The notes under the pieces: model-generated
Told to the model about the DNA's origin: nothing
Databases searched by the model: none
Seen by the model: only the letters and a program-made list of their open reading frames with translations
DNA from: Novosphingobium barchaimii LL02
GTDB taxonomy: Bacteria > Pseudomonadota > Alphaproteobacteria > Sphingomonadales > Sphingomonadaceae
Length of the DNA stretch: 56,247 nucleotides
Direction of reading: 5' to 3'
Assembly: GCF_001046635.1 (NCBI RefSeq)
Contig: NZ_KQ130452.1
Span: 1,356,795-1,413,041, forward strand
Made by a program: the position numbers and the translations under genes
Shown here: in pieces, positions 1-56,247 of the stretch
How positions within the stretch are numbered: position 1 is the stretch's first letter
How the letters are laid out: every line of letters starts with the position of its first letter

Positions 1-957
1 CGCACCGGCGGCCGCCCGATCGCCCGCCCCGGCCCGGCCCCGCGCGCCAAGGCGCCGACGGCCAAGGACCCCACGCTCCCCGTCCGCGAAGGCGAACGGA
101 TCGCCAAGCTGCTCGCCCGTGCCGGCGTTGCCAGCCGCCGCGAAGTGGAGCGCATGATCATCGAGGGCCGCGTGCGGCTGGGCGACGATCTGATCGAAAC
201 GCCCTCTACCGTGCTGACCAGCCTTGCCGGCGTCACCGTCGACGGCAACCGGGTCGCCGCGCCAGAGGGCACGCGCCTGTTCCTGTTCCACAAGCCCGCT
301 GGCCTCATCACCGCCGAGCGCGACATGGCTGGTCGCCCGACGATCTACAGCGCGCTTCGCAACGCCCTGCCGGACGGTGCGGGCCGAGTCATGCCAATCG
401 GCCGACTCGATCTCAACACCGAAGGCCTGCTGCTGCTGACCAACGACGGTGAGTTCAAGCGCCAGCTCGAACTGCCCGCCACCGGCGTGCCGCGCACTTA
501 CCGCGCGCGCACTTTCGGCGACATCACGCAGAGCCGTCTGGAAGAGCTGATGGAAGGCATCGAGGTCGACGGTGTGATTTACGGCAGGATCGACGCCAAC
601 ATGGAGCGCCGCACCGGGCGCAACCAGTGGATCGAGATGACCCTGACCGAAGGCAAGAACCGGGAAGTCCGCCGCGTTCTGGAAGCGCTGGACCTGCAGG
701 TCAGCCGTCTGCTGCGCGTGTCCTACGGCCCGTTCCGCCTGGGCGACCTGCCCAAGGGGGCAGCCGGCGAAGTGTCGCAGAAGGACCTCGAAACCTTCCG
801 CCGTACCCTGAAGGAAAACGAGGCGCGCGAAGCCAACGCTCGGGCCGTCGACGCAAGGAAAGCCGCCGAGGCCGGTGACGAAGACACCGGCACCAACGAA
901 AATGCCGGCGTGGACGAGAATATCCCCGCAATCGAGGCTGGGGAGGCCGAGGATTGA
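1..957 (+). CDS. rluB: Pseudouridine synthase, RluB/RsuA family (5' end missing)
   Basis: Isomerises uridine to pseudouridine in rRNA; the RluB group acts on 23S rRNA near position 2605. The frame is open from base 1, so the true start lies upstream of the window. Seen in order: a basic, proline-rich stretch (bases 1-90), an S4 RNA-binding domain (GERIAKLLARAGVASRREVE, about bases 91-150), then the catalytic core with the PIGRLDLNTEGLLLLTNDGE block, whose GRLD aspartate is the expected catalytic residue, and the EGKNREVRR motif. The C-terminus is an acidic, alanine-rich low-complexity tail. The TGA stop overlaps the TTG start of rsmD, so the two rRNA-modification genes are probably co-translated. 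Family assignment is secure; RluB over RluE/RsuA is inferred from the S4 domain, long tails and general architecture. Confidence 0.9.
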   Translation, partial: RTGGRPIARPGPAPRAKAPTAKDPTLPVREGERIAKLLARAGVASRREVERMIIEGRVRLGDDLIETPSTVLTSLAGVTVDGNRVAAPEGTRLFLFHKPAGLITAERDMAGRPTIYSALRNALPDGAGRVMPIGRLDLNTEGLLLLTNDGEFKRQLELPATGVPRTYRARTFGDITQSRLEELMEGIEVDGVIYGRIDANMERRTGRNQWIEMTLTEGKNREVRRVLEALDLQVSRLLRVSYGPFRLGDLPKGAAGEVSQKDLETFRRTLKENEAREANARAVDARKAAEAGDEDTGTNENAGVDENIPAIEAGEAED

Positions 958-1511
958 GCGCCAACCTCCGCATCATCGCGGGTGAATGGCGCGGCCGCAA
1001 ACTGGCCGCGCCCGCCGGTGACACCACCCGCCCCACCGCCGACCGCACGCGCGAGACGTTGTTCTCGATGCTGGTGAGCCGGCTTGGCACGTTCGAGGAC
1101 CTCAAGGTCGCCGACCTGTTCGCCGGATCGGGCGCTTTGGGTCTGGAAGCCCTGTCACGCGGGGCAGCGCATTGCCTGTTCGTGGATCAGGATGCCGCCG
1201 CCATCCGCGCGATGCGCGGCAACATTGCGGCCTTGCGCGCACAGCCGCGTTGCGATGTGCGCGCCAGTTCGGTGCTTTCGCTGGGTCCGGCGAAGGAACC
1301 GCTCGATCTGGTGATGCTCGACCCCCCTTATGACACCGGCGCGGGTGCCGTCGCTGTCGATAAGCTTGCCCGGCTCGGATGGATCGGCGAGACAACCTGG
1401 GTGAGTCTCGAAACAGGCAAGGGCGAACCGGTGTCGATCAAGGGCTTCGAAACCGAAACCGAGCGCGATGTGGGCAAGGCCCGCCTCCACCTGCTTCGCC
1501 GGGTCAGCTGA
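954..1511 (+). CDS. rsmD: 16S rRNA (guanine-966-N2)-methyltransferase RsmD
   Basis: SAM-dependent methyltransferase that modifies G966 of 16S rRNA in the assembled small subunit. The 185-residue length fits the family. Visible motifs are the N-terminal LRIIAGEWRGRKL block, RPTADRTRETLFSML, the SAM-binding loop DLFAGSGALGLEALSRGA, and the catalytic LDPPYD. The start is a TTG that overlaps the stop of the upstream pseudouridine synthase gene (TTGA), which supports translational coupling despite the weak codon. A strong GC-rich palindrome follows the stop at once. Confidence 0.93.
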   Translation: MSANLRIIAGEWRGRKLAAPAGDTTRPTADRTRETLFSMLVSRLGTFEDLKVADLFAGSGALGLEALSRGAAHCLFVDQDAAAIRAMRGNIAALRAQPRCDVRASSVLSLGPAKEPLDLVMLDPPYDTGAGAVAVDKLARLGWIGETTWVSLETGKGEPVSIKGFETETERDVGKARLHLLRRVS

Positions 1512-1519
1512 TCTATACC

Positions 1520-1546
1520 GTCGTCCCGGATCAGATCCGGGACGAC
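1520..1546. repeat. Perfect GC-rich palindrome after rsmD
   Basis: Thirteen-base arms (GTCGTCCCGGATC and its complement) flank a single A. It lies 8 bases after the rsmD stop and in the 3' flank of the convergent secreted-protein gene, so it could act as a bidirectional terminator, although no T-run follows. The core CGTCCCGGA...TCCGGGACG recurs at 36063-36089, which suggests a dispersed REP-like intergenic repeat. Confidence 0.6.
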
Positions 1547-1560
1547 GATCCCATCACCTT

Positions 1561-2196
1561 CTACTTACCGCCGCGATTTACGCAGCTGTCGGTGACCGTC
1601 TTGCTGCACTTGGGGTAATTCTTCTCCATCGCGGTTGCCGGCGGCGGGGTCAGTGCGCCTTTATAGGGACCGCCCTGATAGTTCTCATCGGCGGGCATCG
1701 CCGGACGCGCGGCCTGTGAGGCCGCCTGCGGGTCGGGCACGCCGGCGGTCGGCGTCCCCTCACCCGGAGGATTAGCCTGTCCAGCGGGGGTTGCCGGCGT
1801 TTCGCCCTTCATCTGTTGGACCACAGAATTCCAAGCGATCTGACGCTGCTCGGGCGTCATCTTGTAGATTTGCCCGCGCTGCTCGCCGGTGAGGGCCCAG
1901 TAGCCGTTCTGCTGGTCTGCGTTGAGCGTCCAGTAATAAACCTTGTAGTCGTTAGGCCAAGAGGCATAGTCCGCCTTCTGCTGCGGCGTCCAACCATCAT
2001 GCACAGCCTTCTGCGCGGGCGTCAGCGCCGCGCCTTGAGATGTGGGCATCGCGGAAGCCGGCGCAGCCGCTGGTCCGGCTGGCATCTCCGCAGGCATGGC
2101 GGCATCGTCGGTTTCGGGGGCACTTTGGGCCTGGGTGGTGGCGGGAACCGCCAACATGGCGAGGGCGGCGCATCCTGCGAGTAACGACTTACGCAT
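1561..2196 (-). CDS. Secreted protein of unknown function
   Basis: A 211-residue protein with a clear Sec signal peptide (MRKSLLAGCAALAMLAVPAT, cleavage near AQA), an alanine/proline-rich linker, and a central region rich in Trp and Gln with repeated segments of the type W(T/P)..Q..Y..W, for example GWTPQQKADYASW and LTGEQRGQIYKMTPEQR. The ATG at 2196 is chosen over an in-frame upstream start because it has GGAGAG a few bases upstream and gives a clean signal peptide. I do not recognise a named family; similar Trp/Gln-repeat exported proteins are familiar in sphingomonads. It is divergent from uvrD and ends facing rsmD. Confidence 0.75.
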   Translation of the reverse strand: MRKSLLAGCAALAMLAVPATTQAQSAPETDDAAMPAEMPAGPAAAPASAMPTSQGAALTPAQKAVHDGWTPQQKADYASWPNDYKVYYWTLNADQQNGYWALTGEQRGQIYKMTPEQRQIAWNSVVQQMKGETPATPAGQANPPGEGTPTAGVPDPQAASQAARPAMPADENYQGGPYKGALTPPPATAMEKNYPKCSKTVTDSCVNRGGK

Positions 2197-2293
2197 TCTC
2201 ACTCTCCATTTATTATTATTGCTAACGAAACGACGCACGCCGCTGGGGAATGTTCCGTGGGTGCGACGAACCGGGCTTGCACCGCGACGCCCC

Positions 2294-2308
2294 GTTCCCT
2301 AACTGTTC
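2294..2308 (+). promoter_or_regulatory. Candidate SOS box (LexA operator) for uvrD
   Basis: GTTCCCTAACTGTTC matches the alphaproteobacterial LexA operator GTTC-N7-GTTC exactly. It ends three bases before the GTG used here as the uvrD start. This position would let LexA block uvrD transcription, and possibly the divergent secreted-protein gene. It also raises the possibility that translation begins at the downstream ATG (2360). Confidence 0.6.
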
Positions 2309-2311
2309 ACG

Positions 2312-4612
2312 GTGAACAACCTGCAAGCACCTCCCCCCTCGTCTGGCCCCGCCGAGACCATGATTGGCGGCCTGAACGAGCCGCAGCGCGAGGCGGTGCT
2401 GACCACCGAAGGGCCGGTGCTGATGCTGGCGGGCGCTGGCACCGGCAAAACCGCCGCGCTGACCACCCGGCTGGCCCATCTGGTGCGCGAGCGCCTTGCG
2501 TGGCCCAGCGAAATCCTCTGCGTGACCTTCACCAACCGCGCCGCGCGCGAAATGCGCGAGCGCGTGGGCCACATGATCGGCCCGGCGGTTGAGGGGATGC
2601 CGTGGCTGGGCACGTTCCACTCGGTCGCCGCGAAGATGCTGCGCCGCCATGCCGAACTGGTCGGCCTGCAGTCGAACTACACGATCATCGACACCGACGA
2701 CCAGCTGCGCCTCCTCAAGCAGCTGATCGTCGCCGAGAACGTCGACGAAAAGCGCTTCCCGGCCAAGCAGCTGGCCGGCTGCATCGATCGCTGGAAGAAC
2801 CGCGGCCTGAACCCGGGTGACCTCGATGCGGGCGAGAACGAGGCTTACGCGAACGGCAAGGGCAGGAAGTTCTACCAGCTCTACCAGGACCGCCTGAAGG
2901 CCGTGAACGCCTGCGATTTCGGCGACCTGCTGCTACACATGCTGAACATCCTGCGCACCCACCGCGATGTGCTGGATCAGTACCAGCAGCGCTTCAAATA
3001 CGTCATGGTGGACGAATATCAGGACACCAATCAGGTCCAGTACCTATGGCTTCGCCTGATCGCGCAGGGCCGCCAGAACATCTGCGTTGTGGGCGACGAT
3101 GACCAGTCGATCTATTCGTGGCGCGGCGCCGAAGTGGCCAACATCCTGCGCTTCGAGAAGGACTTTCCCGGTGCCAAGGTCATCAAGCTGGAGCAGAATT
3201 ACCGCTCCACCCCGCAGATCCTCGCCGCCGCGTCGGGCCTCATAGACGAGAACACCCAGCGCCTCGGCAAGACCTTGTGGACGACGCGGCACGCCGGCGA
3301 CAAAGTGCGCGTCATCGGCGTCTGGGACGGGCCCGAGGAAGCGCGCCGCATCGGCGAGGACATCGAACGGCTGGAACGCGAAGGCGCCCCGCTCGACCAG
3401 ATCGCCATCCTCGTGCGCGCGCAGTACCAGACGCGCGAGTTCGAGGACCGCTTCATCTCGATCGGCCTGAAGTACCGCATCGTCGGCGGCTTCCGCTTCT
3501 ACGAACGCGCCGAGATCCGCGATGCGCTGGCGTATCTGCGGGTCATCGCCCAGCCGCAGGACGACCTTGCGTTCGAGCGTATTTACAATGCCCCCAAGCG
3601 CGGCCTTGGCGCCAAGGCGCTGGAGGCGCTGCACACCCTGGCCCGCCGCCAGAACATCCCGATGACTCGCGCCGCGATCGAAATCGCCGACACAGATGAA
3701 CTGCCTGCCCGTCCCCGCAACACTTTCCTTGCCCTGATGCGCGATTTCGCCCGCTGGCGCGACCTGTCCGCCACCGAAAAACCTTCGGACCTGCTGCGCA
3801 CCGTGATGGACGAATGCGGCTATACCGACGCACTGCAGGCGGAGAAGAGCGCCGAGGCAACCGGGCGCCTTGAAAACCTCGCCGAACTCGCCCGCGCGAT
3901 GGAGGAATACGACACCCTCGGCGAATTCCTCGAACACGTCAGCCTCGTTATGGACAACGAGAAATCGGCGGACGACGAGAAGGTCACGATCATGACCATG
4001 CACGCGGCCAAGGGGCTGGAATTCGACAACGTGTTTCTGCCCGGTTGGGAGGAAGGCGTGTTCCCCTCGCAGCGTGCGCTCGATGAGGGCGGCTTGGCCA
4101 GCCTTGAGGAAGAACGCCGCCTCGCCTACGTCGCGATCACCCGCGCCCGGCGTAAATGCACGATAGTCCACGCCGCCAACCGGCGCATCTATGGCCAGTG
4201 GAACAGTTCGATCCCCTCGCGCTTCATCGCCGAACTGCCCGAGGAACACGTCGATAGCGAAACCACGCTGTCTGGCGGTGCCTCGCTATGGCGCGCGCAA
4301 TGGTCCGAACACGGCGATCCTTTCGCCGAAGTCGCCCGCACCCAGCCCTCGCGCATCGTCACGCGCGGGCCCGGCTGGCAGCGCGCGGCCGCGAAGGAGT
4401 TCGACACCAAACCCAAGCGCGTTGCCGAAAGCACCCGCAGCGCCGCCAGCTTTGCCGCCAAGCCTCGCGGAGACATTTCGGTTGGCGACCGGGTCTTCCA
4501 TGAAAAGTTCGGCTACGGCGCCGTCGCCGCGCAGGAAGGCAACAAGCTGGAAATCGACTTCGAACATTCCGGCCGCAAGCGCGTGATCGACAGCTTCGTA
4601 AAGCCGGCCTGA
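2312..4612 (+). CDS. uvrD: ATP-dependent 3'-5' DNA helicase UvrD/PcrA
   Basis: Superfamily 1A helicase that unwinds DNA in nucleotide-excision and mismatch repair. At 766 residues it has normal family length. Visible are the Q-motif region LNEPQREAV (about 21-29), Walker A GAGTGKT (about 41-47), motif Ia TFTNRAAREMRERV, Walker B VDEYQDTN, motif III GDDDQSIYSWRGAE, motif IV LEQNYRST, the MHAAKGLEFD motif and motif VI EERRLAYVAITRA. The C-terminus is a PcrA-type Tudor-like domain (GDRVFHEKFGYGAV). The GTG at 2312 follows an SOS box almost directly; the ATG at 2360 (MIGGLNEPQ) is a plausible alternative that keeps every motif. A hairpin terminator follows the stop. Confidence 0.95.
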   Translation: MNNLQAPPPSSGPAETMIGGLNEPQREAVLTTEGPVLMLAGAGTGKTAALTTRLAHLVRERLAWPSEILCVTFTNRAAREMRERVGHMIGPAVEGMPWLGTFHSVAAKMLRRHAELVGLQSNYTIIDTDDQLRLLKQLIVAENVDEKRFPAKQLAGCIDRWKNRGLNPGDLDAGENEAYANGKGRKFYQLYQDRLKAVNACDFGDLLLHMLNILRTHRDVLDQYQQRFKYVMVDEYQDTNQVQYLWLRLIAQGRQNICVVGDDDQSIYSWRGAEVANILRFEKDFPGAKVIKLEQNYRSTPQILAAASGLIDENTQRLGKTLWTTRHAGDKVRVIGVWDGPEEARRIGEDIERLEREGAPLDQIAILVRAQYQTREFEDRFISIGLKYRIVGGFRFYERAEIRDALAYLRVIAQPQDDLAFERIYNAPKRGLGAKALEALHTLARRQNIPMTRAAIEIADTDELPARPRNTFLALMRDFARWRDLSATEKPSDLLRTVMDECGYTDALQAEKSAEATGRLENLAELARAMEEYDTLGEFLEHVSLVMDNEKSADDEKVTIMTMHAAKGLEFDNVFLPGWEEGVFPSQRALDEGGLASLEEERRLAYVAITRARRKCTIVHAANRRIYGQWNSSIPSRFIAELPEEHVDSETTLSGGASLWRAQWSEHGDPFAEVARTQPSRIVTRGPGWQRAAAKEFDTKPKRVAESTRSAASFAAKPRGDISVGDRVFHEKFGYGAVAAQEGNKLEIDFEHSGRKRVIDSFVKPA

Positions 4613-4621
4613 AGGGGAAAA

Positions 4622-4642
4622 GCGGGCTCATGTAGAGCCCGC
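4622..4642 (+). terminator. Hairpin terminator after uvrD
   Basis: GCGGGCTC-ATGTA-GAGCCCGC forms an 8-bp GC stem with a 5-base loop ten bases after the uvrD stop. Only a short, mixed T tract (CTGCTTATT) follows, so it may be weak. Confidence 0.55.
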
Positions 4643-4730
4643 CTGCTTATTCGAAACCTTCCCGCTTGCTCCTGACGGCAAGCTGCCAACGCATTTACCG
4701 TCGCTGCGATGACCCCGCGCGCCTCTTCGA

Positions 4731-4758
4731 TTGCCTCGTGCATCCTGCCCTGTACATT
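4731..4758 (+). promoter_or_regulatory. Possible sigma-70 promoter of the Rieske oxygenase gene
   Basis: TTGCCT and TACATT are separated by 16 bases, 40 bases upstream of the chosen GTG start. Both hexamers match the consensus only in part. Confidence 0.25.
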
Positions 4759-4797
4759 AGTTCAACAAGGCAAGATCAAAGCGAGAGGTATTGGGAA

Positions 4798-6231
4798 GTG
4801 CTCAAATCAGCAGACGGCGGCCTGCGGCCGGTGCCGTTCCCGATCGAAGATCCCGAACGTATCCCCGTGAAGCGCTACTTCGATGCGGATTTCTATCAGG
4901 CGGAGCTGAAGCATTTCTGGCCCAACGTCTGGCAAATGGCATGCCGCGAGGAGCAGATTCCCGATGTGGGCGACTGGATCGAGTACGAGAACGTCGGCAA
5001 GTCGGTGATCGTGGTGCGCACGGCCAGCGGCGTGAAGGCTTTCCACAACGCCTGCCGCCATCGCGGCGTGCCCTTCGCTGGCGGCACCCCGCTGGGCGCC
5101 TCGCACACCACCGCCCATGGCAACTGCGCGAAGAGCGGCTTCGTCTGCCCGTTCCACGGCTGGCGCTGGAACATGGATGGCGAAAGCACCAAGATCTACG
5201 GCAAGCACCTGTTCTCCGAACACCAGATGCAGGACGCCGAACTCAACCTGATCCCCTGCCGGGCCGAGACTTTCATCGGCTGCGTGTGGATCAACCATGA
5301 CAACGACGCCCTGCCAGTGCGCGATTCGATCGGCCCCCTGGCCGACCGCCTCGATGCCCACAACATCGACAAGTTGCGCGCCGAATGGTGCTTCGGCGCC
5401 GTCCTGCCCGCCAACTGGAAGGTAGCGATGGAGGCCTTCATGGAAGGCTATCATGTCCAGCAGACGCACCCGCAGCTGCAACACGCCGCGCCGATGATGT
5501 ATGACAGCATGTACGCCTTGCCGCGCGGCGCTTTCCCGCAAATGGCGATGGACGACCTCTCGCACACCGAGAACCAAGAGCTTCAGGTGAAGTCGATGGC
5601 CCTCCTTGGCGAAGGCATGGCGGGCATGATCCACGCCAAGGAAGTCGACATCGCGCGCAGCATGATCGGCATCGAGGAAGGCCTGCCCGAAGACAGGAAC
5701 CAGGCCATGTTCATGTGGCTCGGCATGGTCATGCACCAGATTTCCGAACGTCTGAAAGCCGCAGGAGAACCGGTGCCGGACTTGTGTGCGGTATCCCAGT
5801 CACACCCGATCAATGCTGTGGAGTTCCTTTTCCCGCACTACTTCCTGCTACCCTATTTCAGCTCGATGTCAGCGTACCGCATCCGCCCGCTCGGCCCAGA
5901 AAGCTGCTTCTTCGAGATCTGGTCGCTGACCTTCTTCCCCGAGGGCCAAGAGCCGGAACCGATCATGGAACCCACCGTGCTGCCCTACGACAGCCCGGAA
6001 TTCCCTCCGATCCCGCGCCAGGACTATGCGAACATCCCGATCCAGCAGAAGGGCCTCCATGCCAGCGGGTTTGAATACATGCGCCTCTCCAGCCAGGTCG
6101 AAGGCATGATCAGCAACTACCAGCGCATCCTTGATGGCTACCTCGCTGGTGCTCCGGCGGAAAAGCTGGCGGCGGCAACGCACAAGCTGGGCGGCAATTT
6201 CGACGGAAAGATCGAGGATCTGGGCCTCTGA
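4798..6231 (+). CDS. Rieske [2Fe-2S] aromatic-ring-hydroxylating oxygenase, alpha subunit
   Basis: Catalytic subunit of a Rieske non-heme iron oxygenase, 477 residues. The Rieske ligands are C86-x-H88 and C117-x2-H120 (CRHRG and CPFHGW). The 28 residues between the pairs exceed the usual 15-18, so there is an insert of about ten residues between the ligand loops. The mononuclear iron site lies in NWKVAMEAFMEGYHVQQTHP, which supplies the two histidines. The GTG start at 4798 has GAGAGG nine bases upstream; an in-frame ATG at 4666 lacks this and would add sequence not typical of the family. No beta subunit, ferredoxin or reductase gene is adjacent, so electrons must come from elsewhere. Substrate unknown. 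Confidence 0.88.
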   Translation: MLKSADGGLRPVPFPIEDPERIPVKRYFDADFYQAELKHFWPNVWQMACREEQIPDVGDWIEYENVGKSVIVVRTASGVKAFHNACRHRGVPFAGGTPLGASHTTAHGNCAKSGFVCPFHGWRWNMDGESTKIYGKHLFSEHQMQDAELNLIPCRAETFIGCVWINHDNDALPVRDSIGPLADRLDAHNIDKLRAEWCFGAVLPANWKVAMEAFMEGYHVQQTHPQLQHAAPMMYDSMYALPRGAFPQMAMDDLSHTENQELQVKSMALLGEGMAGMIHAKEVDIARSMIGIEEGLPEDRNQAMFMWLGMVMHQISERLKAAGEPVPDLCAVSQSHPINAVEFLFPHYFLLPYFSSMSAYRIRPLGPESCFFEIWSLTFFPEGQEPEPIMEPTVLPYDSPEFPPIPRQDYANIPIQQKGLHASGFEYMRLSSQVEGMISNYQRILDGYLAGAPAEKLAAATHKLGGNFDGKIEDLGL

Positions 6232-6691
6232 GTACCCGCGCGATGCTTCGTGCAATTACAGAAAAGGAACTTGCAAGGTTCAAGAATGCTCTGTTCGCTG
6301 TTGACACAGCAGCCATGCTTTTTGCATCCGTCGCCGCGCAGGCGGGCACCGTTGCATGGGCGTCGACCGGCAAGATCGCCAACCTGTCCGGTCTTGGTGA
6401 GCGCCGCTCGGCACCCTTCACGGCCAAGAAACAAGGCAGAGGCCGGCGTTGTCGTCCTCGCCGCAACCAATGCCGCCGCGCTCTGGTCGGGCCTTGCCGC
6501 TGGCGCCCCCCCCCCCCAACGGCAGAGTGGCTGCCGAAACTGGTGGTATGGCGGCAGGACTTCACGCCGTCCTTGCGTACCATTGATACCGTGAAGGAGC
6601 AGGCATAGAGCGCGCCGCCGCCCTTTTGGGTCAATGGATCGCACACGGCCTCATCATCGGCTCAGGGCCGGACTTACGCTGACCATGACGG
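6232..6691. other. Gene-poor stretch, possibly a decayed gene
   Basis: No reading frame here has a credible start, length and family signature. One short plus-strand frame near 6436-6490 reads EAGVVVLAATNAAALW, faintly like the C-terminal GVVVL-N segment of serine beta-lactamase-like proteins. The neighbouring frames are arginine-rich and uninformative. The run of 12 C bases inside it could itself be a sequencing or mutational frameshift. I treat it as non-coding or as a relic. Confidence 0.4.
6506..6517 (+). repeat. Homopolymer of 12 C
   Basis: Twelve consecutive C bases, the longest C/G homopolymer I noticed in the window. It lies in a region without an intact gene. Confidence 0.9.
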
Positions 6692-7192
6692 TCAGGCCGG
6701 ATCGAACTTCATGGCCGCGCCGTTCATGCAATACCGCAAGCCGGTAGGCTTGGGCCCATCGTCGAAGACGTGGCCAAGGTGACCCACGCAGCGCGCACAG
6801 ACGACCTCGGTACGGGTCATGCCGAACTTGCGATCTGTCTTGGTGGTGATCGCACGGGGATAGTGGTCATAGAAGCTGGGCCAGCCGGTGCCGCTGTCGA
6901 ACTTGGTGGTCGAGGCGAACAGCGGCAGGGCGCAGCCCGCGCAAAGGAAGCGCCCCTTGCGATGTTCCTTGTTCAGCGGGCTGGTAAAGGCCCGCTCCGT
7001 CCCGCCCCTTCGCAGGATATCGTAAGCCTGCGGCGAAAGGCGCTGGCGCCACTCGGCGTCGCTTAAAGTGAGCCGTCCCGAACCAGGCAATGCCGCCAGA
7101 GCCTCACCGCCGAATGCCCGCCAACAGATCGCAGCGATGGCGGCTGAACCGCAAAGTCGCAGGAGATCACGGCGGTGCGGGGACGAAGGCAT
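6692..7192 (-). CDS. msrB: Peptide-methionine (R)-S-oxide reductase MsrB, Tat-exported
   Basis: Reduces methionine-R-sulfoxide in oxidised proteins. The 166-residue product begins with a twin-arginine signal (HRRDLLRLCGSAAIAAICW), so it should work folded in the periplasm. The SelR domain follows: GTERAFTSPLN, the zinc-binding CAGC and CARC pairs, FDSGTGWPSFYDH, GHLGHVFDDGP, and RYCMNGAAMKF, whose Cys is the catalytic residue. The ATG at 7192 has AGGAG seven bases upstream; an in-frame upstream ATG would bury the Tat motif. It follows the ECF sigma/anti-sigma/fasciclin genes on the same strand with a 76-base gap and may be the last gene of that unit. Confidence 0.93.
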   Translation of the reverse strand: MPSSPHRRDLLRLCGSAAIAAICWRAFGGEALAALPGSGRLTLSDAEWRQRLSPQAYDILRRGGTERAFTSPLNKEHRKGRFLCAGCALPLFASTTKFDSGTGWPSFYDHYPRAITTKTDRKFGMTRTEVVCARCVGHLGHVFDDGPKPTGLRYCMNGAAMKFDPA

Positions 7193-7268
7193 GGTCGGCT
7201 CCTGGAGCTTGGTGAAAAAGGGAATGGCGGGGCCGCAACCTTTGGCCATCGGCCCCGCCTGCGCCCCA

Positions 7269-7832
7269 TCAGGGCATAAGCACTGTGTCGACGACGTGGA
7301 TCACGCCGTTGGACTGCATGACATCGGGAATCGTGATCTTGGACTTGCCGCCCTTGGCATCGGTAAGCCACCAGGCTCCGGCCTTGTCCTTCCACGCGGT
7401 CAGCTTCTCACCTTCGACGGTGGTCAGAGTGGCCTTGCCGCCATGCATCTTGGCGTTGGCGGCGATGTCCTTGGCGGTCATCCGGCCGGCGACAACATGG
7501 TAGGTCAGTATCTTGGTGAGCGTCGCCTTGCTCTCAGGCTTCACCAGCGTTTCGACGGTGCCTGCGGGCAGCTTGGCGAATGCGGCATTGGTCGGCGCGA
7601 AAACGGTGAAGGGCCCGGGGCCCGACAGCGTTTCAACGAGGCCAGCAGCCTTTACCGCCGCCACGAGCGTGGTGTGGTCCTTGGAGTTGACGGCGTTCTC
7701 GACGATGTTCTTCGTCGAATACATCGCAGCGCCGCCAACCATCGGGTTCGAGCCGGCATATACCGACGTGGCGCCGCCCAGTATAAGTGCACCTGCCAGG
7801 GCTACGGCGAATGTCCGGGATTGTGCCTTCAT
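7269..7832 (-). CDS. Secreted fasciclin (FAS1) domain protein
   Basis: A 187-residue protein with a Sec signal peptide (MKAQSRTFAVALAGALILGG...VYA) and one FAS1 domain. The family marks are seen: NIVENAVNSKDHTTLVAAVKAAGLVETL, GPFTVFAPTNAAFAKLP, the LTYHVVAGRMTA block, and the closing NGVIHVVDTVLMP. FAS1 domains are extracytoplasmic adhesion or cell-surface modules. The start at 7832 has AAGGAAGGA upstream and leaves an intact signal peptide. It lies 87 bases downstream of the anti-sigma gene, the same association as the mycobacterial SigK/RskA locus with MPT70/MPT83, so it is a likely target of the neighbouring sigma factor. Confidence 0.92.
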   Translation of the reverse strand: MKAQSRTFAVALAGALILGGATSVYAGSNPMVGGAAMYSTKNIVENAVNSKDHTTLVAAVKAAGLVETLSGPGPFTVFAPTNAAFAKLPAGTVETLVKPESKATLTKILTYHVVAGRMTAKDIAANAKMHGGKATLTTVEGEKLTAWKDKAGAWWLTDAKGGKSKITIPDVMQSNGVIHVVDTVLMP

Positions 7833-7881
7833 GTCTAAGCATCCTTCCTTCTCGCACCCCGTTTCGTGGGATGCGAGAGAA

Positions 7882-7909
7882 GGTACGCAGGCCAACCCCG
7901 ACCGGATGC
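7882..7909 (-). promoter_or_regulatory. Possible ECF-type promoter before the fasciclin gene
   Basis: On the minus strand GCATCC is followed after 16 bases by CGTACC, about 50 bases before the fasciclin start. The first hexamer differs at one base from the CCATCC element I recall for SigK promoters. A second copy before the sigma gene was not found, so this is tentative. Confidence 0.28.
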
Positions 7910-7919
7910 ACCTTGCCGC

Positions 7920-8630
7920 TCAGATAATCGAAAACTTTCCGACCAGCACTGGTGTAGCACTGGGCGCCTTGTGGGGAGCGCTGGCTGCATCCTCCATGGT
8001 GATCGCCAGCGTCGCCCCGTCACTCATGAATCGGCGCATGCCTTCGTCGACCGTGAGTTCGTCACCATCGGCGCGCACGATACCCAGCGATCGCGGCACG
8101 CCGTCCTCAGGAATGATCCATAGCTCGGGGCGCTTCGCAGAACCCTGCAGCGAAACGGCACCCAGGCGCAGCAAGCCCTTCTGGGGATCGTATGCCACTG
8201 CCATGATAGCGCCGCCATCGGCGCCTGAAAGCTGTGACACGGCAACGGATGTAGCGGGAGGCACAGCGACGACCGAAGGCGCAGGCTGACGGGTGACAAG
8301 GACAAGGGCCAGCCCCGCCGCAATGGCGCCAGAAACGAGCGCTCCGCCGCGCCACAGCCTAAGACTGCGCAGACCTGCGGAAGAGCGTACAGCCTTCCCG
8401 TCGCCGATGCGTGCCTCGACCGCGTTCCAGACACGCGCCGACGGAGGCATGGCGGCCACCGTGCCCAGCAGCGGCGACAGACGCCGACGCCAAGCCTCCA
8501 CCTCGGCGGCAAAGGTCGGGTTCGACAGCTTCAGGCACAGTGCCTCGGCGCGGTCGGCGCCTTCGAGGACGCCCAGAGCCAGTTCGGCGGCAAGGGACCC
8601 ATGTTCGGGGGAAAGCGGCAGATCAGGCAT
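7920..8630 (-). CDS. Anti-sigma factor, RskA-like membrane protein
   Basis: A 236-residue single-pass membrane protein that probably holds the upstream ECF sigma factor inactive. The N-terminal cytoplasmic part has the RskA-type pattern (SLAAELALGVLEG, then FAAEVEAWRRRLSPLLGTVA) and no zinc-binding HxxxCxxC motif. One hydrophobic helix follows (GGALVSGAIAAGLALVLVT), then a periplasmic domain of the anti-sigma-K type (AYDPQKGLLRLGAVSLQG, ELWIIPEDGVPRSLG). Its ATG at 8630 overlaps the sigma gene's stop by eight bases, so the two are translationally coupled. Confidence 0.88.
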   Translation of the reverse strand: MPDLPLSPEHGSLAAELALGVLEGADRAEALCLKLSNPTFAAEVEAWRRRLSPLLGTVAAMPPSARVWNAVEARIGDGKAVRSSAGLRSLRLWRGGALVSGAIAAGLALVLVTRQPAPSVVAVPPATSVAVSQLSGADGGAIMAVAYDPQKGLLRLGAVSLQGSAKRPELWIIPEDGVPRSLGIVRADGDELTVDEGMRRFMSDGATLAITMEDAASAPHKAPSATPVLVGKFSII

Positions 8631-9198
8631 CGCCAAGGCACACCTTGAGCTTGAGCATCCCGCGCCTGATCCAGCTCTTGATCGTCCCCAGCGGCGTCTG
8701 CAAGTGGTCGGCAAGCTGCTGGTAAGTCAATCCGCCCAGGAATGTGCTGCGGATAGCCTCGGCATGTTGCTGTTCAAGACCATTCAAACAGGCCAGCAGG
8801 CGCAGACGCTGTTCGTCCTCCACCATAACGTCATCAGCGCGCGGCGCGTCGTCGGCCACAGCATCAAACGCGCCTTGCGGCGCAGCATCGTAACGCGGCT
8901 GCGCGCGCCGCCAGTCAATAGCCGCATTGTGCGCGATCGTCGCCAACCAGCTTACCGGGCTCGCCCGCGAAGCATCGAAAGTGGCAGCCCGGCGCCAGAT
9001 CTTGACGTAAACATCCTGCAAAATGTCCTCCGCAGCCTCCCTGTCGCCAGAGATACGAAAACAAATGCCAAATAGTTTCGCCGAAGTCAGGTCATAAACC
9101 CGGCGTAATGCCGAAACATCGCCTGCTCCGGCCTGGCCCAAGGCCGCGGCCAGCGTGGTTCTCGCATCGACTGCATTCTTTTCGGCGACATTACCCAT
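8623..9198 (-). CDS. ECF RNA polymerase sigma factor, SigK-like
   Basis: A 191-residue group 4 sigma factor. Region 2 runs from about residue 32 to 98 (LRRVYDLTSAKLFGICFRI, DREAAEDILQDVYVKIW, SPVSWLATIAHNAAIDWRR). Region 4 is at the C-terminus (LNGLEQQHAEAIRSTFLGGLTYQQLADHL, then TPLGTIKSWIRRGMLKLK, the helix-turn-helix). Together with the overlapping RskA-like partner and the fasciclin gene, this makes the SigK-type group the best fit. The inducing signal is unknown; the MsrB gene in the same run hints at oxidative stress in the envelope. Confidence 0.92.
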   Translation of the reverse strand: MGNVAEKNAVDARTTLAAALGQAGAGDVSALRRVYDLTSAKLFGICFRISGDREAAEDILQDVYVKIWRRAATFDASRASPVSWLATIAHNAAIDWRRAQPRYDAAPQGAFDAVADDAPRADDVMVEDEQRLRLLACLNGLEQQHAEAIRSTFLGGLTYQQLADHLQTPLGTIKSWIRRGMLKLKVCLGDA

Positions 9199-9353
9199 TC
9201 GATGCCCCAGACGACCCTGACCCTGATGCCTAGCTCAAACCGGCAATGGAAGTACTGTTCCGAATGTGAATCGAATTCCTGCAAGCGCAAGCCGAAGATT
9301 TGGGCTTCAAGCAGGTCAAATTGGCAAGTTAGAATGCTGATGCCGCAGTCCGG

Positions 9354-9806
9354 TCAACTCGGCAATGTCCCCGTCTGGCGAAGGGCTTCGCCAAGTGCAA
9401 GCGCCGCCGATGTGGCAAGGTTCATCGAACGTACCTGCGGCCGCATCGGGATGCGCACCTTCGCAGGGCAGCTGTCAGCTATAGCGGCGGGGACGCCCGC
9501 ACTTTCTTTTCCGAAGAACAGGACATCGTCGGCCATGAAGCGGAAATCGTAGGCCGATTCGCGGCTCTTAGTAGTGAACAGCACCAGTCTTCGGGGGCCA
9601 ATGGCAGCCCGGAACGCGTCGAAATCGGCATGACGGGTGATGGAGACATGATCGATATAGTCCATGGCGGTCCGACGAACTCTTCGATCATCCCACTCGA
9701 AACCCATAGGCTCGATAAGATCGACAGCCGCCCCGAAACAAGCCCCAAGACGCAGAATGGCGCCGACATTGCCGGCAATTTCAGGTTCAAAAAGAGCAAT
9801 GCGCAT
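9354..9806 (-). CDS. trmL: tRNA (cytidine/uridine-34-2'-O)-methyltransferase TrmL
   Basis: SPOUT-fold enzyme that 2'-O-methylates the wobble base of certain leucine tRNAs. The 150 residues contain the family marks: MRIALFEPEIAGNVGAILRLGACFG at the start, the LIEPMGF segment, LFTTKS, FGKESAGVP, and the knot-forming C-terminus IPMRPQVRSMNLATSAALALGEALRQ. It lies 155 bases upstream of the ECF sigma gene on the same strand and is probably a separate housekeeping unit. Confidence 0.94.
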   Translation of the reverse strand: MRIALFEPEIAGNVGAILRLGACFGAAVDLIEPMGFEWDDRRVRRTAMDYIDHVSITRHADFDAFRAAIGPRRLVLFTTKSRESAYDFRFMADDVLFFGKESAGVPAAIADSCPAKVRIPMRPQVRSMNLATSAALALGEALRQTGTLPS

Positions 9807-10208
9807 TCGGGCTAATTGGCGCGGACCAAGGTCCCATGCAAGCCCGCACTACAATCTCGGGCCGTATGCTCGCACACCGCAGTCGCAAGAGCCGCGAACC
9901 GGCTGCAATGAACCGGTACTCGCCCAGTTCGGCCGCCTGCGCGCACGCGGTCGTGCCATGCGCGGCAAAAGCATCCGGCGTCAAAACGGTGGGGGAAGCG
10001 GCGACTGGCGTGCGCAAGCCTGATAAGCCCTAGCGAAGGAAAAATATGGCTGAATGGGCATCGCGCCGGCCAGATTGCTCGACGCTTTTCGTCAGGCCGG
10101 AGCAGGCCATAACTCTACGTATGGGCGCGGGTAGGCGCCTCGGATTTTGTCGGTTGAAGCGGCAGCTCAAAATCCATTCCCGTGATGATAGAAATGTTAA
10201 GTCACGAA

Positions 10209-10235
10209 ACAGTTTCATGAACGACATGAAACTGT
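10209..10235. promoter_or_regulatory. Perfect inverted repeat upstream of the DUF2490 gene
   Basis: ACAGTTTCATG and its complement, with 5 bases (AACGA) between, 54 bases upstream of the next start codon. It overlaps the possible Pho box. It looks like a dimeric regulator site rather than a terminator, since no gene ends nearby. The remaining 400 bases back to trmL hold no credible gene. Confidence 0.5.
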
Positions 10236-10249
10236 CATTGCAGCGTCAT
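10232..10249 (+). promoter_or_regulatory. Possible Pho box (PhoB site)
   Basis: CTGTCAT-TGCA-GCGTCAT: two 7-mers spaced by exactly 11 bases, the period of PhoB half sites. The first matches the consensus CTGTCAT fully and the second in five of seven positions. It sits about 40 bases upstream of the DUF2490 gene, where an activator would bind. Confidence 0.42.
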
Positions 10250-10289
10250 ATAGCCGGCCTCAGCCGAATTCGGGAATTGGGAAGTTCTG

Positions 10290-10970
10290 ATGCGAAAGAT
10301 CGTCAATTTGCTGTTCATGCCAGCAGTGATCTCGGTCGCGGCCCCTGCTTACGCGTCAGAAGATGAGCAGGCTTGGATCGGTGGCACAGCCACAGTGAAG
10401 CTGGGCGACAAATGGCGCCTTTCGCAGGAAATCATTTCCCGTTTCAGCAATGATCGCGACGGCCTCTATGAAGTCGAAATGAATTCCCTCATCGGTTACA
10501 AGGTCGCGGACAAAATAACCGTTTGGGTCGGCTATACGCACGATCCAAATTACGAGGGCGGCCATTTCTCGGTTATGGAACATCGAGGGCGGCAGCAGAT
10601 CACCATGGATAATATCGTGAGGATCGGCCCAGGACAACTTAGCGCAAGGTTGCGACTGGAGGAACGCTGGCGTGAAGGGGTCGACGGCACCGCCTACCGG
10701 GTTCGACCCTACGTCAAATACGTCCTGCCCTTCCGTTCAGGTGGCAAAGCGGCTCTTGTTCTGAGCCATGAGAGCTTCATTGATCTGAACAAGACGAACT
10801 TTCAACGTGTACAGGGCGAGGAAAGGATGCGGAACATGGTTGCCGTTACGACGCCGGTAACGAAAAACGTGAACTTTGAAGTAGGCTATATTCACCAGCA
10901 TGGGTTCCGTCCGGGCGTTGACGATAGCAACGACAATGTCCTTTCGGTTTCACTTGCTTCCAGCTTTTGA
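10290..10970 (+). CDS. DUF2490 outer-membrane beta-barrel protein
   Basis: A 226-residue exported protein. After a signal peptide (MRKIVNLLFMPAVISVAAPAYA) comes a DUF2490-like pattern of alternating beta strands: WIGGTATVKLGDKWRLSQEI, YEVEMNSLIGYKVADKITVWVGY, LSARLRLEERW, YRVRPYVKYVLPF, and the terminal LSVSLASSF, whose final Phe is typical of outer-membrane barrels. Its role is unknown. GGGAA lies before the ATG. An inverted repeat and a possible Pho box directly upstream suggest specific regulation. The region between this gene and arsR (10971-11166) shows nothing else. Confidence 0.78.
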   Translation: MRKIVNLLFMPAVISVAAPAYASEDEQAWIGGTATVKLGDKWRLSQEIISRFSNDRDGLYEVEMNSLIGYKVADKITVWVGYTHDPNYEGGHFSVMEHRGRQQITMDNIVRIGPGQLSARLRLEERWREGVDGTAYRVRPYVKYVLPFRSGGKAALVLSHESFIDLNKTNFQRVQGEERMRNMVAVTTPVTKNVNFEVGYIHQHGFRPGVDDSNDNVLSVSLASSF

Positions 10971-11131
10971 CGGTGACGGCTGACCCGTTTCCCTGGACTT
11001 CCCGGAATGGTGATGACCGTCTCGCCGTTTGCCCGCAGATGAGCGATCGTCCGATGCTGACGCAAAAATAGCCGTCCAGTAGAGATGGCCGGCAGCCACG
11101 TCAGAAACATATCGGTTTTTTACGATGGGAG

Positions 11132-11165
11132 TTGACTGCCGTGAAATCATCGGCTAATTTCGATG
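11132..11165 (+). promoter_or_regulatory. Probable ars promoter and operator
   Basis: TTGACT at 11132 could be the -35 element. A CATCG...CGATG imperfect dyad (11148-11165) lies over the expected -10 and start region, ending just before the arsR ATG, where an autoregulating ArsR repressor would bind. Both parts are weak on sequence alone. Confidence 0.3.
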
Positions 11166-11166
11166 C

Positions 11167-11496
11167 ATGACCGATGTCGATGCCCTCGCAGCTTTGGGCG
11201 CGCTTGCCCACCCGACAAGGCTCGATGCCTTTCGCCTGCTTGTCCGGCACGAACCCGCCGGCCTCTCTACAGGCCAGCTTGTTGAGGCGTCCGACCTAAC
11301 GCAGAGCACCTTCTCGACTCATCTCGCGGTTCTGGTGAAAGCTGGCCTCGTCAAACCCGAGAAGCGCGGTCGCCAGATGATCCAACGCGCCAACCTGGAT
11401 GTGCTGCGGGCCTTGATGCTCTTTCTCGCAAAGGATTGTTGCCAGGGCCGCCAGGAGCTTTGCGAACCGCTGCTTGCCGAACTCACCTGCTGCTGA
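11167..11496 (+). CDS. arsR: ArsR/SmtB-family metalloregulatory repressor
   Basis: A 109-residue winged-helix repressor that leaves DNA when it binds arsenite. The helix-turn-helix is LSTGQLVEASDLTQSTFSTHLAVLVKAGLV, with the beta-wing KPEKRGRQMIQRA. The alpha3 CxC pair of classical ArsR is absent; instead the C-terminus is cysteine-rich (DCCQG...LCEPL...LTCC), so the As(III) site must be built from C-terminal thiols, as in other ArsR subtypes with displaced ligands. It heads the arsR-arsC-arsH-arsB operon. Confidence 0.92.
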   Translation: MTDVDALAALGALAHPTRLDAFRLLVRHEPAGLSTGQLVEASDLTQSTFSTHLAVLVKAGLVKPEKRGRQMIQRANLDVLRALMLFLAKDCCQGRQELCEPLLAELTCC

Positions 11497-11507
11497 AGGA
11501 CCTTCTA

Positions 11508-11939
11508 GTGAGCGATCCCATCGACATTGTAATCTATCACAATCCCGAATGCGGCACCTCCCGCAATACGCTTGGGATGATCCGTAATGCTGGCATCGAG
11601 CCGCACGTCATCGAATACATCAAGACGCCTCCCACGCGTGATTTGCTGGTCCAGTTGATCGCGCGCGCCGGGATCACCCCGCGCCAGTTGCTGCGCGAAA
11701 AAGGCACACCCTATGACGAGCTGGGTCTGGGCGACACATCGTTGTCCGATGATGTGCTGCTCAGTGCTATGATGGCGCATCCGATCCTGATCAATCGTCC
11801 GCTGGTCGTTTCGCCGCTTGGCGTGAAGCTGTGCCGGCCCTCCGAAGCGGTGCTCGATCTCCTGCCAAGCGCCCAGCAAGGTGCCTTCGCCAAAGAGGAT
11901 GGTCAGTTGGTCGTCGACGATGCAGGCGTACGGATCTGA
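11508..11939 (+). CDS. arsC: Arsenate reductase, glutaredoxin-coupled type
   Basis: Reduces arsenate to arsenite, using glutathione and glutaredoxin. The 143-residue protein has the catalytic segment HNPECGTSRNTL with its single active-site Cys, the EYIKTPPTR motif, and LINRPLVVSPLGVKLCRPSE with the arsenate-binding arginines. The GTG at 11508 is preceded by AAGGA at a proper distance and lies 11 bases after the arsR stop; a longer in-frame start would overlap arsR. Confidence 0.94.
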   Translation: MSDPIDIVIYHNPECGTSRNTLGMIRNAGIEPHVIEYIKTPPTRDLLVQLIARAGITPRQLLREKGTPYDELGLGDTSLSDDVLLSAMMAHPILINRPLVVSPLGVKLCRPSEAVLDLLPSAQQGAFAKEDGQLVVDDAGVRI

Positions 11940-11967
11940 GACGCAAAGCCCGGCGCGGCTGCGGATA

Positions 11968-12069
11968 ATGCCGATCGACGCCGCCGATTGCGACGTACTC
12001 GCGTTACCGGCCGAGTTCGCCCCGCTCTGCGCCGCCTACCTCGTGAAACACTCGAAAGCCCCGTCCTGA
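11968..12069 (+). CDS. Small ORF (33 codons) coupled to arsH
   Basis: Encodes [20 protein letters not shown] plus 13 residues, ending in a TGA that overlaps the arsH ATG (TGATG). I do not recognise it. It may be a short leader that couples translation through the 129-base arsC-arsH gap, or the relic of a lost ars gene. No strong ribosome binding site is seen. Confidence 0.25.
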
Positions 12070-12824
12070 TGCCCCTGCGCACGCTTGCCGATCCGACCGA
12101 TCTTCCTAACCTCGACCGCACTTATGCGATCGAACGACCCGCGTTGGCTTTTGGCGCGGGGCATCCGCCGCCTCGCATCCTGCTGCTCTATGGATCACTT
12201 CGCGAACGATCCTTTTCACGGCTCTGCGTCGAGGAAGCCGCGCGGCTGCTTCAGTTCTTCGGCGCCGAGACACGGATTTTCGATCCTTCAACCCTGCCGT
12301 TGCCTGATCAGATTGCCGGAGACGACCATGACGCGGTCCATGAACTGCGCGAACATTCGATGTGGAGCGAGGGCCATGTCTGGTGCAGCCCCGAGCGGCA
12401 CGGCCAGATCACCGGCGTGATGAAGACACAGATCGATCACCTGCCGCTCTCGATGGGCGGCATGCGCCCGACGCAAGGCCGCACGCTCGCGGTGATGCAG
12501 GTGTCCGCCGGCTCGCAGTCGTTCAACAGCGTCAACACGCTGCGCTTGCTCGGCCGCTGGATGCGGATGTTCACCATCCCCAACCAGTCGTCAGTCGCAA
12601 TGGCCTACAAGGAGTTCGACGAGGCGGGCCGCATGACGCCGTCGAGCTATTACGACCGGATCGTCGACGTGATGGAGGAGTTGGTCCGCATCACGGTGCT
12701 GATGCGCCCCCATGCCGTGCAACTGGTCGACCGCTATTCCGAGCGCAAGCAAGCCGGCCTCCCGGTCGACCCGGCCACTGACCATTCGGCAGTTGCCATA
12801 ACGCCCCAGAACGCCGTCGTGTGA
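12069..12824 (+). CDS. arsH: Organoarsenical oxidase ArsH (NADPH-dependent FMN reductase family)
   Basis: Flavoprotein that oxidises trivalent methylarsenicals and aromatic arsenicals to the less toxic pentavalent forms. The 251-residue protein has the flavodoxin-like fold: [16 protein letters not shown] (FMN phosphate loop), the [21 protein letters not shown] segment, [32 protein letters not shown] and the [20 protein letters not shown] block, all characteristic of ArsH. The ATG at 12069 overlaps the small upstream ORF; a longer in-frame start gives an arginine-rich extension that does not fit the family. Confidence 0.94.
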
Positions 12825-12906
12825 CGCAACGCAGCGGCAATCAGATACAGCGGCTGTTTACCCGGCTGCCTGGCCTCGACGCGAGGCACTCAAGAAAGAT
12901 GGCGTG

Positions 12907-14193
<1,287 letters not shown>

Positions 14194-14698
14194 GCCCTAC
14201 CGCAGTAGTCGCAGGCTGATGGGATAGGTCGGGCCCGATTGAAGCATTCCTCTCACATCGGGTAATCTGCTGTGATTATCATGGCCTTGCCACGAAAGCA
14301 GGCATACCTTCGCAGCGCTTTGCCATTCGAGGCCCCTCGTGACTGACCTGCCCCCCCCTGAAATTGCTGACTTGCTGGTCGTGCGCAGCGAGACGGTGAA
14401 CACCTGTCCCGCTGTGCACGCCCACGATGTAGTCAACCGACTGGTATCCCCGTATCGAGCCGCGCACCGGGGCCGATGGTGCCGCGCGCGAATTGCATCC
14501 TCTCGCTGCGCTCGGGCTCATGCCCCAGCGCGGGGACCTGCACCGCTCGCAGTATCAGGTCGCAGGCACCCCGAAAAGCGTGAGGCGCCTTGCCCTGCAC
14601 GCTGATCTTGCCGCTCCGGCGGTTGATGGTGACGAGCAGCTTGTTCAACCGAGTTTCACACAGAAAAACACGATGCTCGCGTCATCACCTCAGCACCT
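14194..14698. other. Intergenic region without an intact gene
   Basis: Five hundred bases between convergent arsB and the TonB-receptor gene. The minus strand has overlapping short frames (about 14279-14648). One reads SVDYIVGVHSGTGVHRLAAH, vaguely like a cupin strand pattern, but the frames are broken and lack ribosome binding sites. It may be a worn-out gene fragment. I see no RNA gene or clear repeat. Confidence 0.35.
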
Positions 14699-17278
14699 TC
14701 AGAAGATCGCCGCCTTCACCCCGAGCACGAAGCGCGGGCCGTAATATTCGACCTGGAGCGGGCGTTCCTTGTGGCCCAGGTAGTAGTGCAGCTTCTGGTT
14801 GGTGAGATTGCCCGCCTCGCCGAACACGGTGACGTTTTCAGTGACGTTGAAGTTCACCGTCAAATCGAGGCTGGTGTAGGCGCCGTAATAGCTGTCGCTG
14901 TCCGCGTCGGCGCCATATTCCTCGATGTAGGCGCCCTTGTAGTTCATCGCCAGGCGCGTCGAGAAACGCCCGTCATCGTAGTAGACCGCCACGTTGGCGA
15001 GGTTGTCCGCCTGGCGCGGCACCCTTACCCCGCGTCCGTCGGGCAGGGTGAATTTCGAGCGGATCAGCGTATAGTTGGCATTGACACCCAGGTTTGACAG
15101 CAGACCGGGCAGGAAGCTCAGGCGGCGCTGGACGTTGAACTCGAAGCCGTAGAGGTCGCCCGCCGCGCCGTTGGCTGGGGTTAGGAAGGCCACGCCGTCG
15201 ATGCCGCGATACGTGCCCACGCGGCGGCTGTCGTAGATCGGGTTGGAGATGCGCTTGTAGAAGGCGCCTGCCGAGATCACCCCGTCGTTGCCGAAATAGT
15301 GTTCAACGATCAGGTCGCCGTTCCATGAATACGTCGGCTTGAGGTCGGGGTTACCGCCCGAGAACTCGAGATCGGCCTCGCTGAAGGCGCCACCCGGCGC
15401 AAGGTCTCCGAAGTCGGGGCGGGCGAAAGTGCGGGTCACGGCAGCGCGCAGGTTGGTGTCGCCATCAAGATGCAACGTAGCGTGAAGCGAAGGCAGGATC
15501 GCAAGGTAGTCGTTAGAACTACGGGTGTTCTCCAGCGCGCCGTTAACCAGCACCTGGCCGTCCACGGTGGTCTTGGTGTATTCGATGCGCACGCCGCCCA
15601 GCAGGGTCAGCGCATCGCTGGGCGTCCAGGTGCCCATGACGTAGCCTGCCGCCTGCTTTTCGTAGAGCTTGAAGGTGCGGCCCAGCGCACCGCCGTTCTG
15701 CGCTGTGGCCGACCCGGCTTCGTCGAGCACGAGATTGCCGCGATTGGCAAGATACCAGTCGACGAGGTTCTGCTCGCTCACCACTTGCGAGAACTGGCCG
15801 GCGTACTGCTGCCCTATCGGCAGTTCATCGAGATAGCCGCCGCGACCCGGCTGGTTCATCAGCGGGAAGTCGGCCAGCGTCGGCACCGGCCCGGCGGCTG
15901 GGTTCCAGGTGTAGAACAGATCCTCGAACGTCGCGTTGCGTAGCTTGTCGCGGTACTTGCCGCCGGCCTTGAGGGTCAGCGTATCGCTCGCCGGGACGGT
16001 CAGGTTGCCTTCCAGCACGATGCGGTCGGTTTCCTTGACTCGGATCTTGTACAGCTCGACGTTGGCCAGGCGGGTGAGCGAGGGGTTCATCTGGAAGCTG
16101 GAGGGCAGGTGGTTGCCGATCGCATTCGCCGGATCGGTGCCGCCGTCGATCTCGTTGTAGGCAAGGTTGCCCGAGCCCCGGTTCTCCAGCCCCTCGTACC
16201 CCACGTTACGCTGATCGAAACGGACCACGAAATAACTGTTGTCCTGCCCATCGGGCGTGTCGCCATAGCGGAACAGGTTTTCGTAGTGCGAGACCTTCCA
16301 GTCGAACTTGGCGCCGCCGCCTAGCATGTGGATGCCGCCCAGCTCGCCGCCCGACAGCTCGGTGATGAGAGTGTTGAAGATATGCTGCACCTCGACCCGG
16401 TTGGAGGCGAAGTTCAGGCGGTGCTTGTAATGCGTCTCGTCGTCGCTGAGCGAGCCGTAGGTGCCGCGCGCATAAATCTTGCCGCCGTTGTCGAAGGCAT
16501 ATTCAACCGCGCCGTTGATGCCGGTTGTCTCGCGCACGCCGGTATAGTCGCGCAATTCCAGGCGGGTGATGCCGATCCCGTCGCCGCCGCGGCGCGGCTC
16601 GTAGTTGTCGGTCGCCCAGTGGCGCTTGTAGTACGAGCCGGTGAGTACAAAGCCCAGCCTGCCGATGCGGTTGCCATAAAGCGCGGTGGCGAGGAAGCCG
16701 GGCTTGTCAGCCTTTTCCGAATAGTTCGCGCCGGCGGTGATCTGCAGCGTGCGCTTGTCAGGCGCGGTCTTGGTGATGAAGTTCACCGAGCCGCCAATGG
16801 CGTCCCCTTCCATGTCGGGCGTCACCGCCTTGGCGACAACGACCTGCTCGATCAGTTCGGAGGGGAAGAAGTCGAACGCGGTGGCGCGGCTGGTGGTCTC
16901 CTCTTCGGCGGTGGGCAGGCGGTTGCCGTTGATGAGGGTGGAGTTCCATTGCGAGGGCAGGCCGCGCACGGCCACGAAGCGGCCTTCGCCCTGGTCGCGC
17001 TCGATCGAGACGCCCGGCAGGCGCTGCACTGCTTCGGCGGCGTTGCGGTCGGGCAGACGGCCGATGCCGTCGGCGGTAAGGATGTTGACGATGTTGTCGG
17101 CGCGGCGCTGCTCGGCAATCGACTTCATCTCGCTGGCGACGATGGTGCCGGTGACGACGATCTCGTTCGCGGGGTTCTCCTCCGCGGGAAGGCCCTGCGC
17201 CTGTGCGGCGCCGGCGACGATGATTGCGCCGAGGCTGGTGCCGAGGCCGATGGCGATCATGATTGCGCGTCTGGTCAT
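14699..17278 (-). CDS. TonB-dependent outer-membrane receptor
   Basis: An 859-residue outer-membrane transporter powered by TonB-ExbBD. After a signal peptide (ending AQA) comes a TonB-box-like EIVVTGT, then the plug domain (RADNIVNILTADGIGRLPDRNAAEAVQRLPGVSIERDQGEGRFVAVRGL, and SELIEQVVVAKAVTPDMEGDAIGGSVNFITKTA). A long 22-strand-type barrel follows, ending in the classical aromatic C-terminus (RFVLGVKAAIF). No N-terminal secretin/STN domain is present, so it is not a transducer. It is the last gene after the phosphonate set on the same strand, with a terminator between, so uptake of a phosphonate or its conjugate is a reasonable inference. Confidence 0.9.
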   Translation of the reverse strand: MTRRAIMIAIGLGTSLGAIIVAGAAQAQGLPAEENPANEIVVTGTIVASEMKSIAEQRRADNIVNILTADGIGRLPDRNAAEAVQRLPGVSIERDQGEGRFVAVRGLPSQWNSTLINGNRLPTAEEETTSRATAFDFFPSELIEQVVVAKAVTPDMEGDAIGGSVNFITKTAPDKRTLQITAGANYSEKADKPGFLATALYGNRIGRLGFVLTGSYYKRHWATDNYEPRRGGDGIGITRLELRDYTGVRETTGINGAVEYAFDNGGKIYARGTYGSLSDDETHYKHRLNFASNRVEVQHIFNTLITELSGGELGGIHMLGGGAKFDWKVSHYENLFRYGDTPDGQDNSYFVVRFDQRNVGYEGLENRGSGNLAYNEIDGGTDPANAIGNHLPSSFQMNPSLTRLANVELYKIRVKETDRIVLEGNLTVPASDTLTLKAGGKYRDKLRNATFEDLFYTWNPAAGPVPTLADFPLMNQPGRGGYLDELPIGQQYAGQFSQVVSEQNLVDWYLANRGNLVLDEAGSATAQNGGALGRTFKLYEKQAAGYVMGTWTPSDALTLLGGVRIEYTKTTVDGQVLVNGALENTRSSNDYLAILPSLHATLHLDGDTNLRAAVTRTFARPDFGDLAPGGAFSEADLEFSGGNPDLKPTYSWNGDLIVEHYFGNDGVISAGAFYKRISNPIYDSRRVGTYRGIDGVAFLTPANGAAGDLYGFEFNVQRRLSFLPGLLSNLGVNANYTLIRSKFTLPDGRGVRVPRQADNLANVAVYYDDGRFSTRLAMNYKGAYIEEYGADADSDSYYGAYTSLDLTVNFNVTENVTVFGEAGNLTNQKLHYYLGHKERPLQVEYYGPRFVLGVKAAIF

Positions 17279-17423
17279 AGATTTACCCCGAATTGTTCAT
17301 AGCCTTCGGATCGAATCCGGCAGCTTCGCCAAATGAATTGCCATGGCATCGCAATTTCCGACCAATTCATTGAATGCATCGCAGCAATAGACGCGAAAAA
17401 CAGGGGCGCTAGGAATAGATTAA
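17279..17423 (-). promoter_or_regulatory. Upstream region of the TonB-receptor gene with a palindrome
   Basis: The space between the terminator and the receptor start is AT-richer than its surroundings. GAATTGCCATGGCATCGCAATT (about 17335-17356) is a near-palindrome centred on CCATGG and could be an operator. No single clear -35/-10 pair stands out. Confidence 0.3.
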
Positions 17424-17452
17424 AGCCCCGGAAGGTTTAACCATCCGAGGCT
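17424..17452 (-). terminator. Rho-independent terminator after the DUF5690 carrier gene
   Basis: On the minus strand AGCCTCGGA and TCCGGGGCT form a GC stem with one mismatch around an A/T-rich loop, followed by TTTAATCT. It lies 27 bases beyond the carrier gene's stop. Confidence 0.6.
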
Positions 17453-17478
17453 ATCGCATTTTTATTATAGATATACGC

Positions 17479-18798
17479 CTACTTCATATTATCGTTATCA
17501 AATCTTTTTCTGAAATAAAGCGCTGATATCGTCATCATCGCCATGCACATCACGGCAGATGCATAAGCGAGCCAGATGAAGAAGTGCAGCCAGTCCAACG
17601 TCACGCCCGGCATGTTGCGCACCAGGGTCAAGGCCACACTACCCGAATAGCCTGAGGCATCGGCGACATAGATGAGGAACCCCGCTGTGCCCGCCCGCCG
17701 GCTCGCTGCGACCAGTCGGTCGAACAGCATCGCGTTGAACGGGGCATAGCCGAGGTACAGGCCAAGCCCGGACAGGATCATCCACGCCAGCGGCGACAGC
17801 AGGCCGAACTGGAACGCCAGCGTCGATAGCCCGATCAAAAGCGCGCCGCCCATGACGATCGCGTGGACCGCCATCAATGCTCGGCGGTTGTCGCGCACCA
17901 GCACGAGGCTGGCGAGGATCAGCAGCGTCACCACCGCCACTGGCAGTTCGCTTGCGGTGAAGACTTCCGAAACGCCGGCGTAGCCAAGCTCGGTCCAGAT
18001 CTCGGCGGCGAAGTTGTCTCGCAGATCGCGCAGCGCGGTAAACAGCACATAGGCGCACACCAGCGTCGCTACGCCCGGGCCATAATCGCGCAGGAACGCG
18101 CGGCGCGCCTCAGCGGGCATCGGCGGCCGGGCCATGCGCTCGGCCTGCTCCTCGACACTGGGCGGGGGAAGCTGGGCAAGGCCGATCACGGCGATCACCA
18201 GCAGCGGGAAGAACAGCAGCCCGGTGGCGGCAGGCATCCAGAACTCGGTCACGTCGAGGCTGGTCATCAGCCACAGCGCCACAGACTTTACCACGCCCGA
18301 CGAGACGATGAAGCTGGCGCACAGAATCGCAGCCAGCACCTCGCTGGTGCGCCGCCCCTCAAGGTATCCGAACACCAGCCCCCAGATCATGCCCAGCGGC
18401 AGACCGTTAAGGAACAGCGCGAGGACTTTCCAGTCCGTCGGCAACACGGCGAACAGCACGAGCGCCGCCCACGAGAATGCCACCAGCACGACGATCGCCA
18501 CCCCGCGACGCGACGCCGCCATCTCGGAGACGACCTTGACACCGATCAGCTTGGACAGCGCGTATCCCGCGACCTGCGCGATCACCAGCGCAACCTTGAA
18601 ATCGATCATGCCCTCCCAGCCCTGCACGTCGGCATAGGTCGCCGCCGTGAATGGCTTGCGGAAGGCGTACATCGAGAAATAGGCGGCGAAGCTGGCTAGG
18701 CCGCCGTAGAGCGCCAGCGCCCAGGGGTGGCCCTGCGCCAGCCACTGCCGCAGCGACACGTGCTGTGCCATCGCGTGATCCGCCGCCAGCACGGTCAC
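17479..18798 (-). CDS. DUF5690-family MFS membrane carrier of the phosphonate locus
   Basis: A 439-residue protein with about 12 hydrophobic helices. It resembles the major facilitator superfamily and more exactly the DUF5690 group, recognisable by the N-terminal YGGLASFAAYFSMYAFRKPFTAATY and the central FTALRDLRDNFAAEIW segment. It starts at a GTG that overlaps the phnX stop (GTGA), so it is translated with phnX. I infer transport of a phosphonate or its breakdown product across the inner membrane; substrate and direction are not shown by sequence. Confidence 0.8.
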   Translation of the reverse strand: MTVLAADHAMAQHVSLRQWLAQGHPWALALYGGLASFAAYFSMYAFRKPFTAATYADVQGWEGMIDFKVALVIAQVAGYALSKLIGVKVVSEMAASRRGVAIVVLVAFSWAALVLFAVLPTDWKVLALFLNGLPLGMIWGLVFGYLEGRRTSEVLAAILCASFIVSSGVVKSVALWLMTSLDVTEFWMPAATGLLFFPLLVIAVIGLAQLPPPSVEEQAERMARPPMPAEARRAFLRDYGPGVATLVCAYVLFTALRDLRDNFAAEIWTELGYAGVSEVFTASELPVAVVTLLILASLVLVRDNRRALMAVHAIVMGGALLIGLSTLAFQFGLLSPLAWMILSGLGLYLGYAPFNAMLFDRLVAASRRAGTAGFLIYVADASGYSGSVALTLVRNMPGVTLDWLHFFIWLAYASAVMCMAMMTISALYFRKRFDNDNMK

Positions 18799-19649
18799 GG
18801 CAGGAACCGGGTCGGCGCCGCGCCGGGGGCCTCGCCGCGCTCGATCGCCTTGGCAACTGCGGTGAGCGCGAGGTCGAGGTGGGCAACGCTTTCGATCACG
18901 AAATCAGCCCCGGCGGCGGTGAACTCGGCGACGACGCCCTGCATCAGCTCGGCCCGGTCGTCACGCGACAGGGCCAGGAAGGTCGCCTGGTCGAGGCCGA
19001 CGCCGTTGCCCGAGCCGGCCAGACCCACGGTCCACATCCCGGCGTGTCGGCCAGCCTCAATGCCTACGGGCGCATCGTCAACGGCGATGCAGGCCGAGGC
19101 CGGCCACACGCCCATCTCAACCAGCGCCTTCCACAGCATCAGCGGTGCCGGGCGGCCTTGTGCGGTTTCGCCCGCGCAGACGATCGCCTCGGGGGCATAG
19201 CCCTGCGCGGCGGCGGCGGGGATGATGTTCGCCATCATCGTGCGCGTGTAGCCGGTGGTCGAACCGACGCGGATGCCGCGCGCGCGCAGCATTTCGAAAG
19301 CCTCGGCCGCGCCGGGGATGAGATCGCGGCAGATCGCGGCGCATTCCTGCATCGCCGGCTCCAGCCGCTGCATCAGGGCATCGACTTCGGCCTCGCTCCA
19401 CTCCGCGCCCCTCGCCTTGAGCCAACGCGCGGCGATCGCCGGCTCGGACAGCATGGCAACGACGTGCTCGCGCTTGGCTTTGCCCATGTAGCGGCGAATC
19501 ACCGGCTCCTCGACAAGGACGCCGACCTCGTCGAACACGCGCTGCATCGCCATGACCGGCGCGCGGCTGCCAAAGTCGATCATCGTGCCGGCCCAGTCGA
19601 ACAGGACGGCGGCGATCGGGGAACGCGAAACCGAAGAGGCAGTCATCAT
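18795..19649 (-). CDS. phnX: Phosphonoacetaldehyde hydrolase PhnX
   Basis: HAD-superfamily enzyme that splits the C-P bond of phosphonoacetaldehyde to acetaldehyde and phosphate. The 284-residue protein shows the nucleophile motif LFDWAGTMIDFGS, the Schiff-base lysine region RRYMGKAKREHV, the STTGYTRTMM motif II, and CIAVDDAPVGIEAGRHAGMW for motif IV. The start at 19649 overlaps the stop of the upstream oxidoreductase gene (ATGA) with AAAGGAG in front. It is the second gene of a three-gene coupled operon with the FAD oxidoreductase and the DUF5690 carrier. Confidence 0.94.
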   Translation of the reverse strand: MMTASSVSRSPIAAVLFDWAGTMIDFGSRAPVMAMQRVFDEVGVLVEEPVIRRYMGKAKREHVVAMLSEPAIAARWLKARGAEWSEAEVDALMQRLEPAMQECAAICRDLIPGAAEAFEMLRARGIRVGSTTGYTRTMMANIIPAAAAQGYAPEAIVCAGETAQGRPAPLMLWKALVEMGVWPASACIAVDDAPVGIEAGRHAGMWTVGLAGSGNGVGLDQATFLALSRDDRAELMQGVVAEFTAAGADFVIESVAHLDLALTAVAKAIERGEAPGAAPTRFLP

Positions 19650-20794
19650 GCAATCTCCTTTAAGGGGCTGTTGATCGCCGCACCGACCACGCGCTCGCCG
19701 ATGGCGAAGGCGGTGGACATGCCAGCGCCGCACGTCACGACAGTGACATGCACGTCCGGGGCGACGGTTTTGGTGAACCAGTTCTGGCGGGGCGATGAGG
19801 CATAGATACCCACCCACCGCTCCACGGGCCTCGGCGCACGGCCGAGCACGGCCTCGAATTCGTCGAGGACGAGACGGTCGACCGCCTCGTGATGGAAGGG
19901 ATCGGGCGCATCGCCGTATTCATGGCTGTCGCCCACGATGAGCGAGCCGTCGGCAGACTGCGCCACGATCAGGTGTACGCCGGCGTCCAGTTGCGCGCCC
20001 TGTTCGGTGCGCAGTTGCGCGGTCAGCGCCGGCGCCTCGGGCAGCGCGGAATAGCCTTCGTAGCGGGCCAGCCCGAGGTCGCTCATCACCGGGCGCGGCA
20101 GGCGATAGCCGGGGGCGGCAAGGCGCATCATCTGCAGCTTGCAGCGCGTCACTTCATGCTCGGCCATGACATTGGGAAACAAGGCGTTGAGGTCGTCGCC
20201 CGGGCACACGAAAATGGCCTGCGCGCGGTACTCGCCGCTGCTGGTCATGACGCGGCCGGTATCGCAGCCTATGACCGTCCCGGGTTCCGCGAAGGTCACA
20301 CCCATGTCACGTTCAAGCCACGCCGCGATTGCCGGGATCGCGCCCCGCGCTTCAACGCGCAGTTCATGCGGGCTCACAAGCGCAGCCTCGCACGGCGCGA
20401 ACGGCGTCGCGGGATCGAGCATGCGCAGTTCACGGTCCGACAGCAGGCGGCACCCCTCGGCCATCTCGGTTTCCATGAACGCCTCCAGCACTGCGGCCGC
20501 CGCCTGGCGGCGCACGGGCAGCACGAGGCCCTCCTGCTCGATGCCGATCCCGGCGCGCGGGGCCACTTGCGCCCAGACATCCCGGGCGCGGCGGGCAAGC
20601 GGCCACATGTCATGACGTTCCTGGCCGGTCACCGTGACGAAGCCGAAGTTGCGGATGCTCGCCCCCACGGCCCGCGCATGGCGGTCGATCACCACGACGC
20701 GCTTGCCGGCGCGCGCCGCAGCCAGAGCGTGGGACAGGCCCACTATGCCGCGGCCAATCACCGCGACGTCGAATTGAATGCTCGAAGCTGCCAT
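19646..20794 (-). CDS. FAD-dependent oxidoreductase of phosphonate loci (HpnW/TIGR03364 type)
   Basis: A 382-residue DAO-fold flavoprotein. The dinucleotide-binding start is VAVIGRGIVGLSHALAAARAGKRVVVIDRH, followed by GASIRNFGFVTVTGQ and the C-terminal VTVVTCGAGMSTAFAIGERV. It matches the family I know as TIGR03364 (proposed name HpnW), which sits beside phnX and replaces the PhnW transaminase. The likely reaction is oxidative deamination of 2-aminoethylphosphonate, or of its N-methyl form, to phosphonoacetaldehyde. The ATG at 20794 gives the flavin motif near the N-terminus; the in-frame TTG at 20821 is possible. It is divergent from a LysR gene. Confidence 0.85.
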   Translation of the reverse strand: MAASSIQFDVAVIGRGIVGLSHALAAARAGKRVVVIDRHARAVGASIRNFGFVTVTGQERHDMWPLARRARDVWAQVAPRAGIGIEQEGLVLPVRRQAAAAVLEAFMETEMAEGCRLLSDRELRMLDPATPFAPCEAALVSPHELRVEARGAIPAIAAWLERDMGVTFAEPGTVIGCDTGRVMTSSGEYRAQAIFVCPGDDLNALFPNVMAEHEVTRCKLQMMRLAAPGYRLPRPVMSDLGLARYEGYSALPEAPALTAQLRTEQGAQLDAGVHLIVAQSADGSLIVGDSHEYGDAPDPFHHEAVDRLVLDEFEAVLGRAPRPVERWVGIYASSPRQNWFTKTVAPDVHVTVVTCGAGMSTAFAIGERVVGAAINSPLKEIA

Positions 20795-20840
20795 TGCCTG
20801 CCTGTGACCGTCCTGTAACAATCATGCGTCACATGCGGTC

Positions 20841-20865
20841 TGGCCCGATCCCGTGATCAGGGCCA
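20841..20865. promoter_or_regulatory. Candidate LysR operator between the phosphonate operon and its regulator
   Basis: TGGCCC-GATC-CCGT-GATC-A-GGGCCA: nested inverted repeats with one unpaired base, in the 128-base divergent intergenic space. The size and position fit a LysR-type binding site. Confidence 0.42.
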
Positions 20866-20922
20866 ATGCATCTCGGGAATGGCGACCATAGACGGCGCAG
20901 CCCAAACCAGAACTGAGGGTCC

Positions 20923-21816
20923 GTGAGCGTCAACTTTCTCCATCTACGTTCGTTCTACGCGGTCGCCTCCGAGCGCAGCGTCAGCAAGGCCGCGCGCCGC
21001 CTGAACATCTCGCAGCCGACGCTGTCCAAGCAACTCAAGGCGCTGGAGGACCGCTACAAGGTCAAGCTGATCGAAGGGATGCGCCCGCCGCTGACCCTTA
21101 CCACCGCCGGCCGCGCGCTCTACGACAAGGCGGAGCGCCTGTTCGGCATCGCCGACGAGATCGGCGCATTGCTGGGCGAGGACGACATCGATAGCGGCGC
21201 GCTGCTGCGTCTCGGCACCGATTCGCCGCCCTATGCCGCCGAATTCATGGCCGCCTTCAAGGCCGCCGTTCCCAACGCGCACTTCCGCGTCACGATCGCC
21301 AACGCGCACCAGACCAACGAATTGCTGCTCAAGGCTCAAGTCGATATCGGCATCATCTGCGAGCCGCCGGTCGAGAACGACTATACGTACGCTCCGCTCT
21401 ACAAGGACCGGCTCGTCGCCATCCTGCCCGCCAAATGGCCCGACGATGGCTTGGCCGCCCTCCCGCTGGAACGGCTCGGCCGGGAAGTGATCCTGATCCG
21501 CGAGGCGACGTCGCGCACGTTAGCAGCGATGAACCGCCTTCTCGCAGACATCGGCCTAGCCCCCGGGCAGACGATGGAACTACACACCCGCGAGATGATC
21601 CGCGAAGCGGTGGCGCAAGGTCTCGGTATGAGCCTGATGTTCGAAAAGGAATGCCCGCCCGACAGCCGCATCCGCGTGATGCCGCTCGACACCCATTCGT
21701 CCACAATCGAGGTGAAAGGCTATCTGGCGGTCCGCACCGAACGCAGGCGAATGCCCATGATTCGACAATCGCTGGCGATTGCACGCGCAATGTCCGGACA
21801 ATCGATCGTGGGTTGA
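20923..21816 (+). CDS. LysR-family transcriptional regulator
   Basis: A 297-residue regulator. Residues 4-62 form the helix-turn-helix (LHLRSFYAVASERSVSKAARRLNISQPTLSKQLKALE), followed by the LysR substrate-binding domain (LRLGTDSPPYAAEFMAAF...VDIGIICEP...GLGMSLMFEKE). The GTG start has GAGGG four bases upstream. Divergent placement next to the hpnW-type/phnX operon makes it the probable pathway activator, with the phosphonate or an intermediate as inducer. After it, 21817-22034 holds nothing recognisable. Confidence 0.9.
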   Translation: MSVNFLHLRSFYAVASERSVSKAARRLNISQPTLSKQLKALEDRYKVKLIEGMRPPLTLTTAGRALYDKAERLFGIADEIGALLGEDDIDSGALLRLGTDSPPYAAEFMAAFKAAVPNAHFRVTIANAHQTNELLLKAQVDIGIICEPPVENDYTYAPLYKDRLVAILPAKWPDDGLAALPLERLGREVILIREATSRTLAAMNRLLADIGLAPGQTMELHTREMIREAVAQGLGMSLMFEKECPPDSRIRVMPLDTHSSTIEVKGYLAVRTERRRMPMIRQSLAIARAMSGQSIVG

Positions 21817-22034
21817 TGAGCATGCCGGATTTGGGGCGCGAATTACATTTCGACGAAGTTCGCGAGTGCGATCGGTGGGCCGCGAAATCTACCAATGCAT
21901 TCAGGGCGAAGTTGCCCCAAGTCCTGCAAGGTCAAGCGCGTGAAGATCGGCAAGCCGTCCAAGCCCTTCATGCGGTCTGATCGGCATATCCCGATCAACG
22001 CAAAACGGAAATGTCATAGGTAGAAGAATACTTA

Positions 22035-22060
22035 GGCCGCCCCAGTCGACTGGAGCGGCC
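22035..22060 (-). terminator. Hairpin after csbD
   Basis: GGCCGC-CCCAGTCGACTGGA-GCGGCC region: a 26-base near-perfect palindrome centred on CCAGTCGACTGG, 18 bases beyond the csbD stop. There is no clear T-run on the minus strand. Confidence 0.5.
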
Positions 22061-22078
22061 CATAAGAGCAGATCAATT

Positions 22079-22261
22079 TCAGATCTTGTCGCCCAATGCG
22101 CCCTTGACGCTACCCTTGACGTCTTGAGCCGTACCCTTCAATTGCTGGGCCTTGCCCTCAGCTTCCAGTCGTTCATTGTCGGTTGCCTTACCGGCCGCTT
22201 CTTTCACATTGCCGGCAACCTTGTTTCCAGCAGCTTTCACTTTGTCCGCAAATTCACCCAT
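22079..22261 (-). CDS. CsbD-family stress protein
   Basis: A 60-residue, lysine- and alanine-rich hydrophilic protein with the CsbD pattern: KVKAAGNKVAGNVKEAAGKATD, then NERLEAEGKAQQLKGTAQDVKGSVKGALG. Members are abundant small proteins induced in general stress or stationary phase; the molecular role is unknown. It is a single gene followed by a hairpin. Confidence 0.9.
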   Translation of the reverse strand: MGEFADKVKAAGNKVAGNVKEAAGKATDNERLEAEGKAQQLKGTAQDVKGSVKGALGDKI

Positions 22262-22427
22262 GACGGCGTCCTTCTTTATCGTGATCGAGGGCTGAAGACC
22301 TCGATGATAAAACCCGGATCGATGGGTTAGGTTCCGCGCGTCTGACCGCGGTTAACTAAAACGCGGGCTAGGCGTTCGTGTACGGATAGGGGTCGTGACC
22401 GTCCGGGTCTGCGTGGTTGATCGACGT

Positions 22428-22589
22428 TCATACGAAGAGGTTCCCCTCGCTTTTTTGCACGTTGGCGGTCGGACTGACGCCGCCTATCCACGCGCGCGTC
22501 TCCCTGAGCACTTCATCCGCAAACGCAATGTCGTAGACCGCCCGCGCCAGGACAATCGCGCCGACCATAGCCGGCCGGGCAAACGCCAT
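22428..22589 (-). CDS. Small protein (53 residues), possibly membrane-associated
   Basis: The reading frame starts at ATG 22589 behind a strong ribosome binding site (AGGGAGG, seven bases before the start), which is the main reason to call it. The first 24 residues are hydrophobic with two charges (MAFARPAMVGAIVLARAVYD), so it could be a weak membrane anchor. I know no family for it. Nothing else coding is seen between csbD and the tRNA. Confidence 0.4.
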   Translation of the reverse strand: MAFARPAMVGAIVLARAVYDIAFADEVLRETRAWIGGVSPTANVQKSEGNLFV

Positions 22590-22775
22590 ATTTCGCCTCC
22601 CTACAAAATCTACCATGCGATCCGTCATTCACGAAATGCGGCAAAGTCCGGGATGGGCGCTGAACCAGGGCCGAAGGCTGACACGCGCCAGCCACAACAG
22701 TCTGCGGCAAAAGGGGAATACGGTGGACGCTCTTCCCGCGTCCAGTTCACCAGTTCCAAATACCGTTGGAAACCA

Positions 22776-22851
22776 TGGTGAGCCCTGCTGGGTTCGAACC
22801 AGCGACCTACTGATTAAAAGTCAGTTGCTCTACCGACTGAGCTAAGGGCCC
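22776..22851 (-). tRNA. tRNA-Lys (anticodon TTT)
   Basis: The minus strand folds as a full cloverleaf. The acceptor stem is GGGCCCT paired with AGGGCTC (one G-U), and the D arm is AGCTCAGTCGGTAGAGC. The anticodon stem ACTGA/TCAGT encloses CTTTTAA with anticodon TTT. The T arm contains GGTTCGAACC. The 3' CCA is encoded at 22776-22778. Confidence 0.97.
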
Positions 22852-22878
22852 CGATGCCGCGAGCGGCCTTGGTGGGGG

Positions 22879-23388
22879 TCACCTAGGGGCAGCGCGGGGC
22901 TTGGTCAAGCGGGCACGCAGTTGTCGGACACTAAGTCCTGTAAGAGGATCGCACCAGCGGCCCGCGATCGTCGCCGCAGGATCGAGGACAAAGCGGCGTG
23001 TTCTGAAGGACGGGTGCGGAATCACGAGGTCGCTTTCCCCCTCTCCACCAACATAAGCGCCGCCGTTCCACAGCACGATATCAAGGTCCAGTACGCGGGC
23101 GCCCCAGGCGCTGCCCGTGCGGCGGCGTCCGAAGCAGCGTTCGATCTTGTGCAGCTTGCGCAGCATCTCGTCCGGCCCCCGCTTCGAGCGGACCAGTGCC
23201 GCCGCATTGGCGTAGCGGCGGCGCGAGGGGCCCAGCGGCGGCGTCTCGATCACGCGGGAGGCTGCCAGCAGGTCCAGCTTGCCATGATCCAGCGCCGTCA
23301 GGGCAGCCGCCAGCACCCGGCGCGGGGAGCCGTGGCGGGGGTGCCGCATGTTCGAGCCTAGCGCGACGAGGTAGCGGTGCTTCGCCAC
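22879..23388 (-). CDS. folK: 2-amino-4-hydroxy-6-hydroxymethyldihydropteridine pyrophosphokinase FolK
   Basis: Transfers pyrophosphate from ATP to the pterin in folate synthesis. The 169-residue protein carries the HPPK marks: YLVALGSNMRHPRHG at the start, VIETPPLGPSRRRYANAAALV, the GSAWGARVLDLDIVLW motif with the metal-binding aspartates, and IPHPSFRTRRFVLDP. The GTG start at 23388 lies five bases after the aguB stop, so folK ends a three-gene operon. An arginine-rich in-frame extension upstream lies inside aguB and is not part of the gene. Confidence 0.92.
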   Translation of the reverse strand: MAKHRYLVALGSNMRHPRHGSPRRVLAAALTALDHGKLDLLAASRVIETPPLGPSRRRYANAAALVRSKRGPDEMLRKLHKIERCFGRRRTGSAWGARVLDLDIVLWNGGAYVGGEGESDLVIPHPSFRTRRFVLDPAATIAGRWCDPLTGLSVRQLRARLTKPRAAPR

Positions 23389-23393
23389 CCGCG

Positions 23394-24263
23394 TCAGATA
23401 TCCTGCGCGATGCGGGTGTAAAGCTGCGGGCGGCGGTCGCGGAAGAATCCCATGCCGGCGCGGTGGGTGGCGGCGCGGGCGAGGTCCAGGGTGGCGACCA
23501 GAACGCCGGTTTCCTCGCGCCCGAATTCGGCGAGGTAATCGCCCCATTCGTCGGTGATGAAGGAGTGGCCATAGAACGCCTGCTCGCTGCCGCATTCAAT
23601 TTCGGCACCGATGCGGTTGGCGGCGATCACCGGCATGCAATTGGATACCGAGTGCCCCACCATCGCGCGGCGCCACATGCGACTGGTATCGAGCGTGGCG
23701 TCATAAGGCTCGGAGCCGATCGCGGTGGGGTAGAACAGCAGTTCCGCGCCCATCAACGCCATCACGCGCGCGCATTCGGGATACCACTGGTCCCAGCAGA
23801 CGCCGACGCCGATGCGGGTGCCGAACAGGTCCCAGACCTTGAAGCCATCGTTGCCGGGGCGAAAGTAGTACTTTTCCTCGTAACCGGGACCGTCGGGGAT
23901 GTGGCTCTTGCGGTAGGTACCGATGATCTGGCCATCGGCATCGATCATGGCGAGAGTGTTGTAGTAGTGATGCCCGTCCCGCTCGAAAAAGCTGGTCGGG
24001 ATAGCGATTTTCAGCTTCGCGGCCAGCGCCTGCATGGCGATCACCGAGGGGTGCTCGGCGGTGGGGCGGGCCAGCGCGAACAGCGCCTCGTCCTCCACCT
24101 TGCAGAAGTAGGGGCCGGAGAACAGTTCGGGCGGCAGCACGATCTGCGCGCCCTTCCCCGCCGCTTCCTCGACCAGCGCGGAAACGGCGGCGATGTTCTC
24201 GCCCTCATCAGCTGAGTTCAGCGCAAGCTGGAGCGCGGCGACGGTGATCTGACGGTTCGACAT
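23394..24263 (-). CDS. aguB: N-carbamoylputrescine amidase (nitrilase superfamily)
   Basis: Hydrolyses N-carbamoylputrescine to putrescine, CO2 and ammonia in the arginine/agmatine route to polyamines. The 289-residue protein has the Glu-Lys-Cys triad in LPPELFSGPYFC, RKSHIPDGPGYEEKYYF and VGVCWDQWYPECAR. The segments TAIGSEP and FYGHSFITDEWGD are typical of AguB. No agmatine deiminase gene is adjacent. It lies 14 bases after the exported methyltransferase-like gene and 5 bases before folK. Confidence 0.92.
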   Translation of the reverse strand: MSNRQITVAALQLALNSADEGENIAAVSALVEEAAGKGAQIVLPPELFSGPYFCKVEDEALFALARPTAEHPSVIAMQALAAKLKIAIPTSFFERDGHHYYNTLAMIDADGQIIGTYRKSHIPDGPGYEEKYYFRPGNDGFKVWDLFGTRIGVGVCWDQWYPECARVMALMGAELLFYPTAIGSEPYDATLDTSRMWRRAMVGHSVSNCMPVIAANRIGAEIECGSEQAFYGHSFITDEWGDYLAEFGREETGVLVATLDLARAATHRAGMGFFRDRRPQLYTRIAQDI

Positions 24264-24277
24264 GGGCGCGGCCCCTA

Positions 24278-25135
24278 TCAGTCCCGCTTGCGGAAAAGAA
24301 GGGTCATGCGGTCGCTCTCGCCGATCGCGAGGTACTTCGCTTTATCCTGTTCCTTCAGCGCCAACGTGGGCGGCAGGGTCCAGACGCCCCCGGGCCAGTT
24401 CGCAGTGTCCTTGGGGTTGGCGCTGACCTCGGACTTTCCGGCGAGGTCGAAGCCGTTGACTTCCATGAAGCGGATGACGTCCGCCTCGCGCAAGTAGCCC
24501 TTGGAGCCGTCGGTGTACGAATAAGGCGCATCCGCCTTGGCGCGGTGCTGCTCGATGCCGATCAGGCCGCCGGGCTTGAGCAGGGCACGCATCGCCTTCA
24601 TCTCGCTGTCGGCAATGTTCCAGTTCAGCAGGTTGTGCATCATGCGCGGCACGATGATCACGTCGAACGTGCCCTTCTCGCCCTCGGGCACGGCGTCCAG
24701 CGTGTAGGCGGCGAAGCGCGAGGCATCCATGCCGGTGAACTTGGCGACGTCGGCCGGATAGGCAGCGGCGGCCTTGCGGATGCCGTCCTGCCGATCGGGC
24801 TTGAAGGCGCCGCTGGTTGGGTCGAAGAACAGGCCGACCAGATGGCCCTGTTGGCCCAGGTACAGGCCAAGGAAGCGCGAGTACCACTCTCCGCCCGGCG
24901 CATATTCGCCGACTTTCATCTGCGGGCCGACGCGGAAGAACGACAGCGTCTCCACCGGGTGACGCGCTGCGTCGCGGGCGCGGTCGTCCTTGCGCAGCGG
25001 GCTGGAGGCGGCCAGTTCGAGCAGCGCCTCGCAGCCCTTGCACTGCTGGGTCGGCGCGGTCTTTCCCGTATCGGCGGCGAGCGGCGCGGCGACAAGGCCG
25101 ATGAGCGAGGACAGGGTCAACAGGGCGCGGCGCAT
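24278..25135 (-). CDS. Exported methyltransferase-like protein
   Basis: A 285-residue protein with a signal peptide (MRRALLTLSSLIGLVAAPLAADTG) ahead of a class I methyltransferase-like domain of the type found in sphingomonads and xanthomonads. Visible are the RDAARHPVETLSFFRVGPQMKVGEYAPGGEWYSRFLGLYLG segment in place of a normal motif I, the motif VDVIIVPRMMHNLLNW, and LKPGGLIGIEQHRAK for motif VI. A Cys pair (QQCKGCEALLEL) lies just after the signal. Periplasmic location is odd because SAM is cytoplasmic, so it may not be an active methyltransferase. The start at 25135 has GGAG seven bases upstream. It leads the operon with aguB and folK. Confidence 0.75.
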   Translation of the reverse strand: MRRALLTLSSLIGLVAAPLAADTGKTAPTQQCKGCEALLELAASSPLRKDDRARDAARHPVETLSFFRVGPQMKVGEYAPGGEWYSRFLGLYLGQQGHLVGLFFDPTSGAFKPDRQDGIRKAAAAYPADVAKFTGMDASRFAAYTLDAVPEGEKGTFDVIIVPRMMHNLLNWNIADSEMKAMRALLKPGGLIGIEQHRAKADAPYSYTDGSKGYLREADVIRFMEVNGFDLAGKSEVSANPKDTANWPGGVWTLPPTLALKEQDKAKYLAIGESDRMTLLFRKRD

Positions 25136-25247
25136 GAGGCTCTCCATTTGTGGTCGGCGCGAGACTAGCCACACTCGGGGCAATGACAAGCGGCACCGGC
25201 GTACCTATCTAGCGGGCCAGTGCTTCGAATTGAGGACAGAGATAGAG

Positions 25248-25778
25248 ATGGAAACGGCAATCGTAGCTGGTGGGTGCTTCTGGTGCACCGAGGCAGTGTT
25301 CCGCGACGTGGTCGGCGTGAACAAGGTGGAAAGCGGCTATATCGGCGGCAGCGTCGAGAACCCGACCTACAAGGCAGTATGCTCAGGCTCGACCGGGCAC
25401 GCCGAGGCAATCATGGTGGAATTCGACCCCGCCGTGATCTCGCTGCCCGAAATATTCGACGTGTTCCTCGGCACGCATGATCCTTCGCAGCTCAACCGTC
25501 AGGGCAATGACGTGGGCACCCAGTACCGCTCGGCGATCTTCCCGCTGGACGAGGCGCAGACGCAAGAGGCGCAAGCGGCAATCGCCCGCTGGAACGGCGA
25601 GCATCCGGGCGAAAAGGCGGTGACCACCATCGAAGGCCCCGCGCCGTGGTATCCCGCCGAAGACTATCATCAGGAATACTGGGACGGCGAAGGCCAGCGC
25701 AACCCGTACTGCATGGCTGTGATCCCGCCCAAGCTGATGAAGCTGCGCAAGAGCTTCCAGAACAAGGTCAAAGGCTGA
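25248..25778 (+). CDS. msrA: Peptide-methionine (S)-S-oxide reductase MsrA
   Basis: Repairs methionine-S-sulfoxide. The 176-residue protein begins with the catalytic GGCFWCTEAVFRDV motif and continues with GYIGG, STGHAEAIMVEFDP, THDPSQLNRQGNDVGTQYRSAIF and the C-terminal AEDYHQEYW. The ATG at 25248 places the motif at residue 8; longer in-frame starts overlap the divergent gene. No signal peptide is seen, so it acts in the cytoplasm, unlike the Tat-exported MsrB at 6692-7192. Confidence 0.95.
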   Translation: METAIVAGGCFWCTEAVFRDVVGVNKVESGYIGGSVENPTYKAVCSGSTGHAEAIMVEFDPAVISLPEIFDVFLGTHDPSQLNRQGNDVGTQYRSAIFPLDEAQTQEAQAAIARWNGEHPGEKAVTTIEGPAPWYPAEDYHQEYWDGEGQRNPYCMAVIPPKLMKLRKSFQNKVKG

Positions 25779-25825
25779 CAAGGCCCAGGCCTAATCGTCC
25801 GTACATTCTGAACGACATCACAGAT

Positions 25826-25864
25826 GACTTTCCCGCTGTTCCACCAAGGGACAGCGGGAAAGTC
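25826..25864 (+). terminator. Strong hairpin between msrA and the PEP-CTERM gene
   Basis: GACTTTCCCGCTGT and its exact complement form a 14-bp stem around an 11-base spacer that can pair further (TCC/GGG). It lies 47 bases after the msrA stop and 67 before the next start, so it is a terminator of msrA or a 5'-leader structure. The following GAACTTT is only slightly T-rich. Confidence 0.6.
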
Positions 25865-25931
25865 GAACTTTCCAAAAGTCCCAGTAACTATACGGAGTTT
25901 TTCAGCTCAACCATCAATAGAGAAACCGCCC

Positions 25932-27008
25932 GTGGCCCACTTCCGTACCGTTTCGCTGTCCTTGGCCGCCATAGCCGCCGCGCTCGCCGCCAGCCCGGTG
26001 CTGGCCGATTCCGCGATGATCGCCGGAACCGACGTGCTGCGGACATGGAACCTCGTGGTGCTGGGCGACCTCACCTCCTCTTCCGAAGTCGAGGGCCGCA
26101 CGTTCGTCGGCGGTAACCTGACCGGCAATTCTTCGAACTACCAGATCCAGCCCATCGCCGCCTCCAGCACCGGCACCCCCGGCCTGACCGTGGTGGGCGA
26201 TGTGAACGGCGGATCGAAGAACCTCAACAACGGCTCCGGCGCCGTGGTCGGCGGCAGCGTCAACAGCGGCCTCAACCTCAATGGAGCGGCGCAGACGGTG
26301 CTGGTCGGCGGATCGATCAGCAATACCAACGTCAACCAGAACACGGTAACCTCGGGACTCGCCGCCAGCGACCCTTCGTTCAGCCAGAACCTCACCCAGC
26401 AGAAGAGCCTCATCGAAACCTCGATGACCAGCCTCAGCCACAACATGAGCACGCAGGCGTCGAACAGCGCGCTGACCATCACCGGCAACACCGGCACTTT
26501 CAACGCCCAGCCCGATTCCAGCGGCGTGGCCGTGTTCAACATCTCGTCCGCCGACCTCGACAAGATCGGCGAGATCAAGTTCAACCTCAACGGCGCCGAC
26601 ACCGCGATCGTCAACGTCTCGGGCGCATCGATCACGCTGAACGATAACTTCCTCGGCGGCACCCAGAATTTGGGCGAACACGTCATCTGGAACTTCCCCG
26701 ATGCCAAGGACCTGTCGCTGACCACCGCATGGGGCGGCTCCGTACTCGCTCCGGGCGCCGCGGCGACGACCGGGAACTACATCCAGGGCTCGGCCGTGTT
26801 CGGCAGCCTCGTCCAGAACGGCGAGATGCATATCGGAACCTACACCGGCGGCTATACCGCACCCAGCGATCCGGGCACCTCGACCAGTTCGGGCGGTTCT
26901 TCGTCGGGCGGCAGCACTGCGGTGCCGGAGCCGGGCGTGGTTGCGCTGTTCGCTGCGGTGCTGGGCGGGCTGGCGTTCTGGCGCCGGCGCAAGGTTGTTG
27001 CAGGGTAA
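25932..27008 (+). CDS. Choice-of-anchor A family exported protein with PEP-CTERM signal
   Basis: About 358 residues. A signal peptide (LSLAAIAAALAASPVLA) leads into the choice-of-anchor A pattern: WNLVVLGDLTSSSEVEGRTFVGGNLTG, repeated VVGGSVNSG and VLVGGSISN turns, and HVIWNFPDAKDLSL...WGGSVLAPGA. A Ser/Gly linker precedes the sorting tail VPEPGVVALFAAVLGG...FWRRRK, a textbook PEP-CTERM signal cut by exosortase. The protein is probably released to, or anchored at, the surface with exopolysaccharide. The GTG at 25932 is preferred because the earlier in-frame ATG (25824) precedes and is largely buried by the hairpin; either start is weakly supported by ribosome binding sites. No exosortase gene is in the window. 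Confidence 0.82.
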   Translation: MAHFRTVSLSLAAIAAALAASPVLADSAMIAGTDVLRTWNLVVLGDLTSSSEVEGRTFVGGNLTGNSSNYQIQPIAASSTGTPGLTVVGDVNGGSKNLNNGSGAVVGGSVNSGLNLNGAAQTVLVGGSISNTNVNQNTVTSGLAASDPSFSQNLTQQKSLIETSMTSLSHNMSTQASNSALTITGNTGTFNAQPDSSGVAVFNISSADLDKIGEIKFNLNGADTAIVNVSGASITLNDNFLGGTQNLGEHVIWNFPDAKDLSLTTAWGGSVLAPGAAATTGNYIQGSAVFGSLVQNGEMHIGTYTGGYTAPSDPGTSTSSGGSSSGGSTAVPEPGVVALFAAVLGGLAFWRRRKVVAG

Positions 27009-27219
27009 GTTAAGAGTAGAAGCAGGGGAGCATAGCCCCCCCTGCCCCCCCATTATCGTCGTCGTGGCGCGCGCAGCTTTGTAGTGCGCTCACTTCGAGG
27101 TTTGCTTGCGGCAAAGCCGCCTTCCCTCCTCGACGTCACCTGACGCATACGCTGGAAAACAAAGCCTGCGGCGCGGTTACGTCATCGCAATGCGCACAAA
27201 AACGAAGCCGCACGCGCAG

Positions 27220-27266
27220 CCTCGACAATACCGGGGTCTGGGGCAATGGTCCCAGGTCTTGCCCTT
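27220..27266 (+). repeat. Dispersed intergenic repeat, copy 1
   Basis: CTCGACAATACCGGGGTCTG followed by GGGCAATGGTCCCAGGTCTT is nearly identical to 28867-28915 and, inverted, to 28751-28776. A second shared block, TTGCGGC(A/G)AAGCCGCCTTC, lies upstream of both plus-strand copies. It ends at the 3' end of rsmB. Confidence 0.7.
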
Positions 27267-28509
27267 AATCCTTGACCCAGCGCGCCACGAAGAACCCGTC
27301 CAGCCCGCCGACCTCAGCCAGCATCCCCGGATCGGTGCGCAGGAACCCATCAGCGGTAGGCGCTAGACCCTCTGGCAGTTCAGATGCCTCGATCGGCAGC
27401 ACCGTCAGGCCTGCCGGAGCAGCCTGCTCCTCGCCCTCTGCCGCTTCCAGTGAGCACACGGCATAGATCAGCCGTCCGCCCGGCTTGAGCCAGCCCGCCG
27501 CGCGTTCGAGGAGTTTCGCCTGAAGCTCCACCATCTCGTCGATCTGGCGCGGGGAGATGCGGTGCAGGACGTCGGGATGGCGGCGGGCGGTGCCGGTTGC
27601 GGTGCAGGGAGCGTCGAGCAGGATCGCGTCGAACTTCTCCTCCGGCTCCCACGTCAGCGCGTCGGCCAGCACCACTTCGGCTTCGAGCATGGTGCGCTTG
27701 AGGTTGTCGCCCAGGCGCTCAAGGCGACGCTTGGCGTTGTCCAGCGCGGTGACCTGCCAGCCTTGCGCTGCAAGCTGCATGGTCTTGCCGCCGGGCGCAG
27801 CGCAAAGGTCAAGAACGCGCCCTTTGCCATTTGGCCCCTCGCCCGCGCCCAGCAGCCTGGCGGGCAGGCTGGCGGCGAGATCCTGCACCCACCAGGCGCC
27901 GTCCCGGAAACCCGGCAGCAGGTCGATCGCCGAACCGCGCGGGAGGCGAAGGTGCCCGGGCATCAGCGAGACGCCGCCCATGCGCTCTGCCCATTCGGCG
28001 GTCTCCGCAGGATTACGCAGGGCGATATCTAGCTGCGGCGGCTCCACCAGACCGGCGGCGATGGCATCGGCCCGCTCGCCCCAGCGCGTCGCGGCCGCTT
28101 CGGGCAGCGTTGGGACGGCAGGCAGCCTGGCCTCGCGCTTCATCAGGGTGGAGAAGACGCCGTGGGCCAGACGCCGCGGGCCGCCCATGAGCAGCGGCAG
28201 GCCAGTGGCGATCACCGCATGCGGCGGTGTCTCCAGCCGCAGCACCTGCGCCAGCATTATCTGCAGCACGGCGCGGGCCTTGGCGTCGTCTGCCAAAGCC
28301 ATCTTGGTGGCCGAGTCTATCAGCTCGTCCAGATCCTGCCGCCAGCGCAGCGCCTCGCCGGCAATGGCGCGGGCAAGCGCCCGGTCGGCGTCACCGCGCA
28401 CTTTGGCGAGGGCACCGCCCGCCGCCTGGTCGAGCGTTTCGCCCCTGCGCAGAACGGCATCGATAAGGTGAAGCGCGGCACGGCGCGCCGGAAGGCCGGG
28501 AATGTCCAT
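27265..28509 (-). CDS. rsmB: 16S rRNA (cytosine-967-C5)-methyltransferase RsmB
   Basis: SAM-dependent m5C methyltransferase of 16S rRNA. The 414-residue protein has an N-terminal NusB-like domain (RAALHLIDAVLRRGETLDQA...LARAIAGEALRWRQDLDELI) and a C-terminal catalytic domain with DLCAAPGGKTMQLAA, ALDNAKRRLERLGDNLKR, the first catalytic Cys region DAPCTATGTARRHPD and the nucleophile region YAVCSLEAAEGE. Family and orientation are clear. An intergenic repeat lies at its 3' end. Confidence 0.94.
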   Translation of the reverse strand: MDIPGLPARRAALHLIDAVLRRGETLDQAAGGALAKVRGDADRALARAIAGEALRWRQDLDELIDSATKMALADDAKARAVLQIMLAQVLRLETPPHAVIATGLPLLMGGPRRLAHGVFSTLMKREARLPAVPTLPEAAATRWGERADAIAAGLVEPPQLDIALRNPAETAEWAERMGGVSLMPGHLRLPRGSAIDLLPGFRDGAWWVQDLAASLPARLLGAGEGPNGKGRVLDLCAAPGGKTMQLAAQGWQVTALDNAKRRLERLGDNLKRTMLEAEVVLADALTWEPEEKFDAILLDAPCTATGTARRHPDVLHRISPRQIDEMVELQAKLLERAAGWLKPGGRLIYAVCSLEAAEGEEQAAPAGLTVLPIEASELPEGLAPTADGFLRTDPGMLAEVGGLDGFFVARWVKD

Positions 28510-28563
28510 CGCGGGCCCCTATACCGGATTGCGTTTTTCCGCCAGCGTCGCCACATGACAAGT

Positions 28564-28731
28564 ATGACCAAGCGCGCAACCCAGCGTCCCGAAGGCTTCT
28601 CGAAGCCGAACCACTGGACGAACGAGCCAGCGCCCAAGCCGGCGCAATTCAAGGATGGTGAAGACCCGGACGGTCTTTCGCCCACCCGGTATGGGGATTG
28701 GGTGCGCAACGGGGTTGCCGTCGATTTCTAA
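28564..28731 (+). CDS. DUF1674 protein, SdhAF4-like succinate dehydrogenase assembly factor
   Basis: A 55-residue protein whose second half carries the DUF1674 signature (DPDGLSPTRYGDWVRNGVAVDF). In mitochondria and alphaproteobacteria this family (SDHAF4) protects the flavinylated SdhA subunit before complex assembly. An in-frame ATG at 28555 is an equal alternative. It is divergent from rsmB with a short gap. Confidence 0.85.
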   Translation: MTKRATQRPEGFSKPNHWTNEPAPKPAQFKDGEDPDGLSPTRYGDWVRNGVAVDF

Positions 28732-28750
28732 GGATTGAAGTCTGAGGGAA

Positions 28751-28776
28751 GACCTGGGGCCATTGCCCCGGACCCC
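28751..28776 (-). repeat. Dispersed intergenic repeat, inverted copy
   Basis: Reads GACCTGGGGCCATTGCCCCG then GACCCC on the plus strand, the reverse complement of the core of the copies at 27220 and 28867. With the latter it forms an inverted pair about 100 bases apart downstream of the DUF1674 gene. Confidence 0.65.
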
Positions 28777-28866
28777 TTGTCTGTCTCGCTGCCCGCGCAG
28801 CAGTGACGCGCAATGGGCAAAGTTGTTGCGGCGAAGCCGCCTTCGATCCTGTCCTTGCGCGCGTGA

Positions 28867-28915
28867 CCTCGACAGTACCGGGGTCTGGGGCAATGACCCC
28901 AGGTCTGCCCCTTCA
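28867..28915 (+). repeat. Dispersed intergenic repeat, copy 3
   Basis: CTCGACAGTACCGGGGTCTG followed by GGGCAATGACCCCAGGTCTG, ending at the stop of the NodT-type gene. The core is itself partly palindromic (GGGGTC...GACCCC), so it may also serve as a terminator for the convergent genes. Confidence 0.7.
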
Positions 28916-28916
28916 A

Positions 28917-30326
28917 CTATCGCTGCCACCCACCGCCAAGCGTCAGAAACACCGCAATCTGGTCATCCACCACAGCCGCCTGCGCCGCCGCGTGACTGAC
29001 TTCCGCTGAGGCAAGGCTACCCTGTGCGCTCAGCAGGTCGAGGAACCCGCCGCGTCCGAAGCGGAACAGCTTGCCTGCCTGTCCTGCCGAAATCTCCGCG
29101 CTATCCCTCGCACGGCCCAGCGCCGCTGCACGATCGCGGCCGCGGGCGTAGGTTTCCATCGCGCTTTCCGCCTCGCGGAGGGCATTTAGCACCGTGCTGT
29201 CGAACGTCGCGATATCGGCGCGGACTTTTGCGTCGGCCTGATCGATCCGGGCGTGAACGACCGGCCGGTTGGGAAACGACCAGCTGAGCAGCGGGCCGAG
29301 GCTGAACCCGAAGCTGCTGCCTTTGCCGATATTCTCCAGCGGGCCGGACAGGCCGAGCGACGAACCGAGGCTGACTTGCGGATAGAGGTCGGCAACGGCG
29401 ACGCCGATGCGCGCGGTATCGCCTGCGATGGTCCGTTCGGCCTGGCGGATATCGGCGCGGCGGCGGATCAATGCAGCGCCGTCCTCGACCGGAAGCGCTC
29501 CGGCCAATCGGGGCAGCGCTGCGCAGTCCGCTACTTCGCGCGGGTACTCCGCCGGGGGGCGGCCAAGCAGCGTAGCGAGCAGGTAGAGTCCGTTCTGGCG
29601 CGTTGCCGCGAAGGCCGGCAGGGCGGCGGCACTGGCATCGACGGCGGCGGCAGCGCGGCTGACATCGAAGGCGGTGCCGCGTCCGCCGCGTTGCAGGCGG
29701 CGCGTCGCGTCGAGGGTCTGGCGTTGCAGCTGCACGACCTTGCGGGTCACGCTCAACTGGTAATTGGCGGCGCAGACATCGGCGTAAGCCTTCGTTGCCG
29801 CACCGGCCACGCTCACTCGCACGGCGTCGCGCGCGGCTTCCACGGCGGCGCGGTCGTCCTCGCTTGCCTCAATGGCCCGGCGCAGCTTGCCGCGCAGGTC
29901 GAGCGGATAGCTGAGCGCCAGCCCGAGATTGTCAGTAATGATGCCCGGCAGCGGCCTGCCGGTCTGCGCTTGACGTGACACGTCTATCGCGCCGGACACC
30001 GAAGTCGTCAGCGCCCGCCCGCCTTCCGCCTCGCGCACTACCGCTTCGGCGCGTTCGAGGTTGGCGTCGGCGGCGCGCAGATCCGCGTTGGCGGTGAGTG
30101 CCTGCTCGACCAGCGCATCTAGGCGCGGATCATCGTAAAGGCTCCACCAGCGATCGGGCAGCGGGGCTTGTGTGAAAGCCGCGTCATTGCCCGAGACGAA
30201 CTCTCCCTGCGCGGAAGGCGCGGTGGCCACGGACTGTTCGGGGGGGTGATAGTCCGGTCCGGCCGTTGCGCAGGCTGACAAAGCGAGCGCCATCGCCGCG
30301 GCCGAGAGGAAGCGCGAGACGGTCAT
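28917..30326 (-). CDS. Outer-membrane efflux lipoprotein, NodT family
   Basis: TolC-like outer-membrane channel of a tripartite pump, 469 residues. The signal peptide ends in a lipobox (ALSAC), so the mature protein is lipid-anchored. Two OEP repeats follow: WWSLYDDPRLDALVEQALTANADLRAADANLERAEA, and a second with ADLYPQVSLGSSLGLSG and YARGRDRAAALGRARDSAEISAGQAGKLFRFG. The start at 30326 overlaps the end of the membrane-fusion gene by one base (TGATG). It is the last gene of the marR-FUSC-DUF1656-HlyD-NodT operon. Confidence 0.92.
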   Translation of the reverse strand: MTVSRFLSAAAMALALSACATAGPDYHPPEQSVATAPSAQGEFVSGNDAAFTQAPLPDRWWSLYDDPRLDALVEQALTANADLRAADANLERAEAVVREAEGGRALTTSVSGAIDVSRQAQTGRPLPGIITDNLGLALSYPLDLRGKLRRAIEASEDDRAAVEAARDAVRVSVAGAATKAYADVCAANYQLSVTRKVVQLQRQTLDATRRLQRGGRGTAFDVSRAAAAVDASAAALPAFAATRQNGLYLLATLLGRPPAEYPREVADCAALPRLAGALPVEDGAALIRRRADIRQAERTIAGDTARIGVAVADLYPQVSLGSSLGLSGPLENIGKGSSFGFSLGPLLSWSFPNRPVVHARIDQADAKVRADIATFDSTVLNALREAESAMETYARGRDRAAALGRARDSAEISAGQAGKLFRFGRGGFLDLLSAQGSLASAEVSHAAAQAAVVDDQIAVFLTLGGGWQR

Positions 30327-31228
30327 CACTTGGCTCCCTGCGCCGCCGGCCTGGTCGCCGGAGCGGGATGCTCCACGGTCACTGTTGCGGTGCGGCCCAG
30401 GATCAGCCGCACGTCCTTGGCAACATGCGTCAGCTTCACGCGCACCGGGATGCGTTGGGCAAGGCGCACCCACGAGAAGGTCGCCGCGACGTTGGGAAGG
30501 AGATTGCCCGAATCGCTGCGGCTATCGTCATTGATGCCCGCCGCGATGCTTTCGACCCGGCCTTTCAGCGCCTGCCCCTCGCCCATGAGGTGGACAGTGA
30601 CAGGGGCACCAACGTGGATCATCGGCAGCTTGGTTTCCTCGAAATAGCCTTCGACGCGGATCGAATCGTCGTCGACCAGAGCCATCGCCTGACTGCCTGC
30701 GGCAAGATAATCGCCAGGGTGCAGGTCCAGGTTGGTAACGGTGCCGTTGACCGAGGCATGGACCTGCGTGCGCGAAAGGTTGAGTTTGGCGCCGTCAAGC
30801 GCACTCTCCGCTTCGGCCAGCGCCGCGCGGGCCGTGGCGACGCGGGCGACGTTCTGCTCGTGCGATTCGGTGGCGACCAGGTCGCCCAGCGCCAGATCGC
30901 GTGCGGATTCGCGGCCCGCCTGCCCCAGCGTCGCTTTGGCGCTCGCCACGGAAGCCTGCGCCTGTTCGACGGCAAGGGTATAGCGCGGACGGTCGATCAC
31001 GAAGAGGAGGTCGCCCGCCTTCACCGTCTGGTTGTCATGCACCGCCACGGATGTGACGAGGCCGCCGATGTCGGGGGTTACCCGCACCACGTCGGCGCGC
31101 ACGCGGCCGTCGCGGGTCCAGGGGCTGCGCTCGTAGTGGTTCCACATCCAGAACGCGATGAACGCGGCCAGGACGACGATGACGATGGTGGCGGCGCTAC
31201 GGCCGATCGCGGGAAGCAGGTTCTTCAT
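30326..31228 (-). CDS. HlyD-type membrane-fusion (periplasmic adaptor) protein, AaeA/EmrA-like
   Basis: A 300-residue adaptor that links the inner-membrane FUSC carrier to the NodT channel. One N-terminal membrane helix (SAATIVIVVLAAFIAFWMW) is followed by a split biotinyl-lipoyl domain (VRADVVRVTPDIGGLVTSVAVHDNQTVKAGDLLFVID and VNGTVTNLDLHPGDYLAAG) around a coiled hairpin, then a beta-barrel part (VEGYFEETKLPMIHVGAPVTVHL). The start at 31228 overlaps the DUF1656 stop (ATGA). Confidence 0.92.
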   Translation of the reverse strand: MKNLLPAIGRSAATIVIVVLAAFIAFWMWNHYERSPWTRDGRVRADVVRVTPDIGGLVTSVAVHDNQTVKAGDLLFVIDRPRYTLAVEQAQASVASAKATLGQAGRESARDLALGDLVATESHEQNVARVATARAALAEAESALDGAKLNLSRTQVHASVNGTVTNLDLHPGDYLAAGSQAMALVDDDSIRVEGYFEETKLPMIHVGAPVTVHLMGEGQALKGRVESIAAGINDDSRSDSGNLLPNVAATFSWVRLAQRIPVRVKLTHVAKDVRLILGRTATVTVEHPAPATRPAAQGAK

Positions 31229-31440
31229 GGATGGAGACCGATGTGGGGGGCAAGAAGGGAAAGCGCGCCGAGGACCATGATGTAGATGCACAGGTCCACA
31301 AGGGCGCGATAGGCGACGAAGCGATAAAGGCCCGAGACGTTGATGAAGCGCAGAAGAATCATCGTCAGCACCGAGGCGATCACCGCGAGCAGCAGGATGG
31401 TGGGCATGTAAACGCCCCCAATGGATATTTCGCCGTTCAT
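31225..31440 (-). CDS. DUF1656 small membrane protein, AaeX-like
   Basis: Seventy-one residues with two hydrophobic helices (LLLAVIASVLTMILLRFI and DLCIYIMVLGALSLLAP) and the start MNGEISIGGVYMPTILLL typical of DUF1656. The family always sits between FUSC and HlyD genes in AaeAB-like pumps; its role is unproven. Four-base overlaps (ATGA) on both sides indicate tight translational coupling. Confidence 0.9.
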   Translation of the reverse strand: MNGEISIGGVYMPTILLLAVIASVLTMILLRFINVSGLYRFVAYRALVDLCIYIMVLGALSLLAPHIGLHP

Positions 31441-33491
31441 GGCAGGCCTTTCAGCGCGGCGGCGTCTGGGAACAGGTTACGGCGCAGGGATACGAGCGCG
31501 AGCGCGGCCTGGCGGCGCACGGAGCGATCCTCATCGGCCACGAACAGGATGAGCGCCTTGTCGATATCGCCCAGCAGTTCGGGATCGGCAGGGGCGCGTT
31601 CCTCCGGCTCCAGGCGGCGGTAGTAGGCGCCGACTTCGGCCAGCACGCTGGTGAGTGTGCCGGTGCGCGCTGCCGGAAGATCGAGGCGCAATTGGCGCAG
31701 CTCACCGATGGCGACGCCAGTGCGAAGATCCCGCAGCACGTCGTAAAGGGGCTCGCCCGGCTGCTTGCCGCTCAGCACCAGACGGGGGGAAAGCACCGCG
31801 ATGCGGTCGAGCATCCGGTTGATCCAGCCGCGCACATCGGGCGGGCCCATCACGTTGCTGCGCTCGGCGATGTCGCGCCACCCTGCGCGCAGGGTGCGGC
31901 GGATAGCGCTCTTCAGCCCGGCGGTCTGCAACAGACGCGCCATGACGATCGCGAACAGCGTCCCGGTAAGCTGGGCCAGCGCGCCGTTGGCAAAGCTGAC
32001 GAAATTGTCGTTGTACTTCACGGCGATGATGAAAGGGCTGCCCATGCCCAACAGCGCGGGCAACGCCACCCCGGCAAAGCGCGGCGAATGCATCAGCGAG
32101 CCCAGCACCAACAGCGCCGGGGCAAGGGTCAGAGCCAGTTCCGGGAAGCCGGTCACCCTGGGCAGGATCATGAAGGCATAGATGAACCCGATGATCGTCG
32201 CGATCAGGGTGCCCCAGAAGAACAGGCGCAGTGGCAGCACCGGATTGTCCATCGCCGAGAACAACGCGAGGAACACACCTGAAAGCATCACGGCGGTGGC
32301 GCCATCGCTCCAGCCGCTGCCGATCCACAGCACGCTGCCCAGAATGATGGTGACCGCAGCCCCTGCCGCGCCGCGCAGTGCGCCGGCGACGTCGCGGTGC
32401 ACTTCGCGGTTGCGCCGGCCTTCGAGCAGGCGCGGAATACGCAAGGACACCGGCTTGCGATCGAGCGTGCCGAGCTGCTCGGCAAGGTCGCGGCAGTCGA
32501 GATGGGCGTCGATCAGGCTGGAAAGACGCGAGCCGAGGCTGAGCTGGAGCAGGTCGTCCCAGTTGGACCGGGCGCTCACTTCGGGTTCCAGCGCCAGGCA
32601 GCGGGCTTTGAGATCTTGGGCTGCCGCTTCGCGATCTTCCCGTGGGCCCTCGATCGCATCAAGCCAGGCGCGGGTATCGGCAAGCAGGGCCACAGCGGAG
32701 TCGGCAAGCCCCCCGCGCTCACGCAGGGCAGCGACGCGGTCCGCCACGGCAGCGCCCAGCGGCATGAGCAGCGATAGCTGGTCCTGCAACGCCCGCACCG
32801 TCCGCACGCGCGGAGCGGGGCGGCTGGTTTCGTATGGCAGATGGATGGACAGGTTGTGCAGTTCGGTAACGTCCTGCGCCAGGCGGCGGCGTTCCGCCTC
32901 GACGGCCGCGTCCGGTTCCAGTTCGAGGGAATCGCGGCTCCACCGTTCGGCATCGCGCAGCATCATGGCAACGCGGCCCAACAGGAACGTGGAGACCGAA
33001 TTGGGGAACACGACGCCGTGCATCAGGCTGGAACACAGGATGCCGATGGTGATTTCCTGCACCCGCAGCGAAGCGTCGGTGAAGATTTCGCCAGGGGTGT
33101 TCACTGCCGGCAGCACGATCAGCACGGCGGTATAGCCGGCCAGCACGAAAGCGTAGCCGCGCGGGGTGCGCTCAAGCAGCGAGACGAAGACGCAGAGCGC
33201 CAGCCACGATGCAATAGCCAGCGTCAGCAGTTCCGGGCTATGCGAAAGCGGCGGCACCATTATCACCGCCATAGCGGCGCCGACGAACGTCCCGATGACG
33301 CGGAACAAGGCTTTCGAGATCACCGCGCCCGCCAGCGGCGCCGCGACGATGTAGGAGGTGAGGAAGGCCCAGTAAGGGCGCTCCAACCCGATCGAGAAGG
33401 AAATGTAGGTCGCCAGAATGGCCGCCGCGAGCGCCTTGAGCGAGAAGACTGCAGCAGGAATGCCCCAGCGGTTGAAGAGCGCGGCGTTCAT
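31437..33491 (-). CDS. FUSC-family inner-membrane transporter, AaeB-like
   Basis: A 684-residue carrier. Two sets of about five to six hydrophobic helices (residues roughly 12-170 and 360-520), each followed by a cytoplasmic helical domain, give the FUSC/AaeB duplication. FSLKALAAAILATYISFSIGLERPYWAFLTSYIVAAPLAGAVISKALFRVIGTFVGA is the family's N-terminal block. AaeB exports hydroxylated aromatic acids, so export of aromatic carboxylates is inferred. The start overlaps the marR stop (ATGA). Confidence 0.9.
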   Translation of the reverse strand: MNAALFNRWGIPAAVFSLKALAAAILATYISFSIGLERPYWAFLTSYIVAAPLAGAVISKALFRVIGTFVGAAMAVIMVPPLSHSPELLTLAIASWLALCVFVSLLERTPRGYAFVLAGYTAVLIVLPAVNTPGEIFTDASLRVQEITIGILCSSLMHGVVFPNSVSTFLLGRVAMMLRDAERWSRDSLELEPDAAVEAERRRLAQDVTELHNLSIHLPYETSRPAPRVRTVRALQDQLSLLMPLGAAVADRVAALRERGGLADSAVALLADTRAWLDAIEGPREDREAAAQDLKARCLALEPEVSARSNWDDLLQLSLGSRLSSLIDAHLDCRDLAEQLGTLDRKPVSLRIPRLLEGRRNREVHRDVAGALRGAAGAAVTIILGSVLWIGSGWSDGATAVMLSGVFLALFSAMDNPVLPLRLFFWGTLIATIIGFIYAFMILPRVTGFPELALTLAPALLVLGSLMHSPRFAGVALPALLGMGSPFIIAVKYNDNFVSFANGALAQLTGTLFAIVMARLLQTAGLKSAIRRTLRAGWRDIAERSNVMGPPDVRGWINRMLDRIAVLSPRLVLSGKQPGEPLYDVLRDLRTGVAIGELRQLRLDLPAARTGTLTSVLAEVGAYYRRLEPEERAPADPELLGDIDKALILFVADEDRSVRRQAALALVSLRRNLFPDAAALKGLP

Positions 33492-33940
33492 GCCCGGCTC
33501 CGCATTTCGGCCGCACGTTCGGCCACGATGCCGAGCAGGCGCACCGCTCCTTCGAGCTGCGCGTCGGGAATGCCTTCGAGAAGTTCGATGCGCAGTTCGA
33601 TCAGGCGCTTTTCCGCCTCGCCGGCCAGCTTCTTGCCTTCCGCCGTCAGATGCAGGCGATTGGCGCGGCGATCTTCCTCATCGGGGCGACGTTCGACCAG
33701 ACCGCCACGCTCCAACTGTTGCATGGTCCGCACCAGTGAGGCTTCGGTGATACCGATCGCACGGGCAAGATCGCCCTGCCGCGCGCCCTTTCCGAGCCGT
33801 TCGAGATGCACGAGCGCCCATCCCGCAGAATTGGAAATCGCCAGCGAGCCGAGAATGCGGTCGGCAAGCTGCAACCACGCGCGCGAAACCGGGCTCAGCT
33901 GCGTGGCGAGTTCATGGGCAAGGGTGATTCGATCAGTCAT
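33488..33940 (-). CDS. MarR-family repressor of the efflux operon
   Basis: A 150-residue winged-helix regulator: GARQGDLARAIGITEASLVRTMQQLERGGLVERRPDEEDRRANRLHLTAEGKKLAGE is the complete MarR DNA-binding block with its DxRxxR wing. It is the first gene of the operon and probably represses it until an aromatic ligand binds. A perfect dyad lies just upstream of its start. Confidence 0.93.
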   Translation of the reverse strand: MTDRITLAHELATQLSPVSRAWLQLADRILGSLAISNSAGWALVHLERLGKGARQGDLARAIGITEASLVRTMQQLERGGLVERRPDEEDRRANRLHLTAEGKKLAGEAEKRLIELRIELLEGIPDAQLEGAVRLLGIVAERAAEMRSRA

Positions 33941-33950
33941 GGAAGCGGTT

Positions 33951-33966
33951 AGTTAGGCTCCTAACT
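33951..33966 (-). promoter_or_regulatory. MarR operator candidate
   Basis: AGTTAGG-CT-CCTAACT, a perfect 7-base inverted repeat, 10 bases upstream of the marR ATG. Size, symmetry and location fit an autoregulatory MarR site. Past it, 33967-34104 shows no gene. Confidence 0.65.
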
Positions 33967-34104
33967 ATCCTTCGACAACATGGGCTTTCTTGCGTTTTAC
34001 AAACAAGCAATGCCGGAAAGTGCAATTTGTGCAAGCCGTCCGATGCAGAAGAGTGCCAGCTTCCATCGCGCGGGCTCGATCTACGCCCGTGGGTCGGTTG
34101 CATT

Positions 34105-34620
34105 CTAAGGCAAGATCTCGATCGGGGTGCCATCAGCGACTGCCTCCCACAAAGCCTCGATCTCGTCGTCCGAAACCGCGATGCACCCGTCGGTCCAGTC
34201 GCCGGGCACGCGGCCTTGAGTCCACGAATTGGGCTGGCCGTGGATCATGATCATCCCTCCGGCAGAGCGGCCATGCGAAGCGGCATAGGCGCGGTCGGCC
34301 GCGCTGGGATACGAAATGTGGAGCGAGAGGTGGTAAGCGCTCTGCGGATTGGCCCAATCGATCGCGTAGCGTCCCTCTGGGGTGCGCTCATCGCCTTCGA
34401 AGCGTTTTGGGCCGACCGGCTCATCGCCGAGCTGGATATGTTCGATGACGTGCACGAGGCGCTCGTCCGCGTAAAGTTCCATGATCCGCGCCGCCTTGCG
34501 CACACGGATCAGGTCAATTTCAGGCAAAGGCCGCGGCAGGGGCTGCGGCGGGGCCTGTGCCTCGGCCGCAGCGATGCCAAAAAGCAGCAGCAACGGGGCA
34601 AACCGAAGTGCGCCCCGCAT
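34105..34620 (-). CDS. L,D-transpeptidase (YkuD domain) family protein
   Basis: A 171-residue exported protein with a signal peptide (APLLLLFGIAAAEAQA) and a YkuD catalytic domain: KAARIMELYADERLVHVIEHIQLGDEPVGPKRFEGDERTPEGRYAIDWAN, then MIMIHGQPN and the active-site segment DWTDGCIAVSDDEIEAL with the nucleophilic Cys. The family cross-links peptidoglycan or attaches lipoproteins to it; some members are LD-carboxypeptidases. It starts 5 bases after the purA stop, in an operon with hisZ and purA. Confidence 0.88.
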   Translation of the reverse strand: MRGALRFAPLLLLFGIAAAEAQAPPQPLPRPLPEIDLIRVRKAARIMELYADERLVHVIEHIQLGDEPVGPKRFEGDERTPEGRYAIDWANPQSAYHLSLHISYPSAADRAYAASHGRSAGGMIMIHGQPNSWTQGRVPGDWTDGCIAVSDDEIEALWEAVADGTPIEILP

Positions 34621-34625
34621 CGCCG

Positions 34626-35915
34626 TCAGTCCGCGAAAGGATCGCGCACGAGGATGGTATCCTCGCGCTCGGGGCTGGTGGAAACCAGCGCGACCGGGGT
34701 TTCGATCAGTTCCTGTACGCGCTGGATGTACTTGATCGCCTGTGCCGGAAGGTCGGCCCACGAACGTGCCCCTGCGGTGGTGCCCTGCCAGCCGTCCATT
34801 TCTTCGTAGATCGGCTCTACCGCAGCCTGGTCGGCGGCGTGGCTGGGGTAGTAATCCATCACCTTGCCGCGCAGACGGTAGCCGGTGCAGATCTTCACCT
34901 TCTCGAACCCGTCGAGGACATCGAGCTTGGTCAGCGCAATGCCGGTAACGCCCGAGATCGCGCAGGACTGGCGCGTCAGTACCGCGTCGAACCAGCCGCA
35001 GCGGCGCTTGCGCCCGGTGACGGTGCCGAATTCATGGCCACGCTCACCCAGGCGCTGCCCGGTCTCGTCTTCCAGTTCGGTCGGGAACGGACCGGAACCC
35101 ACGCGGGTGGTGTAAGCCTTGACGATGCCCAGCACGAAGCCGGTCGCCGAAGGGCCAAGGCCCGAACCGCTGGCCGCCGTGCCCGAAACCGTGTTCGAGC
35201 TTGTGACGAAGGGATAGGTGCCGTGGTCGACGTCGAGCAGGACGCCCTGCGCACCTTCGAACAGGATGCGCGCACCGGCCTTCTTGACCTTGTTCAGGCG
35301 GCGCCACACCGGCTCGGCAAACTGAAGCACGAAAGGCGCGATCTCGCGCAGTTCGTTGAGCAGGGCCTCGCGGTCGATCGGCGGCTGGCCGAAACCGGCG
35401 CGCAGGGCGTCGTGATGAGCGCAGAGACGGTCGAGCTGCGGCTCCATCGAGTCGAGATGGGCCAGATCGCAGACGCGCAGCGCGCGGCGGCCGACCTTGT
35501 CCTCGTAAGCCGGGCCGATACCCCGGCCCGTGGTGCCAATCTTGCCGGCGCCGGCTGCCGCTTCGCGCAGGCCATCCAGCTCGCGGTGGACGGGCAGGAT
35601 CAGCGGGCAGTTATCGGCGATGGCGAAGTTGTCGGAATTGATCTCGACGCCCTGCCCGCGCAGCTTCTCGACTTCGGACTTGAGGTGCCAGGGATCGAGC
35701 ACCACGCCGTTGCCGATGATCGACAGCGTGCCGGTGACGATGCCCGAGGGCAGCAGGCTCAGTTTGTAGACCTGTTCGCCCACGACAAGCGTGTGGCCGG
35801 CGTTATGGCCGCCCTGGAAGCGGACGACGGCGTCGGCGCGGCTTGCCAGCCAGTCGACGATCTTGCCTTTGCCCTCATCGCCCCACTGGGCGCCGATCAC
35901 GGTTACGTTGGCCAT
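34626..35915 (-). CDS. purA: Adenylosuccinate synthetase PurA
   Basis: GTP-dependent ligase joining aspartate to IMP in AMP synthesis. The 429-residue length is exactly typical. Marks are [18 protein letters not shown] (P-loop and catalytic Asp), GGHNAGHT (catalytic His), [36 protein letters not shown], and [12 protein letters not shown]. It sits downstream of hisZ, a pairing also known in other alphaproteobacteria. Confidence 0.97.
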
Positions 35916-36062
35916 GGATATGCTCCTCCACCCTGCCCAGGCGGATCCGGTGACGCCCTTCGACAGGACTCGGCGAAACGGATGAGTTGATGGGGCATTG
36001 TGCCCCGGCTTTTCGCCCCGCGCCCTAAGGCGTAGGCGGCGGGGTAGTCAAGACCCAGCTTG

Positions 36063-36089
36063 GCCGTCCCGGAACGGGTCCGGGACGGC
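36063..36089. repeat. Palindrome between hisZ and purA
   Basis: GCCGTCCCGGA-ACGGG-TCCGGGACGGC: perfect 11-base arms, a few bases after the hisZ stop. The core is shared with the palindrome at 1520-1546. It may attenuate or stabilise the hisZ-purA transcript. Confidence 0.6.
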
Positions 36090-36094
36090 AGCAG

Positions 36095-37219
36095 TCAGAT
36101 TTCCAGTGCCTCGCCGCTTTCGAGGCGGTGCGAGCAGCCCAGTGCGACGGCGTCATCGCCCTCGCTCAAAGCCGCCACGGTGATCCAGCCGATCGCCCGC
36201 TGGCGCGCCGCCACTTCGCGGTCGTGCCCGAGCGGGAGGAATAGCTTGCGTTCCTCGCTGCTGCCCGAGACGAGCACGTCGATCAGCCGATCGGGATAGA
36301 GCGAGAAGCCGGTGGCCGGCTCGGGATCTAGCCCCGCGCCGCCGAGAATCGCGTATGTACCGCCGCGCCCCATGCTGCCGGGGATACCGTCCGCATAGAT
36401 CGTGAAGCCCAGCCATGACTGGTATTCGAAGCCATGCCGTTCGGACGGGTCCAGCGTCAGGCGGGCCTTGTCGCTCACACGCGCGGCGATAGCGCGCAGT
36501 CCGGCGATGCGGCTGGCCAGAACGCCGTCCACGTCGAAAGCCGCAAGCCTCTCGATCGCGGCGTCGAACGGACCGACCGCATAGAGCAGCGGCAGGTACG
36601 TCTCGCCGCCAGCGTCGACCAGCCCACCTGCATCCTTGGAATCGAGCATCCGGCGCACCGCCTCGATGTTCGCGGCGGGAAGCGGCAGGGCCTCGGCGCT
36701 CAGGGTGTCGACGAGGTCGGGCAGCGTGAAGTCGACCGAAACGCCGGTGGCACCCGCGGCCCGGAGGGTTTCGATGGCCAGTTCGACGATCTCGGCTACG
36801 GCGTCGATCGAATCGGTGCCGATCAGTTCGGCGCCCAGCTGCAACCGCTCACGCGCGGGGTCGAGGCCGTCGCCCTTCACGGTGACAACCTGCCCGGAAT
36901 AGGAAAGCCGCAGCGGGCGCGGCGCCTGTGCCAGGCCGGTCGCGGCAATGCGTGCCACTTGCGCGGTGATGTCCGAACGCAGCGCGAGGGTGCGCAGCGA
37001 AACCGGGTCCATGAAGCGGAACATGCGGCGCACCTGCACACCGGCCATACGGCTGGCCAGCGCCTTCTCGAATTCGAGCACAGGCGTCTCGACCCGCGTA
37101 TAGCCGTGGCTTGCAAGTACGTCGTGCGCGGCGCGGCGCACGGCCTGCGAGGCCCATGCCTGCTGCGGAAGTCGGTCGCCCAGTCCCTCGGGCAGAAGAT
37201 CGCGGTCGTTTTCCTGCAT
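36095..37219 (-). CDS. hisZ: ATP phosphoribosyltransferase regulatory subunit HisZ
   Basis: Histidyl-tRNA-synthetase paralogue that lacks aminoacylation activity and is needed by short-form HisG in the first step of histidine synthesis. The 374-residue protein begins with LLPEGLGDRLPQQAWASQAVRRAAHDVLASHGYTRVETPVLEFEKAL and has the motif 2-like RMFRFMDPVSLRTLALRSDITAQVARIA and the late GSMGRGGTYAILGGAG. There is no C-terminal anticodon-binding domain, as expected for HisZ. No hisG is adjacent in the window. Confidence 0.92.
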   Translation of the reverse strand: MQENDRDLLPEGLGDRLPQQAWASQAVRRAAHDVLASHGYTRVETPVLEFEKALASRMAGVQVRRMFRFMDPVSLRTLALRSDITAQVARIAATGLAQAPRPLRLSYSGQVVTVKGDGLDPARERLQLGAELIGTDSIDAVAEIVELAIETLRAAGATGVSVDFTLPDLVDTLSAEALPLPAANIEAVRRMLDSKDAGGLVDAGGETYLPLLYAVGPFDAAIERLAAFDVDGVLASRIAGLRAIAARVSDKARLTLDPSERHGFEYQSWLGFTIYADGIPGSMGRGGTYAILGGAGLDPEPATGFSLYPDRLIDVLVSGSSEERKLFLPLGHDREVAARQRAIGWITVAALSEGDDAVALGCSHRLESGEALEI

Positions 37220-37316
37220 AATGCGCGCGCCCTTAGCGGGATGGTGCGGGAATGTCGAATGGGTTGGCGCATGGCCCTCGCGTGACAGGCCATGCGCAGC
37301 GTCCTTCCCGCCGCGA

Positions 37317-39008
37317 TCAGGCCAGCTGGTTGCCCAGCCCCGCAGCGTGCTTCGCCGCGATCCAACCGAAGGTCATCGACGGCCCCACGCTCGCCCCGGC
37401 GCCAGGGTAGACGCGGCCCATCGGCGAGGCGGTGGTGACGCCGCAGGCATAGAGCCCCGCGATCACCGAGCCGTCCTCACGCAATACGCGCGAATCGCAG
37501 TCGCAGACCACGCCGCCATAAGTGCCCACGTCGCCGGGAACGATGGGGATGGCGTAAAACGGTCCTTTCTCGATCGTGCCCATGCACTGGTTCGGCCCGT
37601 CCTTGAAAAAGGGGTCGCCCAGCCAGTTGTCATAAGCGCGCACGCCGCGCTGGAAATCCTCGTCCCGCCCGCCGCGCACGAAGCCGTTCCAGCGCTCCAC
37701 GGTGTCCTTGAGCGCATCGGCGGGCACGTCGATCAACGCGCCCAGGGCCTCGACGGTGTCGGCCCGGCGCATCCAGCCCGAAGCAACCCACTGGGCCATA
37801 TTCTTCTTGGCAGTGCCCCTGCCGGCGACGGCATATTCGTCCATGTACTGCTGGTCCATGATCGCCCAGCTGGGGATCGCGGGAACGGTGCGATTGCGCA
37901 CCAGCATGTTCTCGCAGAACTCCTCGTAGGAACCGCCCTCGTTCATGTACCGCACCCCGGTCTGGTCGACCTGGATGGCGTGGGGTTTGCCGGTCGTGCT
38001 CTGGGTGCCGGGCTTGACGTAGTCGGTGTCCCAGCCGGGCGCCTCGGTCATCTGGAAGCCCACCATCTGGTCCATCTGCGCCAGCTGCGCGCCCTTTGCG
38101 GCCAGTTCTACATGCATGTCGCCGGTATCGCTCTCGATCCCGTTGGACCACTTTGAATGCGTGCCGGGCATGTGCTGATCGCGCATGGCCTGGTTCATCG
38201 AAAAACCGCCTGCATTCATCAGCACGCCCAGCTTCGCGCCGACACGCCAGGGCCGGCCGTCCCGGACGGTGACGACACCCACCGCCCGGTCGCCGTCCAT
38301 GATGACTTCGCTGACGGGAGAGTCGGTGCGGATCTGCGCCGCCTCCTTCTCCAGCACCGCCTTGAGCATCCGCCCCTGCAGCGCTGCTCCGGCGGTGACC
38401 CAGTGCTTGCCGGTCAGCTTGCCGGCGACGACCTTGAGCGCGATCTTGAAGAACAGCCGCTTGATCGCCCAGGAATGTCTCATGAACGGCAGCTTCATCC
38501 CGTCGTCGAGCCGGACGGGCACTTCGAGGAAGCCCTGTCGCAGCTTCGGCGCCCATTCCTTGCCGAGCTGGTTCTTGTCGAATGGCAGCGCGGTGACGGT
38601 GCGGCTGGTCTTCACGCCGCCGGGAAGCTCGTCGTAATAGTCAGGCCAGAAGGTAGATCCGCGTTCCATCCTCACGCCTTGCGCCACGATGAAGTCGAGC
38701 ATCTTCGGCGCTTCGACCGCGTATGCACGGCGGCGCGCGGGACTGGTGCCCGGCGAATCCGGCCCATCGGGAACCACTGCGTCGAGATACTGGCAGGCCT
38801 TTTCGAGGCTATCCTCGCCCGGGTCCATGAAACGGTTGCCGGGTATCCACATCACCCCGCCCGACTTGCAGGTGGTGCCGCCCACCCACGGCGCCTTTTC
38901 GAGGATGACGGCCGACTTGCCCGCCTGCTTCATCAGCAGCGCCGAGGCCATCGAACCTGCACCGCTGCCCACGACCACCCAGTCGAAAGTCTCGTCGAAC
39001 TGCGTCAT
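37317..39008 (-). CDS. FAD-binding dehydrogenase, 3-ketosteroid Delta1-dehydrogenase (KstD)-like
   Basis: A 563-residue flavoprotein. FAD-binding: VVVGSGAGSMASALLMKQAGKSAVILEKAPWVGGTT, and the C-terminal GVTTASPMGRVYPGAGASVGPSMTFGWIAAKHAA. The latter carries the YPGAG motif of KstD enzymes, and GPFYAIPIVPGDVGTYGG is the usual substrate-domain block. KstD dehydrogenates ring A of 3-ketosteroids, but close relatives act on other cyclic ketones, so the substrate is unproven. The ATG at 39008 has AGAGGA nine bases upstream. It is divergent from a crotonase gene with a 211-base shared upstream region. Confidence 0.82.
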   Translation of the reverse strand: MTQFDETFDWVVVGSGAGSMASALLMKQAGKSAVILEKAPWVGGTTCKSGGVMWIPGNRFMDPGEDSLEKACQYLDAVVPDGPDSPGTSPARRRAYAVEAPKMLDFIVAQGVRMERGSTFWPDYYDELPGGVKTSRTVTALPFDKNQLGKEWAPKLRQGFLEVPVRLDDGMKLPFMRHSWAIKRLFFKIALKVVAGKLTGKHWVTAGAALQGRMLKAVLEKEAAQIRTDSPVSEVIMDGDRAVGVVTVRDGRPWRVGAKLGVLMNAGGFSMNQAMRDQHMPGTHSKWSNGIESDTGDMHVELAAKGAQLAQMDQMVGFQMTEAPGWDTDYVKPGTQSTTGKPHAIQVDQTGVRYMNEGGSYEEFCENMLVRNRTVPAIPSWAIMDQQYMDEYAVAGRGTAKKNMAQWVASGWMRRADTVEALGALIDVPADALKDTVERWNGFVRGGRDEDFQRGVRAYDNWLGDPFFKDGPNQCMGTIEKGPFYAIPIVPGDVGTYGGVVCDCDSRVLREDGSVIAGLYACGVTTASPMGRVYPGAGASVGPSMTFGWIAAKHAAGLGNQLA

Positions 39009-39219
39009 CGTAGCTATTCCTCTCATCCGTGATGCCGCGCTGCTGCGCATGCGTTCAACACGGGGATAGATCGGACTTCGCGGACTTTGGCAACGCCGGA
39101 CAAGCCTGCGGATGCAGGTTTCGCCGGAGCGAAGGATTACACTTGCCGTCGCGTTTTCGTGTGCCCTTGCAAGGCCGTCTGCCTATGAGGTGAACCGCAA
39201 GAGAGGAAAACCCGCCGCA

Positions 39220-40029
39220 ATGACCGAAACCGTGCCCGCACTGCCCGTTTTGAGCACCATCACCATGGCTCGCGAAGGACGGCTGCTGCGCATGACACTT
39301 AGCCGGCCCGAGGCGCTGAACGCGATAAACCTGGCGCTGCACGATGACCTCGCCGAGGCGATGTGGTTCGCGCAGGTCGACACCGGCTCCGACGTCATCT
39401 TGCTGACCGGCGCAGGCCGCGCGTTCTCCGCCGGGGGCGACCTTGGCCATATCGAGCGCAATGCCAGGAACCCGCACCTGTTCGACCACGAGACGCGCGT
39501 CGCCAAGCGCATCGTCTCGACCCTGCTCGACATCGACAAGCCGGTGGTATGCCGGTTGAACGGCCATGCGGTGGGGCTTGGCGCAACGCTGGCCCTGCTG
39601 TGCGACGTGATTTTCGCAGCCGAAGGGGCGAAGATCGGGGACCCGCATGTGGGCCTCGGCCTTGTGGCCGGGGATGGCGGCGCGGTGATCTGGGCCCAGC
39701 GCATCGGCCTGACCCGCGCCAAAGAATACCTGCTGACCGGCGACCTGCTCACCGCGAGCAAGGCAGCCGAGATCGGCCTGATCAACCACTGCGTCCCGCT
39801 GGAAGAACTCGACGCACGGGTCGACGCCTTCTGTGCCAGGCTGCTGGGCGGCGCGACGGGCGCTATTCGCGCGACCAAGATTCTCACCAACATCGAGCTC
39901 AAGCGGCTGGCGACTGCGCTGATGGACGCAGGCATTGCCTATGAAAGCGTGTCGGTACGCAGCGCGGACCACCTGGAGGGCATCCAGGCTCTAAAAGAGA
40001 AGCGGCCCCCGAAATTTACGGGCCGGTGA
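39220..40029 (+). CDS. Enoyl-CoA hydratase/isomerase (crotonase) family protein
   Basis: A 269-residue crotonase. The oxyanion-hole segments are FSAGGDLGHIE and GHAVGLGATLALLCD; the active-site region reads GDPHVGLGLVAGDGGAVIWAQRIGL. Asp stands where the first catalytic Glu of rat crotonase lies and a second Glu is not evident, so hydratase activity is uncertain and isomerase or other chemistry is possible. The ATG at 39220 has GAGAGGA upstream. Its divergence from the KstD-like gene suggests a shared degradative pathway for an alicyclic or steroid-like substrate. Confidence 0.85.
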   Translation: MTETVPALPVLSTITMAREGRLLRMTLSRPEALNAINLALHDDLAEAMWFAQVDTGSDVILLTGAGRAFSAGGDLGHIERNARNPHLFDHETRVAKRIVSTLLDIDKPVVCRLNGHAVGLGATLALLCDVIFAAEGAKIGDPHVGLGLVAGDGGAVIWAQRIGLTRAKEYLLTGDLLTASKAAEIGLINHCVPLEELDARVDAFCARLLGGATGAIRATKILTNIELKRLATALMDAGIAYESVSVRSADHLEGIQALKEKRPPKFTGR

Positions 40030-40121
40030 TGCCAGCGGTGGGTTTGGTTGCGGGGTAGAGTGAACTCTCCTTCAGCCCGGCGAACCGCCATCTCCCTATT
40101 TTTTCAAAGCGGGGGCTCGGA

Positions 40122-41519
40122 TCAACTTTCCGCGAACGTGTAGGGCTGCGCAGCCCGACGATAGTCGTCGGCCAGCACATCACGGCCGATTGGCGGGACC
40201 GACCGAGCTGTGCATTCGGCACGCTGGCACAAACGGCAGGTAACGCCGATCGGCGTGGTCGGCGCGCTTACCGGATCGACTTTGGCGGCGTAAACCAGCC
40301 GTCCCGCATGTTCGGCTGCACAGGCCAGCGCGACGGCGCGAACCACGCGGGGCGCGCCGTACCCAGCAGCCCCGCCGGTGACAGTGCGGGCGATCGAGAA
40401 GAAGCGCTCGCCGCCCGGCAATTCCAGCCACTGCGTCGCGATTTCGCCGGGACGGCGAAAGACCTGGTGGACGCTCCACAAGGGGCACCCTCCCCCATGC
40501 GCGGCAAAGGGAAAACCCGCGCCGTCGAGGCGTTTGGACACGTTGCCCGCCTCGTCCACCCGGATGAAGAAGAAGCCGACGCGCTCCTCGCCGGGGCGCT
40601 GAAGCGTAGTGAGGCGGTGGGCGACCTGCTCGAAACTGGCGCCAAACAGCGCACAAAGCGCGTCGATATCATAGCCGCGTTGTTCCACCGCGCGGGCAAA
40701 GCGGCCATAGGGCATGACGATCGCGGCAGCTGCATAGCCCGCCAGCGCGCGCAACAGCAGCGTGGCAGTGGTGCGGCTGGTAAAACTCTCGGTGCGAATC
40801 GACTGCTTGATTTCGGCACGAAGCGCGGTGTGGGCTATGTGCGTGGCGATCTGGAACATGCGGCTGGCGCTGTCGAGCGTATCGGCGATCAGCAGCTGCT
40901 GGTTGTGCCGGTCGAACCGGCGCAGCGATTCCATCAACACCTCTGGCGGCAGGAAGCGCACGCGCACACCCTTCTCGGCCAGCCACGCGGTGGCCCCGCC
41001 GGCCTTGTCGATCTCTGCCGCAAGTTCCTCGGCGCGTTGGTCCAGCACGTGGAAGTAATTGCGCGCGCTGGCAAGAAAACGCTGAGCCTCACGCACCGGT
41101 TCGTTCTCGTCCGCGCGCGGCCCGGCGGCGCGCTGTTCGGCCAGTGCCTGCGCCTCGCGCGTATAGGCCTGGTGCAGCCGCAGCAGCGCCTCGGACACGC
41201 CGGGGAAGCTGGTGGCAAGATCTGCGACTTCCAGCGCAGGCAGGTCGATATCGGCGAAGATGGGATCGCGCAGCACTTTGTTCAGGCGGCGGGCGTAGTC
41301 CTCTCCATCGTCCCCGGCGATGTCCGCGATATCGAGCCGGTAGGTGCGCGCCAGACGCAGCAGCATGTCAGCCGTGACGGGCCGCTGATTGCGCTCGATC
41401 AGCGCGACGTAGCTGGGCGAAATCTCGAGATCGCCCGCCATAGCTTGCTGGGTAAGGCCAAGTTCCCGGCGCAGGCGGCGCAGCCTTGGACCAAGGTATA
41501 AGGGACGGTTTTCTGCCAT
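40122..41519 (-). CDS. ScfR/RamB-family regulator of acetate and fatty-acid metabolism
   Basis: A 465-residue regulator with three parts: an XRE helix-turn-helix (residues 9-65, LGPRLRRLRRELGLTQQAMAGDLEISPSYVALIERNQRPVT), a central IrrE/ImmA-like domain (AEKGVRVRFLPPEVL...AHTALRAEIKQSIR), and the C-terminal RamB domain (LCALFGASFEQVAHRLTTLQRPG...) with the Cys motif CRLCQRAECTAR. RamB and ScfR bind CoA intermediates and control isocitrate lyase and propionate genes. The gene is divergent from aceA, so direct control of the glyoxylate shunt is very likely. Confidence 0.9.
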   Translation of the reverse strand: MAENRPLYLGPRLRRLRRELGLTQQAMAGDLEISPSYVALIERNQRPVTADMLLRLARTYRLDIADIAGDDGEDYARRLNKVLRDPIFADIDLPALEVADLATSFPGVSEALLRLHQAYTREAQALAEQRAAGPRADENEPVREAQRFLASARNYFHVLDQRAEELAAEIDKAGGATAWLAEKGVRVRFLPPEVLMESLRRFDRHNQQLLIADTLDSASRMFQIATHIAHTALRAEIKQSIRTESFTSRTTATLLLRALAGYAAAAIVMPYGRFARAVEQRGYDIDALCALFGASFEQVAHRLTTLQRPGEERVGFFFIRVDEAGNVSKRLDGAGFPFAAHGGGCPLWSVHQVFRRPGEIATQWLELPGGERFFSIARTVTGGAAGYGAPRVVRAVALACAAEHAGRLVYAAKVDPVSAPTTPIGVTCRLCQRAECTARSVPPIGRDVLADDYRRAAQPYTFAES

Positions 41520-41548
41520 TACCGCCCCACCCTGTCAGGACAGCACAA

Positions 41549-41571
41549 CTTTACAAGGAAAATCTGTAAAG
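41549..41571. promoter_or_regulatory. Probable ScfR/RamB operator before aceA
   Basis: CTTTACA-N9-TGTAAAG, a perfect 7-base inverted repeat in the 150-base space between the divergent regulator and aceA. A TTGACA (41573-41578) begins two bases later and could be the -35 of the aceA promoter, so a bound regulator would affect both genes. A single CTTGCAA half-site lies at about 41586. Confidence 0.62.
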
Positions 41572-41669
41572 ATTGACAACAGCACCTTGCAAGCCATTCC
41601 GGCTCGCTAAATTTGCGACTAGCTGAAGGTCATCGAACGAAACATCCTTCCGCGAGAGGACCCTCCATC

Positions 41670-43256
41670 GTGACCTACCAGAGCAAGATCATCGAAGCCG
41701 GAAAGGCCATCGGCGCCGAAGCCCACTGGAACGGGATCGAGCCGGAAACGGTCGCCCGCATGCGCATGCAGAACCGGTTCCAGACCGGCCTCGACATCGC
41801 CCGCTACACCGCGCGCATCATGCGTGAGGACATGGCCGCCTATGACCAGGACCCCGCCAACTACACCCAGTCGCTGGGCTGCTGGCACGGGTTCATCGGT
41901 CAGCAGAAAATGATTTCCATCAAGAAGCACTTCGGCACAACCAAGCGCCGTTACCTGTACCTGTCGGGCTGGATGGTCGCCGCCCTGCGCAGCGAGTTCG
42001 GCCCCCTGCCCGACCAGTCGATGCACGAGAAGACTTCGGTCCCCGCACTGATCGAGGAACTCTACACCTTCCTGCGCCAAGCCGATGCGCGCGAGATGGG
42101 CATGATGTTCCGCGACCTCGACAAGGCCCGCGAAAGCGGCGACGAAATGGAAGCCAAGCGCCTGGAACACGCGCTCGACACGTATGAAACGCATGTCGTC
42201 CCCATCGTCGCCGATATCGACGCCGGGTTCGGCAATGCCGAGGCGACGTACCTGCTCGCCAAGAAGTTCATCGAGGCGGGCGCCTGCTGCATCCAGATCG
42301 AGAACCAGGTTTCGGACGAGAAGCAGTGCGGCCACCAGGACGGCAAGGTCACGGTTCCGCACGAGGACTTCATCGCGAAGATCCGCGCGGTGCGCTACGC
42401 CTTCATGGAACTGGGCGTGGACGAGGGCCTGATAGTTGCCCGCACCGACTCACTCGGCGCCGGCCTGACCAAGCAGATCGCCGTCACCAGCGAAGCCGGC
42501 GACATCGGCGACCAGTACAACTCGTACCTCGACTGCGAGGAAGTGTCCGCGATCGGCCACGGCGACGTTTTGATCAGCCGCGACGGCAAGCTGCTCAAGC
42601 CCAGGCGCCTGGCCAGCAACCTGTTCCAGTTCCGCCCCGGCACCGGTGAGGACCGCTGCGTGCTCGATTGCATCCACGCTCTTGAAAACGGCGCGGACCT
42701 GCTGTGGATCGAAACTGAGAAGCCGCACATCGGCCAGATCGGCGGCATGGTCAGCCGCATCCGCGAGGTGATCCCGAATGCCAAGCTGGTCTACAACAAC
42801 TCGCCCAGCTTCAACTGGACGCTCAATTTCCGCCAGCAGGTTCATGACGCCTGGGAAACGGCGGGCAAGGACGTCTCGGCTTTCGATCGGGCCCGCCTGA
42901 TGAGCATCGACTATGACGGCACCGAACTGGCGGACGAAGCCGACGAGCGCATCCGTACCTTCCAGAAGGACTCGGCACGCGAGGCAGGGATCTTTCACCA
43001 CCTCATCACCCTGCCGACTTACCACACCGCGGCGTTGTCGACCGACAATCTTGCGAAGGAATACTTCGGGGACGCCGGCATGCTGGGTTACGTCAAGGGC
43101 GTGCAACGTCAGGAAATCCGCCAGGGCATCGCCTGCGTGAAGCACCAGAACATGGCGGGCTCCGACATGGGTGATGACCACAAGGAATACTTCGCCGGCG
43201 AGGCTGCCCTGAAGGCGGGCGGCACGCACAACACGATGAATCAGTTCGCCGCGTAA
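41670..43256 (+). CDS. aceA: Isocitrate lyase AceA
   Basis: Cleaves isocitrate to glyoxylate and succinate in the glyoxylate shunt, needed for growth on acetate or fatty acids. At 528 residues it belongs to the longer ICL class also found in Pseudomonas. The catalytic loop is EKQCGHQDGKV (Cys nucleophile); DIDAGFGNAEATY binds Mg, and YNNSPSFNW is the substrate-binding block. The GTG at 41670 has GAGAGGA nine bases upstream; the ATG 57 bases earlier lacks this. A hairpin and a 56-residue gene follow. Confidence 0.95.
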   Translation: MTYQSKIIEAGKAIGAEAHWNGIEPETVARMRMQNRFQTGLDIARYTARIMREDMAAYDQDPANYTQSLGCWHGFIGQQKMISIKKHFGTTKRRYLYLSGWMVAALRSEFGPLPDQSMHEKTSVPALIEELYTFLRQADAREMGMMFRDLDKARESGDEMEAKRLEHALDTYETHVVPIVADIDAGFGNAEATYLLAKKFIEAGACCIQIENQVSDEKQCGHQDGKVTVPHEDFIAKIRAVRYAFMELGVDEGLIVARTDSLGAGLTKQIAVTSEAGDIGDQYNSYLDCEEVSAIGHGDVLISRDGKLLKPRRLASNLFQFRPGTGEDRCVLDCIHALENGADLLWIETEKPHIGQIGGMVSRIREVIPNAKLVYNNSPSFNWTLNFRQQVHDAWETAGKDVSAFDRARLMSIDYDGTELADEADERIRTFQKDSAREAGIFHHLITLPTYHTAALSTDNLAKEYFGDAGMLGYVKGVQRQEIRQGIACVKHQNMAGSDMGDDHKEYFAGEAALKAGGTHNTMNQFAA

Positions 43257-43272
43257 CAGGTTGAGACGAACG

Positions 43273-43291
43273 CCCGGAGACAGTCTCCGGG
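43273..43291 (+). promoter_or_regulatory. Intercistronic hairpin between aceA and the small gene
   Basis: CCCGGAGAC-A-GTCTCCGGG, perfect 9-base arms, 16 bases after the aceA stop and without a T-run. It may protect the aceA mRNA 3' end or lower expression of the next gene. Confidence 0.45.
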
Positions 43292-43333
43292 TGACTTGGG
43301 GAAGCTCCCCGCAAAGCAAGGAAAGGAATGACC

Positions 43334-43504
43334 ATGACCACCATGACGACCGAACCGGCCCGCGCCCGCGCGGTGCTTTCGAACCAGGACTTCAAACTCC
43401 TTCAGGAAGCTGTCCTGTTCTACCTCAAGGCGCACGAGGATGATCCGATCTCGTCCACGTACTCCAATCTCTATCATCGCCTCGGCAGCGCCGCGCGCCG
43501 CTGA
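43334..43504 (+). CDS. Small conserved-looking protein downstream of aceA
   Basis: Fifty-six residues: MTTMTTEPARARAVLSNQDF, then a helical region (KLLQEAVLFYLKAHEDD) and a Tyr/Ser-rich end. AAAGGA lies six bases before the ATG at 43334 (an in-frame ATG at 43328 is too close to it). A terminator follows. I know no function; the position suggests co-transcription with aceA, perhaps as a modulator of the glyoxylate shunt. The call rests on ribosome binding site, codon pattern and clean operon structure. Confidence 0.6.
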   Translation: MTTMTTEPARARAVLSNQDFKLLQEAVLFYLKAHEDDPISSTYSNLYHRLGSAARR

Positions 43505-43532
43505 AGCATTAGTTTTCCTGGGGAGGAAAGCT

Positions 43533-43561
43533 TGGCCCGTCGCACCATGTGCGGCGGGCCA
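43533..43561 (+). terminator. Terminator after the aceA unit
   Basis: TGGCCCG-T-CGCAC-CAT-GTGCG-G-CGGGCCA: a 13-bp stem with one internal T/G mismatch and a 3-base loop, followed by TTTCG. Confidence 0.7.
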
Positions 43562-43656
43562 TTTCGCTAGATTAGAACCGATTCGGACCAGCTTGTCTGC
43601 CGATCCGGTACAAACGATTTAAGCCACATTAAAGATTGCCGCGTTACAATTTCGTC

Positions 43657-46446
43657 ATGAGCCAAACAGGCGCCGAACACTTCTTTCAGGTCCTCCTCTG
43701 CGCGAGAGACCAGCATCGGCCGGAGATGGTCGTGCTGGCAATCCTTGCCTGCGCCCTGGCTGGCGGTAAGGCCATGTCCCTCCTCTACCAGGCGCGCGGC
43801 CGCAAGCGCAGCGGTGGCTACCTGCTGGCCGGCCTCATACTCGGCTTCGGATGTTGGGCAGCACACTTCATCTCGTCTTTGGGCTTCGATACCCGCCACC
43901 ATCATTCCTATTCGCCGTGGCTGACTGCCGTTTCGCTGGTCGTCGGCATTACCGGAGCACAGGCCGCGCTCTATCTGGCAGTACAGTCGCGATCGAAGGT
44001 CGGCCTCGTCCCCGCCGCACTGCTGCTGAGCGCGGGGCTGGCGGCAATGCACTACACCGGCATGGCGGCGCTGGAAGTTCCCGCAATGCTAAGCTGGGAT
44101 TGGCATCTTGTGGCGGCTTCGGTCGTCTTGCCGGCAATCCTGTTCTATCCCGGACTTTTCATCGCCCTGCGCGCGCGAGGTTTAACTCATATTCTCGCGG
44201 CAGCCGGATTGGTAACGATGGCTGCGCAGGCCCTTCACTATTGCGGCACAGCCGCGCTGACCTTCATTCCGTCGCACCTCTCCGACCAGGGGCTCTCGAT
44301 ACCGCAGGAGGAACTGGCCGCATGGCTGTGCGTCGGCTCGCTGGCGGTGGTGGCGATCAGTACGTTTGCGCACCAATTGCGCCAGCGCGCCCACGCCGCA
44401 CGGTTGCTGGCCGAGCGCCAGTTTGCACAGTTGGTCAGGGGCACGTCCGATTACGCGATCTGCATGCTCGACCTCAGCGCGCATGTTGCGCAGTGGAACG
44501 CGGGCGGCCGCTCGCTAATCGGCTATGACGATGCCGAGGCGCTGGGCCTGCCCTTCGCGCGCTTCTTTACAGCCGAGGACCGCGCTGCGGGCCGCCCCGC
44601 ACTCGCCATCGCCGAGGCAGATGCTCTGGGCATCTCCAAGGGGCAGTGGCTTTGCACCCGCAGCGACGGGTCGCATTTCTGGGCGCACGGCACGATCGAG
44701 AAACTGTGCGACGAGGACGGCGCACCCATCGGTTATTCGCTCATCACCCGCGACATCACCGAGATCAAGACGGCGCAGGACGCGCTGGCCGAAAAGTCAC
44801 ACCAGCTCGACACCGCACTGGAACACATGAGCCAGGGCCTGTGCATGTTCGACTCACAAGAGCGCCTGATCTTCGCCAACCGCGCCTTTTACCGGGTCTG
44901 GGCAATCCCGGAAGAGCGCTGCCAAGCCGGAACCACCCTTACCGAACTGGTCTATGCCGGCTACTTGGCGGCGGAGTACCACCCGGTTCAGACGCTCGAT
45001 AAGATCCGCAAGTCCGTCCTGCGTGCCAGCACTTCGGGCGACCGTCCTTCATGGCATCTCGATGTCAGCAACGACCTGGTACTGGCGATCAGCGAGCGTG
45101 CGCTGCCCGACGGCGGCTGGATCGCCACATTTGAAGACATCACCCAGCAGCGCCGTTCCGAAGCCCGGATCGCGCACATGGCCATGCATGACCCATTGAC
45201 CGGCCTGCCGAACCGCGCCCAGTTCAATCGGGAAGTGGACGCAATGATCGCCGATGCCACGCTGGCGCACGAGAAAGTCGCAGTGCTCGCCATCGACCTC
45301 GACCGCTTCAAGGAGATCAACGACACGTTCGGACATGCCTCAGGCGACCACCTGCTACAGGTTCTGGCGGGGCGCTTCAGCGCCACCCGCCGCGAAGGCG
45401 AGGCGTTGGCCCGCCTCGGCGGCGACGAATTCGCGGCCGCCATCCGCTTCACCCGCCGCAGCCAGCTCAACGACTTCATCGCCCGAATCCGGGCCTGCAT
45501 CACTGTGCCGGTTGACGATCAAGGACAGCCACTCACCGTTGGCGCCAGCTTGGGTGTCGCCACTTACCCGCTTCACGGCGACACCCGCGAGACCCTGCTC
45601 AACAATGCCGACCTCGCGATGTACCGCGCCAAGGCCAGACTGGGTGAAAGCATCTGCTTCTTCGAAACGGGCATGGACGAAAGAGCGCGCGAACGCAGGC
45701 AGCTCGCCAACGACTTGCGCCAAGCCGGCGCGAATGGCCAGTTGAGCGTACTCTACCAGCCACAGCACTCGCTGCGCACCGGCGCGGTATCGGGCTACGA
45801 GGCGCTGCTACGTTGGATGCACCCCCGCCGGGGGCTGGTATCGCCCGACGAATTCATACCCATCGCCGAGGAGACTGGCGAGATCATCGCGCTGGGCGAA
45901 TGGGTGCTGCGTGAGGCCTGCCATGAAGCCCGGTCATGGCCGGGCGAGGAGAAGGTCGCGGTCAATCTTTCGCCCGTACAGTTCCTTCAGCCCAATCTTG
46001 TAGAAATGGTCCGCTCCGTTCTGGTGGAGACGGGCCTTCCTGCCCGCCGGCTCGAACTGGAGATCACCGAAACCGCCATCATCCACGATAAACTGCGCGC
46101 GCTCCATTGCCTGCGCCTCATCAAGGCCATGGGCATCAGCGTGGCCATTGACGACTTCGGCACCGGCTATTCCTCCCTCGACACATTGCAGTCGTTCCCG
46201 TTCGACAAGATCAAGATCGACAAGTCGTTCCTGCTGAAATCAGAAGGCAGCGCCCAAGCCCGCGCCATTATTCGCGCCGTTCTGGCGCTGGGCCGCAGCC
46301 TCGACATACCTGTGCTGGCCGAGGGAATCGAGACTGAGGGGCAGCTCAGGGTGCTGAAGGCGGAAGGCTGCGACGAGGGCCAGGGTTATTATTTCGGCCA
46401 TCCCTCTGCCGCGCCCAGTTTGAAAGTGCGGGAAGCAGCGCCGTGA
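43657..46446 (+). CDS. MHYT-PAS-GGDEF-EAL cyclic-di-GMP protein
   Basis: A 929-residue membrane signalling protein that may make and break c-di-GMP. Residues about 1-240 hold seven hydrophobic helices with the MHYT motifs AAHF (degenerate), MHYT and LHYC, thought to bind copper and sense O2, CO or NO. Two PAS-like regions follow (QLVRGTSDYAICMLDLSAHVAQWN and LEHMSQGLCMFDSQERLIFANRAF). GGDEF is intact (ARLGGDEFAA), with RxxE in place of the RxxD inhibition site. The EAL domain has YEALLRW, LEITET and IDDFGTGYSS. The ATG at 43657 is chosen over an in-frame TTG 21 bases upstream. Confidence 0.92.
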   Translation: MSQTGAEHFFQVLLCARDQHRPEMVVLAILACALAGGKAMSLLYQARGRKRSGGYLLAGLILGFGCWAAHFISSLGFDTRHHHSYSPWLTAVSLVVGITGAQAALYLAVQSRSKVGLVPAALLLSAGLAAMHYTGMAALEVPAMLSWDWHLVAASVVLPAILFYPGLFIALRARGLTHILAAAGLVTMAAQALHYCGTAALTFIPSHLSDQGLSIPQEELAAWLCVGSLAVVAISTFAHQLRQRAHAARLLAERQFAQLVRGTSDYAICMLDLSAHVAQWNAGGRSLIGYDDAEALGLPFARFFTAEDRAAGRPALAIAEADALGISKGQWLCTRSDGSHFWAHGTIEKLCDEDGAPIGYSLITRDITEIKTAQDALAEKSHQLDTALEHMSQGLCMFDSQERLIFANRAFYRVWAIPEERCQAGTTLTELVYAGYLAAEYHPVQTLDKIRKSVLRASTSGDRPSWHLDVSNDLVLAISERALPDGGWIATFEDITQQRRSEARIAHMAMHDPLTGLPNRAQFNREVDAMIADATLAHEKVAVLAIDLDRFKEINDTFGHASGDHLLQVLAGRFSATRREGEALARLGGDEFAAAIRFTRRSQLNDFIARIRACITVPVDDQGQPLTVGASLGVATYPLHGDTRETLLNNADLAMYRAKARLGESICFFETGMDERARERRQLANDLRQAGANGQLSVLYQPQHSLRTGAVSGYEALLRWMHPRRGLVSPDEFIPIAEETGEIIALGEWVLREACHEARSWPGEEKVAVNLSPVQFLQPNLVEMVRSVLVETGLPARRLELEITETAIIHDKLRALHCLRLIKAMGISVAIDDFGTGYSSLDTLQSFPFDKIKIDKSFLLKSEGSAQARAIIRAVLALGRSLDIPVLAEGIETEGQLRVLKAEGCDEGQGYYFGHPSAAPSLKVREAAP

Positions 46447-46560
46447 AGACAAGCCGGTCCAGCTCTCATGATATTGAAAGATATCTTCATCTTTCCTCAC
46501 CCCGGCGTTTACCAATGCAGGAAAAATTAACTTCCTTGGTCTTAGCTTGGGCCAAACCGG

Positions 46561-48678
46561 ATGGGGATCTGCGTGTATTTGGGGCTTGATAACGAGAAGG
46601 CGGACACGGTGAAGTCCGGCGCGATTGGCGATGACACGACCATGCCTTCGCTAGACACCGCGCTGCAGGCTGCCTCACTCGCCGAAAAGCGCCTTCGCGA
46701 GGCGATCGAGGCGATCCCGCAGGGCATCGTCTTCCTCGACGAGGAAGACCGCTACATCCTGTGGAACGAGCGCTACGCCGAAATCTACGAGAAGTCCGCC
46801 GACTTGCTGAAACCCGGCGTAAGGCTGGCCGATGCCTTGCGCATCGGCATCGAGCGTGGCGACTATCCCGAGGCGACGGGACAGGAAGAGCAATGGCTGT
46901 CCAGCCGCATCGCCCAGTTGCACCAGCCGGGGCGGCGACACGAACAGCGTCTGTCGAACGGGCGCTGCATCATGATCGAGGAGCGCCGCATAGAAGGCGG
47001 CGGCACGATCGGTATCCGTGTCGACATCACCGACCTCAAGCAGAAGGAAGAAACGTTCCGTCTGCTGTTCGAACTCAACCCCCTTCCGATGCTGGTCTAC
47101 GATCAGGAGACAGGCCGCGTCCGCGCCGCCAACGAGGCCGCCTACGCCCTGCTCGGCTATGGCCCCGGCGAAATGGATTCCCTGCCCGCGCGTGCTCTGT
47201 TTCCCGCAAGCCTGTGGCAAAATGCCTCCGAACTGCTCGCCACCGACCATTCCGATGCCAACGACTGCTGGCAGATGCTGCGCAGGGATGGAACTTGCGT
47301 CGACACGGCTATCTCCACCCGCCTCTCCGGGCTGGAGGACCATGCCGGCACCATCGTCTCGATCTTCGACGTAACAGAGCGCCGCCGCATCGAGCAGCGC
47401 ATGGCCCACATGGCGCGGCACGACGAACTGACAGGCCTTGCCAACCGCGCCCACTGCCGCGAACACCTGCGCGACCTGCTGGACCGTGCCGGCTCCACCG
47501 AAACCATCACCTTCGCGCTGGTCGATCTCGATCATTTCAAGCCGGTGAACGACACTTACGGCCACCATTTCGGCGACGTCGTGCTGACCGAGACCGCAAC
47601 GCGCATGCGCGAACTGATCCCGCCAGACGCCCTGCTGTGCCGGGTGGGCGGCGACGAGTTTGCGGTGATCTTCCGCCGCTCCAGCCTGACCCAGGCCGAA
47701 TTGGTCGCCAAGTCGATCATCACCACGCTCTCCGAACCGTTCTTCGTGCAGGGCCACATGATCCACATCGGCGCCACTATCGGCTTCGCATCCTCTCCAT
47801 ACGACACCCGCGAAGCCGAAACGCTGATGCGGTATGCAGACCTTGCGCTTTACGCCGCCAAGGGTGAGCGGCGCGGAACCTGCCGGGGCTTCGAAGCCGG
47901 CATGGATGCAGCCGCGCAGGAGAAGAACCGGCTGGAGAAGGACTTGCGCGCGGCAGTCCGCCAGGGATCTCTCGAAGTCCATTACCAGCCGATCGTCGAC
48001 CTGCAGACCGGCGCGGTCGAATGCTATGAGGCGCTGCTGCGCTGGAACCACCCGGAGCGCGGCGCGGTGCCGCCCGATGTCTTCGTTCCCCTGGCCGAGG
48101 AGATGGGCCTGATAGACCCGATCGGCCGCTTCGTGCTGGGCAGTGCATGCGCAGAGGCCATGCGCTGGCCGGCGCATGTACGCGTCGCGGTGAACGTCTC
48201 GCCGCTTCAGTTCCGCAACGGCAACCTGCTGAGCACAGTCATCAACGCCCTGTCCACCTCTGGCCTCGCCGCAGAGCGGCTGGAGTTGGAGATCACTGAA
48301 GCGGTGCTGATGGAAAAGGGGCCACGCCCGGCCGCCATCATCCGCAACCTGCGCGCCTTCGGAATCGGCATCTCGCTGGACGATTTCGGCACCGGCTATT
48401 CCTCGCTGAGCTATTTGCTCAACTACCCTTTCACCAAGATCAAGATCGACAAGTCGTTCATCCTCAACCTGCACCAGGAGGCGAGTTCGCGCGCCGTGAT
48501 CCGCGCCGTCATCGGGCTGGGCCGCAGCCTGGGCCTGACCGTCACCGCCGAGGGCATAGAGCACGAGATCGACCGCGATTATCTGCGCGAGGAAGGCTGC
48601 ACGCAGGGGCAGGGATATCTGTTCGGCCACGCAGAGCCGCCACTGGCGATCGCCGCGGCGCAGTGCCGCGCCGCCTGA
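46561..48678 (+). CDS. PAS-GGDEF-EAL cyclic-di-GMP protein
   Basis: A 705-residue soluble signalling protein. Two PAS-type segments (EAIEAIPQGIVFLDEEDRYILWNERYAEIYE and LLFELNPLPMLVYDQETGRVRAANEAAYALLGYG) precede GGDEF (CRVGGDEFAVIF, no RxxD inhibition site) and EAL (YEALLRWNHPERG, LEITEAVLME, LDDFGTGYSSL, KIKIDKSF). Both catalytic signatures look intact, so direction of activity cannot be told. It follows the MHYT protein on the same strand after 114 bases and shares its GGDEF-EAL layout, so a tandem duplication with different sensor parts is likely. Confidence 0.92.
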   Translation: MGICVYLGLDNEKADTVKSGAIGDDTTMPSLDTALQAASLAEKRLREAIEAIPQGIVFLDEEDRYILWNERYAEIYEKSADLLKPGVRLADALRIGIERGDYPEATGQEEQWLSSRIAQLHQPGRRHEQRLSNGRCIMIEERRIEGGGTIGIRVDITDLKQKEETFRLLFELNPLPMLVYDQETGRVRAANEAAYALLGYGPGEMDSLPARALFPASLWQNASELLATDHSDANDCWQMLRRDGTCVDTAISTRLSGLEDHAGTIVSIFDVTERRRIEQRMAHMARHDELTGLANRAHCREHLRDLLDRAGSTETITFALVDLDHFKPVNDTYGHHFGDVVLTETATRMRELIPPDALLCRVGGDEFAVIFRRSSLTQAELVAKSIITTLSEPFFVQGHMIHIGATIGFASSPYDTREAETLMRYADLALYAAKGERRGTCRGFEAGMDAAAQEKNRLEKDLRAAVRQGSLEVHYQPIVDLQTGAVECYEALLRWNHPERGAVPPDVFVPLAEEMGLIDPIGRFVLGSACAEAMRWPAHVRVAVNVSPLQFRNGNLLSTVINALSTSGLAAERLELEITEAVLMEKGPRPAAIIRNLRAFGIGISLDDFGTGYSSLSYLLNYPFTKIKIDKSFILNLHQEASSRAVIRAVIGLGRSLGLTVTAEGIEHEIDRDYLREEGCTQGQGYLFGHAEPPLAIAAAQCRAA

Positions 48679-48709
48679 TCAGGATCGCAGGCGAGCGAAC
48701 CGCGAGCAG

Positions 48710-49372
48710 TCAGGCCTGGATCGCGCGGCGGCAGAATTCCCAGAGGTCCTCGGCGAGTCCCTCACGCTCGGCGGGATCGGCCGCCCCCCCTTCTTCGGCA
48801 AGCAGCACGGTGTGCACCGTGGTCGAGACAAGATTGTAGATCAGCCGCGCCTGAAGCTGGGAATCCGCAGCGCGGAACACCCCCTGCCCCATTCCGAGCG
48901 CGACATGCCCGGCCATCACGTCCAGTAGCGGTTCAAGCGCCGAGTTCAATTCAGACGGCCGGGTCTGCGCCAGGCGAAGGTGCTCGCGGCTGAGGGCAGC
49001 GCCTCGCCGGTTGGCACCCATGCGGTCCTGTCCCAGTTGCCCGACGACGATCCCGGTGACGATAGCCTGCAATGCCTCCACCGGCCCGGCGCACCGCGCC
49101 GTAATCTCGCGGAATTGCAGCGCAGCGGCGCGCAGAGACTGGTCGAACACCGCCAGCACGAGATCGTCCTTGCCCTGGAACCGCTCGTAGAAAGCCCTCC
49201 GCGCGAGGCCCGCACGCGCCAGCACGGCACGGATCGTCAGCCCCTCCAGCCCCGCTTCGTCGAGCAGGTCGTAAGCGGCGCGGATTAGCACCAGCGTGCG
49301 GTCCGCCGCATCCCCGGAAGTTCCGGCAGGAATTTCGGGGAGCGCGAACAGGGGCGGATAAGTCGTCGGCAT
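48710..49372 (-). CDS. TetR-family transcriptional regulator
   Basis: A 220-residue repressor: AAYDLLDEAGLEGLTIRAVLARAGLARRAFYERFQGKDDLVLAVFD is the N-terminal helix-turn-helix, followed by a variable all-helical ligand domain with the late AERE...LWEFCRRAI. It starts at ATG 49372 behind GGGGAG. It is divergent from the ferredoxin-P450 genes, and a perfect dyad lies at their promoter, so it most likely controls them in response to the P450 substrate or product. Confidence 0.88.
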   Translation of the reverse strand: MPTTYPPLFALPEIPAGTSGDAADRTLVLIRAAYDLLDEAGLEGLTIRAVLARAGLARRAFYERFQGKDDLVLAVFDQSLRAAALQFREITARCAGPVEALQAIVTGIVVGQLGQDRMGANRRGAALSREHLRLAQTRPSELNSALEPLLDVMAGHVALGMGQGVFRAADSQLQARLIYNLVSTTVHTVLLAEEGGAADPAEREGLAEDLWEFCRRAIQA

Positions 49373-49474
49373 TGCTCCCCCGCTAGGCCGTGATCGCGTG
49401 CCGGTCCAGCCTGCCTGCATGCAAAACACGCACCTTGTGACTGCGCGCCAGGCACGCACCGCCCTGTCCGGCGA

Positions 49475-49522
49475 TTGACTTGCCAACCCGCCTCGGAGTA
49501 CAAGTTTGAGAACGCTGTTCTC
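49475..49522 (+). promoter_or_regulatory. Promoter and TetR operator candidate of the ferredoxin-P450 operon
   Basis: TTGACT (49475-49480) and TACAAG (49499-49504) with an 18-base spacer resemble a sigma-70 promoter. GAGAAC-GCT-GTTCTC, a perfect 15-base dyad at 49508-49522, lies where transcription would start, a classical repressor position. Confidence 0.5.
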
Positions 49523-49560
49523 GGGTTAAGCGAGCAAGGCGAAAGAAAGCGAGAGGAACC

Positions 49561-49887
49561 ATGGCAAAGGTCACATACGTCGATCACACTGGCACGGCGG
49601 TGGAGGTCGATATCGCGGTTGGCGAGAACGTCATGCGCGGTGCACTCTACAATGGCATCGAGGGCATAACCGGGGAATGCGGCGGCGGTCTCTCCTGCGC
49701 GACGTGCCACTGCTACGTCGACGATGCATGGACCGACGCGGCCGGCGGCCCTTCCTCCGAAGCTGAGGCCGAACTGCTAGAATCCACAGCGGCCGAGGTA
49801 AAGCCCAGTAGCCGCTTGTCGTGCCAGCTGGTGGTCACCGAGGCACTCGACGGCATGGTCGTGCACATGCCCGAACACCAGCTCTGA
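49561..49887 (+). CDS. [2Fe-2S] ferredoxin, adrenodoxin/putidaredoxin type
   Basis: A 108-residue electron carrier. Three cluster ligands lie in GECGGGLSCATCHCYVDDAW and the fourth in SRLSCQLVV, the CX5CX2C...C spacing of vertebrate-type ferredoxins that feed class I P450s. The acidic segment SSEAEAELLESTAAEV matches the redox-partner binding helix. AGAGGAA precedes the ATG. It lies 25 bases upstream of the P450 gene; a reductase gene is not seen. Confidence 0.94.
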   Translation: MAKVTYVDHTGTAVEVDIAVGENVMRGALYNGIEGITGECGGGLSCATCHCYVDDAWTDAAGGPSSEAEAELLESTAAEVKPSSRLSCQLVVTEALDGMVVHMPEHQL

Positions 49888-49912
49888 CCGCGCGGATAGG
49901 GAGACAAGAAAA

Positions 49913-50635
49913 ATGCCTATCGACGCCGCCAATCCCGTCGCGCCCGTGTTCCCGCGTCATGTCGGCATGGACCAGGTGCCAGCCCACGTGCCACCCGAAC
50001 TGATCCGGCAGTCCGGCCTGACTTTCGGCCCGGACTTCCTTGCAAACCCACACGATTTCATGGCCGCGCTCCACGAAAAGCAGCCGCCGATCTATTACGA
50101 TGTCAGCCCGATGGGTAATATGTGGCACCTCATCAAGCACGAGGATGCGCTGTTCGGCCTGCGCCACCCGGACGTCTTTTCCAACGAGGGCGCCACCCCC
50201 TTCCCGCGTGATCCGGACGACTATTTCTACTTCATCCCGATCGAGATCGATCCGCCCCACCACCGCAAGTACCGCAACATCGTCGACCCGGTGTTCAGCC
50301 CTCAGGGCGTGCTCAAACTGGAAGGTCAGATCCGCCAGCGTGCCAACGACCTGATCGACGCGATCGATGCCAAAGTCGCCGCCAGGGAGACTTGCGAATA
50401 TACCGAAGACTATGGCCGCCCGCTGCCCGTCTCGGTCTTCCTCGACATCATGGGCTTGCCGCAAGACATGCGGGACGAATTCGTCGACTGGGCGGTGAAG
50501 CTGCTGCATTCGAACGACCGGGCGATCATGGCCGAACAGATGGGCAAGATCACCGCCTATCTGAAGAGCGCGATCGAGGACAAGAAGGCTAATCCCGACG
50601 ACGGCGTCGTTAGCTGTAGGCGCTTGCAACCGTAG
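49913..50635 (+). pseudogene. Cytochrome P450, cut off by transposon insertion
   Basis: The first 234 codons (49913-50614) encode the N-terminal half of a soluble bacterial class I P450. It has the start MPIDAANPVAPVFPRHVGMD, the B-C region HPDVFSNEGATPFPRDPDD and the helix C motif IEIDPPHHRKYRNIVDPVFSP. At base 50615 the frame runs into the transposon terminus, adds six foreign residues and stops. The I-helix threonine motif, ExxR and the heme-binding Cys are all missing, so no heme enzyme can form from this half. It resembles CYP101/CYP111-like enzymes of Novosphingobium, but the substrate is unknown. Confidence 0.92.
50610..50614. repeat. Presumed left copy of the target-site duplication
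   Basis: TTAGC directly before the transposon terminus. Five-base duplications are the rule for TniA/Mu-type elements; the partner copy would lie just past base 56247, outside the window. Confidence 0.4.
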
Positions 50636-50758
50636 CAGCTTCTGCTCGCAAACAGCGCCTTTTCCTGCCCAGATTACCTGACAACGAGCCGACTATGCTG
50701 CTCACGCTATCCGACAATGTGCTCGCCATCATCCGCGTCTGCTCGCAAACGGCAAAGG
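50615..50758 (+). repeat. Left terminal inverted repeat (about 144 bp)
   Basis: Aligns without gaps to the right end; I count 118 of 144 matching bases. Conserved blocks include TGTAGGCG, CTGCTCGCAAACAGCGC (50642-50658) and ATGCTGCTCACGCTAT (50695-50710), continuing to 50734. Units starting CTGCTC or a close variant begin at offsets 28, 51, 84, 105 and 125. Confidence 0.88.
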
Positions 50759-50793
50759 GCCGCTCATGGTATCTGCCAACTACAAAGTCGAGA

Positions 50794-51246
50794 TTAGCAG
50801 TCATTTGCTGATGCGCGATGCTCACGCAGCTTTGTGGAACCCAAGATCAGAAAGTACACGATGGGGCAAACCACCATCAGCATCACTGCTGGATCGGTAG
50901 CCCATCTCGTTGGGCCATCGCTGTCCGGCTCACTTGCTACCGCGAGCATGAGCGCGATTGATCCTCGCACAGCGGCGTAGGTGGCAGGAACAAGCAGGAT
51001 GTGGAGAAGCCACCCGTAGCGGAACCGCATGGCGCCAAACCAGCAGAGTACAGCTATGGCGGGTGGAGCGAGTGTGGCGGCTACGAAGCCGCAGAACCAA
51101 ATGGCAAACCCTGCCGGAGTCAGCGTATCGCGATAGTAGCTGGCGATCCCATCCGGTCGCAATCCGAGAGCGACGAAAGAGCCTGCGACGACAACGGCAC
51201 CCAAAGCCGTCAGTCCGACGCCACGCAATGTCCCGTGTCTCGGCAT
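50794..51246 (-). CDS. Passenger membrane protein of unknown function
   Basis: A 150-residue protein with four predicted membrane helices: VGLTALGAVVVAGSFVALGL, a long hydrophobic segment around TPAGFAIWFCGFVAATLAPPAIAVLCWFG, LLHILLVPATYAAVRGSIALML, and VMLMVVCPIVYFLILG. I recognise no family. It starts at ATG 51246, 28 bases after the stop of the carrier-like gene, so the two minus-strand passengers probably form one unit; a TTG at 51321 would make them overlap. Its role in transposition or host benefit is unknown. Confidence 0.65.
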   Translation of the reverse strand: MPRHGTLRGVGLTALGAVVVAGSFVALGLRPDGIASYYRDTLTPAGFAIWFCGFVAATLAPPAIAVLCWFGAMRFRYGWLLHILLVPATYAAVRGSIALMLAVASEPDSDGPTRWATDPAVMLMVVCPIVYFLILGSTKLREHRASANDC

Positions 51247-51274
51247 CAATCTATGCAATCCAGTAAGCCATTGA

Positions 51275-51967
51275 TCAGGCTGCTCGCACTTTGGCTCGGA
51301 AGAAGGTCGTTTCCGACCCAATCAGATCGGGGTCGATCCCGCTCTCCTCGGCGGCCAGTTGCTGGATGATCCGCCAAATCTCGGGGGCGGTGAGGCGCGC
51401 GCCGTCGCGGGCAAGCCTGCCACGGTTCTGCTCCGTGACCAGTCGGGCGAGATCGCCGATAGTGTCGCACCTCCGAGGTAATCGCCGGCGGTCGAGGTGC
51501 CGTAACCATAGCCCCGCGTAGGCGCTCGCTCCAGCAGCGAAGATGCGAAGGGGAGGTGCCAGCGTCGTGAAGGCGAGGATCGCGACCGCGACAGCGAAGC
51601 AGAGACCACTGACAATCCCAAGCCATCCGGCTCGCGTCGCCGGCATCTTGAGGTCGGTATCGGCTTCCAGGTCGCTGAACGCTTGGCGCAGCTTCCCACC
51701 GATCAGCGGCGCCAACGGCGCATCCGGCCCGACGTGCCGGCCAAGCCCGAGCGCGCGTCGAAGCCTGTAGAACGTCATCTGCGTGGCGCATGTCGTGCCG
51801 CCCCCGCTGTAGGCTGCGACATGCGCGACGACATGGTCACGCACCTCGCCGAACGTTGTCCAAGGCAGGTTCGAGCGCAGGCGCAGATCGAAGGTGCGCT
51901 CGATTGCGAGGAAGAAGTCGGTGTCGTCGCCATCACCGACCCAGCCAACCGTATCGAGCACCTGCAT
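51275..51967 (-). CDS. Passenger protein with two acyl-carrier-like modules around a membrane hairpin
   Basis: A 230-residue protein. Residues 1-60 (GDGDDTDFFLAIERTFDLRL, then TFGEVRDHVVAHV) look like an acyl-carrier or DUF1493-type helical bundle. Residues about 112-153 form a hydrophobic hairpin (WLGIVSGLCFAVAVAILAF and FAAGASAYAGLWL). Residues about 165-230 (DTIGDLARLVTEQN, then EIWRIIQQLAAEESGIDPDLI) resemble a second such module. The serine that takes phosphopantetheine in true carriers is replaced by Thr in the first module and not evident in the second. Function unknown. Confidence 0.6.
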   Translation of the reverse strand: MQVLDTVGWVGDGDDTDFFLAIERTFDLRLRSNLPWTTFGEVRDHVVAHVAAYSGGGTTCATQMTFYRLRRALGLGRHVGPDAPLAPLIGGKLRQAFSDLEADTDLKMPATRAGWLGIVSGLCFAVAVAILAFTTLAPPLRIFAAGASAYAGLWLRHLDRRRLPRRCDTIGDLARLVTEQNRGRLARDGARLTAPEIWRIIQQLAAEESGIDPDLIGSETTFFRAKVRAA

Positions 51968-52132
51968 GAACCCGGCTCCTCAGCGGTTCTGCAAAACGAC
52001 CGTTTCTGACGAGCCGATCGCCTTGCTGGGCCGGCAACGTAAATCTGCGGGCCGCACTTTGTCAAAACTGTTCTGGAAACCCGCGTCGCAAAACGGTATG
52101 CCCCGCACGAGTTTGGAGAAGATCAGACGCTC
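51968..52132. promoter_or_regulatory. Likely res site and divergent promoters of the transposon
   Basis: The 165 bases between the divergent passenger and resolvase genes are AT-richer and contain several CAAAAC/GTTTTG-like short repeats, including a dyad AAACG-AC-CGTTT near 51989. Serine-resolvase recombination sites usually occupy just this place. I cannot define subsites I-III by eye. Confidence 0.3.
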
Positions 52133-52729
52133 ATGCGGGTCGGCTATGCCAGGGTCAGCACCAGCGACCAGAACCCCGAGCTCCAGCTCGATGCGCTGCG
52201 GCGGGCCGGCTGCGAGCGGGTGTTCACCGAAAAGGCGTCGGGCGCGCGCGATGACCGGCCCGAACTGGCGCGCATTCTGGAAGACGTGCTGCGCGCAGGC
52301 GACACGCTGGTTGTTTGGAAGCTCGACCGCCTCGCCCGCTCGCTCAAGAAGTTGATCGCCACGGCCGAGGATCTGGAGCGCGAGAAGATCGGGCTGGTGT
52401 CGCTGACCGAGAGCATCGACACGACAACGCCGGGTGGCATGCTCACCTTTCACGTGTTCGGCGCCATCGCGCAGTTCGAGCGTGCCCTGATCCGCGAGCG
52501 AACTACCGCGGGGCTAGTGGAGGCGCGCCGGCAGGGTCGCAAGGGTGGCCGCCCATCGGCAATGCGCCCGAGCGACGTCGCCGCGGCACGGGCGATGATG
52601 AAGGAGGGCACGTTGCCGGTGCGCGACATCGCCAAGCGCATGGGCGTGTCGGTCGCGACCCTCTATCGCTATGCAGGCAAGCGCGGCAGCGGTGCATCGA
52701 TCAAGGAGGCTGCAACAGCCCATGGCTGA
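52133..52729 (+). CDS. Serine resolvase of the transposon
   Basis: A 198-residue small serine recombinase that resolves transposition cointegrates. The catalytic Ser lies in MRVGYARVSTSDQNPELQ; conserved segments are VVWKLDRLARSLKKL, DTTTPGGMLTFHVFGAIAQFERALIRERTTAGL and the C-terminal helix-turn-helix (VRDIAKRMGVSVATLYRYAG). Its stop overlaps the transposase start by eight bases, and the AAGGAGG for the transposase lies inside this gene. Confidence 0.95.
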   Translation: MRVGYARVSTSDQNPELQLDALRRAGCERVFTEKASGARDDRPELARILEDVLRAGDTLVVWKLDRLARSLKKLIATAEDLEREKIGLVSLTESIDTTTPGGMLTFHVFGAIAQFERALIRERTTAGLVEARRQGRKGGRPSAMRPSDVAAARAMMKEGTLPVRDIAKRMGVSVATLYRYAGKRGSGASIKEAATAHG

Positions 52730-54374
52730 CCGGGCGAAGCGACCGCCTGGAGAGGCGCTGATCGATCTTCGCCGACGGTTGTCGCTGTTGCCCCCACGCG
52801 ACCCCGGTCGCACCGAGATCATCGCCCGTGCGGCCGAGGCCTATGGCATCTCCATCTGGACCCTTTACCGGGCGTTGCGCGAGCTGAACCGCCCCAAGTC
52901 GGTGCGCCGGTCCGACCATGGTGCGACGCGGGTTGCCCCGCAGGCCGAGATGGAGCGCTACGCCGAGATCGTCGCCGCACTGAAGATCAGGACCACCAAC
53001 AAGAAGGGCCGGCACGTTTCGACCGCCCGCGCCATCGAGTTCCTGGAAACCGATGGCGTCGAGACGCCGGAGGGCCTGGTCAAGGTAGCACCCGGCCTGC
53101 TGAAGCGGGCGACCATCGACCGGCTGCTCCGCTCATCAGGGCTGGACTATGCCCGCGTGACCCGCCCCCACGCAGCCGTTCGTTTTCAGGCGCGGCGATC
53201 CAACGAGCTGTGGCACTTCGACATGAGCCCGTCCGACCTCAAGCAGGTCGAGGCGCCGCTCTGGATCGAGCAGGGTCGCGGCAAACCCACGCTGATGCTG
53301 TTCTCGGCCGTCGATGACTGCTCGGGCGTGGTCTACCAGGAATATCGCAGCGTCTATGGCGAGGATGCCGAGTCCGCGCTGCGCTTTCTATTCAACGCCT
53401 TCGCCGCCAAGCCTGAGCCCGAACTGCCGTTCCAGGGCCTGCCGGTCACGATCTACATGGACAACGGCCCGGTCAGCCGGTCGCGCGTGTTCCAGTCGGT
53501 GATGGGCAGCCTCGGCGTGCGCGTCCTCACCCATCTGCCGCCGAAGGCCGACGACCGGCACACCGCGGCCCGCGCCAAGGGCAAGGTCGAGCGGCCGTTC
53601 CGCACGGTGAAGGAGGTGCACGAGACGTTGTACCACTTCCACAAACCCAAGGACGAGGCGGAAGCCAATCTGTGGATGCGGCGTGCGCTGGTCACCTACA
53701 ACAACGGCGACCATCGTTCCGAGCCACACGCGCGGATCGAGCACTGGCTGCGGCACCTGCCCGGCGATGGCGTGCGGGCCATGTGTTCATGGGAGCGGTT
53801 CTGCGCCTTCGCTCGTGAGCCCGAGCGGCGCACCGTTGCGGGCGACGCGACCGTCTCGGTTGAGGGCGCTTCCTACGAGGTCGAGCCCGAGCTCGCCGGC
53901 GAGACGGTGACGCTGCTCTGGGGGCTGTTCGACCAGCAGCTCTTCGTGGAGCATGACGGCAAGCGGCATGGCCCTTACGAGCCGTCGCGCGGCGCCGTGC
54001 CGCTCTACCGCTATCGCAAGTATCAGAAGAGCCGCGCCGAGGAGCGGCTCGACAAGGTGGTCCGGCTCGCTGACCAGCTGGGGCTGCCCCGCGCGACCGT
54101 GACGGGCGGCGACCGGCCGCTGCCGTCGCTGCCGCCCTCCACCGCAGGGCTCGCGGTGCGGCAAACACCTTTTCCGGAGCCGGCGGTCGAGACGGCATAC
54201 CCGACCGGGCTCGCGGCGCGCCACGCCATCGTCGACCAGCTCCGGCGACCGCTCGGCTCGCTGCCTGAGGCAGACCGCGCCTTCATCGACGCGCTGCTGG
54301 GCGAAACGCTCGACAAGACCATCATCGCTGACCGCATCCGAGAGCGGTTCCAGTCAAGACGGGGGACAAGCTGA
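52722..54374 (+). CDS. DDE transposase, TniA/Mu-type integrase core
   Basis: A 550-residue transposase. Residues 1-150 hold helix-turn-helix regions for end binding (AEAYGISIWTLYRALREL and VAPGLLKRATIDRLLRSSGL). The RNase H-like core has Asp near 167 (LWHFDMSPSD), Asp near 247 (TIYMDNGP) and Glu near 290 (AKGKVERPFRTVKE). A C-terminal Mu-type beta domain follows (VSVEGASYEVEPELAGETVTLLW). It starts at ATG 52722 inside the resolvase gene's end; its TGA overlaps the ATG of the ATPase gene (TGATG). The family is sometimes labelled IS481-like in annotations, but the ATPase partner places it with TniA. Confidence 0.93.
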   Translation: MADRAKRPPGEALIDLRRRLSLLPPRDPGRTEIIARAAEAYGISIWTLYRALRELNRPKSVRRSDHGATRVAPQAEMERYAEIVAALKIRTTNKKGRHVSTARAIEFLETDGVETPEGLVKVAPGLLKRATIDRLLRSSGLDYARVTRPHAAVRFQARRSNELWHFDMSPSDLKQVEAPLWIEQGRGKPTLMLFSAVDDCSGVVYQEYRSVYGEDAESALRFLFNAFAAKPEPELPFQGLPVTIYMDNGPVSRSRVFQSVMGSLGVRVLTHLPPKADDRHTAARAKGKVERPFRTVKEVHETLYHFHKPKDEAEANLWMRRALVTYNNGDHRSEPHARIEHWLRHLPGDGVRAMCSWERFCAFAREPERRTVAGDATVSVEGASYEVEPELAGETVTLLWGLFDQQLFVEHDGKRHGPYEPSRGAVPLYRYRKYQKSRAEERLDKVVRLADQLGLPRATVTGGDRPLPSLPPSTAGLAVRQTPFPEPAVETAYPTGLAARHAIVDQLRRPLGSLPEADRAFIDALLGETLDKTIIADRIRERFQSRRGTS

Positions 54375-55351
54375 TGCTCGCCGACGTTCAATCCAGCTAC
54401 GGGCTCGCCCGCCCGTTCCAAGGCGTCGGCAACTTCGAGACAGAGCATCAGCGCAACCTCGTGCGCGAGGTCTGTGCGGCCGTGCAGACCGGCAGGTTGA
54501 TCGTCGTCTCCGGCCTGGTCGGATCGGGCAAGACGCACCTGCTGCGCCGCATCGAGGACGAGCTGGCCCGGGCGGGCAAGGTCGCCGTCGCCAAGTCGCT
54601 TGCGGTCGACAAGCGCCGCACCTCGTTGCCCTCGCTGATCGAGGCGCTGTTCTACGATCTCTCGCCCGGTGACCGTGCCCAGGTGAAGATTCCCAAGCAG
54701 GCCGAGCGCCGCGAGCGCGACCTGCGCGACATCATGCGCAAGGGCAAGCGCCCGGTCGTACTGGTGGTCGACGAGGCGCATGACCTGCACCACAAGACGC
54801 TGACCGGCCTCAAGCGGTTGATGGAGGTGGTGGCTGATGCCGGCGTGCTGCTGTCGGTCCTTCTGGTCGGCCATCCTCGGCTACGCAACGACCTGCGCCG
54901 CCCGCAAATGGAAGAGATCGGCTACCGCACGACCACCTTCGACTATGAGGGCATCGGCGCCGAACGCCGCGACTATGTTGCCTGGCTGCTCGGCGCCTGT
55001 GCGGCCGAGGGGGTCAAGGTTGCCGACTTGATGAACGAGGACGCGATCGACCTCATCGCCGAGCGCCTGCGCACCCCGCTCCAGATCGAGATGCACCTGA
55101 CACTCGCCTTCGAGCAGGGCTTCCGCTTCGCTGCCAAGCCCGTCACGGCCGAGATCGTCGAGCAGGTGCTGTCGCGGGCGATTGACGACCTCGAACCCAC
55201 GCTGACGCGCAACGGTTACGATGCGGGCGCGCTCGCCAGCCAGCTCAACACCCGGCCGTCCGACATACGCGCGTTCCTCGCCGGAACGCTGGACGCCGAA
55301 CACACCCGCGACCTGACCGAGCGGCTCCGCGAAGCCGGTGTGCCGATATGA
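54374..55351 (+). CDS. AAA+ ATPase of the transposon, TniB/ExeA-like
   Basis: A 325-residue ATPase that by analogy with MuB and TniB captures target DNA and delivers it to the transposase. Walker A is SGLVGSGKTHLLRRIE (residues about 47-62), Walker B is VVLVVDEAHDLHH, and sensor 1 lies in LSVLLVGHPRLRNDLRRPQ. The middle shows the AAA_22/ExeA pattern (FETEHQRNLVREVCAAVQTGRLIVVSG). A C-terminal segment about 40 residues longer than TniB may take over part of the role of the absent TniQ. It overlaps the transposase gene by one base. Confidence 0.92.
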   Translation: MLADVQSSYGLARPFQGVGNFETEHQRNLVREVCAAVQTGRLIVVSGLVGSGKTHLLRRIEDELARAGKVAVAKSLAVDKRRTSLPSLIEALFYDLSPGDRAQVKIPKQAERRERDLRDIMRKGKRPVVLVVDEAHDLHHKTLTGLKRLMEVVADAGVLLSVLLVGHPRLRNDLRRPQMEEIGYRTTTFDYEGIGAERRDYVAWLLGACAAEGVKVADLMNEDAIDLIAERLRTPLQIEMHLTLAFEQGFRFAAKPVTAEIVEQVLSRAIDDLEPTLTRNGYDAGALASQLNTRPSDIRAFLAGTLDAEHTRDLTERLREAGVPI

Positions 55352-55451
55352 TACTGGCTGTCCTCGCCTTGGTATCTCCCGCACGCGGACGCAACGCATG
55401 TCGTCTGTGCCACCGATTGTGGACGTTGCGCTTCTCTCATAGCCTGCCGGC

Positions 55452-56021
55452 ATGAACAGGCATCTTACCGCAGCTTCTTTATCGATCGTCAGCTTGCTCA
55501 GCGCGTGCTCGGCCTCGGCCGAGAGGAGGTTGGAGGGACGAGTCTTCGACATCCCGAGAGCCAACGACATATCCGACAATGATAAGCCGTTCTTTCTACC
55601 AGCGCTCGATCCCAGCGACGGGTTCTCGTTCTACCTAAATCCGAGCGCAAGCTTGCCGGAGCGAAACTTGGTGGGCGTGGCAAGCAAGAAGCGGATGTGT
55701 GCCCGCGCAGCGGGAACAGAGGCGCTTGTCAACTCGACTGTCTGCGCAAGTCGCCCGCTTTCATGGCGCGGCCGAACACTGCGCAAGGTAAGTGATGGTG
55801 TTTTCTGGACATACCAGTTGCCAGCCGAAGCAGGTCAGAAGCGTCCTCCATCGCTGGCGAGTTGCTCCGCCATGGGCGGAGGCTCGCGGCCGGGGCTCTG
55901 CACGGCCAATCTGCCGTATGACAATCTCGTGCTGACGATTCACTTCCGAGACAATCAGGTCGGCTCGCTCCAGGCATTATACGATCAATCCGTTGCTAGC
56001 CTGAGGAAGTGGGAGCGCTGA
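55452..56021 (+). CDS. Passenger lipoprotein of unknown function
   Basis: A 189-residue protein with a lipoprotein signal (MNRHLTAASLSIVSLLSAC, lipobox LSAC). The mature part is basic to neutral with several cysteines (RMCARAAGTEALVNSTVC, SCSAMGGGSRPGLC) that could form disulfides in the periplasm, and ends in a strand-like LVLTIHFRDNQVGSLQALYDQ. I recognise no family. It has its own short upstream space (100 bases) after the ATPase gene and lies before the right terminus. Confidence 0.65.
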   Translation: MNRHLTAASLSIVSLLSACSASAERRLEGRVFDIPRANDISDNDKPFFLPALDPSDGFSFYLNPSASLPERNLVGVASKKRMCARAAGTEALVNSTVCASRPLSWRGRTLRKVSDGVFWTYQLPAEAGQKRPPSLASCSAMGGGSRPGLCTANLPYDNLVLTIHFRDNQVGSLQALYDQSVASLRKWER

Positions 56022-56103
56022 TGCTTACGGCAAACCCGGCGGGAACGATCGCTGCCAGACCGCTCACCGGCACTCCTCGCTATTGGCAGAAAGCGAGAAC
56101 AGG

Positions 56104-56247
56104 CCTTCTCCGTTTGCGAGCAGGCGCGGATGATGGCGAGCACATTGTCGCATAGCGTGAGCAGCATGGCCCACCTGCTGTCAGCAAATCTGAGCAGAAA
56201 TCCGCGCTGTTTGCGAGCAGAGGCCAGTATCTTTGCAATCGCCTACA
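56104..56247 (-). repeat. Right terminal inverted repeat (about 144 bp)
   Basis: Reverse complement begins TGTAGGCGATTGCAA and matches the left end without gaps. CTGCTCGCAAAC occurs at 56209-56220 and 56112-56123 (as the complement), at the same offsets as on the left. The final base of the repeat is the final base of the window. Confidence 0.88.

Follow-up and report, generated by a model that had tools for sequence, protein, structure and literature searches.

A TniQ-free DDE transposase and AAA+ ATPase transposon with a TA-centred target in Novosphingobium barchaimii LL02, probably on a branch near Tn552 and Tn5053

AAA+ ATPases such as MuB and TnsC activate their partner transposase and present target DNA to it. 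Transposons of the Tn5053/Tn402 type duplicate 5 bp of their target, and IS481 elements consist of a transposase gene and are not known to carry an ATPase or a resolvase. Tn5053/Tn402 is described as a hunter of res sites (PMC11406308). Tn552 generates 6-bp repeats, has ends of about 120 bp and moves replicatively, and some of its copies are flanked by 10-bp repeats (PMC3276174). Arrayed ends have been described for Tn7, Tn5090, Tn5053 and Tn552 (PMC8649781), and no target selector is reported for IS21 (PMC10293859).

The window analysed in this study is a stretch of 56,247 nucleotides from N. barchaimii LL02 (contig NZ_KQ130452.1). Positions 50615–56247 form a full-length transposon of 5633 bp (~5.6 kb), with inverted ends around the mobility genes, which sits inside a cytochrome P450 gene (Table 1). 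The P450 frame covers only the N-terminal half of the P450 models. To recover the right flank, an intact P450 site was sought on a plasmid, where no long match was found, and in eight related genomes, which contained partial homologues only. Over the full 5633 bp, eight further copies show no base difference from the window element; four are on the Sphingobium plasmids pMI1, pTK6, pSRL3 and pMI3 (L038–L041) and four on contigs of three Sphingobium species (L003, L004, L005 and L026). These copies show that the unit is real and that its ends are exactly those given here, in agreement with the first-pass annotation, which had read a complete element between inverted termini. The 165-nt arms are 80% complementary and thus form imperfect inverted repeats. 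Such ends had been called unusually long, but they are not unusual for transposons of this kind, as the ~120-bp ends of Tn552 illustrate. The end array and the resolvase–transposase–ATPase (R-T-A) order are kept among relatives, of which the minimal ones (3722, 3739 and 3749 bp) have space for the three mobility genes only. The relatives L006, L008, L009 and L042 share DNA of the window element from about 51272 rightwards.

Table 1 Features of the transposon and its insertion site (positions in the window).
Feature	Positions	Strand	Description and basis
Interrupted cytochrome P450 gene, N-terminal part only	49913..50614	+	Target; ORF and P450 models
Left target hexamer	50609..50614		GTTAGC (NNTANN); partner copy falls beyond the window end
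Left end	50615..50779	+	165 bp; tip TGTAGGCGCTTGCAA; TGCTC-type repeats at offsets 29, 52, 85, 106 and 126
Hypothetical passenger gene	50794..51321	-	ORF; hypothetical protein annotated there in two identical copies
Hypothetical passenger gene	51275..51967	-	ORF; DNA from about 51272 shared with four relatives
Putative res	51987..52121		Three dyad-like subsites, about 51987–52010, 52057–52082 and 52085–52121; limits by eye
Serine resolvase, 198 aa	52133..52729	+	PF00239 3.1e-45; HTH_7 4.9e-10
DDE transposase, 550 aa	52722..54374	+	Start taken from the annotation of an identical copy; PHROG 310 'transposase' 3.2e-28
AAA+ ATPase, 325 aa	54374..55351	+	AAA_22 3.6e-17; PHROG 296 'DNA transposition protein' 1.6e-18
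Hypothetical passenger gene, 189 aa	55452..56021	+	ORF; lipobox-like N-terminus read by eye
Right end	56083..56247	-	165 bp; array as in the left end; tip is the final base of the window

The mobility genes overlap, as first noted, by 8 bp (resolvase/transposase) and 1 bp (transposase/ATPase). Asp167, Asp247 and Glu290 of the transposase are unchanged in 13 sequences and were taken by eye as the putative catalytic triad; L029, which has stop codons, was left out of both protein alignments and L020 out of that of the ATPase. The window transposase showed no match to PF09299 (Mu-transpos_C) up to E 0.1 and a sub-threshold match to PF22483 (Mu-transpos_C_2; 17.2 bits against a cut-off of 27). Its best NCBIfam match was the IS481 model NF033577, with 69.5 bits against a cut-off of 224. 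PHROG 310 and 296 are also matched by TniA, TniB and Tn552-like proteins. The solved structures matched by sequence were mostly retroviral integrases for the transposase, with weak E-values, and mostly P-loops of ABC proteins for the ATPase.

PF05621 (TniB) was absent among the best 25 of the 26 families listed for the window ATPase (E up to 0.1) and was likewise not listed for the ATPases of two divergent relatives (E 0.001), while the positive control, a true TniB encoded on an Agrobacterium plasmid alongside a relative of the element, matched it at 4.6e-78. A hidden Markov model built from nine family ATPases did not pick up any of the five proteins compared with it (TniB, p271, two Tn552-like ATPases and IstB), and hhalign comparisons with p271 and TniA gave low probabilities of 8.9 and 10.7. 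The C-terminal tail of the ATPase (~50 residues) is conserved. The match of the resolvase HTH to TnsD was at chance level (E 0.09, 12.2 bits against a cut-off of 32.4).

The flanks of related copies revealed a strict local target. From proteobacteria to Nostoc, TA occupies positions 3–4 of the flanking hexamer at each of the 77 distinct junctions read, against a background of 60/2926 (2.05%) at other offsets. Perfect 6-bp duplications flank 13 of the 28 copies in which both flanks are readable. Further 6-bp duplications were found at L073 (Nostoc; ends agreeing at 45/45 bases) and L092 (33/45), and the flanks of L093 (35/45) are unmatched and both fit a TA-centred hexamer; the end search for these three rewarded any duplication of 4–8 bp and presumed no TA. 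End pairs with 16–18 of 30 matching bases were not accepted, and candidates at L007, L029, L031, L032, L036, L072 and L091 were discarded (at most 25/45 bases), some of them with a 4–8 bp repeat. The right end of L029, placed by BLAST, was counted; L040 was omitted because its site is that of L039, and the junction set excludes L053–L060, L066, L076 and L077. With four resolvases as tblastn queries (E up to 1e-4), a serine recombinase gene was detected in only 2 of 76 unique flanks of up to 1.5 kb; one insertion is 78 bp away from the 3' end of the gene, the other 916 bp away. Insertion near res sites, which had been raised at the outset together with a shared target, is rejected on this count; the relatives share the TA-centred hexamer instead. 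No larger target feature was found at the junctions, and local target choice appears to be that of the hexamer.

The res-like triplet of subsites is conserved in an alignment of the window element with 16 relatives and precedes the resolvase gene. The subsites, read from this conservation, are putative; folding them as single strands found nothing. Homology to five relatives ends within 51987–51997. Plasmid pMI1 is chimeric around its copy, since the left flank equals that of pTK6 over all 4013 bp compared and the right flank that of pMI3 for 1000 bp. Flanks are unmatched in 16 of 31 copies, a pattern expected from replicative transposition with recombination between copies, although homologous recombination alone could also explain it.

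Six whole plasmids bearing the element or a relative, of which three have identical copies, gave no tniQ in a six-frame search with PF06527 (E up to 0.1). On a seventh plasmid, pAtCFBP6623b, the single TniQ match lies in its separate Tn5053-type element (tniA-B-Q-R). No tniQ was seen in the six main ORFs of the window element or in the annotation of the remaining copies inspected. When 64 open frames from the window element and from a pair of 3.7-kb relatives were compared with Pfam, TniQ was not among the 25 listed of 59 families; its absence is therefore taken from the six-frame search. Because the 3.7-kb relatives fit three genes only, they have no space for tniQ. The early remark that the element lacks a TniQ-like gene is thus borne out, also for the other full-length copies on the plasmids searched.

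Relatives range from proteobacteria to Nostoc. Surveyed at 1e-100, the order to which the S. arseniciresistens genome belongs yielded 6 of 396 genomes, four of them already in the set. At 1e-60 the order containing the Erwinia genome yielded 1 of 197, which was the seed, and at 1e-80 the class containing the Ciceribacter genome yielded 2 of 385, including the seed. These low counts, obtained at differing E limits, show that the element is sparse. Nine plasmid regions annotated in Rhizobiales and relatives have a phosphite/phosphonate operon as cargo, and the branch carries cargo between genera.

The element had been described as TniAB-type, and a Tn5053-type transposon that lost TniQ would have similar general parts, a resolvase and arrayed ends. 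TniAB membership is rejected on the absence of TniB (PF05621 is not among the families listed for the ATPase), the position of the transposase outside the sampled TniA/Tn552-like clade, the gene order and the absence of TniQ; the 6-bp duplication, the lack of res targeting and the detection of the tniA-B-Q-R control with equal tools also oppose such a loss, which we regard as highly improbable. A divergent Tn552-family member with another target is somewhat unlikely. On pMW2, the Tn552 genes bin, p480 (there in two frames) and p271 overlap and follow the gene order of the window element, and the 6-bp repeats, ~120-bp ends and replicative movement of Tn552 would also agree. In the tree, however, which used Tn552-like proteins and not p480 itself, two Tn552-like transposases form a group with TniA (98/97) that is separate from the window family (100/100); the branches are long, so the placement outside the p480 clade is provisional. 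Moreover, p480 and TniA match PF09299, which the window transposase does not up to E 0.1, the family shows no insertion in res sites, and of the two readable outer flanks of a Tn552-like element in related genomes neither is TA-centred, assuming a 6-bp stagger. The proposal of a distinct three-component family, understood as a new layout, has to be withdrawn, as Tn552 already combines three components, long ends and the lack of TniQ (PMC3276174).

NCBI labels relatives as 'IS481 family', one of them being ISAzs36 (Azospirillum sp. B510, pAB510f), whose transposase is 62% identical. IS481 elements duplicate NCTAGN (PMC6794481; PMC2516522), the TGT tips are as in IS481 (PMC11406308), and the IS481 model is the best NCBIfam match. 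An IS481-family member that gained an ATPase and a resolvase and kept an IS481-like target would have these properties. Its membership in the family is rejected on the score of 69.5 bits against 224: four over-cut-off IS481 matches in eight related genomes reached 274–288 bits, and TniA and the pieces of p480 also match the model at 45–50 bits. PHROG 310 gave 100 bits for the window transposase but 33 and 50 bits for two IS481 comparators, and CTAG is present in only 6 of 71 hexamers, though the TA core is in every junction. We consider an IS481 origin unlikely. The comparison with named elements had a divided outcome, as ISAzs36 exists but was not found described as a transposon in the open-access literature, where two papers only name it (PMC12306178, PMC12393075).

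The preferred reading, which we hold to be probable on the sequence evidence, is a replicative, TniQ-free DDE and AAA+ transposon with a TA-centred target and its own resolvase, on a branch near Tn552/Tn5053. The sequence itself shows the ends, the genes, the TA-centred 6-bp duplication, the spread, the lack of TniQ and the conservation of the res-like site; from these we infer the role of the ATPase, the replicative pathway and the resolution. In each end the transposase would bind the arrayed ~20-bp repeats; the ATPase would activate it and present target DNA. Strand joining would occur with a 6-bp stagger centred on the TA step, and the cointegrate would be resolved by the serine resolvase at the adjacent res-like site. 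TniQ would take no part, the TA-centred hexamer setting the local target. By descent the element probably belongs to a branch, 'RTA', with a transposase–ATPase core and a site-specific recombinase, near Tn552/Tn5053 among the transposases that match PHROG 310 and including ISAzs36; owing to the long branches, the placement of the transposase at the deep nodes is uncertain.

More tentatively, this branch may be a distinct, formally undescribed one, reaching from proteobacteria to cyanobacteria, with no TniQ-type selector, a strict TA-centred hexamer and an exchangeable recombinase (serine in most copies seen, tyrosine in Nostoc), in which the conserved ATPase tail may do part of the job of TniQ. 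No description of the R-T-A layout as a family was found in the open-access literature searched (including PMC10117892 and PMC9952335). With its clean target signal, natural 3.7-kb copies and identical copies in several strains, the element could be a simple test system for a question that concerns the Tn7/Mu/IS21 group, namely how AAA+ helpers guide DDE transposases when there is no TniQ adaptor.

Among known systems, Mu (MuA, MuB) and IS21 (IstA, IstB) likewise pair a transposase with an AAA+ partner, but they are not known to have a resolvase, and their ends and targets are different. The IS481 family (IS481, ISRe46/TnRErm46) shares the 6-bp duplication with a TA core, the TGT tips and the NCBI label, and differs in its CTAG rule and in a family cut-off far above the score of the window transposase. 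Tn5053/Tn402 elements resemble the present one in DDE, AAA+ and resolvase components and in arrayed ends, whereas they have TniQ and TniB and the order A-B-Q-R. Tn552 is similar in its three components without TniQ, the resolvase–transposase–ATPase order with overlaps, the 6-bp duplications and the long arrayed ends; it differs in its transposase clade (provisionally), its insertion in res sites and its bla passengers. ISAzs36, labelled 'IS481-like', has the R-T-A order, tips that match each other at 30/30 bases and NNTANN flanks, and differs in its length of 5675 bp, an internal ISAzs10, other passengers and unmatched flanks.

The transposon unit (Table) is bounded by inverted arms of 165 nt each, with 80% complementarity and the tips TGTAGGCG. 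The gene order is resolvase, transposase and ATPase, with overlaps of 8 bp and then 1 bp. The resolvase matched PF00239 and HTH_7 and the ATPase matched AAA_22, while the rve match of the transposase was sub-threshold (25.4 bits versus a cut-off of 32.6); its residues D167, D247 and E290 are invariant in an alignment of 13 sequences. Two passenger frames to the left of the resolvase and one to the right of the ATPase gave no Pfam matches. All 5633 bases are identical in the Sphingobium plasmids pMI1 and pMI3 (strain MI1205), pTK6 (TKS) and pSRL3 (B90A), and in contigs of S. ummariense (two), S. arseniciresistens and S. quisquiliarum. Plasmid pMI1 (L038, element at 4014–9646) is chimeric, and its two parts meet at the element: the left flank is identical to pTK6 and the right flank to pMI3. 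The window probably ends at an assembly break in a repeat, because its final base coincides with the outermost base of the right tip, where the two S. ummariense contigs (L003 and L005) stop too. To the left, the element adjoins a cytochrome P450 gene that matched P450 models over their N-terminal part only, and plasmid homologues of the ORF ahead of it are annotated as a 2Fe-2S protein.

Table. Features of the element and its left flank (window coordinates).
Feature	Position	Strand	Remark
Tandem pair of long GGDEF/EAL-type signalling genes	43636–48678		By eye, from translations; beside the interrupted P450 region
Transposon unit	50615–56247		5633 bp; inverted arms at both ends
Putative res	51987–52121		Upstream of resolvase
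Resolvase	52133–52729	+	
DDE transposase	52722–54374	+	
ATPase	54374–55351	+	

Ends of the element and its relatives were mapped in two ways: the window ends were used as BLAST queries, and inverted tips were searched for, at first with TGTA/TACA tips required and no condition on the flanks, and later with TGT/ACA tips allowed and any 4–8 bp duplication rewarded. Neither inverted-tip search found acceptable ends for six loci (L007, L031, L032, L036, L072, and L091). TA occupied positions 3–4 of the flanking hexamer at all 71 distinct junctions. With three more loci (L073, L092, and L093), 77 of 77 junctions were TA-centred, compared with 60 of 2926 when these flanks were read at other offsets. 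The 77 are partly dependent: matching duplications were counted on both sides, and one further pair (GCTAGG at the left of L005 and at the right of L001) looks like a single insertion, so that about 60 sites remain. Outside the TA core the hexamer is loose (CTAG 6/71, YTAR 21/71). Of the 28 copies whose two flanks could both be read, 13 have perfect 6-bp duplications, as do 2 of the 3 later additions (15/31 together); the remaining 16 have two differing hexamers, each TA-centred. The Nostoc relative (L073, pNsp_e, 2567–6789), in which a tyrosine recombinase gene occupies the serine resolvase position of the others, is flanked by the perfect duplication TCTATT. By raw count, 5 of 19 annotated plasmid insertions lie close to replication/partition genes (L041, L043, L065, L066, and L069; the L066 end was placed by analogy).

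Insertion near res sites, raised in the first-pass annotation, found little support. Serine recombinase genes were present in just 2 of 76 unique flanks (up to 1.5 kb each, 107 kb in total), a gene-based count that orphan res sites would escape, and neither is good evidence of res hunting. In L061, 78 bp separate the insertion from the 3′ terminus of a recombinase gene that adjoins a Tn3-family transposase gene; this is poor evidence since a res site is expected at the 5′ side; in the L001 flank the recombinase gene starts 916 bp off.

A six-frame search of seven whole plasmids with PF06527 (E up to 0.1) found no TniQ in six. Three of these (pTK6, pSRL3 and pMI3) carry identical copies, and the other three carry relatives (L042, L061, and L071). 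The sole match, on pAtCFBP6623b, lies within a tniA-tniB-tniQ-tniR mercury element near a relative of the element; as a positive control, the TniB and TniQ of this mercury element were also detected by protein scan. Compact relatives (L024, L025, and L027) measure 3722–3749 bp, with 339–344 bp ahead of the resolvase gene and 185–192 bp past the ATPase. The central novelty claim of the first-pass annotation, a TniQ-free three-component layout, falls because Tn552 is already such an element (PMC3276174). The last ~50 residues of the ATPase, suggested as a TniQ substitute, are conserved from Sphingobium to Nostoc, and no Pfam stretch was located there. The length of the ATPase (325 residues versus 302 in TniB and 271 in p271) means little by itself, since a Tn552-like ATPase frame of 329 (counted from the first start codon) also exists. 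The interest of the element now lies in its TA rule and its separate lineage.

In 38 ends of 19 elements, a loose motif of the TGCTC type is repeated at offsets 29 (33/38), 52 (34/38), 85 (28/38), 106 (31/38) and 126 (30/38); the Nostoc element is included, and its two ends agree at 45 of 45 bases. Arrayed ends of this kind are described for Tn7, Tn5090, Tn5053 and Tn552 (PMC8649781). Directly upstream of the resolvase, a three-part dyad-like region is conserved in the window and 16 relatives, with much of the intervening DNA variable. When homology extent was compared in 15 loci, L004 matched throughout; homology ended between 51987 and 51997, at the first subsite, in L007, L011, L028, L035 and L061 and between 52044 and 52059, at the second, in L010, L012, L023, L024 and L029, and L006, L008, L009 and L042 share DNA as far as 51272–51297. 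The five stops at the first subsite fit an exchange of the passenger half at the putative res, but a simple boundary of the conserved backbone would give the same picture. The L028 hexamers CTTAGG and CCTAAG are reverse complements of each other, as an intramolecular event could leave. We infer these replicative signs (the res-like region, the homology stops, the pMI1 chimera, and L028) from static sequence. For Tn7-like elements, it has been argued that tnsA loss and resolvase gain mark a replicative pathway (PMC8649781).

Relatives are common on plasmids: transposase matches (at least 80% covered, E up to 1e-5) occurred in 591 of 72,556 records, a count of transposase matches and not of whole elements. 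Among the matches listed in another search, a transposase with 54% identity occurs on many Salmonella plasmids, a good share of which are ~94 kb, and it frequently has an "ExeA family" protein as neighbour; one paper names ISAzs36, an Azospirillum relative, on pSLT-like plasmids. Annotated plasmid regions L043 and L062–L069 hold a version of the element with phnCDE, a LysR gene and a gene for phosphonate (phosphite) dehydrogenase in its left part, and this version is a predicted mobile phosphite-use cassette. L012, L017 and L022 have the same element length, 8892 bp. A Tn552-like element with the tips TGTAAACG is present on three contigs in the genome of L026 and one in that of L004 (L094 2243, L096 8600); it has an internal second copy of the tip sequence, and neither of its two readable outer flanks is TA-centred if a 6-bp stagger is assumed.

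Against the NCBIfam IS481 model (cut-off 224), the transposase scored 69.5 bits, TniA 47.6 and the two p480 pieces 50.2 and 45, each well short of the threshold. Against PHROG 310, the scores were 100 bits for the transposase, 165 for TniA, 277 for a Tn552-like transposase and 33–50 for two IS481 comparators. The ATPase scored 67.8 bits against PHROG 296 ("DNA transposition protein"), TniB 37.9 and a Tn552-like ATPase 139.8. We take PHROG 310 and PHROG 296 to be the MuA and MuB kinds, respectively. The tree placed TniA with two Tn552-like proteins in one clade (98/97) and the element's transposase family in another (100/100), with long joining branches. Because of these scores and clades, the safest statement is that the DDE transposase appears to lie outside both the sampled Tn5053/Tn552-like clade and IS481 proper. 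The mode of action is most likely like that of Tn552, with arrayed ends, a transposase acting together with an ATPase, and a cointegrate that would be resolved by the resolvase. On the tests run, the element is a member of neither Tn5053 nor, provisionally, Tn552. It resembles Tn5053 in its arrayed ends but differs in a transposase outside the TniA clade; it resembles Tn552 in being TniQ-free, three-component and array-ended, whereas its transposase falls in a different clade, provisionally, because of the long branches in a tree that sampled Tn552-like proteins.
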